Assembly: GCF_900109955.1 (NCBI RefSeq)
Contig: NZ_FOJB01000001.1
Span: forward strand, 2,604,001 to 2,668,000
DNA: 64,000 nucleotides
Direction: 5' to 3'
DNA from: Aliiroseovarius sediminilitoris
GTDB lineage: Bacteria; Pseudomonadota; Alphaproteobacteria; Rhodobacterales; Rhodobacteraceae
Under the pieces are notes generated by a model. It saw only the letters and a list, made by a program, of their open reading frames with translations, was not told where the DNA came from and made no database searches. Numbering within the stretch: position 1 is the stretch's first letter; each line of letters begins with the position of its first letter. The position numbers and the translations under genes were made by a program. Positions 1 through 64,000 of the stretch are shown here, in pieces.

Positions 1-135
1 CCCGTAGTTTGCCGGATGGTCCGGATCGCCTCGCACGTTCAACCCGCCTTGACCATCGGGTTGTAAAAGCACACCGCAGCCAACCCCGCAATAAGGACAG
101 GTGGAGCGGGTAACCGGCAGGCCGGAGCCGTCCAT
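1..135 (-). CDS. nasA: Assimilatory nitrate reductase catalytic subunit, N-terminus (partial)
   Basis: Only the first 45 codons are inside the window; the gene continues past position 1. The translation begins MDGSGLPVTRSTCPYCGVGCGV, and the CPYCGVGCGV stretch is the start of the [4Fe-4S] binding site of molybdopterin nitrate reductases (NasA/NapA type). The ATG (133-135) overlaps the nirD stop by one base (TGATG), so translation is probably coupled. Position at the end of a nitrate uptake and nitrite reductase operon favours the cytoplasmic assimilatory enzyme. No signal peptide is present, which argues against NapA. Confidence 0.88.
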   Translation of the reverse strand, partial: MDGSGLPVTRSTCPYCGVGCGVLLQPDGQGGLNVRGDPDHPANYG

Positions 136-464
136 CACGCTGCGCTCCGGCTGTCAAGTTTTGCACCATCGATCAGAACGCGCCCGTCCTGCACCAGAAC
201 AAGGAAGGTCGTGATCGCGCCATCTTCGCCCGCAGCTTGCCCGGTGTTCAGATCGAACACCCAATTGTGCAGCGGGCAAGTCACGGACTGCCCGTGAACG
301 ATGCCTTCGGACAAGGGGCCGCCCTTGTGGGGGCAGCTATCGGTCGCGGCGAATACCTCGTTTTCTGTTGTGCGAAAGACCGCAACACATCCGAGGGGGG
401 TCTTGATTTTACGCGCGCCACGGATGGGGATGTCGTCGATATGGCCTATGTCGATCCAGTTCAT
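135..464 (-). CDS. nirD: Nitrite reductase (NAD(P)H) small subunit
   Basis: 109 residues, a single Rieske-like domain and the usual NirD length. It reads MNWIDIGHIDDIP, then CPHKGGPLSEG and CPLHNWVFDL. The CPH and CPLH pairs look like an intact Rieske [2Fe-2S] motif, a variant found in part of the NirD family. It is the partner of NirB in reducing nitrite to ammonium in the cytoplasm. The start at 464 was chosen because it overlaps the nirB stop by four bases (ATGA); a longer frame to 533 lies wholly inside nirB. Confidence 0.93.
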   Translation of the reverse strand: MNWIDIGHIDDIPIRGARKIKTPLGCVAVFRTTENEVFAATDSCPHKGGPLSEGIVHGQSVTCPLHNWVFDLNTGQAAGEDGAITTFLVLVQDGRVLIDGAKLDSRSAA

Positions 465-2890
465 TCTGCGGCCTCCAGTGTCAGATCTGCGAGCGGTTGA
501 TAACGCTGCGCTTGGGTTGCGTGTTCCGCCCAAGGGTCTTTGCGGTAGATGGATTGCGACAGTTCGAAAGCCTCGATCAGGCGCTGGCGTTCGTCGGGAT
601 CGGCGATCCGGTCTTGCACCCAGTCAAGCCCGACCTTGTCCACCCACTTATACGCCCGGTCGAGGTATTTCGCGTTCTCGCGATAAAGCTGAACAAAGGC
701 GATGGTCACGTCGATGGCCTCCTGCTCGGTTTCGACGTCGCACAGGCGTTCGGTTTCCCTGACGTCCATTCCCGCTGCCCCGGCAACGCTGACCTGATAA
801 CCGCTGTCGACGCAGATTATCCCGATGTCCTTACAGGTGGCTTCGGCGCAATTGCGCGGGCAACCCGAAACACCGAGTTTGACCTTATGCGGTGTCCAAG
901 ACCCCCAAAGCGCCTGTTCAAGCTGGATGCCCAGCCCGGTGCTGTCTTGCGTGCCAAAGCGGCAATGATCCGTGCCGACGCAGGTTTTCACCGTGCGCAG
1001 GCCCTTGGAATAGGCGTGACCGGACACCAGCCCCGCCTTGTTCAGATCGGCCCAGATGAAGGGCAGGTCTTCGCCCTTCACGCCCAACAGGTCAATGCGC
1101 TGGCCGCCGGTTACTTTGACGGTTGGAACATCATACTTGTCGGCTGCATCCGCGATGGCGCGCAGCTCGGCCGGATTGGTGATCCCGCCCCACATGCGCG
1201 GCACGACGCTGAAGGTGCCGTCTTTCTGGATATTGGCGTGCTTGCGTTCGTTGACGAACCGGCTTTGCGGGTCGTCGCGGTATTCCAGCGGCCAATCAGC
1301 GAGCAGGTAGAAATTCACTGCGGGGCGGCAGACATGGCAACCGTTGCGTGTTTTCCAGCCCAGTTCCTGCCACACGGCTTCCTGACTTTTCAGTTCCTGA
1401 CTTTTGATCAGCCGGCGCACATCTTCATGCGTCAAATCACAACAGCCGCAGATCGGTTGCGCTGTCGGTATCTGAAACTCATCACCCAGCATGACCTGCA
1501 ATAGTTGTTCGACCAGCCCCGTGCACGTCCCGCAAGAGGCGCTGGCCTTGGTCTGGGCTTTCACCGCACCCAGATCGGTGGCACCTTGCGCAATGGCGTC
1601 AACAATAGTGCCTTTGCATATGCCGTTGCAGCCGCAAATCTCCGCATCACGCGGCAATGCTGCAACGGCTGAGAGAGGGTCCGCAGAATCGCCCCCTTGA
1701 AAGGCCGGACCGAATATCAGCGTCTCACGCATGTCCTCGATCTCGGTGCCGTCTTTGATAAGCTGGAAGAACCAGTTGCCGTCGACGGTGTCGCCATACA
1801 TCACCGCGCCGACCAGACGGTCGTCCTCTATTACCAGACGTTTGTAGATGCCACGCGACGGGTCGCGAAGCACGATGTCCTCGCGCCCCTCGCCCTCGGC
1901 AAAGTCGCCCGCACTGAACAGATCGCAGCCGGTGACTTTCAGCTTGGTCGCGGTGTCCTTGACCACGAAGGCCGCAGCTTTGTCCAACAGCGTGCCAGCC
2001 AGCACCTTGGCTTGATCATAGAGCGGCGCGACCAGCCCGAAGAGATGCCCGTCGAACTCCAGGCACTCGCCCACGGCATAGATATCCGGATCCGAGGTTT
2101 GCATCTGTGCGTTTACTTCAACACCGCGCGCGACAGAAAGGCCGGCGTCGGTGGCAAGACGCGTTTCGGGGCGGATGCCCACGGCCATAACCACCAGATC
2201 GGCGGGCAGAGTTTCGTCGCCCTCCAGCAGCACCGCCTCGACGCGACCATCGCCGATGATCGCTTTGGTCGATGCCTGGGTGCGCACGGTGATGCCGCGA
2301 CGCTCCAGATCCTTGCGCAGCAGATAGCCCGCCGCCTCGTCCAGTTGCCGTTCCATCAGGTGACCCATCAGGTGCACAACGGTGACATCCATGCCACGCT
2401 CGGCCAGACCGGCCGCGGCTTCAAGACCCAAAAGTCCGCCACCGATGACTACGGCCTTGCCGCCCTTGGCAGAGGCGTCGATCATGGCGTTGGTATCATC
2501 GAGATCGCGGTAGGTGATCACACCGGGCAGGTCCTTGCCGGGCACCGGAATGATGAACGGCGCGGATCCTGTCGCGATGATCAACTTGTCATAGGGAACG
2601 TGACCATTCTGGCCTGCGACCACCTTCAATTCGGGATCGATGGCGGTAACATGTTCACCGAAGCGGCAGGTCACACCATGCGCCGCATACCAATCGTCGT
2701 CATGGGTGACAATATCGGCATAGGCCTTTTCGCCCGACAACACAGGGCTCAGCATGATGCGATTATAGTTGCCGCGCGGTTCGGCGTTGAACAGGGTAAT
2801 ATCGAACGTGTCCGGCGCGTCGTCCACCAGATGTTCAATGACACGGCCGGATGCCATACCGGCGCCGATGATGACTAGCTTCTGTTTCAT
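461..2890 (-). CDS. nirB: Nitrite reductase (NAD(P)H) large subunit
   Basis: 809 residues. The N-terminal pyridine-nucleotide oxidoreductase half has IIGAGMASGR and VVIGGGLLGLEAAAGL dinucleotide-binding motifs. A middle BFD-like [2Fe-2S] region has cysteines in ICGCNGICKGT and SASCGTCTG. The C-terminal sirohaem/[4Fe-4S] half has TCVGTDHCRFG and SGCPRNCAEA. It catalyses six-electron reduction of nitrite to ammonium with NAD(P)H. The ATG at 2890 is preceded by GGAG seven bases upstream; the longer frame to 3067 reads back into the ABC gene. It lies four bases after the transporter ATPase gene and overlaps nirD, so it is one operon. Confidence 0.96.
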   Translation of the reverse strand: MKQKLVIIGAGMASGRVIEHLVDDAPDTFDITLFNAEPRGNYNRIMLSPVLSGEKAYADIVTHDDDWYAAHGVTCRFGEHVTAIDPELKVVAGQNGHVPYDKLIIATGSAPFIIPVPGKDLPGVITYRDLDDTNAMIDASAKGGKAVVIGGGLLGLEAAAGLAERGMDVTVVHLMGHLMERQLDEAAGYLLRKDLERRGITVRTQASTKAIIGDGRVEAVLLEGDETLPADLVVMAVGIRPETRLATDAGLSVARGVEVNAQMQTSDPDIYAVGECLEFDGHLFGLVAPLYDQAKVLAGTLLDKAAAFVVKDTATKLKVTGCDLFSAGDFAEGEGREDIVLRDPSRGIYKRLVIEDDRLVGAVMYGDTVDGNWFFQLIKDGTEIEDMRETLIFGPAFQGGDSADPLSAVAALPRDAEICGCNGICKGTIVDAIAQGATDLGAVKAQTKASASCGTCTGLVEQLLQVMLGDEFQIPTAQPICGCCDLTHEDVRRLIKSQELKSQEAVWQELGWKTRNGCHVCRPAVNFYLLADWPLEYRDDPQSRFVNERKHANIQKDGTFSVVPRMWGGITNPAELRAIADAADKYDVPTVKVTGGQRIDLLGVKGEDLPFIWADLNKAGLVSGHAYSKGLRTVKTCVGTDHCRFGTQDSTGLGIQLEQALWGSWTPHKVKLGVSGCPRNCAEATCKDIGIICVDSGYQVSVAGAAGMDVRETERLCDVETEQEAIDVTIAFVQLYRENAKYLDRAYKWVDKVGLDWVQDRIADPDERQRLIEAFELSQSIYRKDPWAEHATQAQRYQPLADLTLEAAE

Positions 2891-2894
2891 GGGA

Positions 2895-4580
2895 TCACTC
2901 CGCCGCAATAGTTTCGGGGGTTTTTGATTTTGGTTTGGGGTTTGCGCCGTGTTCATATTCCTCAAGGAAATCGAGCACTTGTTGGCGATACTTGTAGTAA
3001 TCCTGATGCTCCAGCAGCGCCTTTCGGGTGCGTGGACGCGGAAGGTCCACATCGACGATCTTGCCAATGGTCGCTTGCGGCCCGTTGGTCATCATCACCA
3101 CGCGATCGGCCAAAAGGATCGCTTCGTCCACATCATGGGTGACGCAGATCGCGGTGACTTGGGTGCGCGACCAGACCTCCATCAGCACTTCCTGCAATTC
3201 CCACCGTGTAAGGCTGTCGAGCATCCCGAACGGTTCATCGAGCAAAAGCAGTTTGGGTGACAATGCGAAAGCGCGGGCTATGCCGACGCGTTGCTGCATG
3301 CCGTTGGACATGTCGCATGCCGCCTTGTCCATCGCATCACCAAGCCCGACCCGTTCAAGATAGTATTCCACCACATCCTGGCGTTCAGCCTGAGAGGCGC
3401 GGGGATACACTTTGTCCACCCCGATCGCCACGTTCTCTTTCGCGGTCAACCACGGGAAAAGGTTGGGCGATTGGAAGACGACCGCCCGTTCGGGGTCGGC
3501 ACCTTCCACGTGGGTGCCGTCCAGCACGATGGCACCCTTGGAAATCTCGTTCAGCCCCGCAGCCATGGTCAGCACTGTGGATTTGCCGCAACCCGAATGA
3601 CCAATCAGGGAAATGAACTCGCCGCGGTTGATGTTAAGCTCGAAATCTTCGACCACGGTCAGCGGGCCTTTTGGCGTCGGATAGACCTTGTGCAGTTGGC
3701 TGAACTTCAAATAGCGGTTCTGGATTGTCCCTTTCTGAGCCTCGGCGACGACTGTCGGCAAACCGTGGATCGGGGTCACATCGGGCAACCGGCGCGTGCC
3801 TTCGACTTTGGCCTCGATCCCCACATCCATCAGGTATTTGGTCACGTCCGCGCGCAGGCTTTTGAAGGCGTCGTTGGTGTTCATCTCCATCCGGTCACGC
3901 GGGCGGGGAATGGTCACTGTGAACTCTTGCCCCAAGGTGCCATCGGGGTTTAGGGCGATGATCCGGTCGGCAAGGATGATCGCCTCGTCCACATCATTGG
4001 TGATCAGCACGCAGGTTTTCTTGTCAGCGTCCCAGATGTGTTCAATCTCGTCCGCCAGATTGGCGCGGGTCAGGGCATCAAGCGCCGACAATGGTTCGTC
4101 CAGCAGCAACATTTCGGGGTTCATCGCCAATGCACGGGCCACGTTGACCCGTTGGCGCATCCCACCCGACAGTTCCGCCGGGCGGCGCGTGGCGGCGTGG
4201 CCAAGACCAACCATGTTCACGTAATGCGCGACTTTCTCGGCCCGTTCTGCTTTATCCAACCCGGGAAACACTGTGTCGACCGCCAGCCCAACATTGCCGT
4301 TCACAGTCAGCCACGGCATCAGGGAATAGCTTTGAAAAACCACCCCGCGTTCTGGGCCGGGACCGGTGACGGGTTTGCCTTTGAACGTCACCTTGCCCTT
4401 GGTCGGCTGTTCCAGCCCCGCCATCAAGTTGATGAGGGTCGTTTTGCCAGAGCCGGAAAAGCCCAAGAGGACAAGGAATTCCCCTTCTTGCACATCCAGG
4501 TCGATGTTCTTGAGCACATGGGTGGCATGTGTGCCGGCACCGAAGCTTTGCGAGACGTTTACGAGTTTCAGAATGCTCAT
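2895..4580 (-). CDS. Nitrate ABC transporter ATP-binding protein, two fused ATPase domains
   Basis: 561 residues holding two ABC ATPase domains in tandem. The first (about 1-240) has Walker A GFSGSGKTT, signature LSGGMRQR and Walker B LLLDEP. The second (about 280-530) has GHSGCGKST, a changed signature MSNGMQQR, and LLLDEP. Both belong to the NrtD/SsuB/TauB-like nitrate-sulfonate family. A joined pair can supply both ATPase sites of one transporter, replacing separate NrtC and NrtD. The ATG at 4580 is preferred because GGTGAG lies just upstream; a GTG at 4589 overlapping the permease stop is the alternative. Confidence 0.93.
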   Translation of the reverse strand: MSILKLVNVSQSFGAGTHATHVLKNIDLDVQEGEFLVLLGFSGSGKTTLINLMAGLEQPTKGKVTFKGKPVTGPGPERGVVFQSYSLMPWLTVNGNVGLAVDTVFPGLDKAERAEKVAHYVNMVGLGHAATRRPAELSGGMRQRVNVARALAMNPEMLLLDEPLSALDALTRANLADEIEHIWDADKKTCVLITNDVDEAIILADRIIALNPDGTLGQEFTVTIPRPRDRMEMNTNDAFKSLRADVTKYLMDVGIEAKVEGTRRLPDVTPIHGLPTVVAEAQKGTIQNRYLKFSQLHKVYPTPKGPLTVVEDFELNINRGEFISLIGHSGCGKSTVLTMAAGLNEISKGAIVLDGTHVEGADPERAVVFQSPNLFPWLTAKENVAIGVDKVYPRASQAERQDVVEYYLERVGLGDAMDKAACDMSNGMQQRVGIARAFALSPKLLLLDEPFGMLDSLTRWELQEVLMEVWSRTQVTAICVTHDVDEAILLADRVVMMTNGPQATIGKIVDVDLPRPRTRKALLEHQDYYKYRQQVLDFLEEYEHGANPKPKSKTPETIAAE

Positions 4581-4585
4581 GGTGC

Positions 4586-5662
4586 TCACCGGTTGTTCGT
4601 GAAGGTAAAGAGCGATTGCAGGGCAAACATCACGCGATCCAGCAGGAAGCCGATGATGCCGATGGTCAGAACCGCAACCATGATCTTGGCCAGCGAACTG
4701 GACGACCCGTTCTGAAACTCGTCCCAGACGAACTTTCCAAGGCCAGGGTTTTGCGCCAGCATTTCAGCGGCAATCAGGACCATCCAGCCGACGCCAAGGC
4801 TTAGCCGAAGGCCGGTAAAGATCAGTGGAAGGGCAGATGGCAGGACAAGTTTGGTGATCTTGGTCCACGTGTTCATCTTCAACACTTTCGAGACATTGAC
4901 CAAATCCTTGTCGATGCTGGCCACGCCAAGTGCGGTGTTGATCAGCGTCGGCCAAAGCGAACACAACGTCACTGTAATCGCCGAGGTCAGGAAGCTTTTC
5001 GCGAACATGCCATCCGAGGTCGTATAGACGGCGGACACCACCATGGTCACGATCGGCAACCATGCCAGCGGCGAGACCGGCTTGAAGATCTGGATGATAG
5101 GGTTCAGGGCAGCGTTTGCGATGGGTGACAGACCAGCGGCGATACCCAGCGGAATGGCCACGGCGCTGGCAATCAGGAAGCCGAAGAATACCGTTTTGAT
5201 CGAGGTCCAGATCTGGCTGTAATAGCTTGGCGCACCTGTATAGGCGCGTTCGACCGGCTCTTTCCCCTGAGCGATGCGGCGCTCGTTCAGCGTTGCGACC
5301 TGCGCATCGAATTTAGTGCGCGAAACAGCCTTGGACTGCGCGTCTTCGTGCAGGTTGACTGCCTCGGTCCAGACCTGTGCCGGGCCGGGGATCGCCCCAA
5401 GCGAGGTTTGCACGGTCGGGGCCAGCGCAGACCAAAGCATCAAAAACCCCGCAATAGCCAGCAAAGGCACGCCCAGAAGACGCCAGATTTCACTTATCTG
5501 GGCTTTGGGGTTGTCGCCGGCGATGGCTTTCAGGATCGGGGTCAGCCAAGCAAGGCCGATAACCTGAAACCACTTGTCGGCGGTGTTGATCCGGGTAAAG
5601 CGACGTTCGCGTCGGGCTTCACGCGCGGTTTCAGCGTTGAAATTCGGGTCTGCGATGCTCAT
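4586..5662 (-). CDS. nrtB: Nitrate ABC transporter permease
   Basis: 358 residues. A cytoplasmic N-terminal stretch is followed by a membrane segment near FLMLWSALAPTVQTSLG, a long periplasmic insert, and then the BPD-type permease core with several helices and the coupling loop LVLPSALPLIFTGLRLSLGVGW. It is the inner-membrane pore for nitrate/nitrite import. The ATG at 5662 has AGGAGA eight bases upstream; the longer frame to 5707 has no such site. The gene lies between the binding-protein and ATPase genes. Confidence 0.92.
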   Translation of the reverse strand: MSIADPNFNAETAREARRERRFTRINTADKWFQVIGLAWLTPILKAIAGDNPKAQISEIWRLLGVPLLAIAGFLMLWSALAPTVQTSLGAIPGPAQVWTEAVNLHEDAQSKAVSRTKFDAQVATLNERRIAQGKEPVERAYTGAPSYYSQIWTSIKTVFFGFLIASAVAIPLGIAAGLSPIANAALNPIIQIFKPVSPLAWLPIVTMVVSAVYTTSDGMFAKSFLTSAITVTLCSLWPTLINTALGVASIDKDLVNVSKVLKMNTWTKITKLVLPSALPLIFTGLRLSLGVGWMVLIAAEMLAQNPGLGKFVWDEFQNGSSSSLAKIMVAVLTIGIIGFLLDRVMFALQSLFTFTNNR

Positions 5663-5722
5663 CGAATTGTCTCCTGCGGAATTGGAAAGGCGTGGGTGGG
5701 CGGCCACCCACGCGAATGTGGC

Positions 5723-7090
5723 TTAGCCCTCAACCCGGTCGCCGATGACCGTCTGAGCGCCCTTCAAGCCGATCGGCAAGCTTTCGAGGTAGGCATTTGG
5801 CGTGCGACCATCGAAGGGAATGCCGTCAATGATATCCGCTGCGGGGGTCGGCGCTTTGAAGCCGTCGCTGTCCCAAGGGAAATCCGCCTCGTTTGCCAGA
5901 CCGTCATCCACAAGTGAACGCGCGGCTTCCAGATAGATGTCGGGACGATAAACGCTGGCCGCGACGTCCTTGAACCACGCGTCGGTTTGCGGATCAGCAA
6001 TCTGACCCCAGCGGCGCATCTGCGTCAGGTACCAGACGGCATCGGAGTAATAAGGATAGGTCGCATTGTGGCGGAAGAAGACGTTGAAATCGGGGATGTC
6101 TCGCTTGTCGCCTTTTTCAAATTCGAAGAACCCGGTCATGGAGTTCGCGATCACGTCGTAATCGGCCCCCACATACTCTGGTCGGCTCAGGATTTCGACG
6201 GCTTCGGGACGATTGGCGTTGTCATTTTCGTCCAGCCACATGGCCGCGCGGATCAGCGCACGCACTACTGCTTTGGTGGTATTGGGGTTTTCGGTGACAA
6301 ACTCGTCGGTCAGGCCAAACACCTTTTCCGGGTTGTTTTTCCAAAGCTGGTAGTCGGTGATGACCGGCACCCCGATGCCCTTGAACACCGCCTGCTGATT
6401 CCACGGCTCGCCCACGGAGTAGCCGTGGATCGTTCCGGCCTCCATCGTGGCGGGCATTTGCGGCGGCGGGGTCACGGAGAGCAGCACATCGGCGTTGATC
6501 TGGCCCGAGATGTTATCGGGGCTGTAGTAGCCGGGATTGATACCGCCCGCAGCCAGCCAGTAACGCAGCTCGTAATTGTGGGTCGAGACAGGAAAGACCA
6601 TCCCCATGTTGAATGGCTCGCCCTTGGTGTTGAATTCTTCGATGACGGGAACCAGCGCCTTGGCCGAGATCGGATGCTGCGGACGGCCATCCTCTAGCGA
6701 GGGGATATGCGGGCGCATCATGTCCCACACATCGTTAGATACCGTGATGCCATTACCGTTCAGGTCCATCGAAAACGGCGTCACGATGTGGGCTTCGGTC
6801 CCATATCCGATGGTGGCGGCCAGTGGCTGACCCGCAAGCATATGCGCACCGTCCAACTGCCCGTCGATCACGCCGTCCAGCAGGACTTTCCAATTGGCCT
6901 GAGCCTCTAGCGTCACAAACAAGCCTTCATCAAGGAAATACCCTTGTTCATATGCCACGGCGAGCGGCGCCATATCCGTCAGCTTGATGAAACCAATGGT
7001 CAGTTCATCCTTTTCAACGTCCAGCAACTCGGCCAAGGCTGGGCTGATCATCGCAGTTGTGGCTGCAAGGCCAAGGAGGAGAGGTCTCAT
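5723..7090 (-). CDS. nrtA: Nitrate ABC transporter periplasmic substrate-binding protein
   Basis: 455 residues, with a Sec signal peptide ([20 protein letters not shown]) that has no lipobox. The mature part is of the NrtA/CmpA type: a [22 protein letters not shown] start, [20 protein letters not shown], and [17 protein letters not shown], the family's ligand-binding strand. It captures nitrate or nitrite in the periplasm. The ATG at 7090 follows AAAGGA. It is the first structural gene after the attenuated leader (7144-7257). It resembles cytoplasmic NasS encoded just upstream, which is thought to derive from this family. Confidence 0.94.
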
Positions 7091-7143
7091 GTTTGATCCT
7101 TTCGAAGCACCCGATCCATCCAGTTGAAGACCGGGCGAAAAAC

Positions 7144-7179
7144 AAAAAAAGGCCGATCACTGACCACCGAACCATCGGC
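7144..7179 (-). terminator. Rho-independent terminator in the nrtA leader (attenuator)
   Basis: On the minus strand a six-pair stem (GCCGAT/ATCGGC, 7174-7179 and 7152-7157) with a 16-base loop is followed by seven consecutive T (7150 to 7144). It lies between the predicted promoter and nrtA, not at a gene end, so it would stop transcription before the structural genes unless antiterminated. The loop bases contain CCGATGGTTCGG, which could form a competing small hairpin. Read from the sequence; folding was not computed. Confidence 0.82.
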
Positions 7180-7186
7180 GGAAAGC

Positions 7187-7257
7187 GAGCGACCTTGCTC
7201 AGAACGTCCCTGTCATTGGGAGTAAATTCGTTGCGATCCACCCCGTTGTGGATGCAA
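7187..7257 (-). ncRNA. ANTAR-type leader RNA, probable NasT target
   Basis: Minus-strand RNA. Hairpin 1 (7257-7231) pairs UUGC-AUCCAC with GUGGAU-C-GCAA around a hexaloop AACGGG, with one bulged C. A hairpin near the terminator (7200-7187) pairs GAGC with GCUC around hexaloop AAGGUC. Both loops have A at position 1 and G at position 4, the known ANTAR recognition pattern. A weaker third hairpin (7221-7207, UCCC/GGGA around AAUGACA) lies between them and could be the true second stem because its linker is shorter. nasT and nasS are encoded immediately upstream, so NasT-dependent antitermination is the natural reading. Confidence 0.75.
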
Positions 7258-7261
7258 TCTG

Positions 7262-7290
7262 ACTATTGCTGCATTGCAGCGTGAACGCAA
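7262..7290 (-). promoter_or_regulatory. Predicted promoter of the nrt-nir-nas operon with spacer palindrome
   Basis: On the minus strand TTGCGT (7290-7285), a 17-base spacer and AATAGT (7267-7262) resemble a sigma-70 promoter. Transcription would start near 7255, at the foot of leader hairpin 1. The spacer is filled by the perfect palindrome GCTGCATTGCAGC (7268-7280, single central T). The same CTGCA-N-YGCAG core occurs twice upstream of the LysR-type gene (9747-9780). The boxes are weak individually; the fit with the leader structure raises confidence. Confidence 0.5.
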
Positions 7291-7355
7291 GATGACCGAG
7301 TGGACGAGTGCCGAAAAACAGGATGCACACGACGTCCTGCACAAAATTTGGTCAC

Positions 7356-8528
7356 TTAACGATCAGCAGGGTCAAATATGTGGCCATCGAAGAATTCGTT
7401 CGGCAGCAGAGTAAGCCCCCCACCCGCAGAGGCGACCGGCATGGCGTGACGAATCGCGCCTTCGACCTTCTCGGACGCGCCCGGCATGTCACATCCCGTT
7501 GTGCGCAGGTGTTTCCGGTGCAGATCCGAGCGGAATACCTTTGCGATCTTGTCCTTATCAAAAGGGGTGCCGCTGCCATGCGATTTGTGCAACTGTTCCG
7601 CAATCCACTTTGCCTGACTGCGCCATGGGAAACTGGCGGCACCTGAATGGAACTCAAGAAATCTTTCTACGTGGCGTTGCTCACCGCGCCCCGACACCGT
7701 CAAATGGCCCGACAACGCACGGTCGATCAATTCAGATGGGACATCAAGAAAGGCCTTGCGTGACAGAAGCTCGCTGGCCGTGGCGTGTGTTTCCGGGTTG
7801 GCCAGCCAGCGGCCCGCTTTCCATACCGCTCGCATGAGACGCCCCAACAAGTCTGGTTCTGTCTCGGCCCAATGTGTGCGGACAGCCAAAACCTTTTCCG
7901 GTGCAAAGCTCCAGATCGACCTTCCCGGCAATAGCAATGCGCCAGCGCCCTGTTCAACCGCAACGGATCCCCATGGCTCACCGACGCAGTATGCATCCAC
8001 GTCCCCGGCGGCCAGCGCATTTGCCATCAGGGGCGGAGGCACGGTGCGGATCACGATGCCTTCTGATCCAAGCGCCGAAGCGCGGCTCCAGTACCGTAAC
8101 AATTCCACGTGCATCGAGAACGGAAATGGCACACCAAACACGATGGGTCCGTGACTAACCTGCGCCAGCGCGTCAGCGGCACGAACTGGATCAGCGAAAT
8201 CGAACCCATATCCTGCGCTTCGCAACCGGTCTTCAAGCGGCTTGCCCACACCGATGACGTTGCCGTTTACCGACAGGACCGATACGGCCGACAAAGCTGT
8301 TGCGACCCCACCGAACCCCATCGCCATCGCGACCGGAAGTGGTGACAGCATATGCGCCGCATCCACGCTGCCAAAGGCCAACATGTCGCGAACCGAAGAC
8401 CAAGATGGGGCGGCGATCAGGTCAAGCGAGATCCCCTCAGCCTCGGCAAAGCCCATTTCCTGCGCGATGATCAGCGGGGCCGCATCCACCAACGGCATAT
8501 AGGCAACTGGTATCGAAACGGTCTTCAT
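7356..8528 (-). CDS. nasS: Nitrate/nitrite sensor NasS (cytoplasmic NrtA-like protein)
   Basis: 390 residues of the NrtA/CmpA fold but with no signal peptide (begins MKTVSIPVAYMPLVDAAPLIIAQ), as in NasS. It keeps the family motif DVDAYCVGEPWGSVAVEQ. In characterised systems NasS binds nitrate or nitrite in the cytoplasm and, without ligand, holds NasT inactive. The start overlaps the nasT stop by four bases (ATGA), so the two are made together. After it comes the leader of the transporter operon. Confidence 0.93.
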   Translation of the reverse strand: MKTVSIPVAYMPLVDAAPLIIAQEMGFAEAEGISLDLIAAPSWSSVRDMLAFGSVDAAHMLSPLPVAMAMGFGGVATALSAVSVLSVNGNVIGVGKPLEDRLRSAGYGFDFADPVRAADALAQVSHGPIVFGVPFPFSMHVELLRYWSRASALGSEGIVIRTVPPPLMANALAAGDVDAYCVGEPWGSVAVEQGAGALLLPGRSIWSFAPEKVLAVRTHWAETEPDLLGRLMRAVWKAGRWLANPETHATASELLSRKAFLDVPSELIDRALSGHLTVSGRGEQRHVERFLEFHSGAASFPWRSQAKWIAEQLHKSHGSGTPFDKDKIAKVFRSDLHRKHLRTTGCDMPGASEKVEGAIRHAMPVASAGGGLTLLPNEFFDGHIFDPADR

Positions 8529-9109
8529 CCCAAAAGCCCCGATGCCGTTACCAATGCCTCGGCGACATCCGCAACACGCCGCCCCTGGTCCATCGCCGTC
8601 TTTCGCAGCAAAGCATATGCCGCGCCCTCGTCCAGACCCTTGGCTTTCATCAACAGACCTTTGGCGCGGTCAATCACCTTGCGTTCTTCCAGTGCCAGCC
8701 GTGTCTCGGCCAGTTCGCTGCGCATTTGACGTATCATCGTAAAGCGCGCAATCGCGGTGTCTATGACCGGCTTTATCCGCCCCGGCGAAAGGCCGTCGAC
8801 CACATAGGCCGAGACGCCAGCCTCGATTGCTGCCTGCGCCAGACCGCCCGCCGCGCCGGACACGAACATGGCGACAGGGCGTTCCAACGGGCCAGATGCC
8901 AGTGTCAGTTCTTCCATCATGTCACGCGTGGGATTGTCGACATCGATCAGCACGATGTCCGGCAAATGGGCGGCGATCTTGCGGGCCAGACTGCTGGAAT
9001 TGTTGATGACGAACACGTCGCACCCGCAAGCATCCTTAAGCGCGTCGACGATGGCAATGGCGCGGTCGCGGTCCTCTTCCACGACGACTATGGTAAGGTC
9101 TTTGGTCAT
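8525..9109 (-). CDS. nasT: Antitermination regulator NasT (receiver plus ANTAR domain)
   Basis: 194 residues. The receiver-like domain (about 1-125) has acidic VVEEDRD and IVLIDVDNP with the likely conserved Asp near residue 56. The C-terminal ANTAR domain (about 130-190) has LEERKVIDRAKGLLMKAKGLDEGAAYALLRKTAM with its three-helix signature. It binds paired-hairpin leaders and prevents termination. The likely target is the leader at 7187-7257. The ATG at 9109 overlaps the stop of the upstream LysR-type gene by four bases, so it is translationally coupled to that gene as well as to nasS. Confidence 0.95.
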   Translation of the reverse strand: MTKDLTIVVVEEDRDRAIAIVDALKDACGCDVFVINNSSSLARKIAAHLPDIVLIDVDNPTRDMMEELTLASGPLERPVAMFVSGAAGGLAQAAIEAGVSAYVVDGLSPGRIKPVIDTAIARFTMIRQMRSELAETRLALEERKVIDRAKGLLMKAKGLDEGAAYALLRKTAMDQGRRVADVAEALVTASGLLG

Positions 9110-9666
9110 GGGACTGCGGTTGCCTGAGGGCGTGGTGCGATGCCGTTGGCCGGTTGTTCGTTGGAGTTTCGAAACTCACAGACCAGAAAGTCGATGAAGG
9201 CACGGGGCTTTGGTGCAAGGTTTCGTTTTTTAGCAAACATTGCGACATCGAATCCTTCGCCCTGAAAATCAACCTCACTGTCGGTCAGGTCCGGTGACAC
9301 GTCGACTTCGGGGTGTTCTTCCTTGAATTTCGGAAGCGCGGGGATCAGTTGCGATTTTCCGAATGCCGTAGAGGACGCGATTCTGAACCTACCGCGCGGA
9401 ATGCCATCCAATTTCATTATAAGAGCTTCGGCCTCTTTGTATTTCTCGGCCATAGCTCTGCATTTTTGATAGAATTCCTGGCCTTCCCGGGTCGGAGAAG
9501 CACCCGCTCTGGATCGGTTAAGCAGGCGGTCGTGGACATGATCCTCGAGCAAACCAACTTGCTTGCTGACCGCTGACGGGGTCTGTCCCATAGAACGCGC
9601 CGCGGCCGAAGTGCTTCCCTGCTCGACAACGGTCGCAATAATCGACATCTGCGCGGGAATGTTCAT
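9106..9666 (-). CDS. Short LysR-type regulator lacking most of the effector domain
   Basis: 186 residues against about 300 for the family. Residues 1-60 form the winged helix-turn-helix (SAAARSMGQTPSAVSKQVGLLEDHV), followed by the linker helix and the first part of the effector domain up to EGFDVAMF. The sequence then jumps directly to KKRNLAPKPRAFIDFLV, which is the usual C-terminal end of LysR proteins. About 100 central residues are missing in frame. The reading frame is otherwise open, and its stop overlaps the nasT start (ATGA), so it is still positioned as the first gene of a nasT-nasS unit. It may be a DNA-binding remnant or a constitutive mini-regulator. Confidence 0.8.
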   Translation of the reverse strand: MNIPAQMSIIATVVEQGSTSAAARSMGQTPSAVSKQVGLLEDHVHDRLLNRSRAGASPTREGQEFYQKCRAMAEKYKEAEALIMKLDGIPRGRFRIASSTAFGKSQLIPALPKFKEEHPEVDVSPDLTDSEVDFQGEGFDVAMFAKKRNLAPKPRAFIDFLVCEFRNSNEQPANGIAPRPQATAVP

Positions 9667-9746
9667 GTCACTTCAACCGCCTGTTCCAACCTGGCACGGG
9701 TCCTGTGCCGAATTGATAAGTTGTTAGCGCTCAAGTTCACGCCTGC

Positions 9747-9780
9747 TTCTGCAGTGCAGCATAGGTACTGCATCGCAGAA
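9747..9780. promoter_or_regulatory. Inverted repeat operator upstream of the LysR-type gene
   Basis: TTCTGCAGTGCAG (9747-9759) and CTGCATCGCAGAA (9768-9780) are inverted copies (11 of 13 positions) separated by eight bases. Each arm itself contains a CTGCA-N-N-GCAG palindrome. The same core occurs in the predicted nrtA promoter (7268-7280). The site lies between two divergent genes, the usual place for a LysR autoregulatory operator. Confidence 0.55.
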
Positions 9781-9803
9781 ACAGCAATAGACGAGGTGGT
9801 AGC

Positions 9804-10448
9804 ATGACAATCGCACGCTCAAAGAGTGGACCAGAGTTCGTTTTGGAAGCTGGCCGCACATTTTTTCATCAATCGCGAAACAAAATGCTGGACGTGCTTG
9901 CAAGGCGCAGGGTCTATCACAGGCCGTATCGCGAGCTTTCCGAACTCAGCGACCGGGATCTGAATGATCTGGGGATGGGGACGTTCTACCGCTTGCGACA
10001 TGAGCTAATCTTCGTGTTCAAGAAAGGCACTTCGGCGCACATAAACAATTTTGAACTTGGTCAACATGGGCGATACCGCACGAATGTCTGGGAATATCGC
10101 GGCGTCAACAGCCGTCACGGTAATCGCATGGAAGAACCGGCCCTGCATCCGACAGTAAAACCTGTGCAGATGATTGCAGATGCAATCCGGCAATTCCAAG
10201 GGGCGGCCACGTGGGTCGAAAAACAAGCAACCTATGCTCAACGAGGAACGCCTCAAAGGTATAATACTCGACGAGGCTTACCGCGACTTCACAGTGCGCG
10301 ACGGAGACCGGAATGTGACAGTTCCAATGGCGCAGGCAGTGATGCGTGCCCTGGCTGTCAATGCAGTCACGGGTCAACACCGGTCTCAGCGTTTGTTCGC
10401 GGAACTCTTGGGGTCAACGGAACGCGAAAACAAGCAAATGTCGGATGA
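9804..10448 (+). pseudogene. DUF1127 start fused to a DNA methyltransferase fragment
   Basis: The open frame is a composite. Residues 1-59 look like a DUF1127 (YjiS-like) protein ending YRELSELSDRDLNDLGMG. Residues 61-129 abruptly become a piece of a ParB-linked DNA methylase (RHELIFVFKKG, HGRYRTNVWEYRGVNS, ALHPTVKPVQMIADAIR). The catalytic and SAM-binding parts are absent. The rest of the frame reads out of phase through the next gene, so its sequence is noise. GAGG precedes the ATG, so a short DUF1127-like peptide may still be made. It is best read as two deletion joins in decaying accessory DNA. Confidence 0.72.
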
Positions 10449-10799
10449 GTGGGCTCAGACAGCGATTGCCTAAAACGTCTGTTGGAATGAAGAATTACAA
10501 CGCAGAGAAGCCTTGGGCATCACACATTTGCCTGCCCCCTGCCCCACCCCGATCAGGTCCGAATTAACTTCAAAACAGGCGAAGCCCGGATACAGGGGCC
10601 AATGATGAAAGAGGATGTGGTTGAGCTTGAAAAATGGCATGACAAACGAGACATGTGGGCTCAAGAGCTTGTCGAGATCGACAAGGATCTGGAAACAGAA
10701 GAGGATGAAGGGAATTGCAAGCTCCTGCTCGACGACAAGGCACATGCGCAAAAGATACTGGGCATGATCAATCAGGTGCTCGACGCAATCGGGTACTAG
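10174..10799 (+). pseudogene. DUF5681 family gene, frameshifted
   Basis: The first part (10174-10473) carries the DUF5681 signature GNSKGRPRGSKNK and PMLNEERLKGIILDEAYR, then stops at DEWAQTAIA. The family's tail continues in other frames: ALGITH-like coding around 10500-10530, then PHPDQVRINFKTGEARIQGP and a small open frame 10602-10799 (EDVVELEKWHDKRDMWAQELVE). At least two or three single-base indels between 10470 and 10550 are needed to restore one frame. The N-terminus is fused to the methylase fragment upstream. DUF5681 genes are often found beside such methylases, so this is the remnant of one module. Confidence 0.72.
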
Positions 10800-11299
10800 C
10801 GAGAAGACCAATTCTCAGCCCGTTGCCGTCGATAAATACGGTCGGCAACGGGATGAATTATACAATTGCAGCAACGAAACCAACGACCGCTTTGGCTTGG
10901 CATGCGTTCCTTTATGTAAAACGCGGCGATTGGCTGAGTTGAGCCCACAGCGGAAGCGCCGAAAACCTGCTGCGTGCGCTCGCAGCAGGTTTTGTGCCGC
11001 GTCGGCAAAATATGTTGCTTTGCATTGCGGCGGAAATTGCAGTCGTTCAGGCAGGCCGCAGCAATTCTGAAACCGCGAGTTTACAAGTCGCGGGACAAAG
11101 CGTGAACTCGCTGCGAGTGCGCCAATGCCCGCTTCAGTGCGTTTTTGGATGAACGACTTCCGCGAAGCGTTGTCTCGGCTTGTGTCAGACTTTGGGCAGC
11201 TTCTTTGACAAGCGCATGGTCATGATCTGCAAGTATATCCATCTACAAAGTCTACAAAGCCGAAAGCGCTTTGGCGTTGATGCACGTCAATCGATATTC
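10800..11299. other. 500-bp region without a recognisable gene
   Basis: No open frame here shows a recognisable protein. The region holds a 10-bp inverted repeat (10819-10828 and 10843-10852, CCCGTTGCCG/CGGCAACGGG) and a strong hairpin at 10962-10993. The remainder (about 11000-11280) is unstructured to my eye and may be eroded coding sequence continuing the DUF5681/methylase remnant. Confidence 0.6.
10962..10993. terminator. Bidirectional terminator-like hairpin
   Basis: AAAACCTGCTGC (10962-10973) and GCAGCAGGTTTT (10982-10993) form a perfect 12-bp stem with an eight-base loop and A/T runs at both ends, so it could work on either strand. It lies downstream of the histidine kinase gene (transcribed leftward) and downstream of the decayed DUF5681 gene (transcribed rightward). 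Confidence 0.7.
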
Positions 11300-12661
11300 C
11301 TACCACCGCGTTTCGGGCGATGCTAAACCTGTCAGCGCGCGGCCAGGGAATTGAAACACCGCCTCGAATCCGTCCGTCCGACCCTGTACCGGGGAGTGCA
11401 GTTCCAGCGTTGCCTGCGCCCCATCGACAATCGCCTGCACGATGGACAGGCCCAGCCCACTACCGCCTGACACAGTTTGCCCACGTTCGAAACGCCCAGT
11501 CAGCCCCGCCAGGGTTTCGGCGGCAAGTGGCGGGCCGTCGTTGATCACACTAAGAGTGTCACTCGTCAGAGTGATCTGAACAGGGCTGCCATCAATTCCG
11601 TGACGCAGCGCGTTCTCGATCAGGTTTCGCACGACAATCGCGAAGGCGTCGGGATCAAGATCCGACAACACGGGGTCATTCGGAAGTGAGCTTTGAATGC
11701 GCTCCGGACCTGCGGCCTTATCGAAGTCCGCAAGCACCATACTCAAAACGGGTCGCAGGTCCGACACCGCATCACGTCGCAAGCGACCTCCCTCGGCGCG
11801 CGCCAGTTGCATGAGTTTCTCGGAAAGGCGGGTCAGTCGCTTGAGCGCAACCTCGATCTCTGCCGCCCGCCCGGCTGCATCGGCATCGGTGGTTTCGGCC
11901 ATCAGCCTTTGGGTCTGCGCGAGTGCCGCCGCCACTGGAGTGCGCAGTTCATGCGCTGCGTTGGCGGTAAAGCTGCGCTCGGCCTCCAACGCGCGGCGCA
12001 AGCGGTCGAGAAGCTGGTTGACGGCCTCGGCCACCGGAATGATTTCGGCAGGCAGGTCGCCATCGCCCACAGCCGACAGGTCCCGCGCGCCACGGCTGGC
12101 GACGGTGTCGCCGAAACGGCGCACCGGGCGCAGGCTGTGGCGAACCATCAGCAGAGCCCCGATCAGGCCGAGCGGGACGACCACGATCAGCGGCAGTGCC
12201 AACCCCATCAGCGTTTCGCGTGCAACGTCGGCGCGATGGCTAAGTGGTTCGGCGACGGCGATGGTGATGGTGCCCTGAAGCGCTGCATCGTAATATAGTC
12301 GGTGCGTGGCCGTCTGTCGGAACCCCATCGCCTCGAACGCCGGAAAATCCGCGTCCTCAGCCGCGTGCGACCGTATCAGAACACGCCCCTGATTGTCGCG
12401 CACGATGTAGGTAAAGAACTCATCGTGTTCATGCAGGGTAGCTATGCGCTGGGTTATTCCTTCTTCTTCACGGCTGATGATATCCAAGGCAACCAACGGC
12501 AGGATACTCTGCGCGGTTTCCTCCAGCTTGGAATCGAACACCTCGTTCATTTCGTGGCGCAACAGGGTCGCGGTCGCCCATGCTGTGCCCAGCCAAAGCG
12601 CCGTCAGTCCGACACCAAGCGTCAAGGCCAGCCGTTCTTGCAGGGAACCGGGCCACCTCAC
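11300..12661 (-). CDS. Sensor histidine kinase
   Basis: 453 residues. A first membrane helix (about 10-33) is followed by a periplasmic sensor region, a second helix (LMGLALPLIVVVPLGLIGALL), then HAMP-like and kinase parts. The phosphorylated histidine is in FTANAAHELRTPVAA; the ATP site has NLIENALRHG and GGSGLGLSIV. It is of the QseC/TctE type. It starts with GTG at 12661 overlapping the response-regulator stop by four bases. The pair is divergent from the PepSY/b561/DUF2271 operon, which it probably senses for. The signal is unknown. Confidence 0.9.
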   Translation of the reverse strand: MRWPGSLQERLALTLGVGLTALWLGTAWATATLLRHEMNEVFDSKLEETAQSILPLVALDIISREEEGITQRIATLHEHDEFFTYIVRDNQGRVLIRSHAAEDADFPAFEAMGFRQTATHRLYYDAALQGTITIAVAEPLSHRADVARETLMGLALPLIVVVPLGLIGALLMVRHSLRPVRRFGDTVASRGARDLSAVGDGDLPAEIIPVAEAVNQLLDRLRRALEAERSFTANAAHELRTPVAAALAQTQRLMAETTDADAAGRAAEIEVALKRLTRLSEKLMQLARAEGGRLRRDAVSDLRPVLSMVLADFDKAAGPERIQSSLPNDPVLSDLDPDAFAIVVRNLIENALRHGIDGSPVQITLTSDTLSVINDGPPLAAETLAGLTGRFERGQTVSGGSGLGLSIVQAIVDGAQATLELHSPVQGRTDGFEAVFQFPGRALTGLASPETRW

Positions 12662-13317
12662 GCAGCACCCAAGCGGTAGCCGAGTCCGCGCACGGTTTCG
12701 ATCCGCTCCCGCCCCAATTTCTTGCGCAACCGGCTGACATGCACCTCAATCGTGTTGCTCTCGATATCAGATTCAAAAGAATAGAGGCGCTCCTCCAACT
12801 GTGCCTTGGACAAAAGCTGCTGCGGACGTTGCACGAAAGCTTCGAACAGTACCCATTCACGTGCCGTCAGCGACACAGGTTTGCCAGCTCGGTGAACCGA
12901 GTGCGCGGCAAGATCGATCTCCAGATCGCCCAGAGTGACCAGCGGGTTCGGGTTGCCAGCATACCGTCGCGCCACGGCACCGACGCGCGCGGACAGCTCG
13001 GACAGATCGAAGGGTTTGACCATGTAATCGTCGGCACCGGCGTTCAGCCCCTCGATACGGTCGCTTATCTGGTCAAGCGCCGTCAGGATAATCACCGGCG
13101 TCACGTCGCCCCGTTTGCGAAGTGCGCGCAGGAACGGCTGCCCACGCCCATCTGGTAGCATCAGGTCAAGAAGGATCAGGTCATAGGCCGCGACATCCAG
13201 ATATTCACCCCCCCTGTCCAGCCGCGTGGCCCAGTCTATGGAATGCCCGTCAGCGGCAATCTGGTCGCGTACCGCGGCTCCAAGCACCGTATCGTCTTCG
13301 ATCAGCAGCACACGCAT
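12658..13317 (-). CDS. OmpR-family response regulator
   Basis: 219 residues. The receiver domain has acidic EDD at 7-9, phospho-acceptor Asp51 in LILLDLMLPDG, and Lys in DDYMVKPF. The C-terminal winged helix has LTAREWVLFEAF and NTIEVHVSRLRKKL...IETVRGLGYRL. The ATG at 13317 was chosen because it begins at the conserved MRVLLIEDD; the longer frame to 13383 runs into the promoter region. Tandem and inverted TCAGG repeats in the divergent region (13370-13412) are likely binding sites. Confidence 0.94.
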   Translation of the reverse strand: MRVLLIEDDTVLGAAVRDQIAADGHSIDWATRLDRGGEYLDVAAYDLILLDLMLPDGRGQPFLRALRKRGDVTPVIILTALDQISDRIEGLNAGADDYMVKPFDLSELSARVGAVARRYAGNPNPLVTLGDLEIDLAAHSVHRAGKPVSLTAREWVLFEAFVQRPQQLLSKAQLEERLYSFESDIESNTIEVHVSRLRKKLGRERIETVRGLGYRLGAA

Positions 13318-13369
13318 ATCTGATTCCTGTTCCGTTTGTACCTCTTCTATCACTGGCAAAGCTGACATG

Positions 13370-13412
13370 CACCTGAAGCACAATACCCGCGCGCTTCAGG
13401 TGGGCGTCAGGT
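13370..13412. promoter_or_regulatory. Response-regulator binding repeats in the divergent promoter
   Basis: CACCTGAAG (13370-13378) and CTTCAGGTG (13394-13402) are a perfect 9-bp inverted repeat. In addition TTCAGGT (13395-13401) and GTCAGGT (13406-13412) are direct repeats one helical turn (11 bp) apart, the usual arrangement for OmpR-family tandem sites. The block lies between the response-regulator start and the PepSY gene start. Assignment to this regulator is inference. Confidence 0.55.
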
Positions 13413-13459
13413 CGGTGAGAGAAAAAGCCTCATGATCACGAGTTTCAGGAGATGGAACA

Positions 13460-13840
13460 ATGAAAAAATATCTTATGGCAACGACGCTTTTGGTTGGTGT
13501 TGGAGCGGCAGGTGTCGCTCTTGCCGATGATGATTGTCGGGTGCCAATGACCGACTGGCAACCACGTGAGGCGGTGCAGGCAATGGCGGAGGCCCAAGGA
13601 TGGACAGTGCGCCGGATCAAGACCGATGACGGCTGCTATGAAGTCAAGGGCCGCGATGCACAGGGTCGCAACATTGAAGTCAAGCTCGATCCCGCCACAC
13701 TGGATGTGGTCGAGTGGGAGTATGACGACGATGGTGACGATTATCGTGGCCGAGGCAAGAACGCTGCCCCAAGCGGGACCGTGGCGCCGCCGGACAATGG
13801 ATTGTTTACCCCCGGCGCACCACCGGTCGTTGAACAATGA
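13460..13840 (+). CDS. Periplasmic PepSY-domain protein
   Basis: 126 residues. A signal peptide (MKKYLMATTLLVGVGAAGVALA) is followed by a single PepSY-like unit: AMAEAQGWTVRRIKTDDGCYEVKGRDAQGRNIEVKLDPATLDVVEWEYDDD, then a Pro/Gly-rich tail. Such small PepSY proteins often accompany two-component systems and cytochrome b561 genes. Two cysteines (DDDCRVP and DDGCYEV) could form a disulfide. The stop overlaps the start of the b561 gene by four bases. AGGAG precedes the start. Function is not known beyond the context of electron transfer. Confidence 0.85.
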   Translation: MKKYLMATTLLVGVGAAGVALADDDCRVPMTDWQPREAVQAMAEAQGWTVRRIKTDDGCYEVKGRDAQGRNIEVKLDPATLDVVEWEYDDDGDDYRGRGKNAAPSGTVAPPDNGLFTPGAPPVVEQ

Positions 13841-14436
13841 TCCGCGTTTGGGATCCTCTGGTGCGACTTTTTCACTGGTCGCTGGTCCTTGCTTTTGCAA
13901 TCGCCTGGCTGACCGGTGATGAAAGCGAGGGCTGGCACATCTGGGCCGGTTATGCCGCTGCCAGTCTGATCGGCCTGCGGCTGGTCTGGGGGCTGATCGG
14001 CTCTCGATACGCCAGGTTTTCACAGTTCGTGCGCGGACCGGGGACCGTAACGCGTTACCTGCGCGACATGCTACGCGGCCGCGAGGCGCGGTATGTCGGC
14101 CACAACCCCGCCGGAGCGGTCATGGTTCTTGCGCTCCTCGTCACTCTGTCGGCCACTGCCTTCACCGGCTGGCTGATGGTCGAACCGGAGCGCATGGCTT
14201 ACCTGCCCGATCTGTCCCAAGTTGTTACACCGGCTTTTGCCGATGATGACACAGGCCGGGGAGGTGGCGGCGAAGCACTTGAAGAGGTGCATGAGGTGCT
14301 GGCCAATCTGACGCTGGTGCTTGCTTTGCTGCATATTGCAGGCGTCATTCTTGCGTCGCGCCGTCACCACGAAAACCTTCTTCGCGCTATGATCACCGGT
14401 CGCAAACGTGCTCCAGCTCCTAACGACATCGCCTGA
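13837..14436 (+). CDS. Cytochrome b561-type membrane protein
   Basis: 199 residues with four predicted membrane helices and the paired histidines expected for two b haems: His13 (RLFHWSL), His34 (GWHIWAGY), His151 (VHEVLANL) and His165 (LLHIAGV). It begins IRVWDPLVRLFHW, the typical start of the b561/Ni-Fe-hydrogenase b family. It would carry electrons between membrane quinol or the reductase fusion and periplasmic partners. It is coupled to the PepSY gene (ATGA) and followed by a terminator. Confidence 0.9.
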   Translation: MIRVWDPLVRLFHWSLVLAFAIAWLTGDESEGWHIWAGYAAASLIGLRLVWGLIGSRYARFSQFVRGPGTVTRYLRDMLRGREARYVGHNPAGAVMVLALLVTLSATAFTGWLMVEPERMAYLPDLSQVVTPAFADDDTGRGGGGEALEEVHEVLANLTLVLALLHIAGVILASRRHHENLLRAMITGRKRAPAPNDIA

Positions 14437-14486
14437 CCGCAAGGCGATACCCTGCAGACCACTTGTCCCGTTGGTTTTGCAGACTG

Positions 14487-14523
14487 GCCCCGCTGTCACC
14501 TCCAGTGCAGCGGGGCTTTTTTC
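14487..14523 (+). terminator. Rho-independent terminator after the b561 gene
   Basis: GCCCCGCTG (14487-14495) and CAGCGGGGC (14508-14516) form a nine-pair stem with a 12-base loop followed by a run of six T. It separates the PepSY-b561 pair from the DUF2271 operon, which therefore needs its own promoter. Confidence 0.88.
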
Positions 14524-14536
14524 TTGACCGACGGAA

Positions 14537-14579
14537 CCTGACGTCAGGCTGAAGCAAATTTTCCGGTCCCGTCAGGCTG
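14537..14579. promoter_or_regulatory. Palindrome and direct repeats upstream of the DUF2271 operon
   Basis: CCTGACGTCAGG (14537-14548) is a perfect 12-bp palindrome. GTCAGGCTG occurs at 14543-14551 and again at 14571-14579. The GTCAGG half-site matches that in the divergent promoter at 13406-13412, which suggests that both operons answer to the same response regulator. Inferred from sequence only. Confidence 0.5.
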
Positions 14580-14634
14580 GCATCAGCCGTGTCCAGCAAA
14601 CAGAACCTGAAACAAATCAAATAGGAGATTTCCC

Positions 14635-15105
14635 ATGAGAACCCTGTTATCCGCCCTTGCGCTGACCACCGCCCTGACCTCTCCGGCGCTGGCGATTGCC
14701 AAACCCGTCACATTGACCGCCAACATGAACCAATATGGCGGCGATGGCGCGTATCTCGCGCTTTATGTCACCGATGCGCAGGGCACCTATATGGGTAGCC
14801 TCTGGATGGCTGGTGGTAAGGCAAAATATTACGAACATCTCAGCGATTGGTATCGCGCCACCGCAGGCAATCCGGCCGAGATCAACGGCATCACCGGGGC
14901 CAGTGTCGGCGCCGGGCGGCAGTTGAAGATCACGCTTGATCTGGCCGATGCGCTGTTTGACGCAGGATATGAATTGCATATCGACGCCTCGGTCGAGGAC
15001 ATGCGCGACAGCCCGTCCGAAGTGGTCGTGCCACTGACCACTGAAGGCGCGGGACAACCGGTTACCGGGCGGCGGTACATCCGCGATTTCACCTACGACA
15101 TGTAA
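14635..15105 (+). CDS. DUF2271 periplasmic protein with flavinylation motif
   Basis: 156 residues. A Sec signal peptide (MRTLLSALALTTALTSPALA) precedes a DUF2271 domain. Residues 84-90 read NGITGAS, close to the ApbE substrate consensus D-G-hydrophobic-S/T-G-A-S/T, so Thr87 is a candidate site for covalent FMN attachment. The motif sits after SDWYRATAGNPAEI. An ApbE-like transferase is encoded two genes downstream and a flavin reductase between them. The likely role is a periplasmic flavin electron carrier, as described for DUF2271 proteins in extracytosolic flavin systems. N in place of D at the first position is a deviation. Confidence 0.82.
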   Translation: MRTLLSALALTTALTSPALAIAKPVTLTANMNQYGGDGAYLALYVTDAQGTYMGSLWMAGGKAKYYEHLSDWYRATAGNPAEINGITGASVGAGRQLKITLDLADALFDAGYELHIDASVEDMRDSPSEVVVPLTTEGAGQPVTGRRYIRDFTYDM

Positions 15106-15127
15106 GCCACCACGAAGGAGCCTTGCC

Positions 15128-17335
15128 ATGCTGCGCGCGCTGCACAAATTCCCTGGCCTGATTGCGGCTCTGCTGATCGTCGTCATGACCCTCAGCGGTG
15201 CCGTCCTGTCGGTTCTTCCGGCGCTGGAGGCCGTGCAAGCCCCCGCACAGTCCGAGCCTGCCTTAAGTGTGGCCACATTGGCCGAACGCGTAGCCGCGAC
15301 CTTTCCGGGGGTTGAGCAAATCCGCCGCGCGCCGTCCGGGCGGATTACTGCCTTTTATTTCGAAGAAGGTCGCCCCGGATCGGTGTTGATCGACCCTGCG
15401 ACAGGTGCAGGTCTGGCCGATTACGAGCCATCCGCGTTTCAACGCTGGATAACCAACCTGCACCGTTCGCTGTTTCTGGATGACGCAGGACGGCTGACCG
15501 CGGCGGCGGGGGCGGCATCGCTTCTGGTGCTGTCGATCTCGGGCCTGATGCTAACAGCGCGGCGGACAGGGGGCTGGCGACGTTTTGTCTCACGCCTGCG
15601 TGGCCCACTGATGGGACGGTTGCATGTCGAAGTGGCGCGGGTCACTGTCGCCGGGCTTCTCCTGTCTTCAGCCACCGCGCTGTTCATGACCGCCAGCACC
15701 TTTGATTTGCTCCCACAGGGCAGCGCCCCGGCGTTTCCCTCCAAGGTCAGTGAACAGACCGGTGCCGCGCCCGGCATGATGGCACTGCTGCGCGACACAC
15801 CGGTGGACAGCTTGCGCGAACTGACCTTTCCCTACCCCGATGACCCTACTGATGTGTTCATGCTCAAGACCAACATGGGCGAGGGCTATATCGATCAGGG
15901 AACAGGGGCGGTTTTGGTCTGGGCCGATACAGGCGCGTGGCAACGCTTCAACGAGACGATCTATATGCTGCACACGGGACAAGGCATGGCCTGGCTGGGG
16001 ATGATCCTGGGACTAATGGCGCTTGGTGCGCCGTTCATGGCCGCAACTGGCGTGGTCCTCTGGGTGCAGGCTCGCCGGGCACGACCCCCGATCAAAGGTA
16101 ATGTTGCGGCCGGACAGGCAGACACAATCCTGCTGGTCGGCAGCGAAGGGGGCAGCACATGGGGCTTTGCCGCGACCTTGCATGATGCATTGATGCAAGC
16201 AGGCCATAAGGTTCACGCGGCACCGATGTCGAGGTTTACGCCAGATCGCTATAGCCGCGCCGACCGGGTGATCGTGCTGGCCGCCACTTATGGCGAGGGC
16301 ACAGCCCCTGCCTCGGCCAAAGGTTTCCTTGATCGGCTGGCGGCCTTGCCAGGCGCCCCCGACATGCAGCTGGTTGTGCTGGGGTTCGGCGACAGCAAGT
16401 TCCCCGAGTTCTGCGCCTATGCTGCCGATGTAACCCGTTTGGCCGAGGAAAAAGGCTGGAAGCAATTGTTGCCGCTGGCAACGGTCGACCGCCAGTCGCC
16501 ACAGGAGTTCGCCCGCTGGGGCCGTGATCTGGGCCGCTCACTTGGTCAGCCATTGGAACTGTCACACAATCCGGCGATCCCGCGCAGTCATGCGCTGACC
16601 CTGATCTCGCGCCGCGACTACGGGGCCGAGATGCAAACCCCCGCCACGATCCTGCGCTTTGCCATTCCCAAGGTTGGATTTTGGACGCGAGTTGCCGGGC
16701 GAGCCTTCGGCCGGTTCTTATCAGGTGACTTGTTGGGCATCGTTCCCGAGGGGTCGCATGTGCCACGGTTCTATTCTCTGGCTTCCGGACGCAGCGACGG
16801 ATTTGTAGAGATCTGCGTCAGCCGCCATCCTGGTGGGCTTTGTTCAGGTCAGCTTATGGACCTGGCCGTTGGCGACAGCGTGCAAGGGTTCATCCGCCGC
16901 AACCCTGACTTCCAACCCGTTCGAGGGCGCAAGCCCGTGATCCTGATCGGTGCGGGAACCGGTATCGGCCCGCTGGCAGGGTTTGCACGCAGCAACAGTG
17001 CGGGCCGTCCCATGCATCTCTATTTTGGCGCAAGGCATCCCGACAGCGATCTTTTCTACGAGCGCGAAATGGAGGACTGGCAGAAAGACGGGCGGCTTAC
17101 CTCAGTCACCAGTGCCTTTTCGCGGACCAGCGCCCGCGCTTACGTGCAGGATGCTCTGCGCAGCGATGCTGAACGGATTGCCAAGCTGATCAGCGACGGA
17201 GCGCAGGTTTTGGTTTGTGGTGGGCGTGACATGGCCGCTGGCGTCACCGATGCACTGACCGATATCCTGGCACCCGCTGGATTGACGCCTGCAACTTTGA
17301 AAGCAGAGGGACGTTATGACGAAGATACCTACTGA
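15128..17335 (+). CDS. PepSY-TM / flavodoxin / FAD-NAD(P)H reductase fusion
   Basis: 735 residues. Residues 1-320 are a PepSY-associated membrane region with helices near 10-32, 125-143, 172-190 and 284-313 and candidate haem histidines His6, His112, His166 and His282. Residues 332-470 are a flavodoxin-like FMN domain (LLVGSEGGSTWGFA, AATYGEGTAP, GFGDSKFPEFC). Residues 490-735 are a CysJ-like FAD/NAD(P)H domain with RFYSLAS at 547-553, GAGTGIGP at 608-615 and an aromatic C-terminus (RYDEDTY). It would take electrons from NAD(P)H in the cytoplasm, pass them through FAD, FMN and b haems, and deliver them outside. It overlaps apbE by 20 bases. Confidence 0.9.
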   Translation: MLRALHKFPGLIAALLIVVMTLSGAVLSVLPALEAVQAPAQSEPALSVATLAERVAATFPGVEQIRRAPSGRITAFYFEEGRPGSVLIDPATGAGLADYEPSAFQRWITNLHRSLFLDDAGRLTAAAGAASLLVLSISGLMLTARRTGGWRRFVSRLRGPLMGRLHVEVARVTVAGLLLSSATALFMTASTFDLLPQGSAPAFPSKVSEQTGAAPGMMALLRDTPVDSLRELTFPYPDDPTDVFMLKTNMGEGYIDQGTGAVLVWADTGAWQRFNETIYMLHTGQGMAWLGMILGLMALGAPFMAATGVVLWVQARRARPPIKGNVAAGQADTILLVGSEGGSTWGFAATLHDALMQAGHKVHAAPMSRFTPDRYSRADRVIVLAATYGEGTAPASAKGFLDRLAALPGAPDMQLVVLGFGDSKFPEFCAYAADVTRLAEEKGWKQLLPLATVDRQSPQEFARWGRDLGRSLGQPLELSHNPAIPRSHALTLISRRDYGAEMQTPATILRFAIPKVGFWTRVAGRAFGRFLSGDLLGIVPEGSHVPRFYSLASGRSDGFVEICVSRHPGGLCSGQLMDLAVGDSVQGFIRRNPDFQPVRGRKPVILIGAGTGIGPLAGFARSNSAGRPMHLYFGARHPDSDLFYEREMEDWQKDGRLTSVTSAFSRTSARAYVQDALRSDAERIAKLISDGAQVLVCGGRDMAAGVTDALTDILAPAGLTPATLKAEGRYDEDTY

Positions 17336-18308
17336 TCTTGTGCGTCATGCCCTGAACGGCCCGACGATGGGCACCCGTTGGTCTGCGCTGTTCCATACCC
17401 CCGCAGGCGCTGACCTGGAACCAATCCGCGCTGCATTCACCGAAAGCGTGGACCTGGTTGACCGCCAGATGTCCACATGGAAACCCGAAAGCGATCTGAT
17501 GCGTCTGAATGGCGCGCCGGTCGGAACATGGGTTTCCGTGCCACCTGAACTGATGGAGGTTCTGGCAAAAGGGCTGGAGATCGGGCGGCTTTCGAATGGT
17601 GCTTTCGATATCGGTATGGGCGATGTCGTCACTGCCTGGGGGTTCGGACCACAAAAGGCAAACCCCAAGGCGATACGCACCACTCTCGGCAAGGCGCGCT
17701 CCCCGACCCACGAGGTTCTTTTGCTTGATCCCGATACGATGAAAGCCCGTAAATTGGCCCCGCTCACGCTGGACCTGTCAGGTATCGCCAAAGGCTATGC
17801 CGTTGACCGCATGATCGCCGTGCTAGGCCGTTTCGAAATCACCAATGCCCTTGTAGGCCTCGACGGTGAAATGCGCGCTTCTGGTGAACGGCCAGATGGC
17901 CAAGCATGGACCGTTGCCATTGAGCGCCCCGACTATGAAACGCGGACACCATTGTCGATCATCGAGTTGACCGATGCTGCTGTCGCCACATCAGGCGATT
18001 ACCGTCATTGGATCGAAGCAGGTAGGAAACGATTCTCACATACGATGGACCCGGCCCGCAGCGGCCCTCTGACGGGGGCGCCTGCATCGGTGACCGTTCT
18101 TGCGAAAACCTGCATGGAAGCAGACGCGTGGGCCACGGCCCTCATGGTTTCAGGGCAGCAGAAGAGCGAGATCTGGGCCAAGGAATTTGGACTAACCGCC
18201 GTGTTTGTCCACCGAGATGGTGACACGCTGCGACAGGCGCATGTCGGAGGATCACATAAAGGCGGCGCTGCGGAGGTTTGCCATACCCGGCAAGTTGGTT
18301 TGCGGTAG
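17316..18308 (+). CDS. apbE: FAD:protein FMN transferase (ApbE family)
   Basis: 330 residues with the family motifs: TMGTRWS, GAFDIGMGDVVTAWGFG, LTLDLSGIAKGYAVDRM, ATSGDYRHW, SHTMDPARSGP and ADAWATAL. ApbE attaches FMN to Thr or Ser of target proteins such as the DUF2271 product. Unlike most ApbE proteins it has no signal peptide or lipobox. The frame cannot be extended upstream to gain one, because 17316 is the first start codon in frame and already lies inside the reductase gene. The enzyme may act in the cytoplasm before export, or a non-standard start may be used. Confidence 0.92.
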   Translation: MTKIPTDLVRHALNGPTMGTRWSALFHTPAGADLEPIRAAFTESVDLVDRQMSTWKPESDLMRLNGAPVGTWVSVPPELMEVLAKGLEIGRLSNGAFDIGMGDVVTAWGFGPQKANPKAIRTTLGKARSPTHEVLLLDPDTMKARKLAPLTLDLSGIAKGYAVDRMIAVLGRFEITNALVGLDGEMRASGERPDGQAWTVAIERPDYETRTPLSIIELTDAAVATSGDYRHWIEAGRKRFSHTMDPARSGPLTGAPASVTVLAKTCMEADAWATALMVSGQQKSEIWAKEFGLTAVFVHRDGDTLRQAHVGGSHKGGAAEVCHTRQVGLR

Positions 18309-18390
18309 GGCAATTGCTTGGCTGACCGCGAGCCCAGCAAGGTGATGTGGCGGGCGTTTGCAAGCAGTTCCATCCAACCAACGCCCGATA

Positions 18391-19512
18391 TCATCCGGAC
18401 AAGCTCATGGAAGGTCGGAACAGGGCAAGGCTTGCCACGAAAAACGCGAGACCCAGTCCTGCCATCAGCGACAGCTCCAGCCAGACCGTGCTGGCTCCGG
18501 CTCCGCGAAACACCACCGCCTTGGCGAAAGCCAGGAAATGGCGCGACGGCAGTGCCATGGTCAGGCGTTGCACGACATCGGGTTGGCTTTCAATTGCCCC
18601 CATACCGCCGGACAGCATGATTATGGGTATGATCACCATGATGACCAACAGCGCGAATTGCGCCATGCTGCGCGCCATCGTGCCCGGGAACATGCCGATT
18701 GCCGCCGCCGCCGCCAGATAGACCGCCGTTCCGGCGAGCAGCAGGGGCACCGATCCGGCCACCGGCACCTGCAACAGCTCTTGCACCACGAAGAACAGCG
18801 ACAGCGTGAAGGCGGCCAGAACGACGACATTGGCAAACACCTTGGAAAGCGCGATTTCGAACGGCGTCAGCGGCATCACCATCAGATGCTCGATGGTGCC
18901 TTGTTCGCGCTCGCGCAGCATCGCCGCGCCGGTCAGTGCAATGGTCAGCAACGATAGCTGATTGAGCAGGGGTGACATCGACTTGAACCAAACCGGATTG
19001 CCATTCGGGTTGAACGCACGGCGCAGTTCCAGCCGCAAGGCGGGTTCGGGTGCATCGGGGCTGCCCGTCAGAGACACGCGGGTTTCAGAGGTCAGGATAT
19101 TGGCGATATAGTCGGCGCCAAGCTGCGCCTGGCTGACCGCCGTCGCATCGACGTCAAGCTGTGCGGCAGGCGCAAGACCCGCGATCACGTCGGCCGCGAA
19201 CCCCGGCGGAAAGCTGAGCACGAACATGATCCGTCCGGCATCCATTTCCGCGGCCATCCGGTCGGGTGCAATTATCACCGGCGGCTGGAACCATGGCGGC
19301 CCAAGGGCATCGGTCAACTGCCGTGTCAGGCCGGAATTATCCTCGTCCAGAATGGCGATCGCGGCGTTGTAAACCGCGTCGCCGGCGCCGCTTGCCTCCA
19401 GCATGACGGCGATAACAAAGGACCAAAGGATCAGCATCACCATCACCGGATCGCCCAGCACGCTTTTCAGCTCCTTGCCCGCAAGCCAGAAGATGTTTGT
19501 CAGCCGCCGCAT
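18391..19512 (-). CDS. ABC-2 type transporter permease
   Basis: 373 residues of the YhhJ/YbhR type. There is one N-terminal helix (MLILWSFVIAVMLEASG), a large extracytoplasmic domain (to about 200), then five helices with the conserved MLREREQGTIEHLMVMPLTPFEI and LSGGMGAIESQPDVV. It is usually paired with a second permease and an ATPase (RbbA/YhiI-like). The ATG at 19512 begins the conserved MRRLTNIFWLAGKEL; the longer frame to 19764 runs into the recombinase remnant. Its upstream partner is truncated (19515-19604), so the transporter is probably not functional as a complete system. Confidence 0.88.
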   Translation of the reverse strand: MRRLTNIFWLAGKELKSVLGDPVMVMLILWSFVIAVMLEASGAGDAVYNAAIAILDEDNSGLTRQLTDALGPPWFQPPVIIAPDRMAAEMDAGRIMFVLSFPPGFAADVIAGLAPAAQLDVDATAVSQAQLGADYIANILTSETRVSLTGSPDAPEPALRLELRRAFNPNGNPVWFKSMSPLLNQLSLLTIALTGAAMLREREQGTIEHLMVMPLTPFEIALSKVFANVVVLAAFTLSLFFVVQELLQVPVAGSVPLLLAGTAVYLAAAAAIGMFPGTMARSMAQFALLVIMVIIPIIMLSGGMGAIESQPDVVQRLTMALPSRHFLAFAKAVVFRGAGASTVWLELSLMAGLGLAFFVASLALFRPSMSLSG

Positions 19513-19514
19513 GT

Positions 19515-19604
19515 TCAGCGCGCCTGCTTGCGCAGGGACAGTGCCGCCAGCAAGGTCAGAACCGGTCCAAAGGCGGCCAGACGCAGCAGGTGGCCTGCAA
19601 ACTC
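19515..19604 (-). pseudogene. C-terminal stump of a second ABC-2 permease
   Basis: The 29 or so codons ending at the TGA (19517-19515), two bases before the next ATG, read EFAGHLLRLAAFGPVLTLLAALSLRKQAR: a membrane helix with a basic tail, the usual end of an ABC-2 permease. Homology stops sharply at about 19604, where recombinase coding on the other strand begins. So this gene was cut by an insertion or deletion. Confidence 0.6.
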
Positions 19605-19847
19605 GGAAAGGCACATCACTACTTTGACTTGATCCGCGCAGGGAAAACCTATGCCGAGATTGCTGCATCCGAAGGCGTATCAAAACCCCGGGTTTACAAG
19701 CTGGTCGATCTGGCCTTCCTGGCGCCGGATGTTGTGCGTGATGTATTTGCCGGTTCTCAACCAACTGGCCTGACGACTGAATAGTTGCTGCGCCACGCTA
19801 TCCCTGCGCTTTGGGATGAGCAAAGAGAAACGTTCCGCACCCTGTAA
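19605..19847 (+). pseudogene. Serine recombinase C-terminal remnant
   Basis: In frame from 19605 the reading is GKAHHYFDLIRAGKTYAEIAASEGVSKPRVYKLVDLAFLAPDVVRD...QPTGLTTE, then TAG at 19782-19784, then LLRHAIPALWDEQRETFRTL to TAA at 19847. The helix-turn-helix and LAFLAPDIV...GxQPxxLT are typical of the C-terminal end of resolvase/invertase-family recombinases. The catalytic N-terminal domain is missing, and the internal TAG probably replaces a Trp codon. It lies beside tRNA-Gln. Confidence 0.72.
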
Positions 19848-20062
19848 AATGCACGGGTTTTGTTTGGACCAGTGCCGCGCGATCCCGACAGCATCAAACA
19901 CACCCAACCGTCGACCGAGCAAATGCCGTTTCCAGACTATTGGCAGAATCCCACCGATTTACGGCATGTTCCGGGTCTGGGATATCCGGACACCCCGAAA
20001 GGCCCCGGAATACACGGACAAAAATCCGAGAAACCGTACTGTTTTGAAATTGTTATGAGTGT

Positions 20063-20137
20063 TGGCTGGGGTGGTAGGATTCGAACCTACGGTACACTGT
20101 ACCAAAAACAGTTGCCTTACCACTTGGCTACACCCCA
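20063..20137 (-). tRNA. tRNA-Gln (anticodon TTG)
   Basis: On the minus strand a seven-pair acceptor stem (TGGGGTG/CACCCCA), D arm (AGCCAAGTGGTAAGGC), anticodon stem ACTGT/ACAGT around loop TTTTGGT (anticodon TTG), T arm with GGTTCGAATCC, discriminator G and encoded CCA. 75 bases including CCA. The recombinase remnant at 19605-19847 lies about 200 bases downstream of its 3' end. Confidence 0.95.
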
Positions 20138-20275
20138 GCAGTGCGCGCTTTCCTAGCCAAAGGCAAAGCAGGGCGCAACCCTAAAATGACCGATCAATAC
20201 CAGAATCGGGATCAGACATTTGACCTTGAGACAAACGGTGGCCGCGCCCATCTGACAGGCCGACCAACTTGTGGG

Positions 20276-21736
20276 TTAGGGTTGTGTCAGCGCCGCAAAG
20301 GCCTGGTCATATACCCCGATCACAGGCTCTTGCCGCAGGATCCTGTCAAAATCGGTGAACACGGTATGAAGGTGCGCTTTGCTTGTGAAACTTTCGCAAA
20401 CCACCACCAGGTTTGGCGTGTTCGAGGAGGCCCGAACCAACGCCCAAGAACCGCTTTCAAGTTGAACGCGCGCGCCGTTGGCGGTCAGTATGTCCACGAT
20501 CTTCTGGCCTGCTATCGTATCACCGCGGAGCTGCATCTGCCGAAAGACGGCCGTTAGCCGTTCAACGACTGTGTATTTCTGATCATCGGGACATGCAGGT
20601 GACAGGGTGGGAGAGCACCAACTGGAAGGCAGTCCGGCGACTATGTCTGAAAGGCACGAGCCGGGTTGATGGTCCATCAAACGACACAGCGCGACCACCG
20701 CACGCAAAGCGCAATCATAGCCGCGCCCGACGGGCGGTCCGAAATAGATGTGACCAGATTTTTCAAATGCAGCCAGCGCGCCTGAAGATCGGAGTTTTTG
20801 CTTCACATGGCTGTGGCCTGTTTTGCAGTATTCAACCGTCGCGCCACATGATGACAGAACAGTGTCGATGGCGAACAAACCGGTGGATTTGACATCCACA
20901 AGAAAATGCGCATCCGGGTGTGCGACCGCTAGATCGCGCGCAAGCAAAAGCCCCAGCTTGTCCGCGAAAACCGCTTCTCCCGTCTCATCGACAATGCCGA
21001 TCCGGTCTCCGTCACCGTCCAATCCAATGCCGAAATCCGAACGGCTTTCCCTGACGGCCTTCCCCATATCGTCGAGCATTTCCAACGCTTCCGGGTTCGG
21101 GTTGTAGTGGGGAAACCTATGATCCAACCGACAATGTCGTTCGACCACATCAACGCCCAAACGGCGCAACAGCGTCGGCGCAAAGGCACCGGCAGTTCCA
21201 TTTCCGGTTGCGCAAACCACGCGCAGGGGGCGCGTGATCGTGTCATTTGCAACCAAGTCGTCAAGATAGGCGTCGCTTACACCGGAAACCGGCGTGATCT
21301 TCCCTCCGTCATTCGCGACAAAATCTCGACCAAGGATGATATCTCTCAATTCCGCCATCTCGTCCCCGCCATGGGTGCAGGGGCGGTCAAACCCGACCTT
21401 GATACCGGTCCAGCCATTTGGGTTGTGGCTGGCAGTCACCATGACGGCTGCGTCCACATCCAGATGGAATTGCGCGAAATAGGCCATAGGGGACAAACAC
21501 ATGCCAATGTCACATACTTGCGCTCCGGTCTGGACAAGACCATCACTCAGCGCTTGTTTCATGGCGGGCGAATAGCTTCGGTGGTCGTGGCCGACAATAA
21601 TCTTGCGCCCGACGTTTCGGCGCGCCATTTGCGTGCCAAGCCCCATTCCGACGGCGGTCATTCCATCCAGATCGATATCCTCAGGATATCGCCAGCGGGC
21701 ATCATATTCGCGGAAGCCGCTTGGACAAATGCGCAT
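20276..21736 (-). CDS. Phosphomannomutase/phosphoglucomutase
   Basis: 486 residues of the alpha-D-phosphohexomutase family. The phosphoserine loop is VTASHNPNGW, the metal-binding loop GLDGDGDRIGI, and the phosphate-binding C-terminal part has VRASSNTPNLVV. It interconverts hexose 6- and 1-phosphates (mannose or glucose) to supply nucleotide sugars for surface polysaccharide. The start overlaps the kdsA stop by one base (TAATG), and it is the last gene of the kpsT-kpsE-kdsA unit. Which hexose it prefers cannot be told from sequence alone. Confidence 0.9.
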   Translation of the reverse strand: MRICPSGFREYDARWRYPEDIDLDGMTAVGMGLGTQMARRNVGRKIIVGHDHRSYSPAMKQALSDGLVQTGAQVCDIGMCLSPMAYFAQFHLDVDAAVMVTASHNPNGWTGIKVGFDRPCTHGGDEMAELRDIILGRDFVANDGGKITPVSGVSDAYLDDLVANDTITRPLRVVCATGNGTAGAFAPTLLRRLGVDVVERHCRLDHRFPHYNPNPEALEMLDDMGKAVRESRSDFGIGLDGDGDRIGIVDETGEAVFADKLGLLLARDLAVAHPDAHFLVDVKSTGLFAIDTVLSSCGATVEYCKTGHSHVKQKLRSSGALAAFEKSGHIYFGPPVGRGYDCALRAVVALCRLMDHQPGSCLSDIVAGLPSSWCSPTLSPACPDDQKYTVVERLTAVFRQMQLRGDTIAGQKIVDILTANGARVQLESGSWALVRASSNTPNLVVVCESFTSKAHLHTVFTDFDRILRQEPVIGVYDQAFAALTQP

Positions 21737-22572
21737 TAAACGCCCCTCAGCGGTCGATCTTTTGCAAGACCGTCAAAGGCGGCCAGATCCGCAATAAGCC
21801 GCGCCATCTGGTCAAGCGGGATCATGTTCGGTCCGTCCGACGGCGCGGTGTCCGGGTCTGGGTGGGTCTCGATGAACACCCCGGCAATCCCCAATGATAC
21901 CGCCGCGCGGGCGAGCACCGGCGCAAATTCGCGCTGACCACCGGATGCGGCCCCCTGCCCGCCAGGCATCTGGACCGCGTGGGTGGCATCCATGATAACT
22001 GGATGGCCCAGCGCCGCCATCTGCGGCAGGCTGCGCATATCGGTGACGAGAGTGTTGTATCCGAAAGAGGTGCCGCGCTCTGTCAACATCACCTGCATGT
22101 TGCCTGAATTGACGATCTTGTCGACCACGTGTTCCATATCCCATGGTGCCAGAAACTGACCTTTCTTGACGTTGATTGGCTTCCCGGTCTGCGCGGCAGC
22201 AACCAGAAGATCTGTTTGACGGCACAAGAAGGCGGGGATTTGAATGGCATCGACGACCTCCGCCACCTCAACACACTGATCGGGCAGATGCACATCCGTC
22301 AGGACCGGCACATCCAGTTCATTCTTGACCGCCGCAAGCACCGCGAGCCCGTCAGCCATTCCCGGCCCCCGCACGCCGGAAAGGGAGGTACGGTTTGCCT
22401 TGTCAAACGATCCCTTGAAGATATAGCCAATCCCACAATCGCGGCAGACCCGTGCCATGTGTTCGGCGATCCGAAGCGCATCATCGCGCCCTTCCAACTG
22501 GCACGGGCCTGCAATAATGGTCAGTGGGCGAAAATTGCCCACATGCACGTCCCTGACGACGACATCCCCCAT
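21736..22572 (-). CDS. kdsA: 3-deoxy-8-phosphooctulonate synthase (Kdo-8-P synthase)
   Basis: 278 residues, the normal length. Motifs include IIAGPCQLEG, YIFKGSFDKANRTS, GVRGPGM, the conserved CRQTDLL, NVKKGQFLAPWDM, ERGTSFGYN and IETHPDPDTAPSDGPNM. It condenses phosphoenolpyruvate with arabinose 5-phosphate. Inside a capsule export operon it probably feeds Kdo into capsule or its linker. It could instead be a duplicate of, or the only, copy used for lipopolysaccharide. It lies one base after kpsE. Confidence 0.95.
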   Translation of the reverse strand: MGDVVVRDVHVGNFRPLTIIAGPCQLEGRDDALRIAEHMARVCRDCGIGYIFKGSFDKANRTSLSGVRGPGMADGLAVLAAVKNELDVPVLTDVHLPDQCVEVAEVVDAIQIPAFLCRQTDLLVAAAQTGKPINVKKGQFLAPWDMEHVVDKIVNSGNMQVMLTERGTSFGYNTLVTDMRSLPQMAALGHPVIMDATHAVQMPGGQGAASGGQREFAPVLARAAVSLGIAGVFIETHPDPDTAPSDGPNMIPLDQMARLIADLAAFDGLAKDRPLRGV

Positions 22573-22573
22573 A

Positions 22574-24295
22574 TCAGGACGACACCTGTTCCCGCAGGAT
22601 CGACGCTGTGATCGACGCCATCAGATACAGGCCTGCAAAAATCAGAAACGCGAGGATCGTATTTTCAAAGGATCTCGGATATGTCGGCTCGTCCGGTGCA
22701 ACCGGGCGCACGCCCAATTCCAGATAGCGAGTTTGCTTGTTCACCTCGATACGGGCAGTTTCTAACTGCTGCAATGATTGCTGCATCAAAGCGGTGCGCG
22801 TTTCCAGATTGATCTGTGCGATCCGCAACCGTCCGCTGACAGAAGCCAAGGATCCGTTCTCACCACCCGTTTCAGTTAGTCTGCCACGCAACTCCGAGAT
22901 CAAGGCTTCCAGTCGCCCGATATCGCCGCGCAGCCCGTCAACCCGAGCTCTGTTGGGGCGTGTGTTATCCAGAAGCTGTTGCAGAGTCAGTCGTTTTTCC
23001 TGCAACTGGCTTTCAAATCCGGTGATCTGTGTCATCAGGGCCGAGGCATCTGACGTCGCATCGAAAACGCCCATTTCTTCCTGTAGGCGCAGGACTTCGG
23101 CCTGGGCTTCCAGCATGTCACGCTCTGCTTTTTCATAGCTTGAAACCGCGCCTTCCATTTGATCCTCGCGCAGTCGCTGCGTCATGTCATCGACGCGCTC
23201 TTCTGCGTAAGATATCAACACTTCGGAAAACTGCGCGCTCTGTTCAGGCGTGGGCGCAACAACCTCCATCTTGACGATGCCTTCGGTTGGGTCGAAGCCA
23301 ATCTTTACGTTTTTCTTGTAAAGCTTATAGGCCTGTTCATTGGTAGCATCGGGGTCAAGGCGCTGGATCGGGTCAATGCGCGTATCCGCAAACACAGATT
23401 TGTAACCAATATCGCCGTCCAGTCTGAGCATCGCATCACGCGAGGTCAGATAACTCTGAACAGTGATACTGTCCTGCGAGGTTGCCAATCCCGATCCGGC
23501 AAACAGACTGCCCAGTCCACTGCCGCCCGCGCCATCCGCCTTTTGTATGACAAACTCTGTCTTCGTCGCATACATTGGCGTCGCATAGTTGTAATAATAG
23601 ATTCCCGCGATGATGGTCGGCAGGAACACAAAAAACGCCAGGCGAACAAACAGCAGACGAAGCTTTCGGCGACGCCGGCGGGCAATATCGATCTGGATTT
23701 CGCGAATGGATCTGGCGCGATCGGCGTCGTCATAGACGTGGTTCGCCGGAAGGTGCGGCATGGGCCGGGTTTGCGGCAGGTTGTTGGACGCCCGACCGCC
23801 GAATTTTCCACCTCCATCGGCCCCGACCAGTTCCAGCATGTTGGACCGCTTGAAAGGATCTATGCCCGCCTGGCGAAGCCGATAGACCGCATCGAAATCG
23901 CTTTCGATCTCAACACCATGTTTTTGGGCAACGCGGCGCGCCATCCTGAGCTGGCGACCGGTCAGCCCCTCTTTCCGGATCGCTTCGATTGCCGCTACCG
24001 CATCATCGTTGGGCGCTTCATCGCTCGGTGCTGCCTTGGTTGAATTTTCGTTGGACACAAACCCTTCTTTCGGAAAGCCGTCTTCCGTGGGCGATTGCGC
24101 CATCTGCTCCATCGGGTTTGGCTCGCGCGGTTGCGCGGAGGAGTTGCCGGACCCGCTCGCCGCCGCCTTGGCCTGACCCGCAGCGGCCTGCACCCGCTGG
24201 GCAAAGACATCTTTGTCTACATGCGCAGGGTCGGATTGCGGCGCGCGCGTCGTTCGGCTGATGCGAAATTTCTTAGCCTTGGGTTTGGTAGTCAT
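22574..24295 (-). CDS. kpsE: Capsule polysaccharide export inner-membrane protein KpsE/BexC type
   Basis: 573 residues. The last 350 are the KpsE/CtrB/BexC polysaccharide co-polymerase: helix LLFVRLAFFVFLPTIIAGIYYY, periplasmic coiled-coil region, and a C-terminal helix (TILAFLIFAGLYLMASITAS). About 210 cytoplasmic residues precede the first helix, rich in Ala, Pro and charged residues and absent from the shorter classical KpsE. The ATG at 24295 lies 23 bases inside the kpsT end. It is expected to span the periplasm and link the ABC exporter to an outer-membrane channel. Confidence 0.88.
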   Translation of the reverse strand: MTTKPKAKKFRISRTTRAPQSDPAHVDKDVFAQRVQAAAGQAKAAASGSGNSSAQPREPNPMEQMAQSPTEDGFPKEGFVSNENSTKAAPSDEAPNDDAVAAIEAIRKEGLTGRQLRMARRVAQKHGVEIESDFDAVYRLRQAGIDPFKRSNMLELVGADGGGKFGGRASNNLPQTRPMPHLPANHVYDDADRARSIREIQIDIARRRRRKLRLLFVRLAFFVFLPTIIAGIYYYNYATPMYATKTEFVIQKADGAGGSGLGSLFAGSGLATSQDSITVQSYLTSRDAMLRLDGDIGYKSVFADTRIDPIQRLDPDATNEQAYKLYKKNVKIGFDPTEGIVKMEVVAPTPEQSAQFSEVLISYAEERVDDMTQRLREDQMEGAVSSYEKAERDMLEAQAEVLRLQEEMGVFDATSDASALMTQITGFESQLQEKRLTLQQLLDNTRPNRARVDGLRGDIGRLEALISELRGRLTETGGENGSLASVSGRLRIAQINLETRTALMQQSLQQLETARIEVNKQTRYLELGVRPVAPDEPTYPRSFENTILAFLIFAGLYLMASITASILREQVSS

Positions 24296-24932
24296 AAAGC
24301 CGTTTCGCTTCTTCCAAAGTTTCAAACATGTACAACTGCCCATCTCGCAGAACCGCCGCTGACTGACAGAATTTTTCAAGTGTCTGCGCCTGGTGCGATA
24401 CGATGATTACCGTTGATTTGACCAGCCTTTCCCGCAGCACATCGCCGGCCTTGCGGTTAAACTGGGCATCGGTGCTTTGCGGCATCCCTTCATCGATCAG
24501 GTAGATATCGAACTCCAACGCCAATAGCAGCGCAAAGGAGAACCGCGAGCGCATCCCGGCGCTATAGGTCGCCACAGGGAAATCATAGTATTCGTCAAGT
24601 TCGCAAAGCCAGCGCGTGAATGCCTCGATGTAATCCGGGTCAAGGCCATAAATCTTCGCAATGTAGCGCGCGTTTTCCTTGGCGGACAACTTGCCAACCA
24701 CACCGCCCATGAACCCGAGAGGGAAGGAAATCCGGCAACCGCGCCGGATCTCGCCCTCATCCGGTTTTTCAAGCCCTGCCATCATATTGATGAGTGTGGT
24801 CTTGCCCGTCCCGTTGGGTGCAAGAATGCCCAAAGAATTCCCCAGCTCAACCCGGAAGGACACATCGTCCAGGATGACTTTGCGTTGTTGTCCTGTCCAG
24901 AACGACTTGCTGACATTATCGAACTCGAGCAT
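24273..24932 (-). CDS. kpsT: Capsule polysaccharide ABC exporter ATP-binding protein KpsT type
   Basis: 219 residues from the ATG at 24932 (a GTG at 24947 is possible). Walker A is APNGTGKTT and the signature-like motif TYSAGMRSR, as in KpsT and CtrD rather than LSGGQ. Walker B is FDIYLIDEG, followed by the H-loop VSHQAQ. It energises capsule polysaccharide export with a KpsM permease, but no kpsM lies in this operon. It is first in the unit kpsT-kpsE-kdsA-phosphomannomutase. Confidence 0.9.
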   Translation of the reverse strand: MLEFDNVSKSFWTGQQRKVILDDVSFRVELGNSLGILAPNGTGKTTLINMMAGLEKPDEGEIRRGCRISFPLGFMGGVVGKLSAKENARYIAKIYGLDPDYIEAFTRWLCELDEYYDFPVATYSAGMRSRFSFALLLALEFDIYLIDEGMPQSTDAQFNRKAGDVLRERLVKSTVIIVSHQAQTLEKFCQSAAVLRDGQLYMFETLEEAKRLYDYQTQG

Positions 24933-24961
24933 TGGGTGCCCCGGCACTGCTTTCGCCTAAC

Positions 24962-24975
24962 GCTTGTACACAAGC
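24962..24975. promoter_or_regulatory. Palindrome upstream of kpsT
   Basis: GCTTGT-AC-ACAAGC is an inverted repeat of six bases per arm, 30 bases upstream of the kpsT ATG. It may be an operator of the capsule unit. No matching copy was noticed elsewhere in the window. Confidence 0.3.
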
Positions 24976-25128
24976 TTTCTTAATGATGCGCTATAATTGC
25001 TCACTTGGGCATCATTATGTCGAAGACCACCATCGCACATCAAGGATTAGCGGGGGAATGCGGGTAGATGGTCTTCGAATGGTCACGGGGCGGGTGTCTC
25101 CGGCCCGATGGGGCCGGAGCGAGAGGCC

Positions 25129-26427
25129 TTACCCCTCTTGTTTCTGCACCTTGAGGATCTTTCCCGCGGCGAACGACAGGAAAACCGCCCCAAAGCTGAA
25201 CAATGCACCCATCTTCGCAGCATCCTGCACCGGTCCGGTCGAGAAAGCGACTGAGGCCACGAACAATGATACGGTAAAGCCGATTGCCGCTACGAAGCCA
25301 ATCACGATCAGATCGACCGCGCGCATCCCCGCTGGCAACCCAAGCCGCATGGGATAAGCCGCAAGCCACCCCATGATGAAGATACCAACGGGTTTCCCGA
25401 TGATCAGGCCAGCCAAAACCAGCCATGTTGCCTCGGAGATCGCACTGAATTCCACCCCGGCATTTAAGAGGCCAAAGAAGAACAGCACGATGTCCACCGG
25501 AATGGCCAGCCCGTGCTCCATGTCGTTCAGGATGTCGTGGAGGTATCTTTCAGCCTCGGCAAAGATGCCGAACGCGCGATCGGCGTGCGGAATGGCCGGA
25601 ATGACCGGCAAAAGGCCCAGCGCCGGATGAATGCCCGATTGCGCAAAGCCAAACCAGCTCAGACAGCCCGCAATGGCATAGGGATACCATTTCAGGTTCT
25701 TGCGCATCCAGGTCGAGCGTGGGCGCAACTGATCACCACGATCCATGCGCCGCGGGAGCCAATTAAACAAAAAGAACGCTCCGGCAGACGCGACCACCGA
25801 GAGCAACAGCCACACCGGAGCCAGTTCGCCAGAGGGATAGAAAATCGCCAGAATGATCAGTCCGGCGGCATCATCGGCAATGGCCAGAAGCAACAGGAAT
25901 CGCACCGCTGGATGACCTGCCCCGAAAACCATGCGCCCGATCAAATAACTGAAGGCAATATCGGTTGCGGTTGGAATGGCCCAACCACGCGCGACCGCGT
26001 CAAAGGTCGTCGAACCCAGAAAATATGCAATTCCCAGATAGATGGCAATCGGACCCAGCATACCACCGGCTGTTGCAACCAGCGGCGTCGCTGCCTTTTT
26101 GCCGCGCAGGGATCCGTTTTCAAGAATAACGGCTTCCCAGACCTCTTTCCCGGCGATGGCGAAGAACAGTGCCATCAGGATGTCGTTGATAAGATAGTGG
26201 AATGTCACCACACGCTCGACATCGCCATATTCAAATTCAATCGCTGCTTCGCCATAGGCGTATTCCCAATAACCGATATCAACTCCGATCGTGCTGTTGA
26301 ACCACAATGGGTAATCAACAACATAATGATAAGAACTCGGATCAATATTGGCCCAGATCAGCGCAACCACAGCGCCGCTGATCAGCAGGATCGAGTAGGT
26401 CGTGATAAAATTCCATACGCGATACAT
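25129..26427 (-). CDS. nhaA: Na+/H+ antiporter NhaA
   Basis: 432 residues, about 11 membrane helices. It keeps the ion-binding paired aspartates (LLAIADDAAGLIILAI) and the GWAIPTATDIAFSYL helix. It has a longer N-terminal extracytoplasmic insert (YPLWFNSTIGVDIGYWEYAYGEAAIEFEYGDVERVV) than the second copy at 51004. It exchanges sodium for protons across the inner membrane. It stands alone, transcribed leftward. The 150 bases between it and the permease gene at 26578 hold nothing I recognise. Confidence 0.94.
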   Translation of the reverse strand: MYRVWNFITTYSILLISGAVVALIWANIDPSSYHYVVDYPLWFNSTIGVDIGYWEYAYGEAAIEFEYGDVERVVTFHYLINDILMALFFAIAGKEVWEAVILENGSLRGKKAATPLVATAGGMLGPIAIYLGIAYFLGSTTFDAVARGWAIPTATDIAFSYLIGRMVFGAGHPAVRFLLLLAIADDAAGLIILAIFYPSGELAPVWLLLSVVASAGAFFLFNWLPRRMDRGDQLRPRSTWMRKNLKWYPYAIAGCLSWFGFAQSGIHPALGLLPVIPAIPHADRAFGIFAEAERYLHDILNDMEHGLAIPVDIVLFFFGLLNAGVEFSAISEATWLVLAGLIIGKPVGIFIMGWLAAYPMRLGLPAGMRAVDLIVIGFVAAIGFTVSLFVASVAFSTGPVQDAAKMGALFSFGAVFLSFAAGKILKVQKQEG

Positions 26428-26577
26428 AAGATGCCCCGTCTAGTTCCGGTTTTACAAACAGGTCGCGTCCCGGCGATGAAAGGCTGGGGCGCGACCTTTG
26501 TGTTCGTTCAGTTCAGGAAATACTTCAACTGGGGTCAAACGACAATGGTCGAGAGCAATATCTGTTTCACATATGGT

Positions 26578-27627
26578 TCAGGCAGCCATCCCCCAGATGA
26601 GTCCCGCAGCAACCGCGCCGATCATGGCCAGTCCAAGATAGGCCGCGAATACGCGAGGTTTGACCAACGCCCAGACCGCCATGGCGGCGGGAATGCTGCT
26701 GACCCCACCCGCTATTACGAAGGACATAGCCGCACCGTCTGACATACCCTGTTCCAACAGGGCCGCCACCATGGGCACCGCTGCATATCCGTTCAGATAG
26801 GCCGGCGCACCGACAAGTGCAGCCAGCAAGATCGGCCCAAAGCCTGTCCCGCCCAGCACTTGCGCGACAAGTTCGGCGGGCACGTAGCGCAGCATCAGAG
26901 CTTCGATCAAATAGGCCAGAAGCAACCATTTTGTCAGGAACAGCGCATTTTCGATTGCCGTTTTCTGAAATGTCGAACGTCGCGCGCCCTCGCTCCAGAA
27001 GCGCCAATTGACTGCACCGGAGTAGATCTCTGCGCCGGATCCAGTGCCACAACCTGACGATGAACAGCATGCCGGTGCGGGCGTGTTTTTCAACGGGTCT
27101 GTAAACAACGCCGACTTCGCCAGGGCCTTGACGGTAAACCCGCCGAACAACCCGATCGACACCGCCGCGATTGATTTTGCCACGGCGAACTCGGTGCCCA
27201 GTGTGCCGGTTGTGATGGCAAACATTGCCGGGTCCATCAATGGCGAAGACAGCCAGAACGCCATGACCGCGCCCAAGGGTGCGCCGATCGCGAGCAGGGC
27301 CGCGATGAAAGGGATCACTTCGCAGGAACAGAAAGGTGACAAACCTCCTGCGAATGCCGCCACCACGATCATACGCGCCTCGCGACCTTCGAACGCACTT
27401 GCCAAAAGGTTCTCTGCCCCCGTTGCCTTCAGGTAAGCTACAGAAAGGATCGCAAACAGGATAAACGGCGCCGTGTTCGTCAGCGCTGTCAGCGCGAAAG
27501 TGATCGTGGACCACAATTCTGTCGGTGCAAACAGCACGAGAAGAGTTGGAATGAGCAGGATGGCAATCCAGGCCTTGTCGATGGTCCAATGCTTCGAGGT
27601 CGTTCGGGAATGCGTTGTGTCAGCCAT
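26578..27627 (-). CDS. DUF318/ArsP-like permease, probable metal(loid) efflux
   Basis: 349 residues and about eight to ten membrane helices. It has the family motif GLSPFCSCEVIPFIAALLA and a second-half partner VIAGGVSSIPAAMAVWAL. A cytoplasmic loop is cysteine-rich (PAPACCSSSGCGTGSG). DUF318 members export organoarsenicals (ArsP) or copper/zinc (SO_0444 type). The gene follows an ArsR-family repressor by ten bases in the same direction, which supports metal-controlled efflux. The ATG at 27627 begins before the first helix. The substrate cannot be decided from the sequence. Confidence 0.85.
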   Translation of the reverse strand: MADTTHSRTTSKHWTIDKAWIAILLIPTLLVLFAPTELWSTITFALTALTNTAPFILFAILSVAYLKATGAENLLASAFEGREARMIVVAAFAGGLSPFCSCEVIPFIAALLAIGAPLGAVMAFWLSSPLMDPAMFAITTGTLGTEFAVAKSIAAVSIGLFGGFTVKALAKSALFTDPLKNTPAPACCSSSGCGTGSGAEIYSGAVNWRFWSEGARRSTFQKTAIENALFLTKWLLLAYLIEALMLRYVPAELVAQVLGGTGFGPILLAALVGAPAYLNGYAAVPMVAALLEQGMSDGAAMSFVIAGGVSSIPAAMAVWALVKPRVFAAYLGLAMIGAVAAGLIWGMAA

Positions 27628-27637
27628 GATCCTGGCC

Positions 27638-27961
27638 CTACTTGTCTGGGCAATCGGCACAGCATTCCGACAAAAGATAGTCGGACAGCGCGCGCATCAC
27701 TTCATATTCGGCTGCCGCGCAAATAATGCTGCGACCTTGCTTCTTCTGCTTTACCAACCCGGCTGCTGCAAGGATTTTCATGTGGTGGGTCAGGGTCGAC
27801 CCCGTGATCCCACAGCGTTCCCCCAGGGCGCCAATCGGCAGCCCCTCAGGCCCCGCGCGCACCAGGATGCGCAAAACGGACAGGCGGTGTTCAGACCCGA
27901 GCGCGGCAAATTGCGAGGCCGCAATATCGACTTGGAGCGGTTCAAGAGATTCGTGTTTCAT
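27638..27961 (-). CDS. ArsR-family metal-responsive repressor
   Basis: 107 residues, a single winged helix: FAALGSEHRLSVLRILVRAGPEGLPIGALGERCGITGSTLTHHMKILAAAGLVKQKKQGRSIICAA. The recognition helix lacks the ELCVCDL cysteine pair of classical ArsR, but the C-terminus has CCADCPDK, a possible metal site. It is transcribed with the downstream permease. The start codon is buried in a perfect 18-bp palindrome (27959-27976), fitting autorepression. Confidence 0.92.
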   Translation of the reverse strand: MKHESLEPLQVDIAASQFAALGSEHRLSVLRILVRAGPEGLPIGALGERCGITGSTLTHHMKILAAAGLVKQKKQGRSIICAAAEYEVMRALSDYLLSECCADCPDK

Positions 27962-27976
27962 ATTTCTAGAAATATG
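27959..27976. promoter_or_regulatory. Perfect 18-bp palindrome over the arsR start codon
   Basis: CATATTTCTAGAAATATG is an exact palindrome that includes the start codon (27959-27961) of the ArsR-family gene. A second palindrome TCGACA-AA-TGTCGA lies at 28005-28018, toward the divergent UDG gene. The first is the probable repressor operator. Confidence 0.65.
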
Positions 27977-28057
27977 GAAATGATAACCAATAGCAAGCCT
28001 TATCTCGACAAATGTCGAAATGTTGCACCCCCTGTCCGGAGCGCCTAGCTTGAGGCA

Positions 28058-28663
28058 ATGCCCAGCTTGACAGATGACATCAGGGCCTGCCGTTTATGTG
28101 CCGACCGTTTTGCTGCCACTCAGACAGGCCATTCCCCCCGACCGGTGGTCTGGTTTCAGCCTGGCGCACGGGTCCGCATCATCGGGCAAGCGCCGGGGCT
28201 GCGTGTGCACAAGTCTGGCCTGCCCTTCGACGATCCGTCGGGGGATCGCCTGCGCAGTTGGATGGGGGTGGACCGAGACACGTTCTATGATCAAGCTCGC
28301 ATCGCCATCACCCCCATGGCGTTTTGCTTTCCGGGCTACGATGCAAAGGGCTCGGACCTGCCGCCGCCCCGGATCTGCGCAAAGACATGGGCGGATCGCG
28401 TGGACAGCACTCTTGCTGAAACATCCGTGACGCTTCTGGTCGGGGGCTATGCGCAAGCGCGGCATCTTGGCCGGAGGAAAGGAGTGACGGACACCGTCAA
28501 AGCCTGGCGCGATCATGCGCCGCGGCTGTTTCCCTTGCCTCATCCGTCATGGCGCAATACGGGATGGCTGAAGAAAAACCCTTGGTTCGAAGCCGAACTT
28601 TTGCCGGTTCTGCAATCCCGACTGGCAGAGGTGCTTTTATACCCAAGCGTAAAGGACGCATGA
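28058..28663 (+). CDS. Uracil-DNA glycosylase superfamily protein
   Basis: 201 residues. The motif RIIGQAPGLRVHKSGLPFDDPSGDRLRSWMG matches motif A of family 4-like glycosylases, and PLPHPSWRNTGWLKKNPWF matches the C-terminal HPS loop. Four cysteines (CRLC near the N-terminus, CFPGY and PRICAKTW) could hold an iron-sulfur cluster as in family 4/5 enzymes. It probably removes uracil or another damaged base. It ends overlapping the next gene. Confidence 0.82.
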   Translation: MPSLTDDIRACRLCADRFAATQTGHSPRPVVWFQPGARVRIIGQAPGLRVHKSGLPFDDPSGDRLRSWMGVDRDTFYDQARIAITPMAFCFPGYDAKGSDLPPPRICAKTWADRVDSTLAETSVTLLVGGYAQARHLGRRKGVTDTVKAWRDHAPRLFPLPHPSWRNTGWLKKNPWFEAELLPVLQSRLAEVLLYPSVKDA

Positions 28664-29451
28664 TGACCGAGACGACCCGCCTTGATGCCGCCCATGCTGC
28701 AATGCAAGCCAATCTGGAAGACGACGCAGCACGGCTTCGGTTTTATGAGCGTCTGGCAGATGGCGAACTGTTCTTGCTGCTGACCGAGGAACCGGACAGC
28801 GACGAGATTTCGCCTGACCTGTTCGAGCTTGATGGTGCAAATTTCGCGCTCGTGTTCGATCGCGAGGATCGTTTGGCCGAGTTTGTCGGTGCCCCCGCCC
28901 CCTATGCCGCACTTCCGGGTCGGTTGGTTGCCAGCATGTTGGCCGGGCAAAATGTCGGTCTGGGACTCAATCTGGGGGTCGCGCCATCTTCGATTCTGAT
29001 CCCGTCAGACGCGATGTCTTGGCTGGCCAACGCGCTGAAAACCGGGCCGAAGCAAATAGAGGCGCGCATCGCCGAAGTCAGCGCGCCAACGGCACCCGAC
29101 ACCCTGATCTCGGCGCTGGGCGTCAAGCTGTCCAGTGCAGGTGGGCTGGCAAGCCATGCTTGTTTGGTGGGCGTAACCTATGCCGATGGCCGGAAAGGGC
29201 ATCTGCTTGGCTTCGTGGATGTCGTCCCCGGTGCCGAGCACGCGTTGGCAGGAGCGGCAAACGAAGCTCTGACATTTTCGGGGCTTGAGGCGGGTGAAAT
29301 GGATGTGGGCTTCTTTGCCAACCACGATCAGGTGGCGGGCAAACTGGCGGCACTGGGTATCCGGTTCGACCTGCCTAAACCCAAACCGCAAAAGCGTTTG
29401 GCCCCGGTTGCGCCCGGATCGGACCCCAACAAGCCGCCTATTCTAAAATAG
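28663..29451 (+). CDS. SseB-domain protein
   Basis: 262 residues. The N-terminal half resembles the SseB N-terminal domain (ARLRFYERLADGELFLLLTEE, FALVFDREDRLAEF). A Pro/Lys tail closes the protein (FDLPKPKPQKRLAP). There is no signal peptide and no catalytic motif I recognise. The start at 28663 shares one base with the UDG stop and has AAGGA six bases upstream; an ATG three bases earlier is possible. Conserved beside housekeeping genes in this group, function unknown. Confidence 0.8.
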   Translation: MTETTRLDAAHAAMQANLEDDAARLRFYERLADGELFLLLTEEPDSDEISPDLFELDGANFALVFDREDRLAEFVGAPAPYAALPGRLVASMLAGQNVGLGLNLGVAPSSILIPSDAMSWLANALKTGPKQIEARIAEVSAPTAPDTLISALGVKLSSAGGLASHACLVGVTYADGRKGHLLGFVDVVPGAEHALAGAANEALTFSGLEAGEMDVGFFANHDQVAGKLAALGIRFDLPKPKPQKRLAPVAPGSDPNKPPILK

Positions 29452-29499
29452 AAACCGCAATGTGAGCCTTCGACAGACCGCCGGGACCCACCGCCGCGA

Positions 29500-29751
29500 T
29501 CAGCTTTTTGTTTTTTTCTTCTCAAGCGCGTCCAGACGTGACTTTAACGCCTCATTTTCCTCGCGTGCTTTCTGAGCCATGGAGCGCACAGCATCAAATT
29601 CTTCACGAGTCACGAAATCGCGATCTGCCAGCCAGCGGTCCATCCAGCTTTTCATCGCGGTTTCCGCTTCGTCCTTGGCGCCTTGGGCGACCCCCATGGC
29701 ATTGGTCATCAACTGGGACATATCGTCCAGGATTTTGTTGCGTGTCTGCAT
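29500..29751 (-). CDS. ubiK: UbiK/BMFP-domain accessory factor
   Basis: 83 residues: an amphipathic N-terminal helix (KILDDMSQLMTNAMGVAQGAKDEAETAMKSWMDRWLADRDFV) followed by a coiled coil (FDAVRSMAQKAREENEALKSRLDALEKK). This is the BMFP/UbiK layout, which assists ubiquinone biosynthesis with lipid-binding partners. The ATG at 29751 has GAGGAG six bases upstream; the ATG two codons earlier is too close to it. Divergent from lgt. Confidence 0.85.
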   Translation of the reverse strand: MQTRNKILDDMSQLMTNAMGVAQGAKDEAETAMKSWMDRWLADRDFVTREEFDAVRSMAQKAREENEALKSRLDALEKKKTKS

Positions 29752-29842
29752 CGGCATCTCCTCGCTTGTTGCCTCATATATGGGGATATCCGAGGCAGAG
29801 ACAAGGTTGACTTACCTCCCCTGTCAGGGTCAGGAATGTGAC

Positions 29843-30748
29843 ATGTTTTTAGCAATCTCCTTCCCCGCCATTTCACCCGACATTTTCTCGGTCGAGATTG
29901 GCAGTTTCACCTTCGCACTGCGCTGGTATGCGCTGGGTTATCTGGTCGGTATCGCCGTAGGCTGGTGGATCATTGCGCGGGCGATTTCAAAGCCGGCACT
30001 GTGGCGTGGCGACGTGCCGATGACGCGAACTCAGTTGGAAGACCTCGCCACCTGGGCAATTGTCGGCATCGTGGTAGGCGGGCGTCTGGGCTATGTGCTG
30101 TTTTATGACCCGGCATATTTCCTGCAAAACCCGCTGGATATTCCGAAGATCTGGACTGGCGGCATGTCCTTCCATGGCGGGTTTCTTGGCATTATCACAA
30201 TCACTTGGCTATATGCCCGCAAACACGGGATCGCCGTGGCCAAGCTGGCGGATCTGATGGCCATCGCTGCCCCGATTGGCATCGGACTGGTCCGGATCAC
30301 CAATTTCATCAATGCCGAGCTTTGGGGCCGCCCAACCACCGCGCCTTGGGGCGTCATATTCCCTGGCGATGCGGCGCAAAGTTGCCCGGGTTGGGACGCC
30401 GCACTTGGCGCCTGCGCGCGCCACCCCAGTCAGCTTTACGAAGCCATCCTTGAGGGGCTTTTGCTGGCCGCGATCCTTCTGACTCTGGCATTCCGACGCG
30501 GGTGGCTGAAGCGCCCGGGCATGCTGACCGGGCTGTTCTTTCTTGGCTACGGTCTGTCGCGCTTCTTTGTCGAGATTTTCCGGCAAGCGGATGCGCAATT
30601 CATCACACCAGACAATCCATGGGGCCATGTCATTCGCCTTGGAGAGTGGGGGCTAACCATGGGGCAGACCTTGACGCTGCCAATGATCGTGATTGGCGTG
30701 GCCACATTGATCTGGGCGGCCCGTCGCAACGTGGTGCCCACGCCCTGA
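29843..30748 (+). CDS. lgt: Prolipoprotein diacylglyceryl transferase
   Basis: 301 residues with seven membrane helices. Family motifs are present: GGRLGYVLFYDP, MSFHGGFLG, RITNFINAELWGRPT and RHPSQLYEAILEG. It transfers diacylglycerol from phosphatidylglycerol to the lipobox cysteine of prolipoproteins. The ATG at 29843 follows AGGA with good spacing. It shares one base with the next gene (TGATG). Confidence 0.96.
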   Translation: MFLAISFPAISPDIFSVEIGSFTFALRWYALGYLVGIAVGWWIIARAISKPALWRGDVPMTRTQLEDLATWAIVGIVVGGRLGYVLFYDPAYFLQNPLDIPKIWTGGMSFHGGFLGIITITWLYARKHGIAVAKLADLMAIAAPIGIGLVRITNFINAELWGRPTTAPWGVIFPGDAAQSCPGWDAALGACARHPSQLYEAILEGLLLAAILLTLAFRRGWLKRPGMLTGLFFLGYGLSRFFVEIFRQADAQFITPDNPWGHVIRLGEWGLTMGQTLTLPMIVIGVATLIWAARRNVVPTP

Positions 30749-31836
30749 TGACCCGACTTGCCCGGATATTGTGGCGTCGCATTGAAGCCTCCGGGCCAAT
30801 TTCGGTTGCGGATTTCATGTCAGAATGCCTGCTGCATCCGGACTACGGATATTACACGACCCGTGATCCATTTGGCGCAAGTGGCGATTTCATCACCGCA
30901 CCCGAAATCAGCCAGATGTTCGGGGAACTTCTGGGGCTAGCACTGGCGCAGGCTTGGCTTGATCAAGGTGCCCCTGCCCCCTTCGCACTGGTCGAGCTTG
31001 GGCCGGGGCGCGGCACCCTGATGGAAGACATTCTGCGCGCTACCAAAAATGTGCCGGGCTTTCTCGCCGCAGCCGAGGTTCATCTGGTCGAGGCGTCTGC
31101 GGCCCAGAAAGCAGCGCAAGCCAAGACGCTGGCGCCCCGTGCGATCATTCATCACGACACTGCCGACACCTTGCCCGAGGCACCGCTCTTTTGTGTTGCC
31201 AATGAATTTTTTGACGCCCTGCCCATTCGCCAGTTCCAGAAGGACGGCACAGGATGGCGCGAACGTCAGGTTGGTCTTGGGGAAGACAAGCTGGTGTTTG
31301 GCTTGACAACTCGCCTGCCCGTTCGCGATCTAACGTTTCGGCTGGACGACACACGCGATGGCGATCTGGTCGAGCTTTGCCCGTCTGTCCCCGCCATCAT
31401 GGCGCAGATCGCCAGCCGGATTGAAAGACACGGCGGTGCGGCCCTGATCATCGACTATGGCGATTGGCGCTCGGTCGGCGACACATTGCAAGCCATCGCG
31501 GCACACGACCATGTCGACCCGCTGCTCTGCCCCGGCGAGGCGGATCTGACCGCACATGTGGATTTCGAAGCATTGGTGCGATCAGCGACCCCACTTTCAC
31601 CACATCTTCTGACCCCGCAAGGCATCTTTCTGGAGCGGCTGGGCATTACCCAACGGGCAGAGGCATTGGCCAGCAAACTGACCGGTGACGCGTTGGACGC
31701 GCATGTCAAAGCGCACCGACGCTTGACGCACCCGGATGAAATGGGGACGCTCTTCAAAGTGCTCGGACTGACTCGCGCAGATGCGCCTGACCTGCCCGGC
31801 CTGATCCGAACACCCAACCAAGCTGACCTGGCATGA
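30748..31836 (+). CDS. SAM-dependent methyltransferase, MidA/NDUFAF7 family
   Basis: 362 residues. Motifs include FMSECLLHPDYGYYTTRDPFGASGDFITAPEISQMFGE, LVELGPGRGTLMEDILR (SAM binding) and VANEFFDALPIRQF. The eukaryotic homologue dimethylates an arginine of complex I subunit NDUFS2; the bacterial role is presumed similar. It lies between lgt and pgeF with overlapping ends, a frequent alphaproteobacterial arrangement. Confidence 0.9.
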   Translation: MTRLARILWRRIEASGPISVADFMSECLLHPDYGYYTTRDPFGASGDFITAPEISQMFGELLGLALAQAWLDQGAPAPFALVELGPGRGTLMEDILRATKNVPGFLAAAEVHLVEASAAQKAAQAKTLAPRAIIHHDTADTLPEAPLFCVANEFFDALPIRQFQKDGTGWRERQVGLGEDKLVFGLTTRLPVRDLTFRLDDTRDGDLVELCPSVPAIMAQIASRIERHGGAALIIDYGDWRSVGDTLQAIAAHDHVDPLLCPGEADLTAHVDFEALVRSATPLSPHLLTPQGIFLERLGITQRAEALASKLTGDALDAHVKAHRRLTHPDEMGTLFKVLGLTRADAPDLPGLIRTPNQADLA

Positions 31837-32591
31837 CCCTTGAAATCATCACTTCAAACGCCTTGGCACCCCTGAAACACGGCTTTTTCACGCGCCGGGG
31901 CGGGGCATCGTCGGGCGTTTATGCCGGATTGAATTGCGGGATAGGAAGTCAGGATCAGTCCGAACTGGTGATGATCAACCGGGAACGTGTGGCTGGCGCG
32001 ATGGGCGTCGAGCCCAACAATCTGTGCGGCGTTCATCAGGTTCATTCGCCCGATGTGGTCACACTGCATGAACCGGTCAACGGCGCCAAACCAAAAGCCG
32101 ATGCGCTTGTCACGGCCACGCCGGGTCTTGTCTTGACGATCCTGACCGCTGATTGCCAACCGGTGCTTTTTGCGGACCGCAATGCCGGTGTCATCGGCGC
32201 GGCCCATGCCGGTTGGAAAGGCGCGCTTGGCGGAGTGCTTGAGGCTACGATCGACGCAATGACCGCGCTGGGGGCCACGCGTGGTGGCATCACGGCCATC
32301 ATCGGGCCGACGATCAGTCAACGCGCTTATGAGGTCGGGCCGGAGTTCTTTGACGATTTCATGATCGAAAACCCTGACTATGGCCGCTTTTTCGCAGGCG
32401 GCGAGGGGGATCGCGCGCTGTTCGATCTGCCGGGCTTTGGCCTTCACCTGCTGCGCGAAGCCGGGGTTGGTCATGCTGAATGGGTCGGCCACTGCACGTA
32501 TTCCGACCCGGACCGTTTCTATTCCTACCGGCGCAGTTGCCATAAGAATGAATCGGACTATGGCCGCCTGATCTCGGCCATTCGTCTTTAG
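31833..32591 (+). CDS. pgeF: Peptidoglycan editing factor PgeF (YfiH/laccase-like)
   Basis: 252 residues. It has the conserved HGFFTRRGGASSGVYAGLN start, TADCQPVLFAD, GAAHAGWKGALGG and HCTYSDPDRFYSYRR; His and Cys in these motifs bind a metal (the first His-Gly-Phe-Phe, Asp-Cys and the two later His). PgeF prevents misincorporation of amino acids into peptidoglycan. The start overlaps the methyltransferase stop by four bases. Confidence 0.94.
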   Translation: MTLEIITSNALAPLKHGFFTRRGGASSGVYAGLNCGIGSQDQSELVMINRERVAGAMGVEPNNLCGVHQVHSPDVVTLHEPVNGAKPKADALVTATPGLVLTILTADCQPVLFADRNAGVIGAAHAGWKGALGGVLEATIDAMTALGATRGGITAIIGPTISQRAYEVGPEFFDDFMIENPDYGRFFAGGEGDRALFDLPGFGLHLLREAGVGHAEWVGHCTYSDPDRFYSYRRSCHKNESDYGRLISAIRL

Positions 32592-32604
32592 AAACCGTTG
32601 GGCA

Positions 32605-33105
32605 TCAGGGTGCCGCACCCAGTCGGGCTTCCAGCACATCAAATGGCACACCGGGCTCGTCCTTCGCCCCACGAATGACCAACGAGGTTTTGACCGACGC
32701 CACGTTGTCGGCCGCTGTCAACTCTTCGGTCAGGAAGGTCTGAAACGTGGACAAATCCGGTGCCACGCATTTCAGAACGAAATCCACTTCGCCATTCAGC
32801 ATATGACATTCGCGAACCAGCGACCAACCCCGGCACTGGTTTTCGAACGCAGACAAATCTGCCTCGGCCTGACTGACAAGGCCGACCATGGCGAACACCT
32901 GCACTTCGAAACCAAGCGCGCGTGCATCAACATCGGCGTGATAGCCACGGATAAGCCCCTGTTCTTCCAGCGTTCTGACCCGCCGCAAACAGGGGGGGGC
33001 AGAAATGCCCACCCGCTTGGCCAGTTCGACATTCGTCATGCGACCATCTGCCTGAAGCTCGGCAAGAATCATGCGATCAATCGGATCAAGTTTGCTTACG
33101 GTCAT
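32605..33105 (-). CDS. Lrp/AsnC family transcriptional regulator
   Basis: 166 residues: the N-terminal helix-turn-helix (LDPIDRMILAELQADGRMTNVELAKRVGISAPPCLRRVRTLEEQGLI) and the C-terminal RAM/ligand domain (VQVFAMVGL, REC-HMLNGEVDFVLKCVAPDLSTFQTFL). The ATG at 33105 starts the family-typical MTVSKLDPID; the longer frame to 33294 is intergenic. Divergent from trxB, with direct repeats between them that may be its own sites. Confidence 0.93.
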   Translation of the reverse strand: MTVSKLDPIDRMILAELQADGRMTNVELAKRVGISAPPCLRRVRTLEEQGLIRGYHADVDARALGFEVQVFAMVGLVSQAEADLSAFENQCRGWSLVRECHMLNGEVDFVLKCVAPDLSTFQTFLTEELTAADNVASVKTSLVIRGAKDEPGVPFDVLEARLGAAP

Positions 33106-33193
33106 TGATGAACCTTCTCGGGTGGGTCCACTGATCCCGGCAGAACCAGAGTTTTCGTTGGAAATTGCGCAGAGATTACTCGCCAACGTCTGA

Positions 33194-33224
33194 ATGCGCA
33201 ACAATCTTTCGCGCATGCGCAACA
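33194..33224. promoter_or_regulatory. Direct repeats between lrp-like gene and trxB
   Basis: ATGCGCAACA occurs at 33194-33203 and 33215-33224, 21 bases (two helical turns) apart. The second copy overlaps the palindrome GCGCATGCGC (33211-33220). Helical phasing on one face is the usual pattern for Lrp-family octamers, so these may be autoregulatory sites that also affect trxB. Confidence 0.45.
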
Positions 33225-33349
33225 TAATTTCTGCGTGAACAGACAATGATACGCCGCGTTGTCTTTCCTTCCAAAGCGCGCACGGGCTTTCCACCAGCCG
33301 CCGGTCGCCTTATATGCGTTGGAAACCCAGAAGGCTCAAGGAAATCCGC

Positions 33350-34291
33350 ATGTCCGAAACACGTAACACAAAAGTCCTTATCATTGGCTCCGGCCCGGCT
33401 GGCTATACCGCTGCCGTTTACGCGTCCCGCGCGATGCTGGAACCAATCCTTGTGCAGGGCATGGAACCCGGTGGTCAGTTAACCACGACCACCGAGGTCG
33501 AGAACTGGCCGGGCGAAACCGAAATCCAGGGGCCCGATCTGATGGTCAATATGGAAGCGCACGCCAAAGCGGTGGGCACCGAGGTCATTGGCGACTTGAT
33601 CACCGATCTGGACCTGTCAGAACGCCCCTTCACAGCCACCGGTGACAGCGGCACGATCTACAAGGCTGATGCGGTTATTCTGGCTACCGGCGCGCGTGCC
33701 AAATGGTTGGGACTGGACAGCGAAGAGAAATTCAAAGGCTTCGGCGTGTCGGCTTGCGCCACATGTGATGGTTTTTTCTATCGCGGACAGGAGATTGTCG
33801 TGATCGGCGGCGGCAACACCGCTGTTGAGGAAGCGCTGTTCCTGACCAACTTCGCGTCCAAAGTGACGCTGGTTCACCGCCGCGACGAGCTGCGCGCCGA
33901 GAAAATCCTGATCAATCGCCTTATGAAGAACGAAAAGATCGTGCCCCTGTGGGATCACACGTTGGAAGAGGTCGTGGGCGATGAAAACCCGCTGGGCGTC
34001 ACCGGGGTGCGGGTCAAACACGTCAAAACGGGCGAGATCACAGAAATCCCGGCCAAGGGCGTCTTCATCGCCATCGGCCACGCGCCCGCGAACGAGTTGG
34101 TGAAGGACGTCCTGGAAACCCATATGGGTGGCTATGTGGTGACGAAACCGGATTCGACCGCGACCTCGATCCCCGGCGTTTTTGCAGCAGGCGATCTGAC
34201 AGATTATAAATATCGTCAGGCTGTGACCTCCGCCGGTATGGGCTGCATGGCCGCGCTTGAGGCCGAACACTTTCTTGCCGAACAAGAATGA
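33350..34291 (+). CDS. trxB: Thioredoxin-disulfide reductase
   Basis: 313 residues. FAD-binding [18 protein letters not shown], redox-active [13 protein letters not shown]-binding [16 protein letters not shown] and the FAD-binding [28 protein letters not shown] are all present. It reduces thioredoxin with NADPH. Next to the sulfate-activation gene this fits a reductive sulfur-assimilation context. The stop overlaps the start of the broken RES gene. Confidence 0.96.
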
Positions 34292-34728
34292 TACCCTACA
34301 CCGGCAATGCCTATCGTCTGGTCTTCACTGATCAGGATGCGACATTGCCGGCGCAGGCCCCCGAAGGGCGCTTTCACCATTCTGGTTAATGGGCCATCTA
34401 TACCTCCCTTTCTGTTGAAGGATGCGGCGTCGCGATCGAACGCTATCTGACTCCCGATGACGCACCGCGCCACATTGTGCCGCTTGACGTCACACTTGAC
34501 CGTGTTGCGGACATTCGCGGGCAGTCAGCAGCCTCGGCGGTTTGGCAAGACAAACGGGCCGCCGGTCATCCTGCGCCGACATGGGCATTTTCAGATCACG
34601 CCCGCGCAGATGGTGCGCAAGCATTGATGTATTCCTCGCGTTCGCGCCCGGAACTGACCCATCTGGTCTTGTTCGACACCCGCCCGGCATTGGTGCGAAT
34701 TGCGGGATCGCCAATTCCATTCCCCTGA
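34288..34728 (+). pseudogene. RES-domain (NAD+ phosphorylase toxin-like) gene with one nonsense codon
   Basis: The frame starts at an ATG overlapping the trxB stop (ATGA) and reads [13 protein letters not shown]...APEGRFHHSG, TAA at 34387-34389, then WAIYTSLSVEGCGVAIERYL...RSRPELTHLVLFDTRPAL to TGA at 34728. The pieces are the start, middle and end of a RES domain in one unbroken frame apart from that single TAA, which most simply came from CAA (Gln). RES proteins degrade NAD+ and are normally paired with a Xre-type antitoxin, which I do not see next to it. Confidence 0.82.
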
Positions 34729-34832
34729 TCGTTTACGATCCTGCGCAGCGGCCGTTGCCCATGGGCCACGGTCGGCGATATCACGTGCATTCACGAGTTT
34801 CCGCTTTGCCTTTGCTGCAAACCATGCAATGC

Positions 34833-34846
34833 GTTCACGCGTGAAC
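34833..34846. promoter_or_regulatory. Perfect 14-bp palindrome upstream of the MarR/SAT-APSK frame
   Basis: GTTCACGCGTGAAC is an exact palindrome ending 20 bases before the ATG at 34866. MarR-family proteins bind such sites, and the product of the downstream frame begins with a MarR-like domain, so autoregulation is plausible. Confidence 0.5.
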
Positions 34847-34865
34847 ACTCTTTGAGTCGCAGGCC

Positions 34866-36941
34866 ATGACGTCGCACCTGACAAAAACCAACTCCGCCGA
34901 GGAAGATCAGATCTTCCGCCTTCTGCGCCAGCTTGATCTGGCGCCAGAGGCGTCGCAGCGCGCGACGGCGGCGGCAATTGGTATCTCTCTCGGTCGTCTG
35001 AACGCCCTGCTGCGGTCCGCGGTAGGCCGCAGATTGATCCAGATCGGTGAACGCACCGGGCCGGACAAACGCCAACGCTTCGCCTATGCCATCACTGCAC
35101 AAGGTGCGGCCGAGATGGTGCGGCTTCGAGATCAGTTCCTTGCTCGTAAATTCGCTGAATACGACGCGCTGCACGCCGAACTGACCGGTTCTGCAAGCGG
35201 CCTCTCGCCCATAAAACACAGGACACATCCAATGCAGAACAACCTATCGCCCATCCCCGAGCTTTATGTTTCGTATGAAAGCGCGCAGAAGCTGAAAGTC
35301 GAAGCTGGCAATCTGATCAGCCACGATCTGTCGCCACGCCAGACCTGTGATCTGGAGCTATTGATGAACGGCGGGTTCAACCCGCTGAAAGGATTTCTGA
35401 CCGAAGACGATTACAACGGCGTCGTTGAAAATATGCGCCTGGCCGATGGCACGCTGTGGCCAATGCCGATCACGCTGGACGTATCCGAAGACTTTGCCCA
35501 GACGATCGAACTGGGCCAAGACATCGCGCTGCGCGATCAAGAGGGCGTTATTCTGGCCACGATGACCGTTACCGACCGGTGGGAGCCGAACAAATCCCGC
35601 GAGGCCGAGAAGGTGTTTGGCGCCGATGACGACACGCACCCGGCGGTGAACTATCTGCACAACGTGGCAGGCAAGGTCTATCTGGGTGGGCCGATTGTCG
35701 GCATCCAACAGCCGATCCACTATGATTTCCGTGGCCGTCGCGACACGCCGAACGAGCTGCGGGCTTATTTTCGCAAACTGGGCTGGCGTCGTATCGTGGC
35801 GTTTCAGACCCGCAACCCGCTGCACCGCGCGCATCAGGAACTGACCTTCCGCGCCGCGAAAGAAGCGCAAGCCAACCTGCTGATTCACCCGGTTGTGGGC
35901 ATGACCAAACCAGGTGATATCGACCACTTCACCCGTGTGCGGTGCTACGAGGCCGTGCTGGATCAATACCCCGGCGCGACAACGACGATGAGCCTTCTGA
36001 ACCTTGCCATGCGTATGGCCGGTCCCCGCGAAGCCGTTTGGCACGGGCTGATCCGCAAGAACCACGGCTGCACCCATTTCATCGTCGGCCGTGACCACGC
36101 AGGCCCCGGAAAGAACGCCGCAGGTGACGATTTCTATGGCCCTTATGATGCCCAAGACCTGTTCCGCGTGCATCAGGAAGAAATGGGCATCGAAATGGTC
36201 GACTTCAAACATATGGTCTATGTGCAGGACCGCGCCCAATATGAACCAGCGGATGAAATCACTGACAAGGATGATGTGACGATCCTGAACATCTCGGGCA
36301 CCGAGTTGCGTCGTCGCCTGTCGGAAGGTCTGGAAATCCCGGAATGGTTCAGTTTCCCCGCCGTGGTCGAGGAATTGCGCAAAACCAAGCCGCCGCGCGC
36401 CGAACAGGGCTTCACCGTGTTCTTCACCGGCTTCTCAGGCTCGGGAAAATCGACCATCGCGAACGCCTTGATGGTCAAGCTGATGGAGATGGGCGGGCGC
36501 CCCGTCACGCTTCTGGACGGCGACATCGTGCGTAAGAACCTGTCAAGCGAGTTGGGCTTTTCGAAAGAGCACCGCGACCTGAACATCCGTCGCATCGGCT
36601 ATGTCGCGTCCGAGATCACGAAAAACGGCGGCATCGCCATCTGTGCGCCCATCGCACCCTATGCCACGACGCGGCGTGCAGTGCGCGAGGATGTCGAACA
36701 GTTTGGCGCGTTTGTCGAAGTGCATGTCGCGACCTCGATCGAAGAATGCGAACGCCGTGACCGCAAGGGGCTGTATAAGCTCGCGCGGGAAGGCAAGATC
36801 AAGGAGTTCACCGGCATCTCGGACCCGTATGACGTGCCACAGAACCCCGAGTTGAGCGTCGAGACGGAAAATGTCGACGTGGACAACTGCGCCCACCAGG
36901 TTCTGCTCAAACTGGAAAACATGGGTCTGATCCGGGGATAA
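34866..36941 (+). CDS. MarR-like domain in frame with bifunctional sulfate adenylyltransferase/APS kinase
   Basis: The open frame codes 691 residues. Residues 1-112 resemble a MarR-type winged helix of the EPS-associated kind (EDQIFRLLRQLDLAPEASQRATAAAIGISLGRLNALLRSAVGRRLI). Residues 123-691 are a complete sulfate adenylyltransferase (TRNPLHRAHQEL, VGRDHAGPG) plus APS kinase (GFSGSGKST Walker A, LDGDIVRKNLS). The usual enzyme start is the ATG at 35232 (MQNNLSPIPELYVSYESAQ), which has its own AGGA. So either the proteins are fused or the enzyme starts internally. A one-base change near 35200 would restore a MarR stop. Product: APS and PAPS for sulfur assimilation. Confidence 0.9.
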   Translation: MTSHLTKTNSAEEDQIFRLLRQLDLAPEASQRATAAAIGISLGRLNALLRSAVGRRLIQIGERTGPDKRQRFAYAITAQGAAEMVRLRDQFLARKFAEYDALHAELTGSASGLSPIKHRTHPMQNNLSPIPELYVSYESAQKLKVEAGNLISHDLSPRQTCDLELLMNGGFNPLKGFLTEDDYNGVVENMRLADGTLWPMPITLDVSEDFAQTIELGQDIALRDQEGVILATMTVTDRWEPNKSREAEKVFGADDDTHPAVNYLHNVAGKVYLGGPIVGIQQPIHYDFRGRRDTPNELRAYFRKLGWRRIVAFQTRNPLHRAHQELTFRAAKEAQANLLIHPVVGMTKPGDIDHFTRVRCYEAVLDQYPGATTTMSLLNLAMRMAGPREAVWHGLIRKNHGCTHFIVGRDHAGPGKNAAGDDFYGPYDAQDLFRVHQEEMGIEMVDFKHMVYVQDRAQYEPADEITDKDDVTILNISGTELRRRLSEGLEIPEWFSFPAVVEELRKTKPPRAEQGFTVFFTGFSGSGKSTIANALMVKLMEMGGRPVTLLDGDIVRKNLSSELGFSKEHRDLNIRRIGYVASEITKNGGIAICAPIAPYATTRRAVREDVEQFGAFVEVHVATSIEECERRDRKGLYKLAREGKIKEFTGISDPYDVPQNPELSVETENVDVDNCAHQVLLKLENMGLIRG
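35220..35234 (+). promoter_or_regulatory. Internal ribosome-binding site and start of SAT/APSK
   Basis: AGGA at 35220-35223 followed eight bases later by ATG (35232). The protein from this ATG matches the full length of known bifunctional SAT/APSK enzymes (569 residues), so it can be made separately even if read-through from the MarR-like frame also occurs. Confidence 0.6.
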
Positions 36942-36959
36942 ACCCACCAATAAGAACGC

Positions 36960-36988
36960 AAAAACCCGGGGCATGTCCCCGGGTTTTT
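36960..36988. terminator. Terminator after SAT/APSK gene
   Basis: AAAAACCCGGGG (36960-36971) and CCCCGGGTTTTT (36977-36988) form a perfect 12-pair stem with a five-base loop and T/A runs on both sides. It ends the sulfate-activation transcript and could also serve the DUF1150 gene coming from the right. Confidence 0.92.
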
Positions 36989-37013
36989 CATTGGTTCATG
37001 TGCCCGGCTTGGA

Positions 37014-37253
37014 TCAGTGAATCGAGACCGGCGAAAAATCATTCTGGCGGGCCAACGCATAGGCTAGATCGCGATCAACGACCAAGGCCAGTTGCTCTCC
37101 GTCTTCGCGGTGCACGGCATAGAGCGTGTCAGCCCCATCGGCTTGCGCGCGTGCTTCGTCCTGAATGGCATCGGGCAAATCGGCAATCGCGACAGCTTTG
37201 ACATAGACGATGTTGCCAATCTCGGATTGGCCAAATGGCAGTTTGTAATTCAT
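37014..37253 (-). CDS. DUF1150 family protein
   Basis: 79 residues (MNYKLPFGQSEIGNIVYVKAVAIADLPDAIQ...LYAVHREDGEQLALVVDRDLAYALARQNDFSPVSIH). The ending LYAVH..DG..LALV.DR..AFA.AR is typical of DUF1150, a small alphaproteobacterial family found behind Hsp20 genes. It lies four bases after the Hsp20 gene in the same direction, so it probably shares its heat-inducible promoter. Function unknown. Confidence 0.88.
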   Translation of the reverse strand: MNYKLPFGQSEIGNIVYVKAVAIADLPDAIQDEARAQADGADTLYAVHREDGEQLALVVDRDLAYALARQNDFSPVSIH

Positions 37254-37257
37254 CAGT

Positions 37258-37671
37258 TCACCCCTTCTTGATCTTAATCGTCTGCACAAGACGCTCAGGC
37301 TCGGCGCGTTCAAGATCGATATGCAGCAGCCCGTTTTCCGTGCGCGCGCCTCTGACATCCACGCCATCGGCCAACACGAAACTTTTCATGAACTGGCGAC
37401 CAGCGATGCCACGGTGCAAAAACACACGCTCCTGACCATCGTCGCGTTGCGCACCCCGGATCACCAGTTTTGCATTCTCAACCGTGATCGACAGATCGTC
37501 ATCCGCGAACCCCGCCACCGCAAGCGTGATGCGATAGGCCCGGTCACTGACCTGTTCAATATTGAAAGGGGGATAGCCGTCCTTACCCGATTTCGCAGCC
37601 TGTTCGACCATACGCTCAAGCTGTTCAAAGCCCAGCAGAAAGGGATGAGTTCCCAAGTTCATCTTTGTCAT
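37258..37671 (-). CDS. Small heat-shock protein Hsp20 (IbpA type)
   Basis: 137 residues. The alpha-crystallin domain spans about residues 35-125 (YPPFNIEQVSDRAYRITLAVAGFADDDLSITVENAKLVIRGAQ) with IAGRQFMKSFVLADGVDV and the C-terminal I-x-I anchor (IKIKK). It holds unfolding proteins for refolding. The ATG at 37671 begins the family MTKMNLGTHPF. A sigma-32-type promoter lies upstream at 37731-37759. Confidence 0.95.
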   Translation of the reverse strand: MTKMNLGTHPFLLGFEQLERMVEQAAKSGKDGYPPFNIEQVSDRAYRITLAVAGFADDDLSITVENAKLVIRGAQRDDGQERVFLHRGIAGRQFMKSFVLADGVDVRGARTENGLLHIDLERAEPERLVQTIKIKKG

Positions 37672-37730
37672 CGACACGTCCTTGAATAAGCGACACGTTT
37701 GCGGGCCCCACGCAGGCGACCCTGCGAAAA

Positions 37731-37759
37731 ATATGGGGGCTCGGCCAAAGGGTTGCAAG
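37731..37759 (-). promoter_or_regulatory. Sigma-32 (RpoH) type promoter of hsp20
   Basis: On the minus strand CTTGCAA (37759-37753), a 13-base spacer and CCCCCATAT (37739-37731) match the heat-shock pattern CTTGAAA-N11-15-CCCCAT-T closely. It is 60 bases upstream of the hsp20 start. Confidence 0.72.
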
Positions 37760-37839
37760 AGGCGGCTTTTCCTTGGCCTTGGTCCCCGCTTGACGTTAAA
37801 CTGCCGCTGCACGCGCCCCAGAAAGAACGATCTGCATAG

Positions 37840-38058
37840 ATGAGCAACGCAAAAGAGATGAAGACCGAAGATGTGCTTCGTGTGGAGCTTGAAGTCTTTC
37901 GCGCCGAGCACCGGGATCTGGACGACGCCATTCACGCATTGGAAGAACGTGGCATGGCCGATCAGTTACAACTGCGGCGGCTGAAGAAGCAGAAGCTGGC
38001 GTTGAAGGACAAGATCGCCCGGATCGAGGACAAACTGACACCGGACATCATTGCCTGA
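37840..38058 (+). CDS. DUF465 (YdcH-like) protein
   Basis: 72 residues: short helical hairpin with LRVELEVFRAEHRDLDDAIHALEERG and LQLRRLKKQKLALKDKIARIEDKLTPDIIA. The HRxLD and LKKxKLxLKDxI motifs are those of DUF465, a small coiled-coil family common in Proteobacteria. Divergent from hsp20, upstream of purE. Function unknown. Confidence 0.9.
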   Translation: MSNAKEMKTEDVLRVELEVFRAEHRDLDDAIHALEERGMADQLQLRRLKKQKLALKDKIARIEDKLTPDIIA

Positions 38059-38112
38059 TTGCATCGCGCGCCCTTCCCCTTATAAAGCGGGCTTCCAAGA
38101 CACGAGGTCACT

Positions 38113-38601
38113 ATGACAGATGTGAAAGTCGGGATCATTATGGGCAGCCAATCGGACTGGCCCACGATGAAAGAAGCCGCCACCATTCTCGATGAACTCG
38201 GCGTTGCGTATGAGGCAAAGATTGTCTCGGCGCACCGCACCCCGGATCGACTTTGGGACTATGGCAAGACCGCGGCCGATCGAGGCCTTCATGTCATCAT
38301 CGCAGGGGCCGGTGGGGCAGCGCATCTGCCCGGCATGATGGCGTCGAAAACGCGTGTGCCTGTTGTTGGGGTGCCTATCCAAACTCGCGCCTTGTCTGGT
38401 GTAGACAGCTTGTATTCCATCGTGCAGATGCCGAAGGGTTTTCCGGTCGCAACAATGGCCATAGGCGCGGCTGGTGCTGCAAATGCTGGGCTGATGGCAG
38501 CTGGTATCCTTGCGCTGTCGGACCCGGCCCTTGCACAGCGTCTTGATGCGTGGCGCGCCGCGCTGTCTGCGTCGATCCCGGAAGAGCCACAAGATGACTA
38601 A
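38113..38601 (+). CDS. purE: 5-(carboxyamino)imidazole ribonucleotide mutase
   Basis: 162 residues. [33 protein letters not shown] and [22 protein letters not shown] are the class I PurE motifs. It converts N5-CAIR to CAIR in purine synthesis. It overlaps purK by eight bases. Confidence 0.96.
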
Positions 38602-39670
38602 GCCCCTGCCCATTGGGTCCACAATTGGAATTCTTGGCGGTGGCCAACTGGGACGGATGTTGTCGGTCGCGGCCTCTCGTCTTGGCTTCAAGACCCATAT
38701 CTTTGAACCGGGTGCGAACCCGCCCGCCGGGCAGGTTGCAGACCGCCTGACCACCGCCGAATACGACGACACCGCCGCGCTTGAGGCGTTCGCCGCATCT
38801 GTCGACGTTATCACCTACGAGTTCGAGAACATCCCGACCACTGCGCTGGATGTGCTGGAGCAGCACCGCACCATTCGTCCGGGCCGCGAATCGCTGCGCA
38901 TCAGTCAGGATCGACTGACCGAAAAGGACTTCCTGTCCGGTCTTGGATTGCGCGTAGCCCCATATGAAAAGGTCGAGACGGTTAACGACCTGAAGAAAGC
39001 AATTGAACTGGTCGGAACTCCGTCGATCCTGAAAACACGACGCTTTGGATATGACGGAAAAGGACAATCCCGCATCATGTCCGACGATCAGGCGGACCAA
39101 GCCTTTTCCGATATACAGGGCGCGCCTTCGGTTCTGGAAGGTTTTGTAGAGTTCAGCCATGAAGTCAGTGTCATCGCGGCCCGCAGCGCCGATGGTAAGG
39201 TTGCCTGCTTTGACCCCGGAGAAAACGTGCACAAGGATGGGATCCTTGCCACGACGACGGTGCCCGCGCGACTGACAAGTGCTCAACGCACCGACGCGGT
39301 GTTGCTGGCCGCGAACATCCTGAACGCGCTGGATTACGTCGGCGTCATGGGTGTTGAGATTTTCGTTACCCATCAAGGCCTTATCGTCAACGAGGTCGCC
39401 CCGCGCGTTCACAATTCCGGCCACTGGACTCAGCAGGGATGCAGCGTGGATCAGTTCGAGCAGCATATTCGTGCCGTTGTCGGTTGGCCCTTGGGGGACG
39501 GCAGTCGCTATGCGGATGTGGTGATGGAGAACCTGATCGGTGACGACATGGACCGGGTTCCAGAAATTGCCGGTGAGCGAAACGCTTCACTGCATCTCTA
39601 TGGCAAGGCCGAGGCGAAACCGGGCCGGAAGATGGGCCACGTGAACCGAGTGACAACAGGGCCGAAATAG
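38594..39670 (+). CDS. purK: 5-(carboxyamino)imidazole ribonucleotide synthase
   Basis: 358 residues, ATP-grasp fold. It has [31 protein letters not shown] and [14 protein letters not shown]. It makes N5-CAIR from AIR, bicarbonate and ATP, the step before PurE. The ATG at 38594 begins eight bases before the purE stop. Longer frames upstream overlap purE. Confidence 0.95.
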
Positions 39671-39908
39671 AACATCTGCAACATACCGCGTGACCGACGC
39701 CCCACCAACGCGTCCTTTTCATTATCGGCAAAGTACAAGCGGCCACGGATGTATGATGCACCAGCGGTTCCCGTGATAGATGAACCACAAATTTGCAAAG
39801 CAGACATTGCCACCTCGCCACACTAGATATGTCACAAAATTTTGTTTCATACCCCAAGTTTTGTGGCTAAAGAACAACTGTCTTTGTGCTATTTGCTGGT
39901 GGATTATC

Positions 39909-40634
39909 ATGTGTCGCAGTTCTTATTTTTCCAAATCCTTCGCCTGTCTTTCCCTGGTGCTGGCGTCCCACACGGCCTCTGCCGGAAATCTGTCAGACCC
40001 GGTCGTTGAAGCGCCGGTCCAGAATTTCGCAACTGACCAAAGTCCGTTCTGGGAAGGCGTATATGTCGGGGGCACGCTGGGCTATAATTTCAGCGGTGGG
40101 GATCGCATTGGCGTCACGCAGGGATCGGGCAACAGCTTCAACCTTGGAAAATACGAAAACAGCGGTTGGGTCGGCAGTCTGCGCGCAGGCTATCGCTGGC
40201 AGTTGGACCGCTGGGTGTTCGGCCCCGAACTGGCCGTCGAAGGTGGGATGATCGAGGATGCGTTCAACGCCAACGGCTATAGCGGGACAACATCCATGAA
40301 CCACGCGCTGTCGGTTCGCCTGAAGGCGGGTTATGTCTGGCCGGTTCTGAACTCCGTCGTCTATGGCACGGTTGGCTTATCTCGCGCCGAGTTCGATTAC
40401 AGCGTTATGGGAACGGGATCATCGGGACCGATTGCCATCAACGAAACCTACGCCACGAATGGATACATTCTGGGCGTCGGGATCGAGCAGCCGCTGACCA
40501 AGCGCCTGTCGATCACGGGTGAGTATGAATACATGAACTATGGAAAAGATACGCTATCAGATGGGTTGGGCAACAACACGCTTGCGACACCTTTGTTCCA
40601 TAGCGTCAAGGTTGGCCTGAACCTGCGATTCTGA
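39909..40634 (+). CDS. Outer-membrane beta-barrel protein (porin family)
   Basis: 241 residues with a signal peptide (to about SHTASAG). The mature part alternates aromatic beta strands: WEGVYVGGTLGYNFSGGD, GWVGSLRAGYRWQLDRWVFGPELAVEGG, and ends in SVKVGLNLRF, the terminal Phe expected of a barrel strand. It resembles the Omp25/31-type eight-strand family. The upstream 238 bases are AT-richer and contain the palindrome ACAAAATTTTGT (39834-39845). The start at 39909 follows GGTGGA. Confidence 0.88.
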   Translation: MCRSSYFSKSFACLSLVLASHTASAGNLSDPVVEAPVQNFATDQSPFWEGVYVGGTLGYNFSGGDRIGVTQGSGNSFNLGKYENSGWVGSLRAGYRWQLDRWVFGPELAVEGGMIEDAFNANGYSGTTSMNHALSVRLKAGYVWPVLNSVVYGTVGLSRAEFDYSVMGTGSSGPIAINETYATNGYILGVGIEQPLTKRLSITGEYEYMNYGKDTLSDGLGNNTLATPLFHSVKVGLNLRF

Positions 40635-40662
40635 CCAGCCAGATAGCCCGTCCGGCGAAGGG

Positions 40663-41148
40663 TCAGGCACTGCGTCGAAACGGGCGCATGAATGCGCCAA
40701 GGATCAACGACACCAGAAGCCATCCCCCGACAAAGCCGATACCGGCACAAAGCAAGCCATCGGCGGTTACAGGGATGGCAGGGCGGAAATCTTCCCACGT
40801 GCGTTTGGCCAAATCAGTGTCGCGGAAGTGCCAGACCTTCGCCAATCGCGCCAGGGGTTCGGTGCCTTTGAGCGCGGTGTAGGCGGAATCCAAACGCTCA
40901 TAGCGCGTGAAGTTGCGTTTCATCTGGTCGCGCAAATTGTCCTGAAAGCTGGTGCCCCCCATATTCCGAAGGGCTTCGTCACGGGTATATCCGGCGGCCT
41001 GTGCCGTCAATTCGAACCCAGCAGTCACGATCTTCAACTCGGTCCGTGCGCCCGCAAGACGCTGCATGTATTGCTGTGTGAACTCGGGAAACTGGCTCAT
41101 CACCACGGCACCCGCGAAGCCGCCTATCATTGCCAAAGTCCGGATCAT
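40663..41148 (-). CDS. DUF2937 family membrane protein
   Basis: 161 residues with helices at both ends (MIRTLAMIGGFAGAVVMSQFPEF and GLLCAGIGFVGGWLLVSLILGAF) and a helical extracytoplasmic middle (FTQQYMQRLAGARTEL). This is the DUF2937 layout. Between the OMP and proS genes; function unknown. Confidence 0.85.
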   Translation of the reverse strand: MIRTLAMIGGFAGAVVMSQFPEFTQQYMQRLAGARTELKIVTAGFELTAQAAGYTRDEALRNMGGTSFQDNLRDQMKRNFTRYERLDSAYTALKGTEPLARLAKVWHFRDTDLAKRTWEDFRPAIPVTADGLLCAGIGFVGGWLLVSLILGAFMRPFRRSA

Positions 41149-41282
41149 TGCATCACCTGCTCGTTTGTTATTTATCCTCAGCCTTCCAAAGCCAAGGGGT
41201 CAGGTCAAGTCGCGCCGCCACAGCGCCTTCAAAAAACGGCACACCAACGTGGCACGCCGTTTCTTGCAGAGATCCGATTGGA

Positions 41283-42635
41283 TCAGAGACCGCGCACGTG
41301 GTGCGGTTCAAAAATCTTGATCACCTTCGCCACAGCCGCGTCCGGCGTCAGGTCTTCGCTTGCGCCTGTGCGGCGGCAGGTCAGTTCGACCACACCATTC
41401 TTCAGTCCCCGCGGTCCCACGGTGATGCGCCAGGGCAAGCCAATCAGGTCCATCGTCGCAAACTTACCGCCTGCGCGTTCATTGCGGTCGTCATAAAGCG
41501 GTTCCAGTCCGGCATTGGACAGTTGCTTATACAACGCTTCGCAGGCCGCGTCGGCTTCGTCGTCGCCTTGCTTCAGGTTGACGATCCCGCAGTGGAACGG
41601 CGTCACACCTTCGGGCCAGATGATGCCCTTGTCGTCATGGCTGGCCTCGATGATCGCGCCCAACAGGCGGCTGACACCAATGCCATGCGAACCCATGTGA
41701 ACCGGCACCTGGTTTTGATCCTTGTCGACAACTGTCGCGCCCAGTTTGTCGGAATAGGTGGTGCCGAAATAGAAGATCTGCCCCACTTCGATCCCGCGTG
41801 CGACGCGACGGCGATCTTCGGGCACCTTATCGAACTCGGCGGCGTCATGGGTTTCGTCTGTGCGGGCATAGCGCGACGTGAATTCGTCCATAACGCCCTG
41901 ACATTGCGCCACATTGTCATAGTCGATGTCGCGGTCGCCAAAGGTCAGGTCAGTGACTTCACTGTCATAGAACACCTCGCTTTCGCCCGTGTCGGCCAAC
42001 ACAAGGAATTCGTGCGTATAGTCGCCCCCGATCGGACCGCTATCGGCGCGCATTGGGATGGCTTGCAGGCCCATCCGCTCATAGGTGCGCAGATAGCTGA
42101 CCAAATGGCGGTTATAGGCGTGTAGCGCATCCTCTTTCGTCAGGTCGAAGTTATAGCCGTCTTTCATGTAGAACTCGCGGCCACGCATAACGCCGAAGCG
42201 TGGGCGGATCTCATCGCGGAACTTCCACTGTATTTGATACATGGTCAGTGGCAGGTCTTTGTAGGAGTTCACATGCGCACGGAAGATATCTGTGATCATC
42301 TCTTCTGCCGTGGGCGAAAACAGCATGTCGCGCCCATGTCGATCCTGCATCCGCAGCATTTCCTCGCCATAGCCGTCATAGCGTCCACTTTCGCGCCACA
42401 GGTCTGCGGACTGAATGGTCGGCATCAACATCGGGATGTGGCCCGCGCGGATTTGCTCCTCGTGCACAATGTTTTCTATCTTGCGCAAGACTTTGAAGCC
42501 CAGCGGCAACCAGGAATAGATACCGGCAGATTGCTGTTTGATCATACCAGCACGCAGCATGTAGCGGTGCGAAACGATTTGCGCCTCGGAAGGGGTTTCC
42601 TTCAGAACGGGCAGAAAATAGCGAGACAGGCGCAT
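41283..42635 (-). CDS. proS: Prolyl-tRNA synthetase (short, no editing insert)
   Basis: 450 residues, class II aminoacyl-tRNA synthetase. Motif 2 [23 protein letters not shown] and motif 3 [12 protein letters not shown] are present, and the anticodon-binding C-terminal domain closes the protein. The alphaproteobacterial form lacks the editing (INS) domain between motifs 2 and 3 found in E. coli-type enzymes (about 570 residues), so mischarged Ala-tRNA-Pro editing would need a separate protein. Confidence 0.96.
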
Positions 42636-42767
42636 GGGGACCTCTGTTCAATCACGAAAACGTCCCATGCGGTCTATGACATCAACGCGGGCGGGGCAAT
42701 CATACAATGGTTTGCGGGCTGGTTTTCACGTGGGGTGACGGTGGCCCGGAACGGCATCGAAGGTCCG

Positions 42768-42956
42768 CTAGATCGACCCCCCGACACTAATCGTTATCTT
42801 GGTGTCCTGATCCGGGGATATATCGCCATCTTTATAGGTGACGCCTGCCCGGGTTTCGCCAGAAAAGGTGATCCCCGGTTCGCGAGGTTCATATTCATTA
42901 CCCGTACAAGCCGACAGCAAAACACTTGCAAGGCTGATCGCAAGAACAACGCGCAT
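42768..42956 (-). CDS. Small lipoprotein
   Basis: 62 residues. A lipoprotein signal (MRVVLAISLASVLLSAC) gives a mature start at Cys17; the rest is NEYEPREPGITFSGETRAGVTYKDGDISPDQDTKITISVGGSI, with no recognised domain. AAGGAG precedes the ATG at 42956. A longer frame upstream to 43115 is the reading of intergenic sequence. Confidence 0.75.
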   Translation of the reverse strand: MRVVLAISLASVLLSACTGNEYEPREPGITFSGETRAGVTYKDGDISPDQDTKITISVGGSI

Positions 42957-43126
42957 TGGGAACTCCTTTGATATGCCGGACACCATCAATGCAGCCAATA
43001 ATTCACCCAATACGCAACCGGAGCAAGAGCGAACTTGTCCGCTGGCTGATTGCAGCCATCCAAGACCTGCACTTGAATTGCCCTCCAAGCTGGGCGACAT
43101 AGAGAGCAGCATCAAAAGGAGCCGAA

Positions 43127-44212
43127 ATGGCGTTACCCGTTCAAACGCAGGTAAAATTCTGGTCTATCACCATCGCCGTGCTGGCGTTTGCCCTATGGTA
43201 TCTGGGTGATGTGATCATGCCGTTCATTTTGGGCGGCGCTATCGCCTATTTCCTTGACCCGGTTGCGGATCGGCTGGAGGCTGCGGGGCTGTCACGTGTC
43301 GCCGCTACCGTGATCATCTCGTTCTTTGCAATCTTGTGCTTTGTCATCGCATTCCTGATGGTGGTGCCGACTTTGGTTTCGCAAGCCATAGCCCTGGCGG
43401 ATGCAGCGCCTGCATTACTAAAGCAGCTCGAGGTCTTTCTGACCGAGAACATACCATCGCTGATGGACGAAAGTTCGACCTTGCGCCAATCTCTGGCCAG
43501 TCTCGGCCAAGCCATCAAGGAACGTGGCGGAGAGCTTGTGGGCACGATTGTAAGCTCTGCCATGGGTGTGATCAACGTCGTGGTCCTGCTGATCGTGACG
43601 CCCGTCGTCGCCTTCTATCTGCTGCTGGATTGGGACCGGATGGTGGCCAAGATCGACGGCCTTCTACCGCTTGACCACCGGCCGGCAGTCCGCCAGATCG
43701 CAAGCGATATCGACCGCACATTGGCCAGCTTCATTCGCGGCCAAGGGACCGTTTGCCTGGTCCTTGGCACATATTACGCCGTTGCTTTGATGGTTATCGG
43801 GTTGCAATTTGGCATGGTCGTCGGCTTCATCGCCGGACTGATCACGTTCATCCCCTATGTCGGTGCCATCGTCGGCGGCACTTTGGCCATTGGGCTGGGG
43901 CTGTTCCAGTTCTGGGGGGATTGGTGGCAACTTGGGGCAGTCGCAGGAATTTTCGTGCTTGGCCAGTTTTTTGAGGGCAACATCCTGACCCCGAAACTGG
44001 TAGGCAGCTCGGTCGGGCTGCATCCGGTCTGGCTCTTGTTGGCGTTGTCTGTCTTTGGCTCACTGTTCGGATTCGTGGGAATGCTGGTGGCTGTTCCGGT
44101 GGCTGCCTCTATGGGGGTTGTTGCACGGTTCTTCATCGGGAAATACCAGGATGGGCTGTTGTACAAAGGGTTGTCGACGCAAGAGGCAGGCGACGAAAGC
44201 GACGCTGAATAA
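43127..44212 (+). CDS. AI-2E family transporter (PerM-like)
   Basis: 361 residues with eight or so membrane helices, the YdiK/PerM family layout: N-terminal helices, a hydrophilic coiled middle (LADAAPALLKQLEVFL), then PVVAFYLLLDWDRMV and C-terminal GSSVGLHPVWLLLALSVFGSLFGFVGMLVAVPVAA. Members export small molecules or act as Na+/H+ antiporters; the function cannot be read from sequence. It shares one base with hdaA. Confidence 0.9.
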   Translation: MALPVQTQVKFWSITIAVLAFALWYLGDVIMPFILGGAIAYFLDPVADRLEAAGLSRVAATVIISFFAILCFVIAFLMVVPTLVSQAIALADAAPALLKQLEVFLTENIPSLMDESSTLRQSLASLGQAIKERGGELVGTIVSSAMGVINVVVLLIVTPVVAFYLLLDWDRMVAKIDGLLPLDHRPAVRQIASDIDRTLASFIRGQGTVCLVLGTYYAVALMVIGLQFGMVVGFIAGLITFIPYVGAIVGGTLAIGLGLFQFWGDWWQLGAVAGIFVLGQFFEGNILTPKLVGSSVGLHPVWLLLALSVFGSLFGFVGMLVAVPVAASMGVVARFFIGKYQDGLLYKGLSTQEAGDESDAE

Positions 44213-44895
44213 TGGCTGAGCAACTGACATTCGACCTGCCCGCTCATGCGGCGCAGGGATTGGATGATTTTCTTGTCACGCCGTCCAACACGAACGCAAT
44301 GGCGGCGGTTGAGACTTGGCAAGATTGGCCAGACCGGAAGCTGGTGCTGGTCGGCGCCGCCGGAACCGGAAAAACGCACCTGACGCATGTGTGGGCGGGG
44401 ATGGTGCAGGCCCGGATCATCCCGTCGACCAACCTGATTGATACCGACATTCAGACCCTGGCAGGGCACTCGGTCGCCGTTGAAGATGCCGATCAGGTCG
44501 CGGGCGACACCAACGCGGAAGCGGCCCTTTTTCATTTGCATAATCTGGTTCTGGCCGAGGGCGGATCACTGTTGATCACAGGTATTGCGGCTCCGTCGCG
44601 TTGGGGCATCGACCTGCCCGACCTGAAAAGCCGGATGGAAGGCACGACGATCGCCACGCTGAACGCACCCGACGACATGCTGCTGTCAGCCGTGCTGGTC
44701 AAGCTGTTCGACGATCGCCAAATTGCCGTTCCGGCCAATCTGATCGACTATCTTCTGCCTCGCATGGACCGATCGCTTGCAGCGGCGGCGGCGTTGGTTG
44801 AACAACTGGATCATGCTGCCTTGTCCGAGGGTCGCCCGCTGACCCGCAATCTGGCCGCCCGGTTTTTGCAGGATGAAATGGGATCAGGGACATAA
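44212..44895 (+). CDS. hdaA: DnaA-related regulatory protein HdaA
   Basis: 227 residues related to DnaA domain III: LTFDLP start (clamp-binding motif-like QLTFDLP), Walker A LVGAAGTGKTHLTH, sensor region and C-terminal helices. HdaA binds the sliding clamp and promotes hydrolysis of DnaA-ATP, preventing re-initiation. Placement next to an AI-2E transporter and polyphosphate kinase is common in alphaproteobacteria. Confidence 0.92.
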   Translation: MAEQLTFDLPAHAAQGLDDFLVTPSNTNAMAAVETWQDWPDRKLVLVGAAGTGKTHLTHVWAGMVQARIIPSTNLIDTDIQTLAGHSVAVEDADQVAGDTNAEAALFHLHNLVLAEGGSLLITGIAAPSRWGIDLPDLKSRMEGTTIATLNAPDDMLLSAVLVKLFDDRQIAVPANLIDYLLPRMDRSLAAAAALVEQLDHAALSEGRPLTRNLAARFLQDEMGSGT

Positions 44896-44936
44896 CGTCA
44901 TCTTCCCGTCACATGCAGGCGTGTTAGAGTGTGGTC

Positions 44937-47135
44937 ATGAACAAGACCAACACACCGCTGATTCCACTTGCAGATTTTCTTGCCTCGGGGTTTCCTGCCC
45001 CGCTGGAATTGCCGCCAGAGGACTATGAGGGGCCACGTCGGTTCTTTAACCGCGAACTCAGTTGGCTCGGCTTCAATTGGCGGGTGCTGGAAGAAGCGGA
45101 GAATCCCCGTGTCCCGCTGTTGGAACGGCTGCGCTTTCTGTCAATTTCGGCGGCCAATCTTGATGAGTTCTATACCGTTCGCGTCGCGGGTCTGCGCGAA
45201 CTGGTTCGTGAAGGTGTGACGACCCCTGCCGCCGACGGCCTCAGCCCGACTGAACAGCTAAAGCTGATCGACACCGACGCCCGTGCGCTTATGGCCCGCC
45301 AGCAAGAGGCGTTTGAGCAATTGGCGGGTGAGATGCAGAGCCAAGGCATCATCATCTGCCGCCGCGACAACCTGACACAGGCCGATCGCGATTATCTGGA
45401 TAAAATTTTCCTTAGCCAGGTGTTTCCGGTTCTGTCGCCGCTGGCCATCGACCCGGCGCACCCGTTTCCGTTCATTCCGAACACCGGCTATACGCTGGCC
45501 CTGCAACTTGAACGCAAATCTGACAAGCAAAAGCTGAAAGCGCTGCTACCTATCCCGCAGCAGATCGACCGATTCGTGCCCCTGCCCGCCGAAGACGGAC
45601 AATACCGTTTCCTGCCGCTGGAAGACCTGCTGCTTGTGCATCTGGACCTGCTGTTCCCCGGCTACGTCGAAAAAGGGAATTGCGCGTTTCGCATCCTCCG
45701 CGACAGCGATCTTGAAGTTGAGGACGAAGCCGAAGATTTGGTGCGCGAGTTCGAAACCGCCCTGAAACGGCGCCGTCGGGGCGAAGTTGTGCGCATGAAA
45801 ATTACCAAGGATGCGCCATCCGGGCTGCTGTCAATGATCATGCGAGAGTTGAAGGTGACGAGCGACGAGATTGTCGAGGTGGATGGTATGATCGGCATGG
45901 CCGATCTTGGCCAGCTTGTCCTGAAAGACCTGCCCGACTTGTTGTGGCCCAGTTTCTCGCCACGTGTGCCGGAACGTGTGCAAGATCATGATGGCGACAT
46001 GTTTGCCGCCATTCGGCAAAAAGACATGCTGCTGCACCATCCCTATGAGACCTTCGACATGGTGGTCCGCTTTTTGCATCAGGCGGCAGTTGATCCGAAC
46101 GTGGTTGCGATCAAACAGACGCTGTATCGCACCTCGCATGACAGCCCGATTGTGTCGGCGCTTTGCGAAGCAGCTGAAGATGGGAAATCCGTCACCGCCC
46201 TTGTCGAGTTGAAGGCGCGGTTTGACGAAGCTGCAAACATCCGACAGTCACGACGGCTGGAACGCGCAGGTGCACATGTCGTTTACGGGTTCATCAATTA
46301 CAAAACCCACGCCAAGATCTCGACCGTCGTGCGGCGCGAAGGGGATGAACTGGTGACATATACGCATTATGGCACCGGCAACTATCATCCCATTACTGCG
46401 CGCATCTATACCGACCTCAGCCTGTTCACATGTGACCCCGCTCTTGGGCGCGATGCGACGCGGGTGTTCAATTATCTGTCTGGATATGCAGAGCCGCAAT
46501 CGCTGGAAAATCTTGCCATTTCTCCGCTGGACCTGAAATCGACTTTGATCAAACGCATTGAGGCCGAAGCGGCATATGCCAAGGAAGGCAAACCGGCCGA
46601 GATCTGGGCAAAAATGAACTCTCTGGTCGAACCGGACGTGATCGACGCGCTTTATGCCGCGTCGCAAGCCGGGGTTGAAATCAGCTTGGTGGTCAGGGGC
46701 ATCTGCGGGTTGCGACCGGGCATCAAGGGGTTGTCGGAAAACATCCGGGTGAAATCCATCGTCGGGCGCTTTCTTGAACATTCGCGCATCGTCTGTTTTG
46801 GCAATGGGCACGGGCTGCCGTCGAAAAAGGCGCGGGTTTACATGTCGTCCGCAGACTGGATGGGGCGCAACCTGATCCGCCGCGTGGAAACCTTGATCGA
46901 AATCGAAAACGCCACCGTCAAGGCTCAGATCGTGAGCCAGATCATGGCCGCCAATCTGGCCGATGTCGCTCAAAGTTGGGTCATGCAGCCCGATGGCAGT
47001 TTCCATCGCGCGGATCTGAGCACGATCGAACGACCGTTCAATTGCCACCGCTTCTTCATGGAAAACCCGTCACTTTCGGGGCGTGGCTCGGCTGGGGCGT
47101 CGGACGTTCCGGAACTGACCCATTCGGAAGATTGA
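44937..47135 (+). CDS. ppk1: Polyphosphate kinase 1
   Basis: 732 residues. The four Ppk1 domains are seen: N-terminal ([19 protein letters not shown]), head, and the two phospholipase D-like catalytic domains with the autophosphorylated His in [21 protein letters not shown] and later [14 protein letters not shown]. It makes polyphosphate from ATP. The ATG at 44937 is preferred over the in-frame GTG six bases upstream. It lies 50 bases before ppx. Confidence 0.95.
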
Positions 47136-47185
47136 TCACCAGCGGGCACCCGGCTAACTTACCACCACCAAACGGGGGACAATCG

Positions 47186-48727
47186 ATGGACGGACGCGGC
47201 GAGACCAGTGACGATTGGGGGCCATTTGGACGTCCGCTGTTTGATGACCCATCCGTGCGGGCACTGCGCCGTGTTGGCGTAGTGGATATTGGTTCGAACT
47301 CGGTCCGTCTGGTTGTGTTCGACGGGGCCGCTCGCAGTCCGGCCTATTTCTTCAACGAAAAAATCCTGTGCGGTTTGGGCACCGGACTGTCAGAGACCGG
47401 TCGGCTTCACCCTGAGGGTCGCGCGCGCGCGCTTGCGGCCATTAAACGCTTTCAAAAACTGGCTGACGGGATGAAAATGCCACCCTTGTCCGCCGTTGCC
47501 ACCGCAGCGGTGCGCGAAGCCAGCGATGGGCCGGATTTCTGTGCTGAGGTCCTGCGTGAGACCGGATTGAACATTTATGTCATAGACGGAGAAGAAGAAG
47601 CCCGCTTTTCCGCCCAGGGTGTGCTGCTGGGCTGGCCGGACGCCAATGGGCTGATGTGCGATATCGGTGGCTCGTCGCTGGAGCTGGCCAGCATTTCGGA
47701 CGGGCAAGTTGGCAAGCGTGTCACCTCGCCGCTGGGACCCTTGAAGCTGACCAGTGTTCCGGGTGGCAAGAAAGGTCTGAAGGCCGAGATTGCGCGCGTG
47801 GTGCAACAGCTTGCCGAAGATATGGGCACCGATCACAAACGCCTGTTTCTGGTGGGCGGTTCATGGCGGGCCATCGCGCGGCTGGATATGGAGCGGCGCG
47901 GCTATCCCCTGACGGTGCTGCATGAATACCGCATGACGCCGAAATCCCTTGCCACCACCCTGAAATGGATCGACGAGGTTGACCTTGACGCGGTGCGACA
48001 GCGCACCGGCACATCTGCCGCCCGGATGGCGCTGGTGCCCATCGCAGCACAGGTGTTGAAACGCCTGATCCGCGAGTTTCGCCCGAAAGAGATCGCTGTC
48101 AGTTCATTCGGCATCCGCGAAGGGTTGCTGTATCAACAGATGCCCGAGCGGCTGCGTCGTCGCGATCCGCTGATCGAAGCCTGTTATGCCGCCGAACAGA
48201 AAGACGCCCGCATTCCTGGCTTTGGCAAACGACTATTCGCGTTTTTACAACCTCTGTTCAAAACCGCCAAGACCAGCGAATTGCGGGTGATAAAGGCCGC
48301 CTGCCTGCTGCATGATGTCAGCTGGCGCGCCCACCCGGATTATCGCCACGAGGTTTGTTTTGACAACGCGACCCGCGCAAACCTTGGCGGGTTAACCCAT
48401 CAGGAACGCGTATTTCTGGGGCTGGCGCTTCTGCACCGTTACAAAAATGCGCGCGAAGGATCGCGGTTCGAGCCGTTGTTCGGGATCTTGACCGAGAAGA
48501 ATATCAACCGCGCCGAAGTTCTGGGCAAAGCAATGCGCTTCGGGGCAATGTTGACCATGAAAGACCCGACCAAACTTGCATCTCTAAAATGGTTTCCGAA
48601 GAAGCGGCAACTTATCCTGACGCTGGACCACAGCGGCAAAGACCTGTTTGGCGAGGTCGCCCAAGCCCGCTTTACTGCGTTATCCGATGCGCTTCAGGCA
48701 GAAGGCATCGTCAAATTCCGACGCTGA
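47186..48727 (+). CDS. ppx: Exopolyphosphatase (Ppx/GppA family)
   Basis: 513 residues. The actin-like ATPase fold shows VGVVDIGSNSVRLVVFDG, LCDIGGSSLELASI-like MCDIGGSSLEL, and SSFGIREGLLY; a C-terminal HD-like domain (AACLLHDVSWRAHPDYRHE) follows. It degrades polyphosphate or pppGpp. The ATG at 47186 follows GGGGGA; a longer in-frame start at 46976 lies inside ppk1. Together with ppk1 it sets polyphosphate levels. Confidence 0.94.
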   Translation: MDGRGETSDDWGPFGRPLFDDPSVRALRRVGVVDIGSNSVRLVVFDGAARSPAYFFNEKILCGLGTGLSETGRLHPEGRARALAAIKRFQKLADGMKMPPLSAVATAAVREASDGPDFCAEVLRETGLNIYVIDGEEEARFSAQGVLLGWPDANGLMCDIGGSSLELASISDGQVGKRVTSPLGPLKLTSVPGGKKGLKAEIARVVQQLAEDMGTDHKRLFLVGGSWRAIARLDMERRGYPLTVLHEYRMTPKSLATTLKWIDEVDLDAVRQRTGTSAARMALVPIAAQVLKRLIREFRPKEIAVSSFGIREGLLYQQMPERLRRRDPLIEACYAAEQKDARIPGFGKRLFAFLQPLFKTAKTSELRVIKAACLLHDVSWRAHPDYRHEVCFDNATRANLGGLTHQERVFLGLALLHRYKNAREGSRFEPLFGILTEKNINRAEVLGKAMRFGAMLTMKDPTKLASLKWFPKKRQLILTLDHSGKDLFGEVAQARFTALSDALQAEGIVKFRR

Positions 48728-48749
48728 TACGCCGCCCAAAACCCCGCTG

Positions 48750-49103
48750 TCAAAGTTCGGTTTCACTGGGCGGCGTCGCCTCGACTTCCGGTGGGGTGCG
48801 CCGCCGGATGATGATGTCCCCGTTTGGAAGGGTTTCAGGAGGGTAATAGGCATTCAAGTCACCGAACCGCTCGACCAATTCAGCCCAACCTTCGGCCCAC
48901 TTGTCAGCCATCGGCTCGACTTCTTTGGCCAATCCTTCCAGAAGCAACTGAAAACCCCGGTTCAGAAGCTCTGCGCCTTCTGACAGCTCAGGGTTTTCGA
49001 TCGAAGGGCTATCCTTCTCCGCAGCCATGGTCGGAATGGTCAGACCGGCGATGGCGATCAAGGTCAGCACGGTGGTTTTTGCAATCTGTTTCATCCACTG
49101 CAT
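48750..49103 (-). CDS. Conserved hypothetical periplasmic protein
   Basis: 117 residues: signal peptide (MKQIAKTTVLTLIAIAGLTIPTMAAE counted from the second Met), a helical body LNRGFQLLLEGLAKEVEPMADKWAEGWAELVERFG and a Pro-rich tail with DIIIRRR. No known domain is recognised. The start may be 49103 or 49094; neither has a clear binding site. It converges with ppx. Confidence 0.7.
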   Translation of the reverse strand: MQWMKQIAKTTVLTLIAIAGLTIPTMAAEKDSPSIENPELSEGAELLNRGFQLLLEGLAKEVEPMADKWAEGWAELVERFGDLNAYYPPETLPNGDIIIRRRTPPEVEATPPSETEL

Positions 49104-49130
49104 GTAGGCGCGATCAGGGCAATGTGAAGG

Positions 49131-50147
49131 CTACAGATCGAAGTCAATCGACACCGGAAAATGATCGGACGCTGTCAACAACGCCTCGCGCAGTTCAGGC
49201 GCGCCGTAGCATTCGGGATCGTCGAAAGGATGCCATATCCGCCAATGCGGAGACTTTGCAGCCAGATCAGGTGACACCATGATGTAATCCAACAGCGCCT
49301 GAAGATACCGCCGTTCCTTGGCGATATAGAACCGGGACGTCGCGGGGCGCGCGCCCGATTTGTGGGTCAGGATCATGCGCGCATGGGGGTCATACATGCA
49401 GATCGCGTCTTCCTCGCCCATGACGATTTCGACACCGGATCGACCAAACAGCTTTTCATAATCATCCAGCCCGGGACCGTCATTGAAATCACCCAATACG
49501 ATCAATGGATCACCGGCCTGCAAATGCTCGTCGACCCGTTGACGTATCCAGATACATTGCGCCATTTGCTTGCGGCGATTTTCGATTGCCAGACGCATCA
49601 CGTCACTGGGCCCTTGCGCCCCATGCGGTGCCTTGGATTTGACATGCACCCCGATCAGACGCATTGGCGTTCCACTTTCGCGATGTGTCAGTTCCACCTC
49701 AAGCGGTGGTTTCGAGAACACGATGGGTTCGGGCGATGCATCCGTGTCGAGATCAAGCTGGAACGTCGAGTCAAACCGCGGCGCGATGATCCCACCCACA
49801 TCCCCTTGCGGATCGTGGCGGGCCGAAAACACGTCCGGATCATAAAGCAGTGCGATTTCCTGTTGAGTGTCGTTGGCGAAACCGATCAATGCTTTGCGGG
49901 CGCGCAGATCGAACATTTCGGCGAAGCCTTCAAGGGCAATCCTTGTGTCACGTCGCCTGTTCTGATCCGGGGCTTCGATCACCATCACGGCATCTGCATC
50001 GAGCACCTTGAACACGATGCCCGCCGCCTTCAACTGCGCGCGTCGTGTAACATCGCGTCGCCCCGACCATTGTTCGTCGATCAGCGGTCGACCTTCATCG
50101 TCAAACAGCGAATTGAACCACTCGACGTTGTAGGTCGCAATCCGCAT
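49131..50147 (-). CDS. Endonuclease/exonuclease/phosphatase family protein
   Basis: 338 residues with EEP-fold motifs: RIATYNVEWFNSLF, VMVIEAPDQN (metal-binding Glu), GVHVKSKAP, LIVLGDFNDGPGLDDYE and the catalytic SDHFPVSIDF end. No signal peptide, so probably cytoplasmic. Substrate (DNA, RNA or phosphodiester) unknown. It shares one base with the gene upstream. Confidence 0.9.
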   Translation of the reverse strand: MRIATYNVEWFNSLFDDEGRPLIDEQWSGRRDVTRRAQLKAAGIVFKVLDADAVMVIEAPDQNRRRDTRIALEGFAEMFDLRARKALIGFANDTQQEIALLYDPDVFSARHDPQGDVGGIIAPRFDSTFQLDLDTDASPEPIVFSKPPLEVELTHRESGTPMRLIGVHVKSKAPHGAQGPSDVMRLAIENRRKQMAQCIWIRQRVDEHLQAGDPLIVLGDFNDGPGLDDYEKLFGRSGVEIVMGEEDAICMYDPHARMILTHKSGARPATSRFYIAKERRYLQALLDYIMVSPDLAAKSPHWRIWHPFDDPECYGAPELREALLTASDHFPVSIDFDL

Positions 50148-50827
50148 CAGTCGCGCGCCTTGCTGATCTCTTCCCAGGCCCGGTTGACCGCGATCAATCG
50201 CTTTTCTGCCAGTTTCACGGCCTCTTCCGGCACCCCGCGCGCGAACATCTTGTCTGGATGGCTTTCGCGGACCTCGTTGCGCCAGACCTTGCGGATCTCG
50301 TCCAGTGTCATGTCCGGCGTGACCCCCAGAACGTCGTAAGGATCAGGGTCGGCATCGGGCACCAACCGCGAGCGCAGGGCCTTGAACTTGCGTGGCGAGA
50401 TGCCGAAAATGTCAGACACGTGCTGCAGGAAATCGTCCTCGGCCGGGTGATATTCCCCGTCTGCGATCGCGATGTGAAACAGTCCCTCCATCAGATCACA
50501 AAGCGCCGGATCGTCCGGCCCGAACATCGCTGCCACCTTCTGCGCATAAAGCTCGAACCCCGCCACATCCGTGCGCGCCAGATTGAACAGTCGCGCCGCA
50601 TTCTTTTCTTCGCTTTGCGGGATGTCAAAGACTTCGCGGAAGGCGGACACCTCGTCCCGCGTCACCAGACCATCGGCTTTCGCCATCTTTGCGCCCAGCG
50701 CGATCACCGCGATCGCAAACCCCGCCGAGCGTTCGGGGGGGGTGCGCAAATTGGCGAACACGTCAGACAGGCTTTCCCCCTTGGCGAGGGCAGACAACGC
50801 ATCAGTTATTCGAGACCAAATAGACAT
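50147..50827 (-). CDS. TerB/DnaJ-domain co-chaperone (DjlA-like)
   Basis: 226 residues. Residues 30-140 are a TerB-like domain (VIALGAKMAKADGLVTRDEVSAFREVFDIP and MEGLFHIAIADGEYHPAEDDFL). Residues 160-226 are a J domain (DPYDVLGVTPDMTLDEIRKVWRNEVRESHPDKM) with the HPD motif. This is the DjlA layout without its N-terminal membrane helix. It would stimulate DnaK. Overlaps the EEP gene by one base. Confidence 0.9.
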   Translation of the reverse strand: MSIWSRITDALSALAKGESLSDVFANLRTPPERSAGFAIAVIALGAKMAKADGLVTRDEVSAFREVFDIPQSEEKNAARLFNLARTDVAGFELYAQKVAAMFGPDDPALCDLMEGLFHIAIADGEYHPAEDDFLQHVSDIFGISPRKFKALRSRLVPDADPDPYDVLGVTPDMTLDEIRKVWRNEVRESHPDKMFARGVPEEAVKLAEKRLIAVNRAWEEISKARD

Positions 50828-51003
50828 GCGGCATTTGTTACACAGTCCGGCACCCGAAAACGAGCAGAAAGCGCGTAGCTAACTGAATGTTTTCTACGGC
50901 AAAGCACTGGATCGCTTGCCGTTTTACCAACTTTTTCATCTTGATTTTTCACCCAAAGGCACCATTTGTCACCAAATATGACCAAAATTGTAGGGATACG
51001 TGA

Positions 51004-52197
51004 ATGCTCCTAAGGATGTTTGACCGCTTCTTTCGCCATGACGCATCGGGGGGCGTGCTGCTGATGCTGTCAGCAATTGCTGCGATGATTGCCGCCAACT
51101 CGCCCATCGCGGGGCAGGTCAACGACATCTTGGGGGCGAAATTCTCTATCCTGATCAATGATCAAGGCCTGTCCAAGCCGCTTATCCTGTGGATCAACGA
51201 TGGTCTGATGGCGGTATTTTTCCTGTTGATCGGTCTTGAGCTGAAGCACGAGATACTGGAAGGCAAACTGCGCAATCCCCGAGATGTCATTTTGCCGGGT
51301 ATGGCGGCTGTGGGCGGGATGGCCGTGCCCGCCGTCATCTATGCGGCGATCAACTGGTCAAACCCAGAAACGCTTGGCGGGTGGGCCATTCCAGCGGCGA
51401 CTGATATCGCGTTTGCGTTGGGCATACTTGCGCTTATCGGGGCGCGTGCGCCTGCGGCGCTGAAAGTCTTTCTTCTGACGCTCGCTATTTTGGACGACCT
51501 GGGCGCGATCATCGTCATTGCATTGTTCTATACTGCCGAGTTGAAGGTCGAATACCTCATTTATGCGCTGGCGCCACTTGCTCTGATGTGGTGGTTGAAC
51601 ATGCGTCAAATCCACCGAATCGCGCCGATCCTGATTCTGGGCGTTGTCCTGTGGGTTCTGGTTCTGAAATCAGGTGTTCACGCAACACTTGCAGGCGTGG
51701 CCACCGCTTTCTTCATACCGATCAAGGATCGCTGGGGTAAATCCCCCCTGCATAGCCTGGAGCACGCATTGGCACCCTATGTTCTGTTCATGATCGTGCC
51801 AATTTTCGCCTTCGCCAATGCGGGCGTATCCCTGAAAGGCATGTCGCTAGAGGCGCTGTTCGCCCCGGTGCCGTTTGGCATCGTCGCCGGGCTTGTCGTT
51901 GGCAAACAGATAGGCGTGCTGGGCTTGACCTTCTTGACCGTTAAATTCGGGTTGGCGCGTCTGCCGCATGGTGTGGGGTGGATACATATCTATGGCGTGT
52001 CTGCGCTGGCTGGTATCGGGTTCACCATGTCACTGTTTATTGGCAGCCTCAGCTTTGCTGACCAGACCCTTATGAACGATGTCAGGCTCGGTGTTCTTGT
52101 CGCCTCGGCGCTGTCTGCGGCGATAGGGGCAACCGTGTTGCTGATGGCCGGCAACCCAGTCCGAGAGGCCGAAAAAGCAACGGCTGAACCAGCCTAG
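51004..52197 (+). CDS. nhaA: Na+/H+ antiporter NhaA (second copy)
   Basis: 397 residues, standard E. coli-like NhaA layout with MFDRFFRHDASGGVLLMLSAIAAMI, GWAIPAATDIAFALG, the paired aspartates LTLAILDDLGAIIVIALFYT and GIGFTMSLFIGSLSF. It is closer to canonical NhaA than the copy at 25129. Both would use the proton gradient to expel sodium. The stop overlaps the end of the GNAT gene on the other strand by four bases. Confidence 0.95.
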   Translation: MLLRMFDRFFRHDASGGVLLMLSAIAAMIAANSPIAGQVNDILGAKFSILINDQGLSKPLILWINDGLMAVFFLLIGLELKHEILEGKLRNPRDVILPGMAAVGGMAVPAVIYAAINWSNPETLGGWAIPAATDIAFALGILALIGARAPAALKVFLLTLAILDDLGAIIVIALFYTAELKVEYLIYALAPLALMWWLNMRQIHRIAPILILGVVLWVLVLKSGVHATLAGVATAFFIPIKDRWGKSPLHSLEHALAPYVLFMIVPIFAFANAGVSLKGMSLEALFAPVPFGIVAGLVVGKQIGVLGLTFLTVKFGLARLPHGVGWIHIYGVSALAGIGFTMSLFIGSLSFADQTLMNDVRLGVLVASALSAAIGATVLLMAGNPVREAEKATAEPA

Positions 52198-52667
52198 AGC
52201 TTCTTTTGCATCAGGACGAGGTCGTGCCACTGGTCAAACTTGCGTCCTGCTTCGTTGACGCGGCCGACGGTTTCAAAGCCGATGGCCGCGTGAAACGGTT
52301 TGCCATCAGGGTTTGAGGCCGAAACGCCGGCGATCATGGAATGAACACCCAAGTCACGCGCGGCAGTTTCCAGCGCGGCCATCAAAGCGCGGCCAGATCC
52401 CTGCCCTCGTGCGTTTGGTGATATCATGATGGAATGCTCTTTGGTATGGGCATAGCCCGCGCCCGCGCGGAAGGGAAACAGCGCCGCAAAACCAATCACC
52501 TGCCCGTCATGCTCGGCAACCAAAAACGCATCGTAGTCGCGAATGGCATCCGCCACATCGTCTGGTGACTTTTCAACAGTGTTAAAGGTGATCAGTGTCT
52601 CACGGATTGCGAGGTTCCACAGGTCAAGAATGGCTGGAATATCCGCCTGGGTCGCGGCGCGTATCAT
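52194..52667 (-). CDS. GNAT family N-acetyltransferase
   Basis: 157 residues. The start IRAATQADIPAILDLWNLAIRETLITF and EHSIMISPNARGQGSGRALMAALETAARDLGVHSMIAGVSASNPDGKPFHAAIGFETVGRVNEAGRKFDQWHDLVLMQ is close to the phosphinothricin N-acetyltransferase (Bar/MnaT) group, where the R-G-x-G-x-G/A loop binds acetyl-CoA. The ATG at 52667 overlaps the VOC-like gene stop by four bases. Likely substrates are amino-acid analogues. Confidence 0.9.
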   Translation of the reverse strand: MIRAATQADIPAILDLWNLAIRETLITFNTVEKSPDDVADAIRDYDAFLVAEHDGQVIGFAALFPFRAGAGYAHTKEHSIMISPNARGQGSGRALMAALETAARDLGVHSMIAGVSASNPDGKPFHAAIGFETVGRVNEAGRKFDQWHDLVLMQKKL

Positions 52668-53281
52668 GGCAGTTTGACCAACCCATTCGCGGTGTCCAAC
52701 CAAGCCGTCAAGCCCGGCGTGCCCGTGTGGACAGAAATTCGGCCATCTGCAATCAGCGGAGCAAGTGCGACAGACAGCGCCTCGGCCTCGGGGTGGGTGA
52801 TTTCCAGCGCAGCAAGGCGCAGACCGTGGTCGGGCAGATTTGGTGCAGGCTGCCGTCCCTTCCAGCTTAGCAGCCCCGGCGCACAACCCGAAAACGGCAA
52901 CCGCCCATCCTGCGGGATCGCCATGTCCCAAGCATAATCGCCCCGTTCCAGCGCAATGGCGTCCCCCATCCCATCGGGCGCCCTGTGCAGCGCTTCGTGC
53001 AGATCCGGCACCCGAAGCGCCCAGTTGGTCAGACGTGCCGGTCCGGTGAAATAGTCCAGGTCAAACCAACGCGCGCGCGATGGCGCAGGTGCGTCTGGAT
53101 TGATCGCGATAACTTCCAGATAGGCGGATGGACCCAACGACAACAACGCATTGTGGGTGCCCATGAGCGGGTGTTCTCCTCCCCCCGCCATGGGCACCCC
53201 CAGCAGGTCCTCGATGCACGCAACGCCTTCTGTCAGCGTTGCGGAGGACACCACAAGGTGATCAATCTCTCCCAGAGCCAA
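52664..53281 (-). CDS. VOC/glyoxalase-like domain protein, TTG start
   Basis: 205 residues from a TTG at 53281 with AAGGAG seven bases upstream; no ATG in the region fits. The reading LALGEIDHLVVSSATLTEGVACIEDLLGVPMAGGGEHPLMGTHNALLSLG is a glyoxalase-like (VOC) N-terminal fold with a second half PDHGLRLAALEITHPEA. No full metal triad is clear. It lies upstream of the GNAT gene and just after mcm. Confidence 0.82.
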   Translation of the reverse strand: MALGEIDHLVVSSATLTEGVACIEDLLGVPMAGGGEHPLMGTHNALLSLGPSAYLEVIAINPDAPAPSRARWFDLDYFTGPARLTNWALRVPDLHEALHRAPDGMGDAIALERGDYAWDMAIPQDGRLPFSGCAPGLLSWKGRQPAPNLPDHGLRLAALEITHPEAEALSVALAPLIADGRISVHTGTPGLTAWLDTANGLVKLP

Positions 53282-53347
53282 ACTTCTCTCCTTCTGGTCT
53301 GGGGTGACGCTGGCGGGAAAAGCCGCCTGCTGCAAGTGTCTTATCGG

Positions 53348-55474
53348 TCAGTCGCGCGTCTTACGCACCAGTTTCAGGATGTCCTGCGCGGCTTCGGGAA
53401 TATTCGTGCCCGGTCCGAAGATCGCCTGCACGCCATTTTTGTAAAGAAAATCATAGTCCTGCTGAGGAATGACACCGCCGCAGATTACGATGATATCTTC
53501 GGCACCCTGTTCTTTCAGTGCGTTCACCAATTGCGGGGCCAAGGTCTTATGACCCGCAGCCTGGGAACTGATGCCCACAATGTGCACATCATTGTCGATG
53601 GCATCCTGTGCCGCTTCTTCCGGGGTCTGGAACAGCGGGCCAACGTCCACGTCAAAACCGATATCGGCAAACGCGGTGGCGATCACTTTCGCGCCCCTAT
53701 CATGCCCGTCTTGGCCCATCTTCACCACCAGCATGCGCGGGCGCCTGCCTTCGGCTTCGGCGAAATCTTCGACCGATTTCTGGATCGCGGCGAAGCCCTC
53801 GTCGCCTTCGTAGGCCGCACCGTAAACACCGGCCAGCGTCTTCACTTCGGCGCGATGACGACCGAATTCTTTTTCCATAGCCATGCTGATTTCTCCGACT
53901 GTTGCACGGGCCCGTGCGGCTTCGACGGCCGCTTCAAGCAGATTGCCACCCTCTTTTGCACGGCGGGTCAGTTCGGCCAATGCAACCTCGCAGGCCGCGC
54001 TGTCCCGCGTCGCGCGGATCTTTTCAAGGCGTGCAACCTGGCTTTCGCGCACGGCCACGTTGTCCACGTCCAGAATGTCGATCGGGTCTTCTTTTTCTAA
54101 CCGGTGTTTGTTGACACCGACGATGGTTTCTTCGCCACGGTCGATCATCGCCTGGCGCTTGGCCGCAGATTCCTCGATCCGCAGTTTGGGCATGCCGCTG
54201 GCGACAGCCTTGGTCATGCCCCCCATCTCTTCGACCTCTTCCATCAAGGCCCAGGCCTTGTTGATCAACTCGTCGGTCAGCGCCTCGACATAGTAAGATC
54301 CGGCCAAAGGATCGACGACATTGGTGATACCGGTTTCTTCCTGCAAGATGATCTGCGTATTTCGTGCGATCCGAGCGGAAAAATCGGTGGGCAGCGCGAT
54401 AGCTTCGTCCAGCGCGTTTGTGTGCAGCGACTGCGTGCCGCCAAGGGCTGCCGACATCGCCTCATACGCCGTGCGGATCACGTTGTTATAGGGGTCTTGT
54501 TCCTGCAAGCTGACACCCGAGGTCTGGCAGTGCGTGCGCAGCATTTTCGAGCGTTCGGATTTGGCGTTGAAGTCAGTCATCACGCGGTGCCACAGGGTGC
54601 GGGCGGCGCGCAGTTTGGCGGCTTCCATGAAGAAGTTCATGCCGATGGCGAAGAAGAAGCTCAGACGCCCCGCGAACTTGTCCACGTCCATGCCGGCCTC
54701 GATCGCCGCGCGCACGTATTCGCGACCATCGGCCAGCGTATACGCCAACTCCTGCACCAGGTTCGCGCCCGCTTCCTGCATGTGATAGCCGGATATCGAG
54801 ATCGAGTTGAATTTTGGCATCTCGTTCGATGTGTATTCGATGATGTCCGATATGATCCGCATCGACGGTTCCGGCGGATAGATATAGGTGTTGCGCACCA
54901 TGAATTCTTTCAAAATGTCGTTTTGAATGGTGCCAGACAGCAGCGCCTTGTCGTGCCCCTGCTCTTCCCCCGCCACAATGAAATTGGCGAGGATCGGGAT
55001 CACCGCGCCGTTCATCGTCATCGAGACCGAGACCGAGTCCAGCGGAATGCCGTCAAACAGGATCTTCATATCCTCGACACTGTCAATCGCAACACCGGCC
55101 TTGCCCACATCGCCCACCACGCGCGGGTGGTCGCTGTCATATCCCCGATGCGTGGCCAGATCGAAGGCGACCGAGACACCCTGCTGACCTGCCGCAAGGT
55201 TGCGGCGATAGAAGGCGTTCGATTCCTCAGCGGTTGAAAAGCCGGCATATTGCCGGATCGTCCAGGGACGGCCCGCATACATGGTCGCTTTCACGCCGCG
55301 GGTGAACGGACCGAAACCCGGCAGAGTGCCCATATGGCCCAACCCTTGCGTGTCCTCGGCGGTGTAAAGCGGCTTGACCTCGATGCCTTCCAACGTGTTC
55401 CACGTCAGGTCATCCAGCGCGCGACCGCGAAGTTCTTTCTCGGCCAGTTCCTTCCACTTGGCTGTATCGCTCAT
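53348..55474 (-). CDS. Methylmalonyl-CoA mutase
   Basis: 708 residues. The N-terminal half is the acyl-CoA TIM barrel ([48 protein letters not shown]); the C-terminal domain binds cobalamin with the lower-ligand motif [10 protein letters not shown]. It isomerises methylmalonyl-CoA to succinyl-CoA, completing propionyl-CoA use. The ATG at 55474 has AAGGA upstream; a GTG one codon earlier is the alternative. It ends the pccA-GT-mcm unit. Confidence 0.96.
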
Positions 55475-55543
55475 CACGTCATCCTTTTCGTCATATCTGG
55501 TCGCCGCACATCTGCGGGCTTACTGCTTTTGTTGAACCGCCCG

Positions 55544-57094
55544 TCATGGCACATCCTCGACCCGCAGTTCAGCGGCGCCGACGACGCGCGGGGCGAAGTC
55601 TGCAATCTGTTTTCGCAACTCGGGTGCAGCGGCAGGGGTGGTGGCATAGAAGCTGACGATCTGCCCCCCAAGGAAGGCGCGCGCGCCGGTATAAACGAGC
55701 GTTCCCACCTTGACCCAATCGTCCCCGATCCCGTCGTCAATCCAGTGGTCATAAATGATTGCAAGCTCGACGCCCGCGTCTTTTACGATCTCGTCCGCCC
55801 AACCGTCATACGGGTTGTCCAGCCGGGTGGATAGCGCGCGGTATGAAGCCAGTCCCCATAAATCCAGCACGTAATTCGGGTTGTTCCAAGCGACATATCC
55901 CAAATCGTTCACTGCAACGGGCTTTTGATATACTTCTTTCACGAAAGTGCTCATGTTGCGTTGCTGAGAATAGATGCCCAACGCGCCGTATTTGCCATTC
56001 TGGACCAGCCACACCCCATAAGAAAGCGCCAGGTAAGCGAAGCCGACGATCAACAGCGCGCGCGCTGATTTCATGTTTTCTGCCTGGAACAAGCCCAGCA
56101 TGACCATGCCGAACACGAAGCTCAGCGCATAAAGCTCGTACCGGTTGAACCAGCCGAACTGCCCCAGCAATAAATGCCCCGTTCCTGCGAAAACCGCTCC
56201 TGCCAAAATCGCGCGCGCCTTGCGATCTACGCGCGGAATGGCCACCGTGGCGATCACCACCGCGAACAACATCACGATGGCCTTGTCTGACAACAGCAAC
56301 TGGGTTGCCAGTTTCATCGGCAGATCAAGCAGGCTGAAGCGGCTGTCTTGTCCACCACCCGCCAATTTTGCCATGACCGAATTCGGTAAAGGTTCAAGGC
56401 CAAGCGAGGTCAGGAAGGCCATAAAACCGGCAACCAATGCCAATGCGACGGCAAATAGCGACAGACCGGTCTTCCACCGTCCCATCATCACCAACGCAAG
56501 GGCCGCACCGCCTGTTATGGCCAGACCCTCAAACCGAACAAGCGGACCCAACACCATACCTGCAACCAGAAGCCAATGCAGTCGGTCATCGTCAAGTTGT
56601 TGCTGCAAGCCTCGCAGCACGGCCAAGCCAGCCAGCACATGCAAGGTATGTTCCATGCCCACCTGCGCAATGCCTGCAAGGTTGAACGCCAGCGGGCCGA
56701 GGATAGCCAGCGCAAGTGCCACGCGCCAATCCTGCACTGCGTTCTGAACGATCCGCCCCCACAGAACCGCGCATGCGATCAACGCAACGACATTCCAGAC
56801 CAACGGAACATAGGCGTGTATGGCGGTTCCGACGAACGGCACAAGCAAGAATGGATAAATCGGCGAAGACGCAGCCGACGTATATTCACCGGGGTTTACC
56901 CCATATCCGCCAGCCGCGATCTGTTCTGCCACAGCCAGATGGATATAGACGTCATCCAGCGGATATTCGAACGCTCCAACCAGGTCGTAAGCCGTAGCCT
57001 GCACCAGCAAGAAAACCGCCACGCTGACGCCGACCGCTACCGCGGGTTCAATGCGCCTTTCGCGTGTCATCGTGGCGGCCATACTCATCTTCAT
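55544..57094 (-). CDS. Multi-pass membrane protein, possible GT-C glycosyltransferase
   Basis: 516 residues with about ten membrane helices and a soluble C-terminal domain (DLGYVAWNNPNYVLDLWGLASYRALS, AIIYDHWIDDGIGDDW). The early loop YPLDDVYIHLAVAEQIA, with the paired acidic residues DD, resembles the first luminal loop of GT-C fold transferases. Its ATG overlaps the pccA stop by four bases. Why it lies between pccA and mcm is not clear; it may not take part in propionate metabolism. Confidence 0.75.
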   Translation of the reverse strand: MKMSMAATMTRERRIEPAVAVGVSVAVFLLVQATAYDLVGAFEYPLDDVYIHLAVAEQIAAGGYGVNPGEYTSAASSPIYPFLLVPFVGTAIHAYVPLVWNVVALIACAVLWGRIVQNAVQDWRVALALAILGPLAFNLAGIAQVGMEHTLHVLAGLAVLRGLQQQLDDDRLHWLLVAGMVLGPLVRFEGLAITGGAALALVMMGRWKTGLSLFAVALALVAGFMAFLTSLGLEPLPNSVMAKLAGGGQDSRFSLLDLPMKLATQLLLSDKAIVMLFAVVIATVAIPRVDRKARAILAGAVFAGTGHLLLGQFGWFNRYELYALSFVFGMVMLGLFQAENMKSARALLIVGFAYLALSYGVWLVQNGKYGALGIYSQQRNMSTFVKEVYQKPVAVNDLGYVAWNNPNYVLDLWGLASYRALSTRLDNPYDGWADEIVKDAGVELAIIYDHWIDDGIGDDWVKVGTLVYTGARAFLGGQIVSFYATTPAAAPELRKQIADFAPRVVGAAELRVEDVP

Positions 57095-59136
57095 TCGAAC
57101 TCCATGATCACTTCGTCAACCGCCAGACTGTCGCCTGCCGTGGCGTTGATCTTGGTCACGACACCTTTCTTCTCGGCGCGCAGGATGTTCTCCATCTTCA
57201 TGGCCTCAATGGTGCAAAGCGCTTGGCCTTCTTGAATTTCCTGCCCAACTTCCACACCAACCTTCACCATTAATCCCGGCATCGGGCACAGCAGCATTTT
57301 CGAGGTATCTGGCGGCAGTTTCTCGGGCATAAGACGGGCCAGTTCGGCCTGGCGCGGGGTGCGCACATGGACCTTCAAATCAGCCCCACGCGACCGCATG
57401 CGGAACCCTGCGGTGATCTTGTCCACTTTCAGAACAAGCGGATCGCCACCAACCTCGAGAACGGCCAGACTGTCGCCAGGTGTCCAGTCCGACTTCACCC
57501 GCAACTTTGATCCATCCGCAAACTTGACGGTTGACCCTTTCTTGTCCGCCTTTATCTTGACGGCGAACTCAGTGCCTTGCAGCGTCACGACCCAGTGTTT
57601 GCCCACTTTTCGCTCGTGATTGTCCATGCGGCCTGTAATGCGGGTGCGTCGTATCTCGGCAACCCGGTGCATTGCGGCAGCGGAAGCGGCGATACGCTTC
57701 AGCACGTCCTGCGCCAGTTCGACACCTTCAAACCCATCGGGGTATTGTTCCTCGATGAAGGCTGTCGTCATATCGCCCTTGATGAAGATCGGGTGATCCA
57801 TCACAGCTGACAGGAACGGCAGGTTATGTCCAATACCTTCAACCTCGAAACTGTCCAGTGCAACACGCATCGCTTCGATCGCTTCATCCCGCGTGGGGGC
57901 CCATGTGCAGAGTTTGGCAATCATCGGGTCGTAATACATCGAGATTTCGCCACCCTCGTACACACCGGTATCATTGCGAACCGCGATGTCTCCGCTTGGC
58001 GCGTCGCCCTGCCACTTGTCATTTGCCAACAGCGGACCGGCTGCGGTTTCTTCGGGCGGGCGGTAGCGGGTCAACCGACCTATTGACGGCAGGAACCCCC
58101 GGTAAGGGTCTTCGGCATAAAGGCGGTTCTCGATCGCCCAGCCCGTCAGGGTGACATCCTTCTGACTGATCGACAATTTCTCACCCGCCGCTACGCGTAT
58201 CATCTGCTCCACAAGGTCGACCCCTGTAATCAGCTCGGTCACGGGATGTTCCACCTGCAAACGGGTGTTCATCTCAAGGAAATAGAAGTTCTTGTCGCCA
58301 TCGACGATGAATTCCACGGTGCCGGCGGACGCATAGTCCACGGCCTGCGCCAAGGCGACCGCTTGCTCGCCCATCGCTTTGCGGGTTTTTTCGTCAAGGA
58401 ACGGCGAAGGCGCTTCTTCAACAACCTTCTGGTTGCGGCGCTGGATCGAGCATTCTCGCTCGCCCAGATACACACCATTGCCATGGCTGTCGCAAAGAAC
58501 CTGGATTTCGATGTGTCGCGGTTGAGTTACGAATTTTTCGATGAAGATGCGATCATCCCCGAACGAACTGGCAGCTTCGTTCTTTGACGACTGGAAGCCT
58601 TCGCGGGCCTCGTCATCATTCCAGGCAATCCGCATGCCCTTGCCGCCGCCACCAGCAGAGGCCTTGATCATCACTGGATAGCCAATTTCGTTCGAGATTT
58701 TCACGGCTTCGTCCGCGTCTTCGATAAGCCCCATGTAACCGGGCACTGTCGACACATCCGCTTCCTGCGCGATTTTCTTGGACGTGATCTTGTCGCCCAT
58801 GGCTTCGATTGCACCAACGGGCGGCCCGATAAAGGCGACACCAGCCGCGGCCAGCGCTTCGGCGAATTTCGAGTTCTCAGAGAGGAACCCATAGCCCGGA
58901 TGCACGGCTTCGGCACCCGTGTCCTTGATGGCCTTCATCACTTTGTCGATGACGATATAAGATTGGTTGGCAGGTGGGGGGCCGATATGAACCGCCTCGT
59001 CCGCCATTTTTACATGAAGCGCGTTCTTGTCAGCGTCCGAATAGATGGCAACCGTCTGGATACCCATCTTTCGGGCGGTCTTGATCACGCGGCAGGCGAT
59101 CTCGCCCCGGTTTGCAATCAGGATCTTCTTGAACAT
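57091..59136 (-). CDS. pccA: Propionyl-CoA carboxylase alpha (biotin-containing) subunit
   Basis: 681 residues. The biotin carboxylase part begins FKKILIANRGEIACRVIKTARKMG and has ATP-grasp KASAGGGGKGMR and EMNTRLQVEHPVTE. The C-terminal biotinyl domain carries EAMKMEN near the end. With PccB it carboxylates propionyl-CoA to methylmalonyl-CoA. The ATG at 59136 has a purine-rich GGGACAGGA upstream; the longer frame to 59238 runs through a terminator and is not used. Confidence 0.96.
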   Translation of the reverse strand: MFKKILIANRGEIACRVIKTARKMGIQTVAIYSDADKNALHVKMADEAVHIGPPPANQSYIVIDKVMKAIKDTGAEAVHPGYGFLSENSKFAEALAAAGVAFIGPPVGAIEAMGDKITSKKIAQEADVSTVPGYMGLIEDADEAVKISNEIGYPVMIKASAGGGGKGMRIAWNDDEAREGFQSSKNEAASSFGDDRIFIEKFVTQPRHIEIQVLCDSHGNGVYLGERECSIQRRNQKVVEEAPSPFLDEKTRKAMGEQAVALAQAVDYASAGTVEFIVDGDKNFYFLEMNTRLQVEHPVTELITGVDLVEQMIRVAAGEKLSISQKDVTLTGWAIENRLYAEDPYRGFLPSIGRLTRYRPPEETAAGPLLANDKWQGDAPSGDIAVRNDTGVYEGGEISMYYDPMIAKLCTWAPTRDEAIEAMRVALDSFEVEGIGHNLPFLSAVMDHPIFIKGDMTTAFIEEQYPDGFEGVELAQDVLKRIAASAAAMHRVAEIRRTRITGRMDNHERKVGKHWVVTLQGTEFAVKIKADKKGSTVKFADGSKLRVKSDWTPGDSLAVLEVGGDPLVLKVDKITAGFRMRSRGADLKVHVRTPRQAELARLMPEKLPPDTSKMLLCPMPGLMVKVGVEVGQEIQEGQALCTIEAMKMENILRAEKKGVVTKINATAGDSLAVDEVIMEFE

Positions 59137-59198
59137 GTCCTGTCCCTTCCGTTCATGTATGGGCACGACGGGCTGAACCATCGCGCAAAGTGGCATAG

Positions 59199-59229
59199 AA
59201 AAGCCCACCGGAAATGGTCCCGGCGGGCT
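59199..59229 (-). terminator. Terminator between the lipoprotein gene and pccA
   Basis: On the minus strand AGCCCGCCGG (59229-59220) and CCGGTGGGCT (59211-59202) form a ten-pair stem with one G-U and an eight-base loop, followed by TTTT. pccA therefore probably has its own promoter in the roughly 60 bases between this hairpin and its start. Confidence 0.7.
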
Positions 59230-59267
59230 GAAAAACATATGAAATGCCGCGTGACGCGGCGTTGGTG

Positions 59268-59474
59268 TCAGTTACAAATGCGCATGCCGACATCGTCGCA
59301 CAGCGCACCCGCGCCCGCGCCGATGACCGCGCCTGTAAGAAGGTTGCCGCTGGCCGCTTTCGCAACCACCGCACCTGTGGCCGCGCCGACACCGGCGCGC
59401 TGAAGATCGTTCCACTGGCATCCTGCCAGCACGACAAGGGCTGCGGCCCCCACGAATAGTTTGCTGATCTGCAT
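59268..59474 (-). CDS. Small glycine-zipper lipoprotein
   Basis: 68 residues. The lipoprotein signal MQISKLFVGAAALVVLAGC gives Cys19 as the lipidated residue. The mature part, QWNDLQRAGVGAATGAVVAKAASGNLLTGAVIGAGAGALCDDVGMRIC, is a glycine-zipper hairpin like small osmotic/YMGG-type proteins. It lies between two terminators, so it may be a single-gene transcript. Confidence 0.82.
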   Translation of the reverse strand: MQISKLFVGAAALVVLAGCQWNDLQRAGVGAATGAVVAKAASGNLLTGAVIGAGAGALCDDVGMRICN

Positions 59475-59799
59475 CTTCGACTGCCTCTGGTTGTATTATT
59501 TATTACACCCAGTTTGCCTTGATTTGCAGAATTTCGAAAGCACAATTTTCTCCCATGCCCGGCGGAACCCGCGCAATCGGCAAAAAAGAGGCCCGGTTCA
59601 GTTGCTTTCGCAAAGAACCGGGCTGAAGAAGGGGAAGGGTAATGGTTTCGACAAACCATAGCGGAAAACGGGGATATGCTTTCCGCTTGAGGAACAGATT
59701 GGCACGCTTTTCCCGTGTTACAAGAACGCCTTGCAGCCATCATCAGCTTTTGGGCTGGAATCTGCCGGTTCGAAGAGTGGGCGGGCGGGTTCATGCCGA
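59475..59799. other. 325-bp intergenic region of the pcc cluster
   Basis: No gene is seen. It contains the terminator at 59581-59624 and a short AT-rich stretch upstream of the lipoprotein gene. TTTGC half-sites at 59513 and 59523 are ten bases apart and weakly resemble the sites upstream of pccB. Confidence 0.5.
59581..59624 (-). terminator. Terminator downstream of the pccB unit
   Basis: On the minus strand AGCCCGGTTC (59624-59615) and GAACCGGGCCT-like (59599-59591) form a nine- to ten-pair stem with a 15-base loop, followed by six T (59587-59582). It ends the pccB-hypothetical-hypothetical transcript. Confidence 0.9.
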
Positions 59800-60162
59800 T
59801 CAATCCTCAAAAATGTCCGGAAATGCGGCAGTTGCACGGTTCACGTCGATCACCAGAAGGGCTTCATAGCTTTCCGGGTCAAACGGATCTTCGGCCGCTA
59901 TGACTTCGCGCCCGAACAACCATGACAAGCGTCCGGCATCCAGATTTCCACGCTCAAACGGTTGATCTCCAAAATAATCCCACAGCGCGCCCATGAAGCC
60001 GGCATCGGCACGGCGGTCTGCGGGGCGGCGATCGGCAAAGCGTTCACGCGCGATAAGGGGGGTCGCGCCGGATTTGTTGGGTCGGCGAATGGTGAACTGA
60101 AAGTCCGACCCCGGAAGTCGCCCCGGAAACCCCTTGTGTTTGGTCATGTAGGGTAAGGCCAT
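59800..60162 (-). CDS. Conserved hypothetical protein in the pcc cluster
   Basis: 120 residues: MALPYMTKHKGFPGRLPGSDFQFTIRRPNKSGATPLIARERFADRRPADRRADAGFMGALWDYFGDQPFERGNLDAGRLSWLFGREVIAAEDPFDPESYEALLVIDVNRA. Soluble, no signal peptide and no domain I recognise. The ATG at 60162 overlaps the stop of the gene upstream by four bases. It is the last gene before the terminator. Confidence 0.78.
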   Translation of the reverse strand: MALPYMTKHKGFPGRLPGSDFQFTIRRPNKSGATPLIARERFADRRPADRRADAGFMGALWDYFGDQPFERGNLDAGRLSWLFGREVIAAEDPFDPESYEALLVIDVNRATAAFPDIFED

Positions 60163-60626
60163 CAGAACCCCTCCCAAACACACATGCCGCCTTCGGGGCG
60201 GTAGGCTTCAAAAAACTGGGTCGCATCTTGATCTGCCACGCCATGTTCAACGACGCGATCAGACAGAACGATGATGATTTGGGCGGGCAGTGCGGCACCG
60301 GCATTCACCATTTGAGGCAAAACATAATCCTGGCATAGCGCGGCCATATCTTCTTCTGCCTGCAAGAACTCTACTTCCCCATTTTTTCGGGCGATGCGCG
60401 GAGCGAGAAAACGAACCCGGACCGCAGTGCCACCGGCACTTTCTTCGCCTTCAATCACATCCAGAAACGTGATCTCTTGTCCTGAAGGCACATTGATCCT
60501 CGTGCCAGGTTCAAACAGTGCACCAGCGGATCCCGCCGCAACCGGTGCAGACAAAGATAGGGCGGCGACACATGCCACCACTCTGCCAAGGCCCAATCGG
60601 CCGCGATTTCGCGTGAAATGCGCCAT
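60162..60626 (-). CDS. Periplasmic conserved hypothetical protein
   Basis: 154 residues. A signal peptide (GLGRVVACVAALSLSAPVAAGSAG) precedes a domain with FLDVIEGEESAGGTAVRVRFLAP and MAALCQDYVLPQMVNAG...IIVLSDRVVEHG...YRPEGGMCVWEGF. Two cysteines may pair. It lies two bases after pccB and is coupled to the next gene. The domain is not one I can name with confidence. Confidence 0.78.
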   Translation of the reverse strand: MAHFTRNRGRLGLGRVVACVAALSLSAPVAAGSAGALFEPGTRINVPSGQEITFLDVIEGEESAGGTAVRVRFLAPRIARKNGEVEFLQAEEDMAALCQDYVLPQMVNAGAALPAQIIIVLSDRVVEHGVADQDATQFFEAYRPEGGMCVWEGF

Positions 60627-60628
60627 GC

Positions 60629-62161
60629 TTAAAGCGGGATATTGTCGTGTTTTTTCCACGGGTTCTGTAGCTTCTTGTTGCGTAAGGAGGCAAAGGCCCG
60701 GCAGATGCGCATCCGAGACGAGCGCGGCTGGATCACTTCGTCAATGAAGCCACGCTCGGCTGCGACGAAGGGATTGGCGAACCGCTCTTCGTAATCCTGC
60801 GTGCGTTTGATGATTTTATCCGCATCACCCAGTTCGGAACGATAGAGGATTTCGGTGGCACCCTTGGCACCCATCACAGCGATTTCGGCGGTGGGCCAGG
60901 CATAGTTGAAGTCGCCGCGCAGATGCTTTGACGCCATCACGTCATACGCCCCGCCATAGGCCTTGCGGGTGATCAGCGTGACTTTCGGCACCGTCGCCTC
61001 GCCATAAGCAAACAGCAGTTTTGCGCCGTGTTTGATCACGCCTCCGAATTCCTGACTGGTGCCCGGCAGGAAGCCCGGCACGTCCACCAGCGTCAGGATC
61101 GGAATTTCAAACGCATCACAAAAGCGCACGAAGCGGGCTGCCTTGCGTGAGCTGTCAATGTCCAGACACCCGGCCAACACCATCGGTTGGTTGGCGACCA
61201 CGCCGACAGTCTGACCTTCCAGCCGCACGAACCCGGTGATGATGTTCCTGGCGAAGTCTTCCTGAATCTCATAGAAATCGCCTTCGTCGGCAAGTTTCGC
61301 GATCAGTTCTTTCATATCATAAGGCGCGTTGGCGTTGTCGGGCACGAGTGTATCAAGGCTTTCATCAACCCGTGCGGGATCATCGAAAAACGGACGCGTG
61401 GGCGCCTTGTCACGATTGTTCAGGGGCAGGAAGTCAACGAGGCGGCGAATTTCGGACAGTGCCTCGACATCATTTTCAAACGCGCCGTCCGCGACCGAAG
61501 ATTTCTTGGTATGTGTCGATGCGCCGCCAAGCTCTTCGGCTGTCACCACTTCATTGGTCACGGTTTTTACAACATCTGGACCGGTCACGAACATGTAGGA
61601 ACTGTCTTTCACCATGAAGATGAAATCTGTCATGGCTGGCGAATAGACAGCACCACCCGCGCATGGCCCCATAATCACCGAGATTTGCGGCACGACGCCC
61701 GAGGCCATAATGTTGCGCTGGAACACTTCGGCATAACCGGCCAGAGACGCCACACCTTCCTGAATGCGCGCACCGCCAGAATCGTTGATACCAATGACAG
61801 GCGCGCCGTTCTGCATCGCCATATCCATGATTTTACAGATCTTTTCTGCGTGTGTTTCCGACAGCGATCCGCCAAAGACCGTAAAGTCCTGACTGAAGAC
61901 GTAAACCAGACGCCCGTTGATGGTGCCCCACCCGGTAATAACCCCATCACCTGCGGGCTTGTCTGCCTCCATACCGAATTCGGTGCAGCGGTGGGCCTTG
62001 AACATGTCGAATTCTTCAAACGAGTCTTCGTCCAACAGAAGCTCGACCCGCTCACGCGCGGTCAGCTTTCCTTTTTTGTGTTGATTGTCGATCCGACGCT
62101 GACCGCCCCCAAGTCGGGCGGTTTGGCGGCGATCTTCCAGCTCCTGAAGGATATCTTTCAT
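60629..62161 (-). CDS. pccB: Propionyl-CoA carboxylase beta (carboxyltransferase) subunit
   Basis: 510 residues, crotonase-like carboxyltransferase. It has [70 protein letters not shown] and [28 protein letters not shown], all typical of PccB. It transfers carboxyl from biotin to propionyl-CoA. The upstream region holds TTTGCAAA-like sites for the short-chain fatty acyl regulator. Confidence 0.97.
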
Positions 62162-62231
62162 CTGGCGGCACTCCTTGATTTCGAGGCAAAGTAACGCTTA
62201 ACCGCCCATCCTGAAAGAGAAATTGGGCGAA

Positions 62232-62279
62232 TTTGCAAATTTATTGCAATGTAGATATTGCAAATTGAATAACTGCAAA
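62232..62279. promoter_or_regulatory. TTTGCAAA-like operator cluster upstream of pccB
   Basis: TTTGCAAA at 62232-62239, ATTGCAAT at 62243-62250, ATTGCAAA at 62257-62264 and ACTGCAAA at 62272-62279, with central GC pairs 11, 14 and 15 bases apart. PccR (ScfR family) of Rhodobacter is known to bind paired TTTGCAAA motifs near propionate genes. The pccR-like gene lies at the right edge of the window with similar sites before it. Confidence 0.7.
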
Positions 62280-62330
62280 TTATGCGATCTCAGGATGGAC
62301 AGTCTGCATGACCGCGCCTAGCCATGACAG

Positions 62331-63545
62331 ATGCCGTCAAAAACCGCATCCCGTTTTTTGGATCCCACCACACCGCCACATGTCTTTACGCTGACATTCG
62401 TGGCCGCAGCGGCAACCTTGTCGATGAATGTCTTTCTGCCGTCGCTGCCCGGCATGGCACGGTATTTCGACACCGATTATCGCATCGTGCAATTGTCGGT
62501 CGCGCTTTATCTGTGCGTCAACGCGCTGATGCAGGTCGTGGTCGGACCGCTGTCTGACCGGTTTGGTCGCCGCCCGGTGATCATGGCGGGGTTTGCGATC
62601 TATATCCTTGCGACACTTGGCTGCATTTATGCGCCCTCTGTTCAGGTCTTTCTGGGCTTTCGAATGCTACAGGCATCTGTCGTTGTCGGTGTCGTCCTGT
62701 CACGCGCCGCGATCCGTGACATGGTGCCCGGCGATCAGGCGGCCTCAATGATCGGCTATGTTACCATGGGGATGTCGATCATTCCGATGATCGGACCGTC
62801 GATTGGCGGCGTTCTGGATCAGGCGTTCGGATGGAAAGCCAACTTCTGGCTACAAGCTGGCGCGGGTGTTGCAGCAATCCTTCTGACATGGCGCGATCTG
62901 GGCGAAACGATCACGCCGCAAGTGGGTGGGTTCCGCGCCCAGTTCCGCGCCTATCCGTCCCTGCTGACGTCACCGCGATTCTGGGGTTACTGCGCGTCGG
63001 CAGCGCTGACGTCGGGCGCGTTTTTCGCCTATCTTGGCGGCGCGCCATTTGTCGGCAGCGAGATTTACGGCATGAGCCCGGCGCGTCTTGGGTTGTTCTT
63101 CGGTGCACCTGCTGCCGGCTATCTCGTCGGAAACTATATCTCTGGGCGCCATTCAATGCGGATCGGTTTGACCAATATGGTGTTCTGGGGGGCCATTATC
63201 ACGGCCGCAGGCCTAACCCTTTCGCTTATACTTTTCCTGCTTGGCTTCGGATCCGAGTATGTCTTTTTCGGCTTCATGACATGGGTCGGCGTCGGCAATG
63301 GTATGACCCTACCCAACGCGACATCGGGCATGATGAGCGTGCGGCCGGATCTCGCGGGCAGCGCTTCGGGTCTTGGTGGGGCGTTGAACATCGGTGGCGG
63401 TGCAGCCTTGTCAGCCTTGGCCGGATGGCTGTTGGCCCCCGGATCAACCGCTATGCCGCTTCTGCTTCTTATGCTCTCATCCTCGGCTTTGGCGGTGGGT
63501 GCCATCCTGCTGGTGAAACAACGCGAAAAGCGGTTGAACCTTTGA
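62331..63545 (+). CDS. MFS transporter, Bcr/CflA family
   Basis: 404 residues with 12 membrane helices. It contains the drug-efflux motifs PSLPGMARYF, VGPLSDRFGRRPVIMAGFAIY (motif A) and GPSIGGVLDQAFGWKANF (motif C-like). Bcr/CflA proteins export drugs or sulfonamides. Transcribed away from pccB. Its start lies only 50 bases from the operator cluster, so it may be co-regulated, but this is not shown. Confidence 0.88.
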   Translation: MPSKTASRFLDPTTPPHVFTLTFVAAAATLSMNVFLPSLPGMARYFDTDYRIVQLSVALYLCVNALMQVVVGPLSDRFGRRPVIMAGFAIYILATLGCIYAPSVQVFLGFRMLQASVVVGVVLSRAAIRDMVPGDQAASMIGYVTMGMSIIPMIGPSIGGVLDQAFGWKANFWLQAGAGVAAILLTWRDLGETITPQVGGFRAQFRAYPSLLTSPRFWGYCASAALTSGAFFAYLGGAPFVGSEIYGMSPARLGLFFGAPAAGYLVGNYISGRHSMRIGLTNMVFWGAIITAAGLTLSLILFLLGFGSEYVFFGFMTWVGVGNGMTLPNATSGMMSVRPDLAGSASGLGGALNIGGGAALSALAGWLLAPGSTAMPLLLLMLSSSALAVGAILLVKQREKRLNL

Positions 63546-63554
63546 CGCGATGCC

Positions 63555-63594
63555 TTTGCAAATGGTATGAGGTTTCAGTAGCAAACTCTGCAAA
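63555..63594. promoter_or_regulatory. TTTGCAAA-like sites upstream of the XRE regulator
   Basis: TTTGCAAA at 63555-63562, TAGCAAAC at 63579-63586 and CTGCAAAC at 63588-63595. They share the TGCAAA core with the cluster before pccB and lie directly upstream of the regulator's start, suggesting autoregulation. Confidence 0.6.
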
Positions 63595-63617
63595 CCCCTC
63601 AAAGGAATGCCCTGCGC

Positions 63618-64000
63618 ATGGCCACTCAGAAGCTCTATGCTGGTGTGAAACTTCGTGAAATCCGCTCCCGACTTGGATTGACGCAAAAAAACTTTGCCGA
63701 AAAGCTTGGTGTCAGCCTGCCTTATTTGAACCAGATGGAGAACAACAACAGACCGGTATCGACCGGAGTGGTGTTGGCACTGGCGCAGGAATTTGGCTTC
63801 GACGTGGCCGAGTTGTCCACAGGTGACGCCGAACGGCTGGTCAGTGACATGCGCGAAGCTTTCGCGGACCCGGTGTTTTCAGACGTGCCGCCGCTGGCGG
63901 ATCTCAGACTTGCGGCGTCCAACGCGCCCGCGCTTGCCCATGCCTTGCTGGAACTGCACCGCGCCTATCGCATGGGCCACGAACGACTGGCATCACTCGA
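63618..64000 (+). CDS. XRE/ScfR-family short-chain fatty acyl regulator, partial
   Basis: 127 codons inside the window; the gene runs off the end. The N-terminus MATQKLYAGVKLREIRSRLGLTQKNFAEKLGVSLPYLNQMENNNRPVSTGVVLALAQEFGFDVAEL is the helix-turn-helix of the RamB/PrpR/PccR (ScfR) group. These proteins sense propionyl- or acetyl-CoA through a C-terminal domain not visible here. AAAGGA lies upstream, 11 bases before the ATG, a long spacing. Its likely targets are the sites at 62232-62279 and its own promoter. Confidence 0.88.
   Translation, partial: MATQKLYAGVKLREIRSRLGLTQKNFAEKLGVSLPYLNQMENNNRPVSTGVVLALAQEFGFDVAELSTGDAERLVSDMREAFADPVFSDVPPLADLRLAASNAPALAHALLELHRAYRMGHERLASL

Follow-up and report, generated by a model that had tools for sequence, protein, structure and literature searches.

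The window analysed here is a stretch of 64,000 nt from Aliiroseovarius sediminilitoris (contig NZ_FOJB01000001.1), and all coordinates count from its first position. At positions 11300–18308 it carries a seven-gene cluster (Table 1), in which all open reading frames reported by the first-pass annotation are present and the named domains score above the Pfam cut-offs. For the regulator gene, the ATG at 13317 is the most likely start, in place of 13383, because a predicted operator would straddle the longer start. The five rightward genes probably form two transcription units, pepSY–b561 and DUF2271–fusion–apbE, given the terminator-like hairpin between b561 and DUF2271. This hairpin was missed by our promoter and terminator scanner, which allowed loops of at most 8, and was revealed by folding. 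Nitrate-assimilation-like genes (assigned by eye) lie upstream of the cluster and an ABC-2 permease gene lies downstream.

Table 1. Genes and predicted control elements of the cluster, in window coordinates
Feature	Position	Strand	Basis or remark
Sensor histidine kinase (2CSK_N, HisKA, HATPase_c), QseC/PmrB-like	11300..12661	-	Pfam, similarity
OmpR/PmrA-type response regulator (Response_reg, Trans_reg_C)	12658..13317	-	Preferred ATG 13317; frame open to 13383
Predicted operator 1, between the divergent regulator and pepSY genes	13362..13410		Pentamer pattern
Small PepSY_2 protein, hydrophobic signal-like N-terminus	13460..13840	+	Pfam
b561-type cytochrome (Ni_hydr_CYTB)	13837..14436	+	Pfam; 4 bp overlap with pepSY
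Terminator-like hairpin and T-run, b561/DUF2271 gap	14486..14522	+	Folding; -24.6 kcal/mol, z -4.85
Predicted operator 2 (one mismatch), upstream of DUF2271	14538..14586		Pentamer pattern
DUF2271 protein, signal-like N-terminus, N84-G-I-T-G-A-S90	14635..15105	+	Pfam, motif
PepSY_TM, flavodoxin and FNR fusion, 735 aa	15128..17335	+	Pfam: PepSY_TM, Flavodoxin_1, NAD_binding_1
ApbE (FAD:protein FMN transferase), no signal peptide	17316..18308	+	Pfam; start overlaps fusion stop by 20 bp

Overall, the cluster belongs, as a variant, to the PepSY-like/DUF2271 flavinylation systems already described, which the first-pass annotation rightly considered known in outline. The PepSY-like systems surveyed by Meheust et al. 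2021 (PMC8238504) share with it a DUF2271 protein with the [S/T]GA[S/T] motif, a PepSY_TM protein and ApbE. They are recognized by PF03929 or PF16357 inside a cluster associated with flavinylation, and PF03929 is found in the fusion (E 8.1e-35), encoded between DUF2271 and ApbE. The same survey reports an NAD-binding domain on 1077 PepSY-like genes and VIT1 in 167 clusters. In contrast to these systems, the window set has a dedicated two-component system and conserved operators, which are not named in the available text of the survey. Its ApbE screen also required a signal peptide that the window ApbE lacks; this filter for extracytosolic enzymes belongs to the ApbE/FMN-bind screen, outside the PepSY definition, and excludes the window protein. 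Caulobacter CC_3059-CC_3063 likewise combines a PepSY-family transporter, DUF2271, ApbE and a sulfite-reductase-like flavoprotein with a link to iron, yet as separate genes, with DUF4198 and under Fur control, and a two-component system is unmentioned in the available parts of both reports (PMC3751524, PMC11870441). The kind of cluster is already known; what seems unusual is the built-in switch and an ApbE that seems to be located across the membrane from where it would be expected. Our literature search found no experiments on this gene set. Among the papers searched, it also found none joining PepSY, a two-component system and cytochrome b561, and only a Caulobacter transcriptome for ‘DUF2271’ with ‘response regulator’.

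We retrieved relatives by DUF2271 similarity alone and kept the best 80 of 92 loci, so that all co-occurrence counts given here apply to relatives selected by likeness to the window DUF2271. All 80 loci, some of them cut by contig ends, also contain the fusion. Since they were chosen on DUF2271 only, the association between DUF2271 and the fusion is not due to chance. Gene order around this pair, which the first-pass annotation had suggested comparing in related genomes, is conserved. Among the 66 loci with enough flanking sequence, the small PepSY gene was found in all 66, the regulator in 64 and the kinase in 63, and a regulator of its own, described earlier as uncommon for such a cluster, is therefore the usual arrangement in close relatives. 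The b561 cytochrome, which had been placed in the core of the system, occurs in just 8 of these loci and is optional. It may supply the same carrier with quinol-derived electrons, giving the system a second input. The 4 bp overlap with pepSY and the position of b561 downstream of operator 1 are consistent with this, as is the Ferric_reduct/FAD-binding protein that occupies a similar place in plasmid versions, but 58 of the 66 loci gave no b561 and the hairpin separates it from DUF2271 in the window, and we regard a second input as unlikely.

The fusion protein is strongly conserved in the residues expected to carry electrons. We compared it across 109 relative loci, six pairs of which share identical fusions, and found H6, H112, H166 and H282 invariant in 105/105 full-length rows, window included (75/75 in the genome_contigs rows alone); these four are predicted haem ligands. 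The loss of the four membrane histidines in homologues had been named as an argument against the earlier reading, and it fails, as none of them is lost in any of these rows. Homology likewise backs the route proposed there, from NAD(P)H through FAD, FMN and haem to a flavinylated DUF2271, with a diflavin reductase half and a FoxB-like membrane half. The reductase half resembles CPR/CysJ in sequence and fold, and its domain order (flavodoxin, FAD, NADPH) is that of the CPR/CysJ diflavin reductase module. Its FAD domain has no Pfam match of its own at 1e-3 and is covered by CysJ/CPR/FNR matches, while S665 and R666 in the NADPH region are kept in 75/75 genome_contigs rows. The membrane half matches FoxB (PDB 7ABW), a PepSY-type two-haem reductase, with a whole-sequence E of 1.2e-4 that is summed over weak stretches. 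Both have PepSY_TM with alignable histidine segments, in which H6, H112 and H282 align with histidines of the 7ABW chain and H166 lies outside the printed alignment; FoxB differs in being a 382-residue chain without the flavodoxin/FNR part. Electrons would accordingly pass from NADPH to FAD in the FNR domain and FMN in the flavodoxin domain, then to two b haems bound in the PepSY_TM part by H6, H112, H166 and H282, from there to the FMN that the exported DUF2271 protein bears at Ser90, and on to ferric iron or a ferric chelate. The sequence itself shows the gene content, the conserved order and residues, the operators, the hairpin and the missing ApbE signal peptide; we infer the binding of the regulator, the direction of the electrons, the haem and flavin content, the metal, the signal, and the flavinylation and its location.

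The motif NGITGAS is present at residues 84–90 of the DUF2271 protein, as the first-pass annotation had stated, and includes both T87 and S90, with TGAS at 87–90. Thr87 had been proposed as the FMN acceptor, whereas the published motif points to its last residue (PMC12052999), and Ser90 is the predicted acceptor here. The [S/T]GA[S/T] motif is found in 80/80 genome_contigs DUF2271 rows and in 108/109 across all relative loci, and DUF2271 is its sole bearer among the seven proteins. Modification by ApbE has been proven for a DUF2271 protein, which was flavinylated in E. coli after removal of both signal peptides (PMC8238504). A fold search of the PDB with the window DUF2271 gave no hit at E ≤0.001 (best E 0.022), and a sequence search gave no convincing match.

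The ApbE of the cluster keeps the triad S226/H242/D270 in 74/74 rows covering the region (two cut rows set aside), with the same spacing as the Ser-His-Asp triad 241/257/285 of Vibrio ApbE (PMC12052999). None of 103 relatives has a signal peptide on this protein; only 9–21 residues precede the first motif, hydrophobic in 0/103, and the second ApbE of the window's own genome does carry a signal peptide. In unfused DUF2271 systems, a hydrophobic stretch lies within 70 upstream residues in 7/25 ApbE open frames, a set for which no start codon was chosen and which includes fused members and one ApbE-DUF2271 frame. The first-pass annotation had not mentioned that the cluster ApbE lacks a signal peptide, nor had it mentioned the operators, the terminator or the metal-transport genes near the cluster in relatives.

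Given the missing export signal, attachment of FMN in the cytosol is the most likely course: ApbE would modify the still unfolded DUF2271 precursor before Sec export, and with FMN already on the exported chain, export of FAD would be unneeded. ApbE enzymes acting on exported proteins are described as periplasmic and usually anchored in the membrane (PMC12052999). Two published results speak against cytosolic attachment: a cytosolic form of Salmonella ApbE failed in vivo (PMC12052999), and the DUF2271-partner ApbE tested by Meheust et al. bore a signal peptide (PMC8238504). The missing signal could also mean that ApbE acts on some cytosolic protein and that DUF2271 stays unflavinylated in these bacteria, much as in Klebsiella, where an ApbE without a signal peptide acts on a soluble fumarate reductase (PMC12052999). 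We find this improbable, with the motif restricted to DUF2271 in a comparison of the seven cluster proteins and retained in every one of the 80 DUF2271 rows, and with the cluster ApbE being the only ApbE found in 6/34 relatives, all six without an FMN_bind protein. We put at somewhat under even odds a fuller version of cytosolic flavinylation, in which the signal-less ApbE, its gene overlapping that of the FAD enzyme, flavinylates the unfolded precursor in the cytosol and Sec exports it bearing FMN, the regulator reads the small PepSY protein as a metal sensor and drives the chain, and plasmid islands often bring their own VIT or P1B transporters.

The predicted operator has the form CTGAC-N6-CTGAA-N17-TTCAG-N6-GTCAG in the gap between the regulator and pepSY genes, and is repeated before DUF2271. 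With at most one mismatch, it was found in 59/75 regions as compared with 0/375 simple shuffles. Exact half-operator matches in the window's own genome number 29, versus 5 for the reversed pattern; three of the 29 are inside the cluster, and 20 others were examined, 17 of them within open reading frames and 3 between. From these 23 matches we claim no further regulator target. The phosphorylated regulator would bind both operators and thus switch both transcription units, and the small PepSY protein would act on the sensor kinase, reporting the metal or redox state of the periplasm. Judged by its place next to the kinase, as for DbfQ (PMC12714742), a partnership with the kinase is more probable for this PepSY protein than a role in carrying electrons. 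DbfQRS of Vibrio cholerae has a small exported PepSY protein by a kinase and regulator, on the opposite strand in some species as in the window; systems of this type have a small PepSY gene within four genes of the kinase or regulator, and the window gene directly adjoins the regulator gene. In contrast, DbfQRS controls biofilm genes and the window module adjoins an electron-export operon (PMC12714742). BqsRS of Pseudomonas aeruginosa shares the pentamer-N6-pentamer box, a sensor ExxE motif and PepSY neighbours (PMC4682146, PMC12666569, PMC12714742). Its pentamer is TTAAG as opposed to [G/T]TCAG here, where two direct-repeat pairs face each other, and the TTAAG-N6-TTAAG box expected of a BqsRS orthologue is not found: the box reads [G/T]TCAG-N6-GTCAG and only the 5-N6-5 layout is alike. 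The kinase has ExxE (E37-x-x-E40) directly past its first membrane helix, which may be a feature of QseC-like kinases. We also considered FeuN, which we had taken to be a precedent for the PepSY protein, and dropped it when none of the papers listed in the literature search combined FeuN with PepSY.

The neighbours of relatives bear on the acceptor. VIT1 was found in 14/70 relative loci and P1B-type ATPases in 12/70 (raw counts), several of them at most 100 bp away from the cluster. Of the neighbour families found, VIT1 is the commonest, with an ABC-transporter family nearly equal at 13/70, and both metal transporters hint at iron; around the window copy, the flanking open reading frames examined include no VIT1 or P1B gene. 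The prevailing view of VIT1 and P1B ATPases is that they export metal from the cytosol, and these neighbours therefore fit a role in metal excess as well as uptake. The 13 neighbouring ATPase reading frames carry TPCP (6), SPC (4) or CPC (2), with one fragment, and an assignment as copper pumps was dropped on these motifs. P1B-4 enzymes (SPC/HEGGT) move iron and TPCP marks P1B-5. Published P1B signatures are CPC, CPH, SPC and PCP, the SPC (P1B-4) type being described as moving Co, Ni or Zn, while Nia, of the P1B-5 type, transports Ni2+ and Fe2+ and is regarded as detoxifying (PMC4932525). Some P1B-5 enzymes have a hemerythrin tail (PMC9388753); in our set it scored 23.7 bits in locus L111, below the 25.3 cut-off, and no such tail turned up in L054 or L066.

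We considered two alternatives to iron reduction for uptake; the alternatives in this study overlap, and their odds do not add to one. In the first, the system responds to excess metal: Fe(II) or some other metal is perceived by the kinase with its PepSY protein, and the electron chain serves to hold exported metal in reduced form or to shield the envelope. The adjacent VIT1 and ATPase genes, the TPCP and SPC motifs, the detoxifying role of Nia and the conjugative type of 70/99 plasmid records with the fusion are consistent with it. So is the kinase ExxE, at positions 37–40 in 53/75 rows and noted in iron-sensing kinases (PMC12666569), but shuffled sequences often contain an ExxE somewhere in the sensor part as well (63/75 observed, mean 42 in shuffles). 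Moreover, Fe(II) made in an oxic periplasm should aggravate iron toxicity, and related PepSY-like clusters are Fur-repressed, i.e. switched on at iron lack (PMC8238504); we consider a metal-excess response rather unlikely. In the second, the acceptor is copper, a quinone or an oxidised periplasmic protein. The PepSY_TM protein CrpH supports a heme-copper oxidoreductase (PMC13038864) and CPC-type ATPases lie near L034 and L081, but SPC or TPCP prevails among the neighbouring ATPases (10 of 13, as against two with CPC) and VIT1 leads the neighbour families, making a non-iron acceptor doubtful. For iron itself, the unfused Caulobacter version is iron-responsive (PMC3751524) and belongs to the Fur targets, and its mutants show poor growth with EDTA (PMC11870441).

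Taken together, we favor, with a probability of roughly 55%, a self-regulated PepSY-type flavinylation system in which NADPH supplies electrons to the periplasm, with ferric iron as the most likely acceptor. Plasmid copies range from roseobacters to enterobacteria, which suggests a portable trait; the Klebsiella and Marinobacter plasmid versions keep the motif and have neither apbE nor operator. Rhodobacter capsulatus has the system as well, at loci L100 and L102. A transferase without an export signal paired with a substrate that has one raises the testable question of whether flavinylation precedes Sec export. The conserved operators offer a ready reporter for the inducing signal, which would help to settle the acceptor. 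In this marine bacterium, the cluster would be a switchable electron wire from the cytoplasm to a flavin protein beyond the inner membrane, perhaps for the reduction of iron.

All seven genes of the cluster proposed in the first-pass annotation are present in the window, and every domain named there scores above its Pfam cut-off. The kinase and regulator genes run leftward, while pepSY, b561, DUF2271, the fusion gene and apbE run rightward, with a 4 bp overlap between pepSY and b561 and a 20 bp overlap between fusion and apbE; the latter spacing is kept in 96 of 104 loci with both genes found (window copy counted). Relatives were retrieved by similarity to the window DUF2271, and the fusion is present in all of the best 80 of 92. 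Genes were counted within 7 kb of the fusion on the 66 loci with more than 6 kb upstream: PepSY and DUF2271 occur in 66, ApbE in 65, the regulator in 64, the kinase in 63 and b561 in 8. Because of these counts, we consider the regulator, previously described as part of an uncommon combination, to be core among close relatives, and b561, previously listed as a partner, not to be. The kinase of L034 and both regulatory genes of L066 lie slightly past the 7 kb reach, and neither was seen in L076. At L066, about 5.5 kb separates DUF2271 from the regulator-adjoining PepSY gene.

The b561 gene is more frequent in the window's own family (13 of the 29 short-flanked loci L003-L031). Five plasmids viewed carry another cytochrome-type protein in a b561-like place, and the three tested are all Ferric_reduct plus FAD-binding proteins. 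In L095 and L104 a separate kinase/regulator/b561 module without DUF2271, which in L104 includes PepSY, starts some 3 kb away from the main cluster; this suggests that b561 moves together with PepSY and the two-component genes. The 109 relative loci include six pairs with identical fusions, five of them one record retrieved twice. Among 198 same-family genomes (own counted), 112 match the fusion somewhere, mostly in the reductase part alone; a full-length match at ≥40% identity was found in 37 of the 198, own excluded.

Features of the window and of related loci discussed in the text
Sequence	Position	Strand	Feature
Window	461-8528	minus	Nitrite reductase-like and nitrate ABC transport-like genes (by eye)
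Window	11300-18308		Seven-gene cluster
Window	13362-13410		Operator 1, between regulator and pepSY genes
Window	14538-14586		Operator 2, before DUF2271
Window	15128-17335	plus	Fusion (PepSY_TM, flavodoxin, FNR), 735 aa
Window	18.4-19.8 kb		ABC-2 permease
Window	20276-24947	minus	Phosphoglucomutase/phosphomannomutase, DAHP_synth_1 protein (Kdo-8-phosphate synthase by eye), 601-aa protein without Pfam hit, ABC ATPase
Window	25129-27660	minus	Na+/H+ antiporter 1 protein and ArsP_1 permease
L066	4451-10001		Span separating DUF2271 and PepSY gene
L095	16402-18930		Separate kinase/regulator/b561 module
L104	16398-19226		Separate kinase/regulator/b561/PepSY module
L144	5716-7263		Open frame matching ApbE and DUF2271
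L177	4528-12045		Klebsiella michiganensis plasmid island
L179	4529-12048		Marinobacter plasmid island

The intergenic region of the divergent regulator and pepSY genes contains CTGAC-N6-CTGAA-N17-TTCAG-N6-GTCAG, a putative binding site for the regulator encoded in the cluster. Comparison of 75 such regions (the window and the 74 of 80 relatives with both genes placed) gave 39 exact copies over the 20 positions, 20 with one mismatch, 6 with two to four and 10 with five or six; these regions, ranging from Rhodobacterales to Rhizobiales, are related and hence not 75 independent cases. None of 375 simple base shuffles had fewer than five mismatches, and the half-box spacer of 6 occurs in 69 of 75 regions, other spacers from 2 to 11 in at most three. 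A second copy with one mismatch lies upstream of DUF2271 in the window. Copies with no more than one mismatch are present in 21 of 79 DUF2271 upstream regions (window counted), the remaining 58 having six or more mismatches. The layout is like that of the BqsR box, TTAAG-N6-TTAAG (PMC4682146, in excerpt), but the letters differ. A hairpin followed by a T-run separates b561 from DUF2271 (-24.6 kcal/mol, z -4.85 against 200 shuffles), and the rightward genes probably form two transcription units split at this point.

The small PepSY gene lies beside the kinase gene, as does that of DbfQ, a small Vibrio cholerae PepSY protein that binds a kinase sensor domain (PMC12714742, in excerpt). Two or more small PepSY proteins occur in 28 of 66 relatives, several with a long acidic tail. 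In 53 of 75 rows the first membrane helix of the kinase is directly followed by ExxE. This motif has been noted in BqsS and other iron sensors (PMC12666569, in excerpt), but it may be a family feature.

By sequence and Foldseek, the C-terminal half of the fusion is a CPR/CysJ-like diflavin reductase, and its S665-R666, invariant in 75/75 rows, presumably contributes to NADPH binding as in CPR. For the membrane half, the match to FoxB (PDB 7ABW) has a whole-sequence E of 1.2e-4, its best single stretch reaching only 0.52. The four membrane histidines whose loss had been set beforehand as refuting the proposal (H6, H112, H166 and H282) are invariant in 105/105 rows. The model has a mean pLDDT of 85.1, and we do not trust its domain placement because pTM is 0.57.

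ApbE targets the motif D-x-x-[S/T]-G-A-[S/T], attaching FMN to its last residue (PMC12052999, in excerpt). N84-G-I-T87-G-A-S90 of DUF2271 fits it with N replacing D; in 80 relatives this first position is N in 36, D in 34, S in 8 and A in 2. Since S90 is also invariant (41/41 aligned rows), the predicted FMN acceptor moves from Thr87, the residue first proposed and kept in at least 90%, to Ser90. The motif was found in 108 of 109 relative loci. The DUF2271 model (pLDDT 81.0) consists mostly of beta strands, places the motif in a loop of lower confidence and has no useful PDB match.

The cluster ApbE matches solved transferases and keeps its triad (S226, H242, D270) in 74/74 rows holding the region. 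Even with the longest open frame, only 9-21 residues precede its first conserved motif, and no hydrophobic stretch (11 residues of mean hydropathy 1.6) was found there in 103 relatives, three N-termini being too short for the measure. When the first 35 residues are taken, this mark is reached by one of 103 ApbEs (L035, 1.65, inside the domain) as against 103 of 107 DUF2271 proteins (lowest 1.44); with repeated loci removed, the counts are 0/75 and 73/78. No twin arginine was found in the first 20 residues of the 107 DUF2271 proteins. The genome's second ApbE has a twin-arginine, hydrophobic start, adjoins nosY-like and nosL-like genes (by eye) and is separated by about 7 kb from the sole FMN_bind match. 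Of the 37 relatives with a full-length fusion, 34 were searched; six of the 34 yielded no ApbE other than that of the cluster, and no FMN_bind protein was found in those six. In contrast to the signal-less cluster ApbE, a single open frame at L144 has matches to ApbE as well as to DUF2271, and its N-terminus is signal-like.

Excerpts of Meheust et al. (PMC8238504) describe a screen that excluded ApbEs without a signal, and an E. coli test in which an ApbE flavinylated its DUF2271 after removal of both signals; that ApbE thus naturally has one. A seven-residue tag is enough for ApbE, so an unfolded DUF2271 precursor could be its substrate, and a cytosolic ApbE serving soluble fumarate reductase is on record; against flavinylation of the precursor, the cytosolic form of an early-studied ApbE failed in vivo (all PMC12052999, in excerpt). 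The component parts, the general concept and the link to VIT1 have been published; in the literature searched we found no description of a dedicated two-component switch with operators or of an exported DUF2271 whose partner ApbE lacks a signal.

No VIT1 or P-type ATPase neighbour was seen among the flanking window ORFs looked at; the genes at 20276-24947 look like capsule polysaccharide genes. Among 70 loci longer than 12 kb, grouped by BLAST, a VIT1-type gene occurs in 14 and a P-type metal ATPase in 12 (13 ORFs), raw counts with no chance level from loci that include close kin (e.g. L054/L055, L095/L104); Pfam/NCBIfam checks covered five VIT1 and eight ATPase ORFs. An ABC-transporter family likewise occurs in 13. 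Distances to the edge of the cluster matches are 11-60 bp for VIT1 at L061, L062, L081, L082, L083, L085 and L098, and 11-91 bp for the ATPase at L054, L055, L056, L063, L066, L073 and L075. The ATPase motifs are TPCP (6), SPC (4, three with HEGGT) and CPC (2), plus one fragment; the P1B-5 enzyme Nia transports Ni2+ and Fe2+ (PMC4932525, in excerpt).

The fusion has matches in 99 records of the plasmid collection, of which 92 cover at least 80% of it and 70 are typed conjugative; 38 are Pseudosulfitobacter, and almost all of those listed share one score. Eight regions were viewed, one of them unannotated. Among the other seven, a VIT gene is present in six, at the gene-row end in five and 1.3 kb further along in the sixth, and a TPCP ATPase in three. 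The operator has 0-1 mismatch in the five alphaproteobacterial regions and is absent from the two gammaproteobacterial ones (5 and 6 mismatches). The L177 and L179 islands, alike in layout, comprise kinase, regulator, ferric-reductase-like protein, PepSY, DUF2271, fusion and VIT1, with no operator. Because their DUF2271 retains TGAS though no apbE is annotated, a host ApbE may serve them. Our best guess for the electron acceptor is iron.
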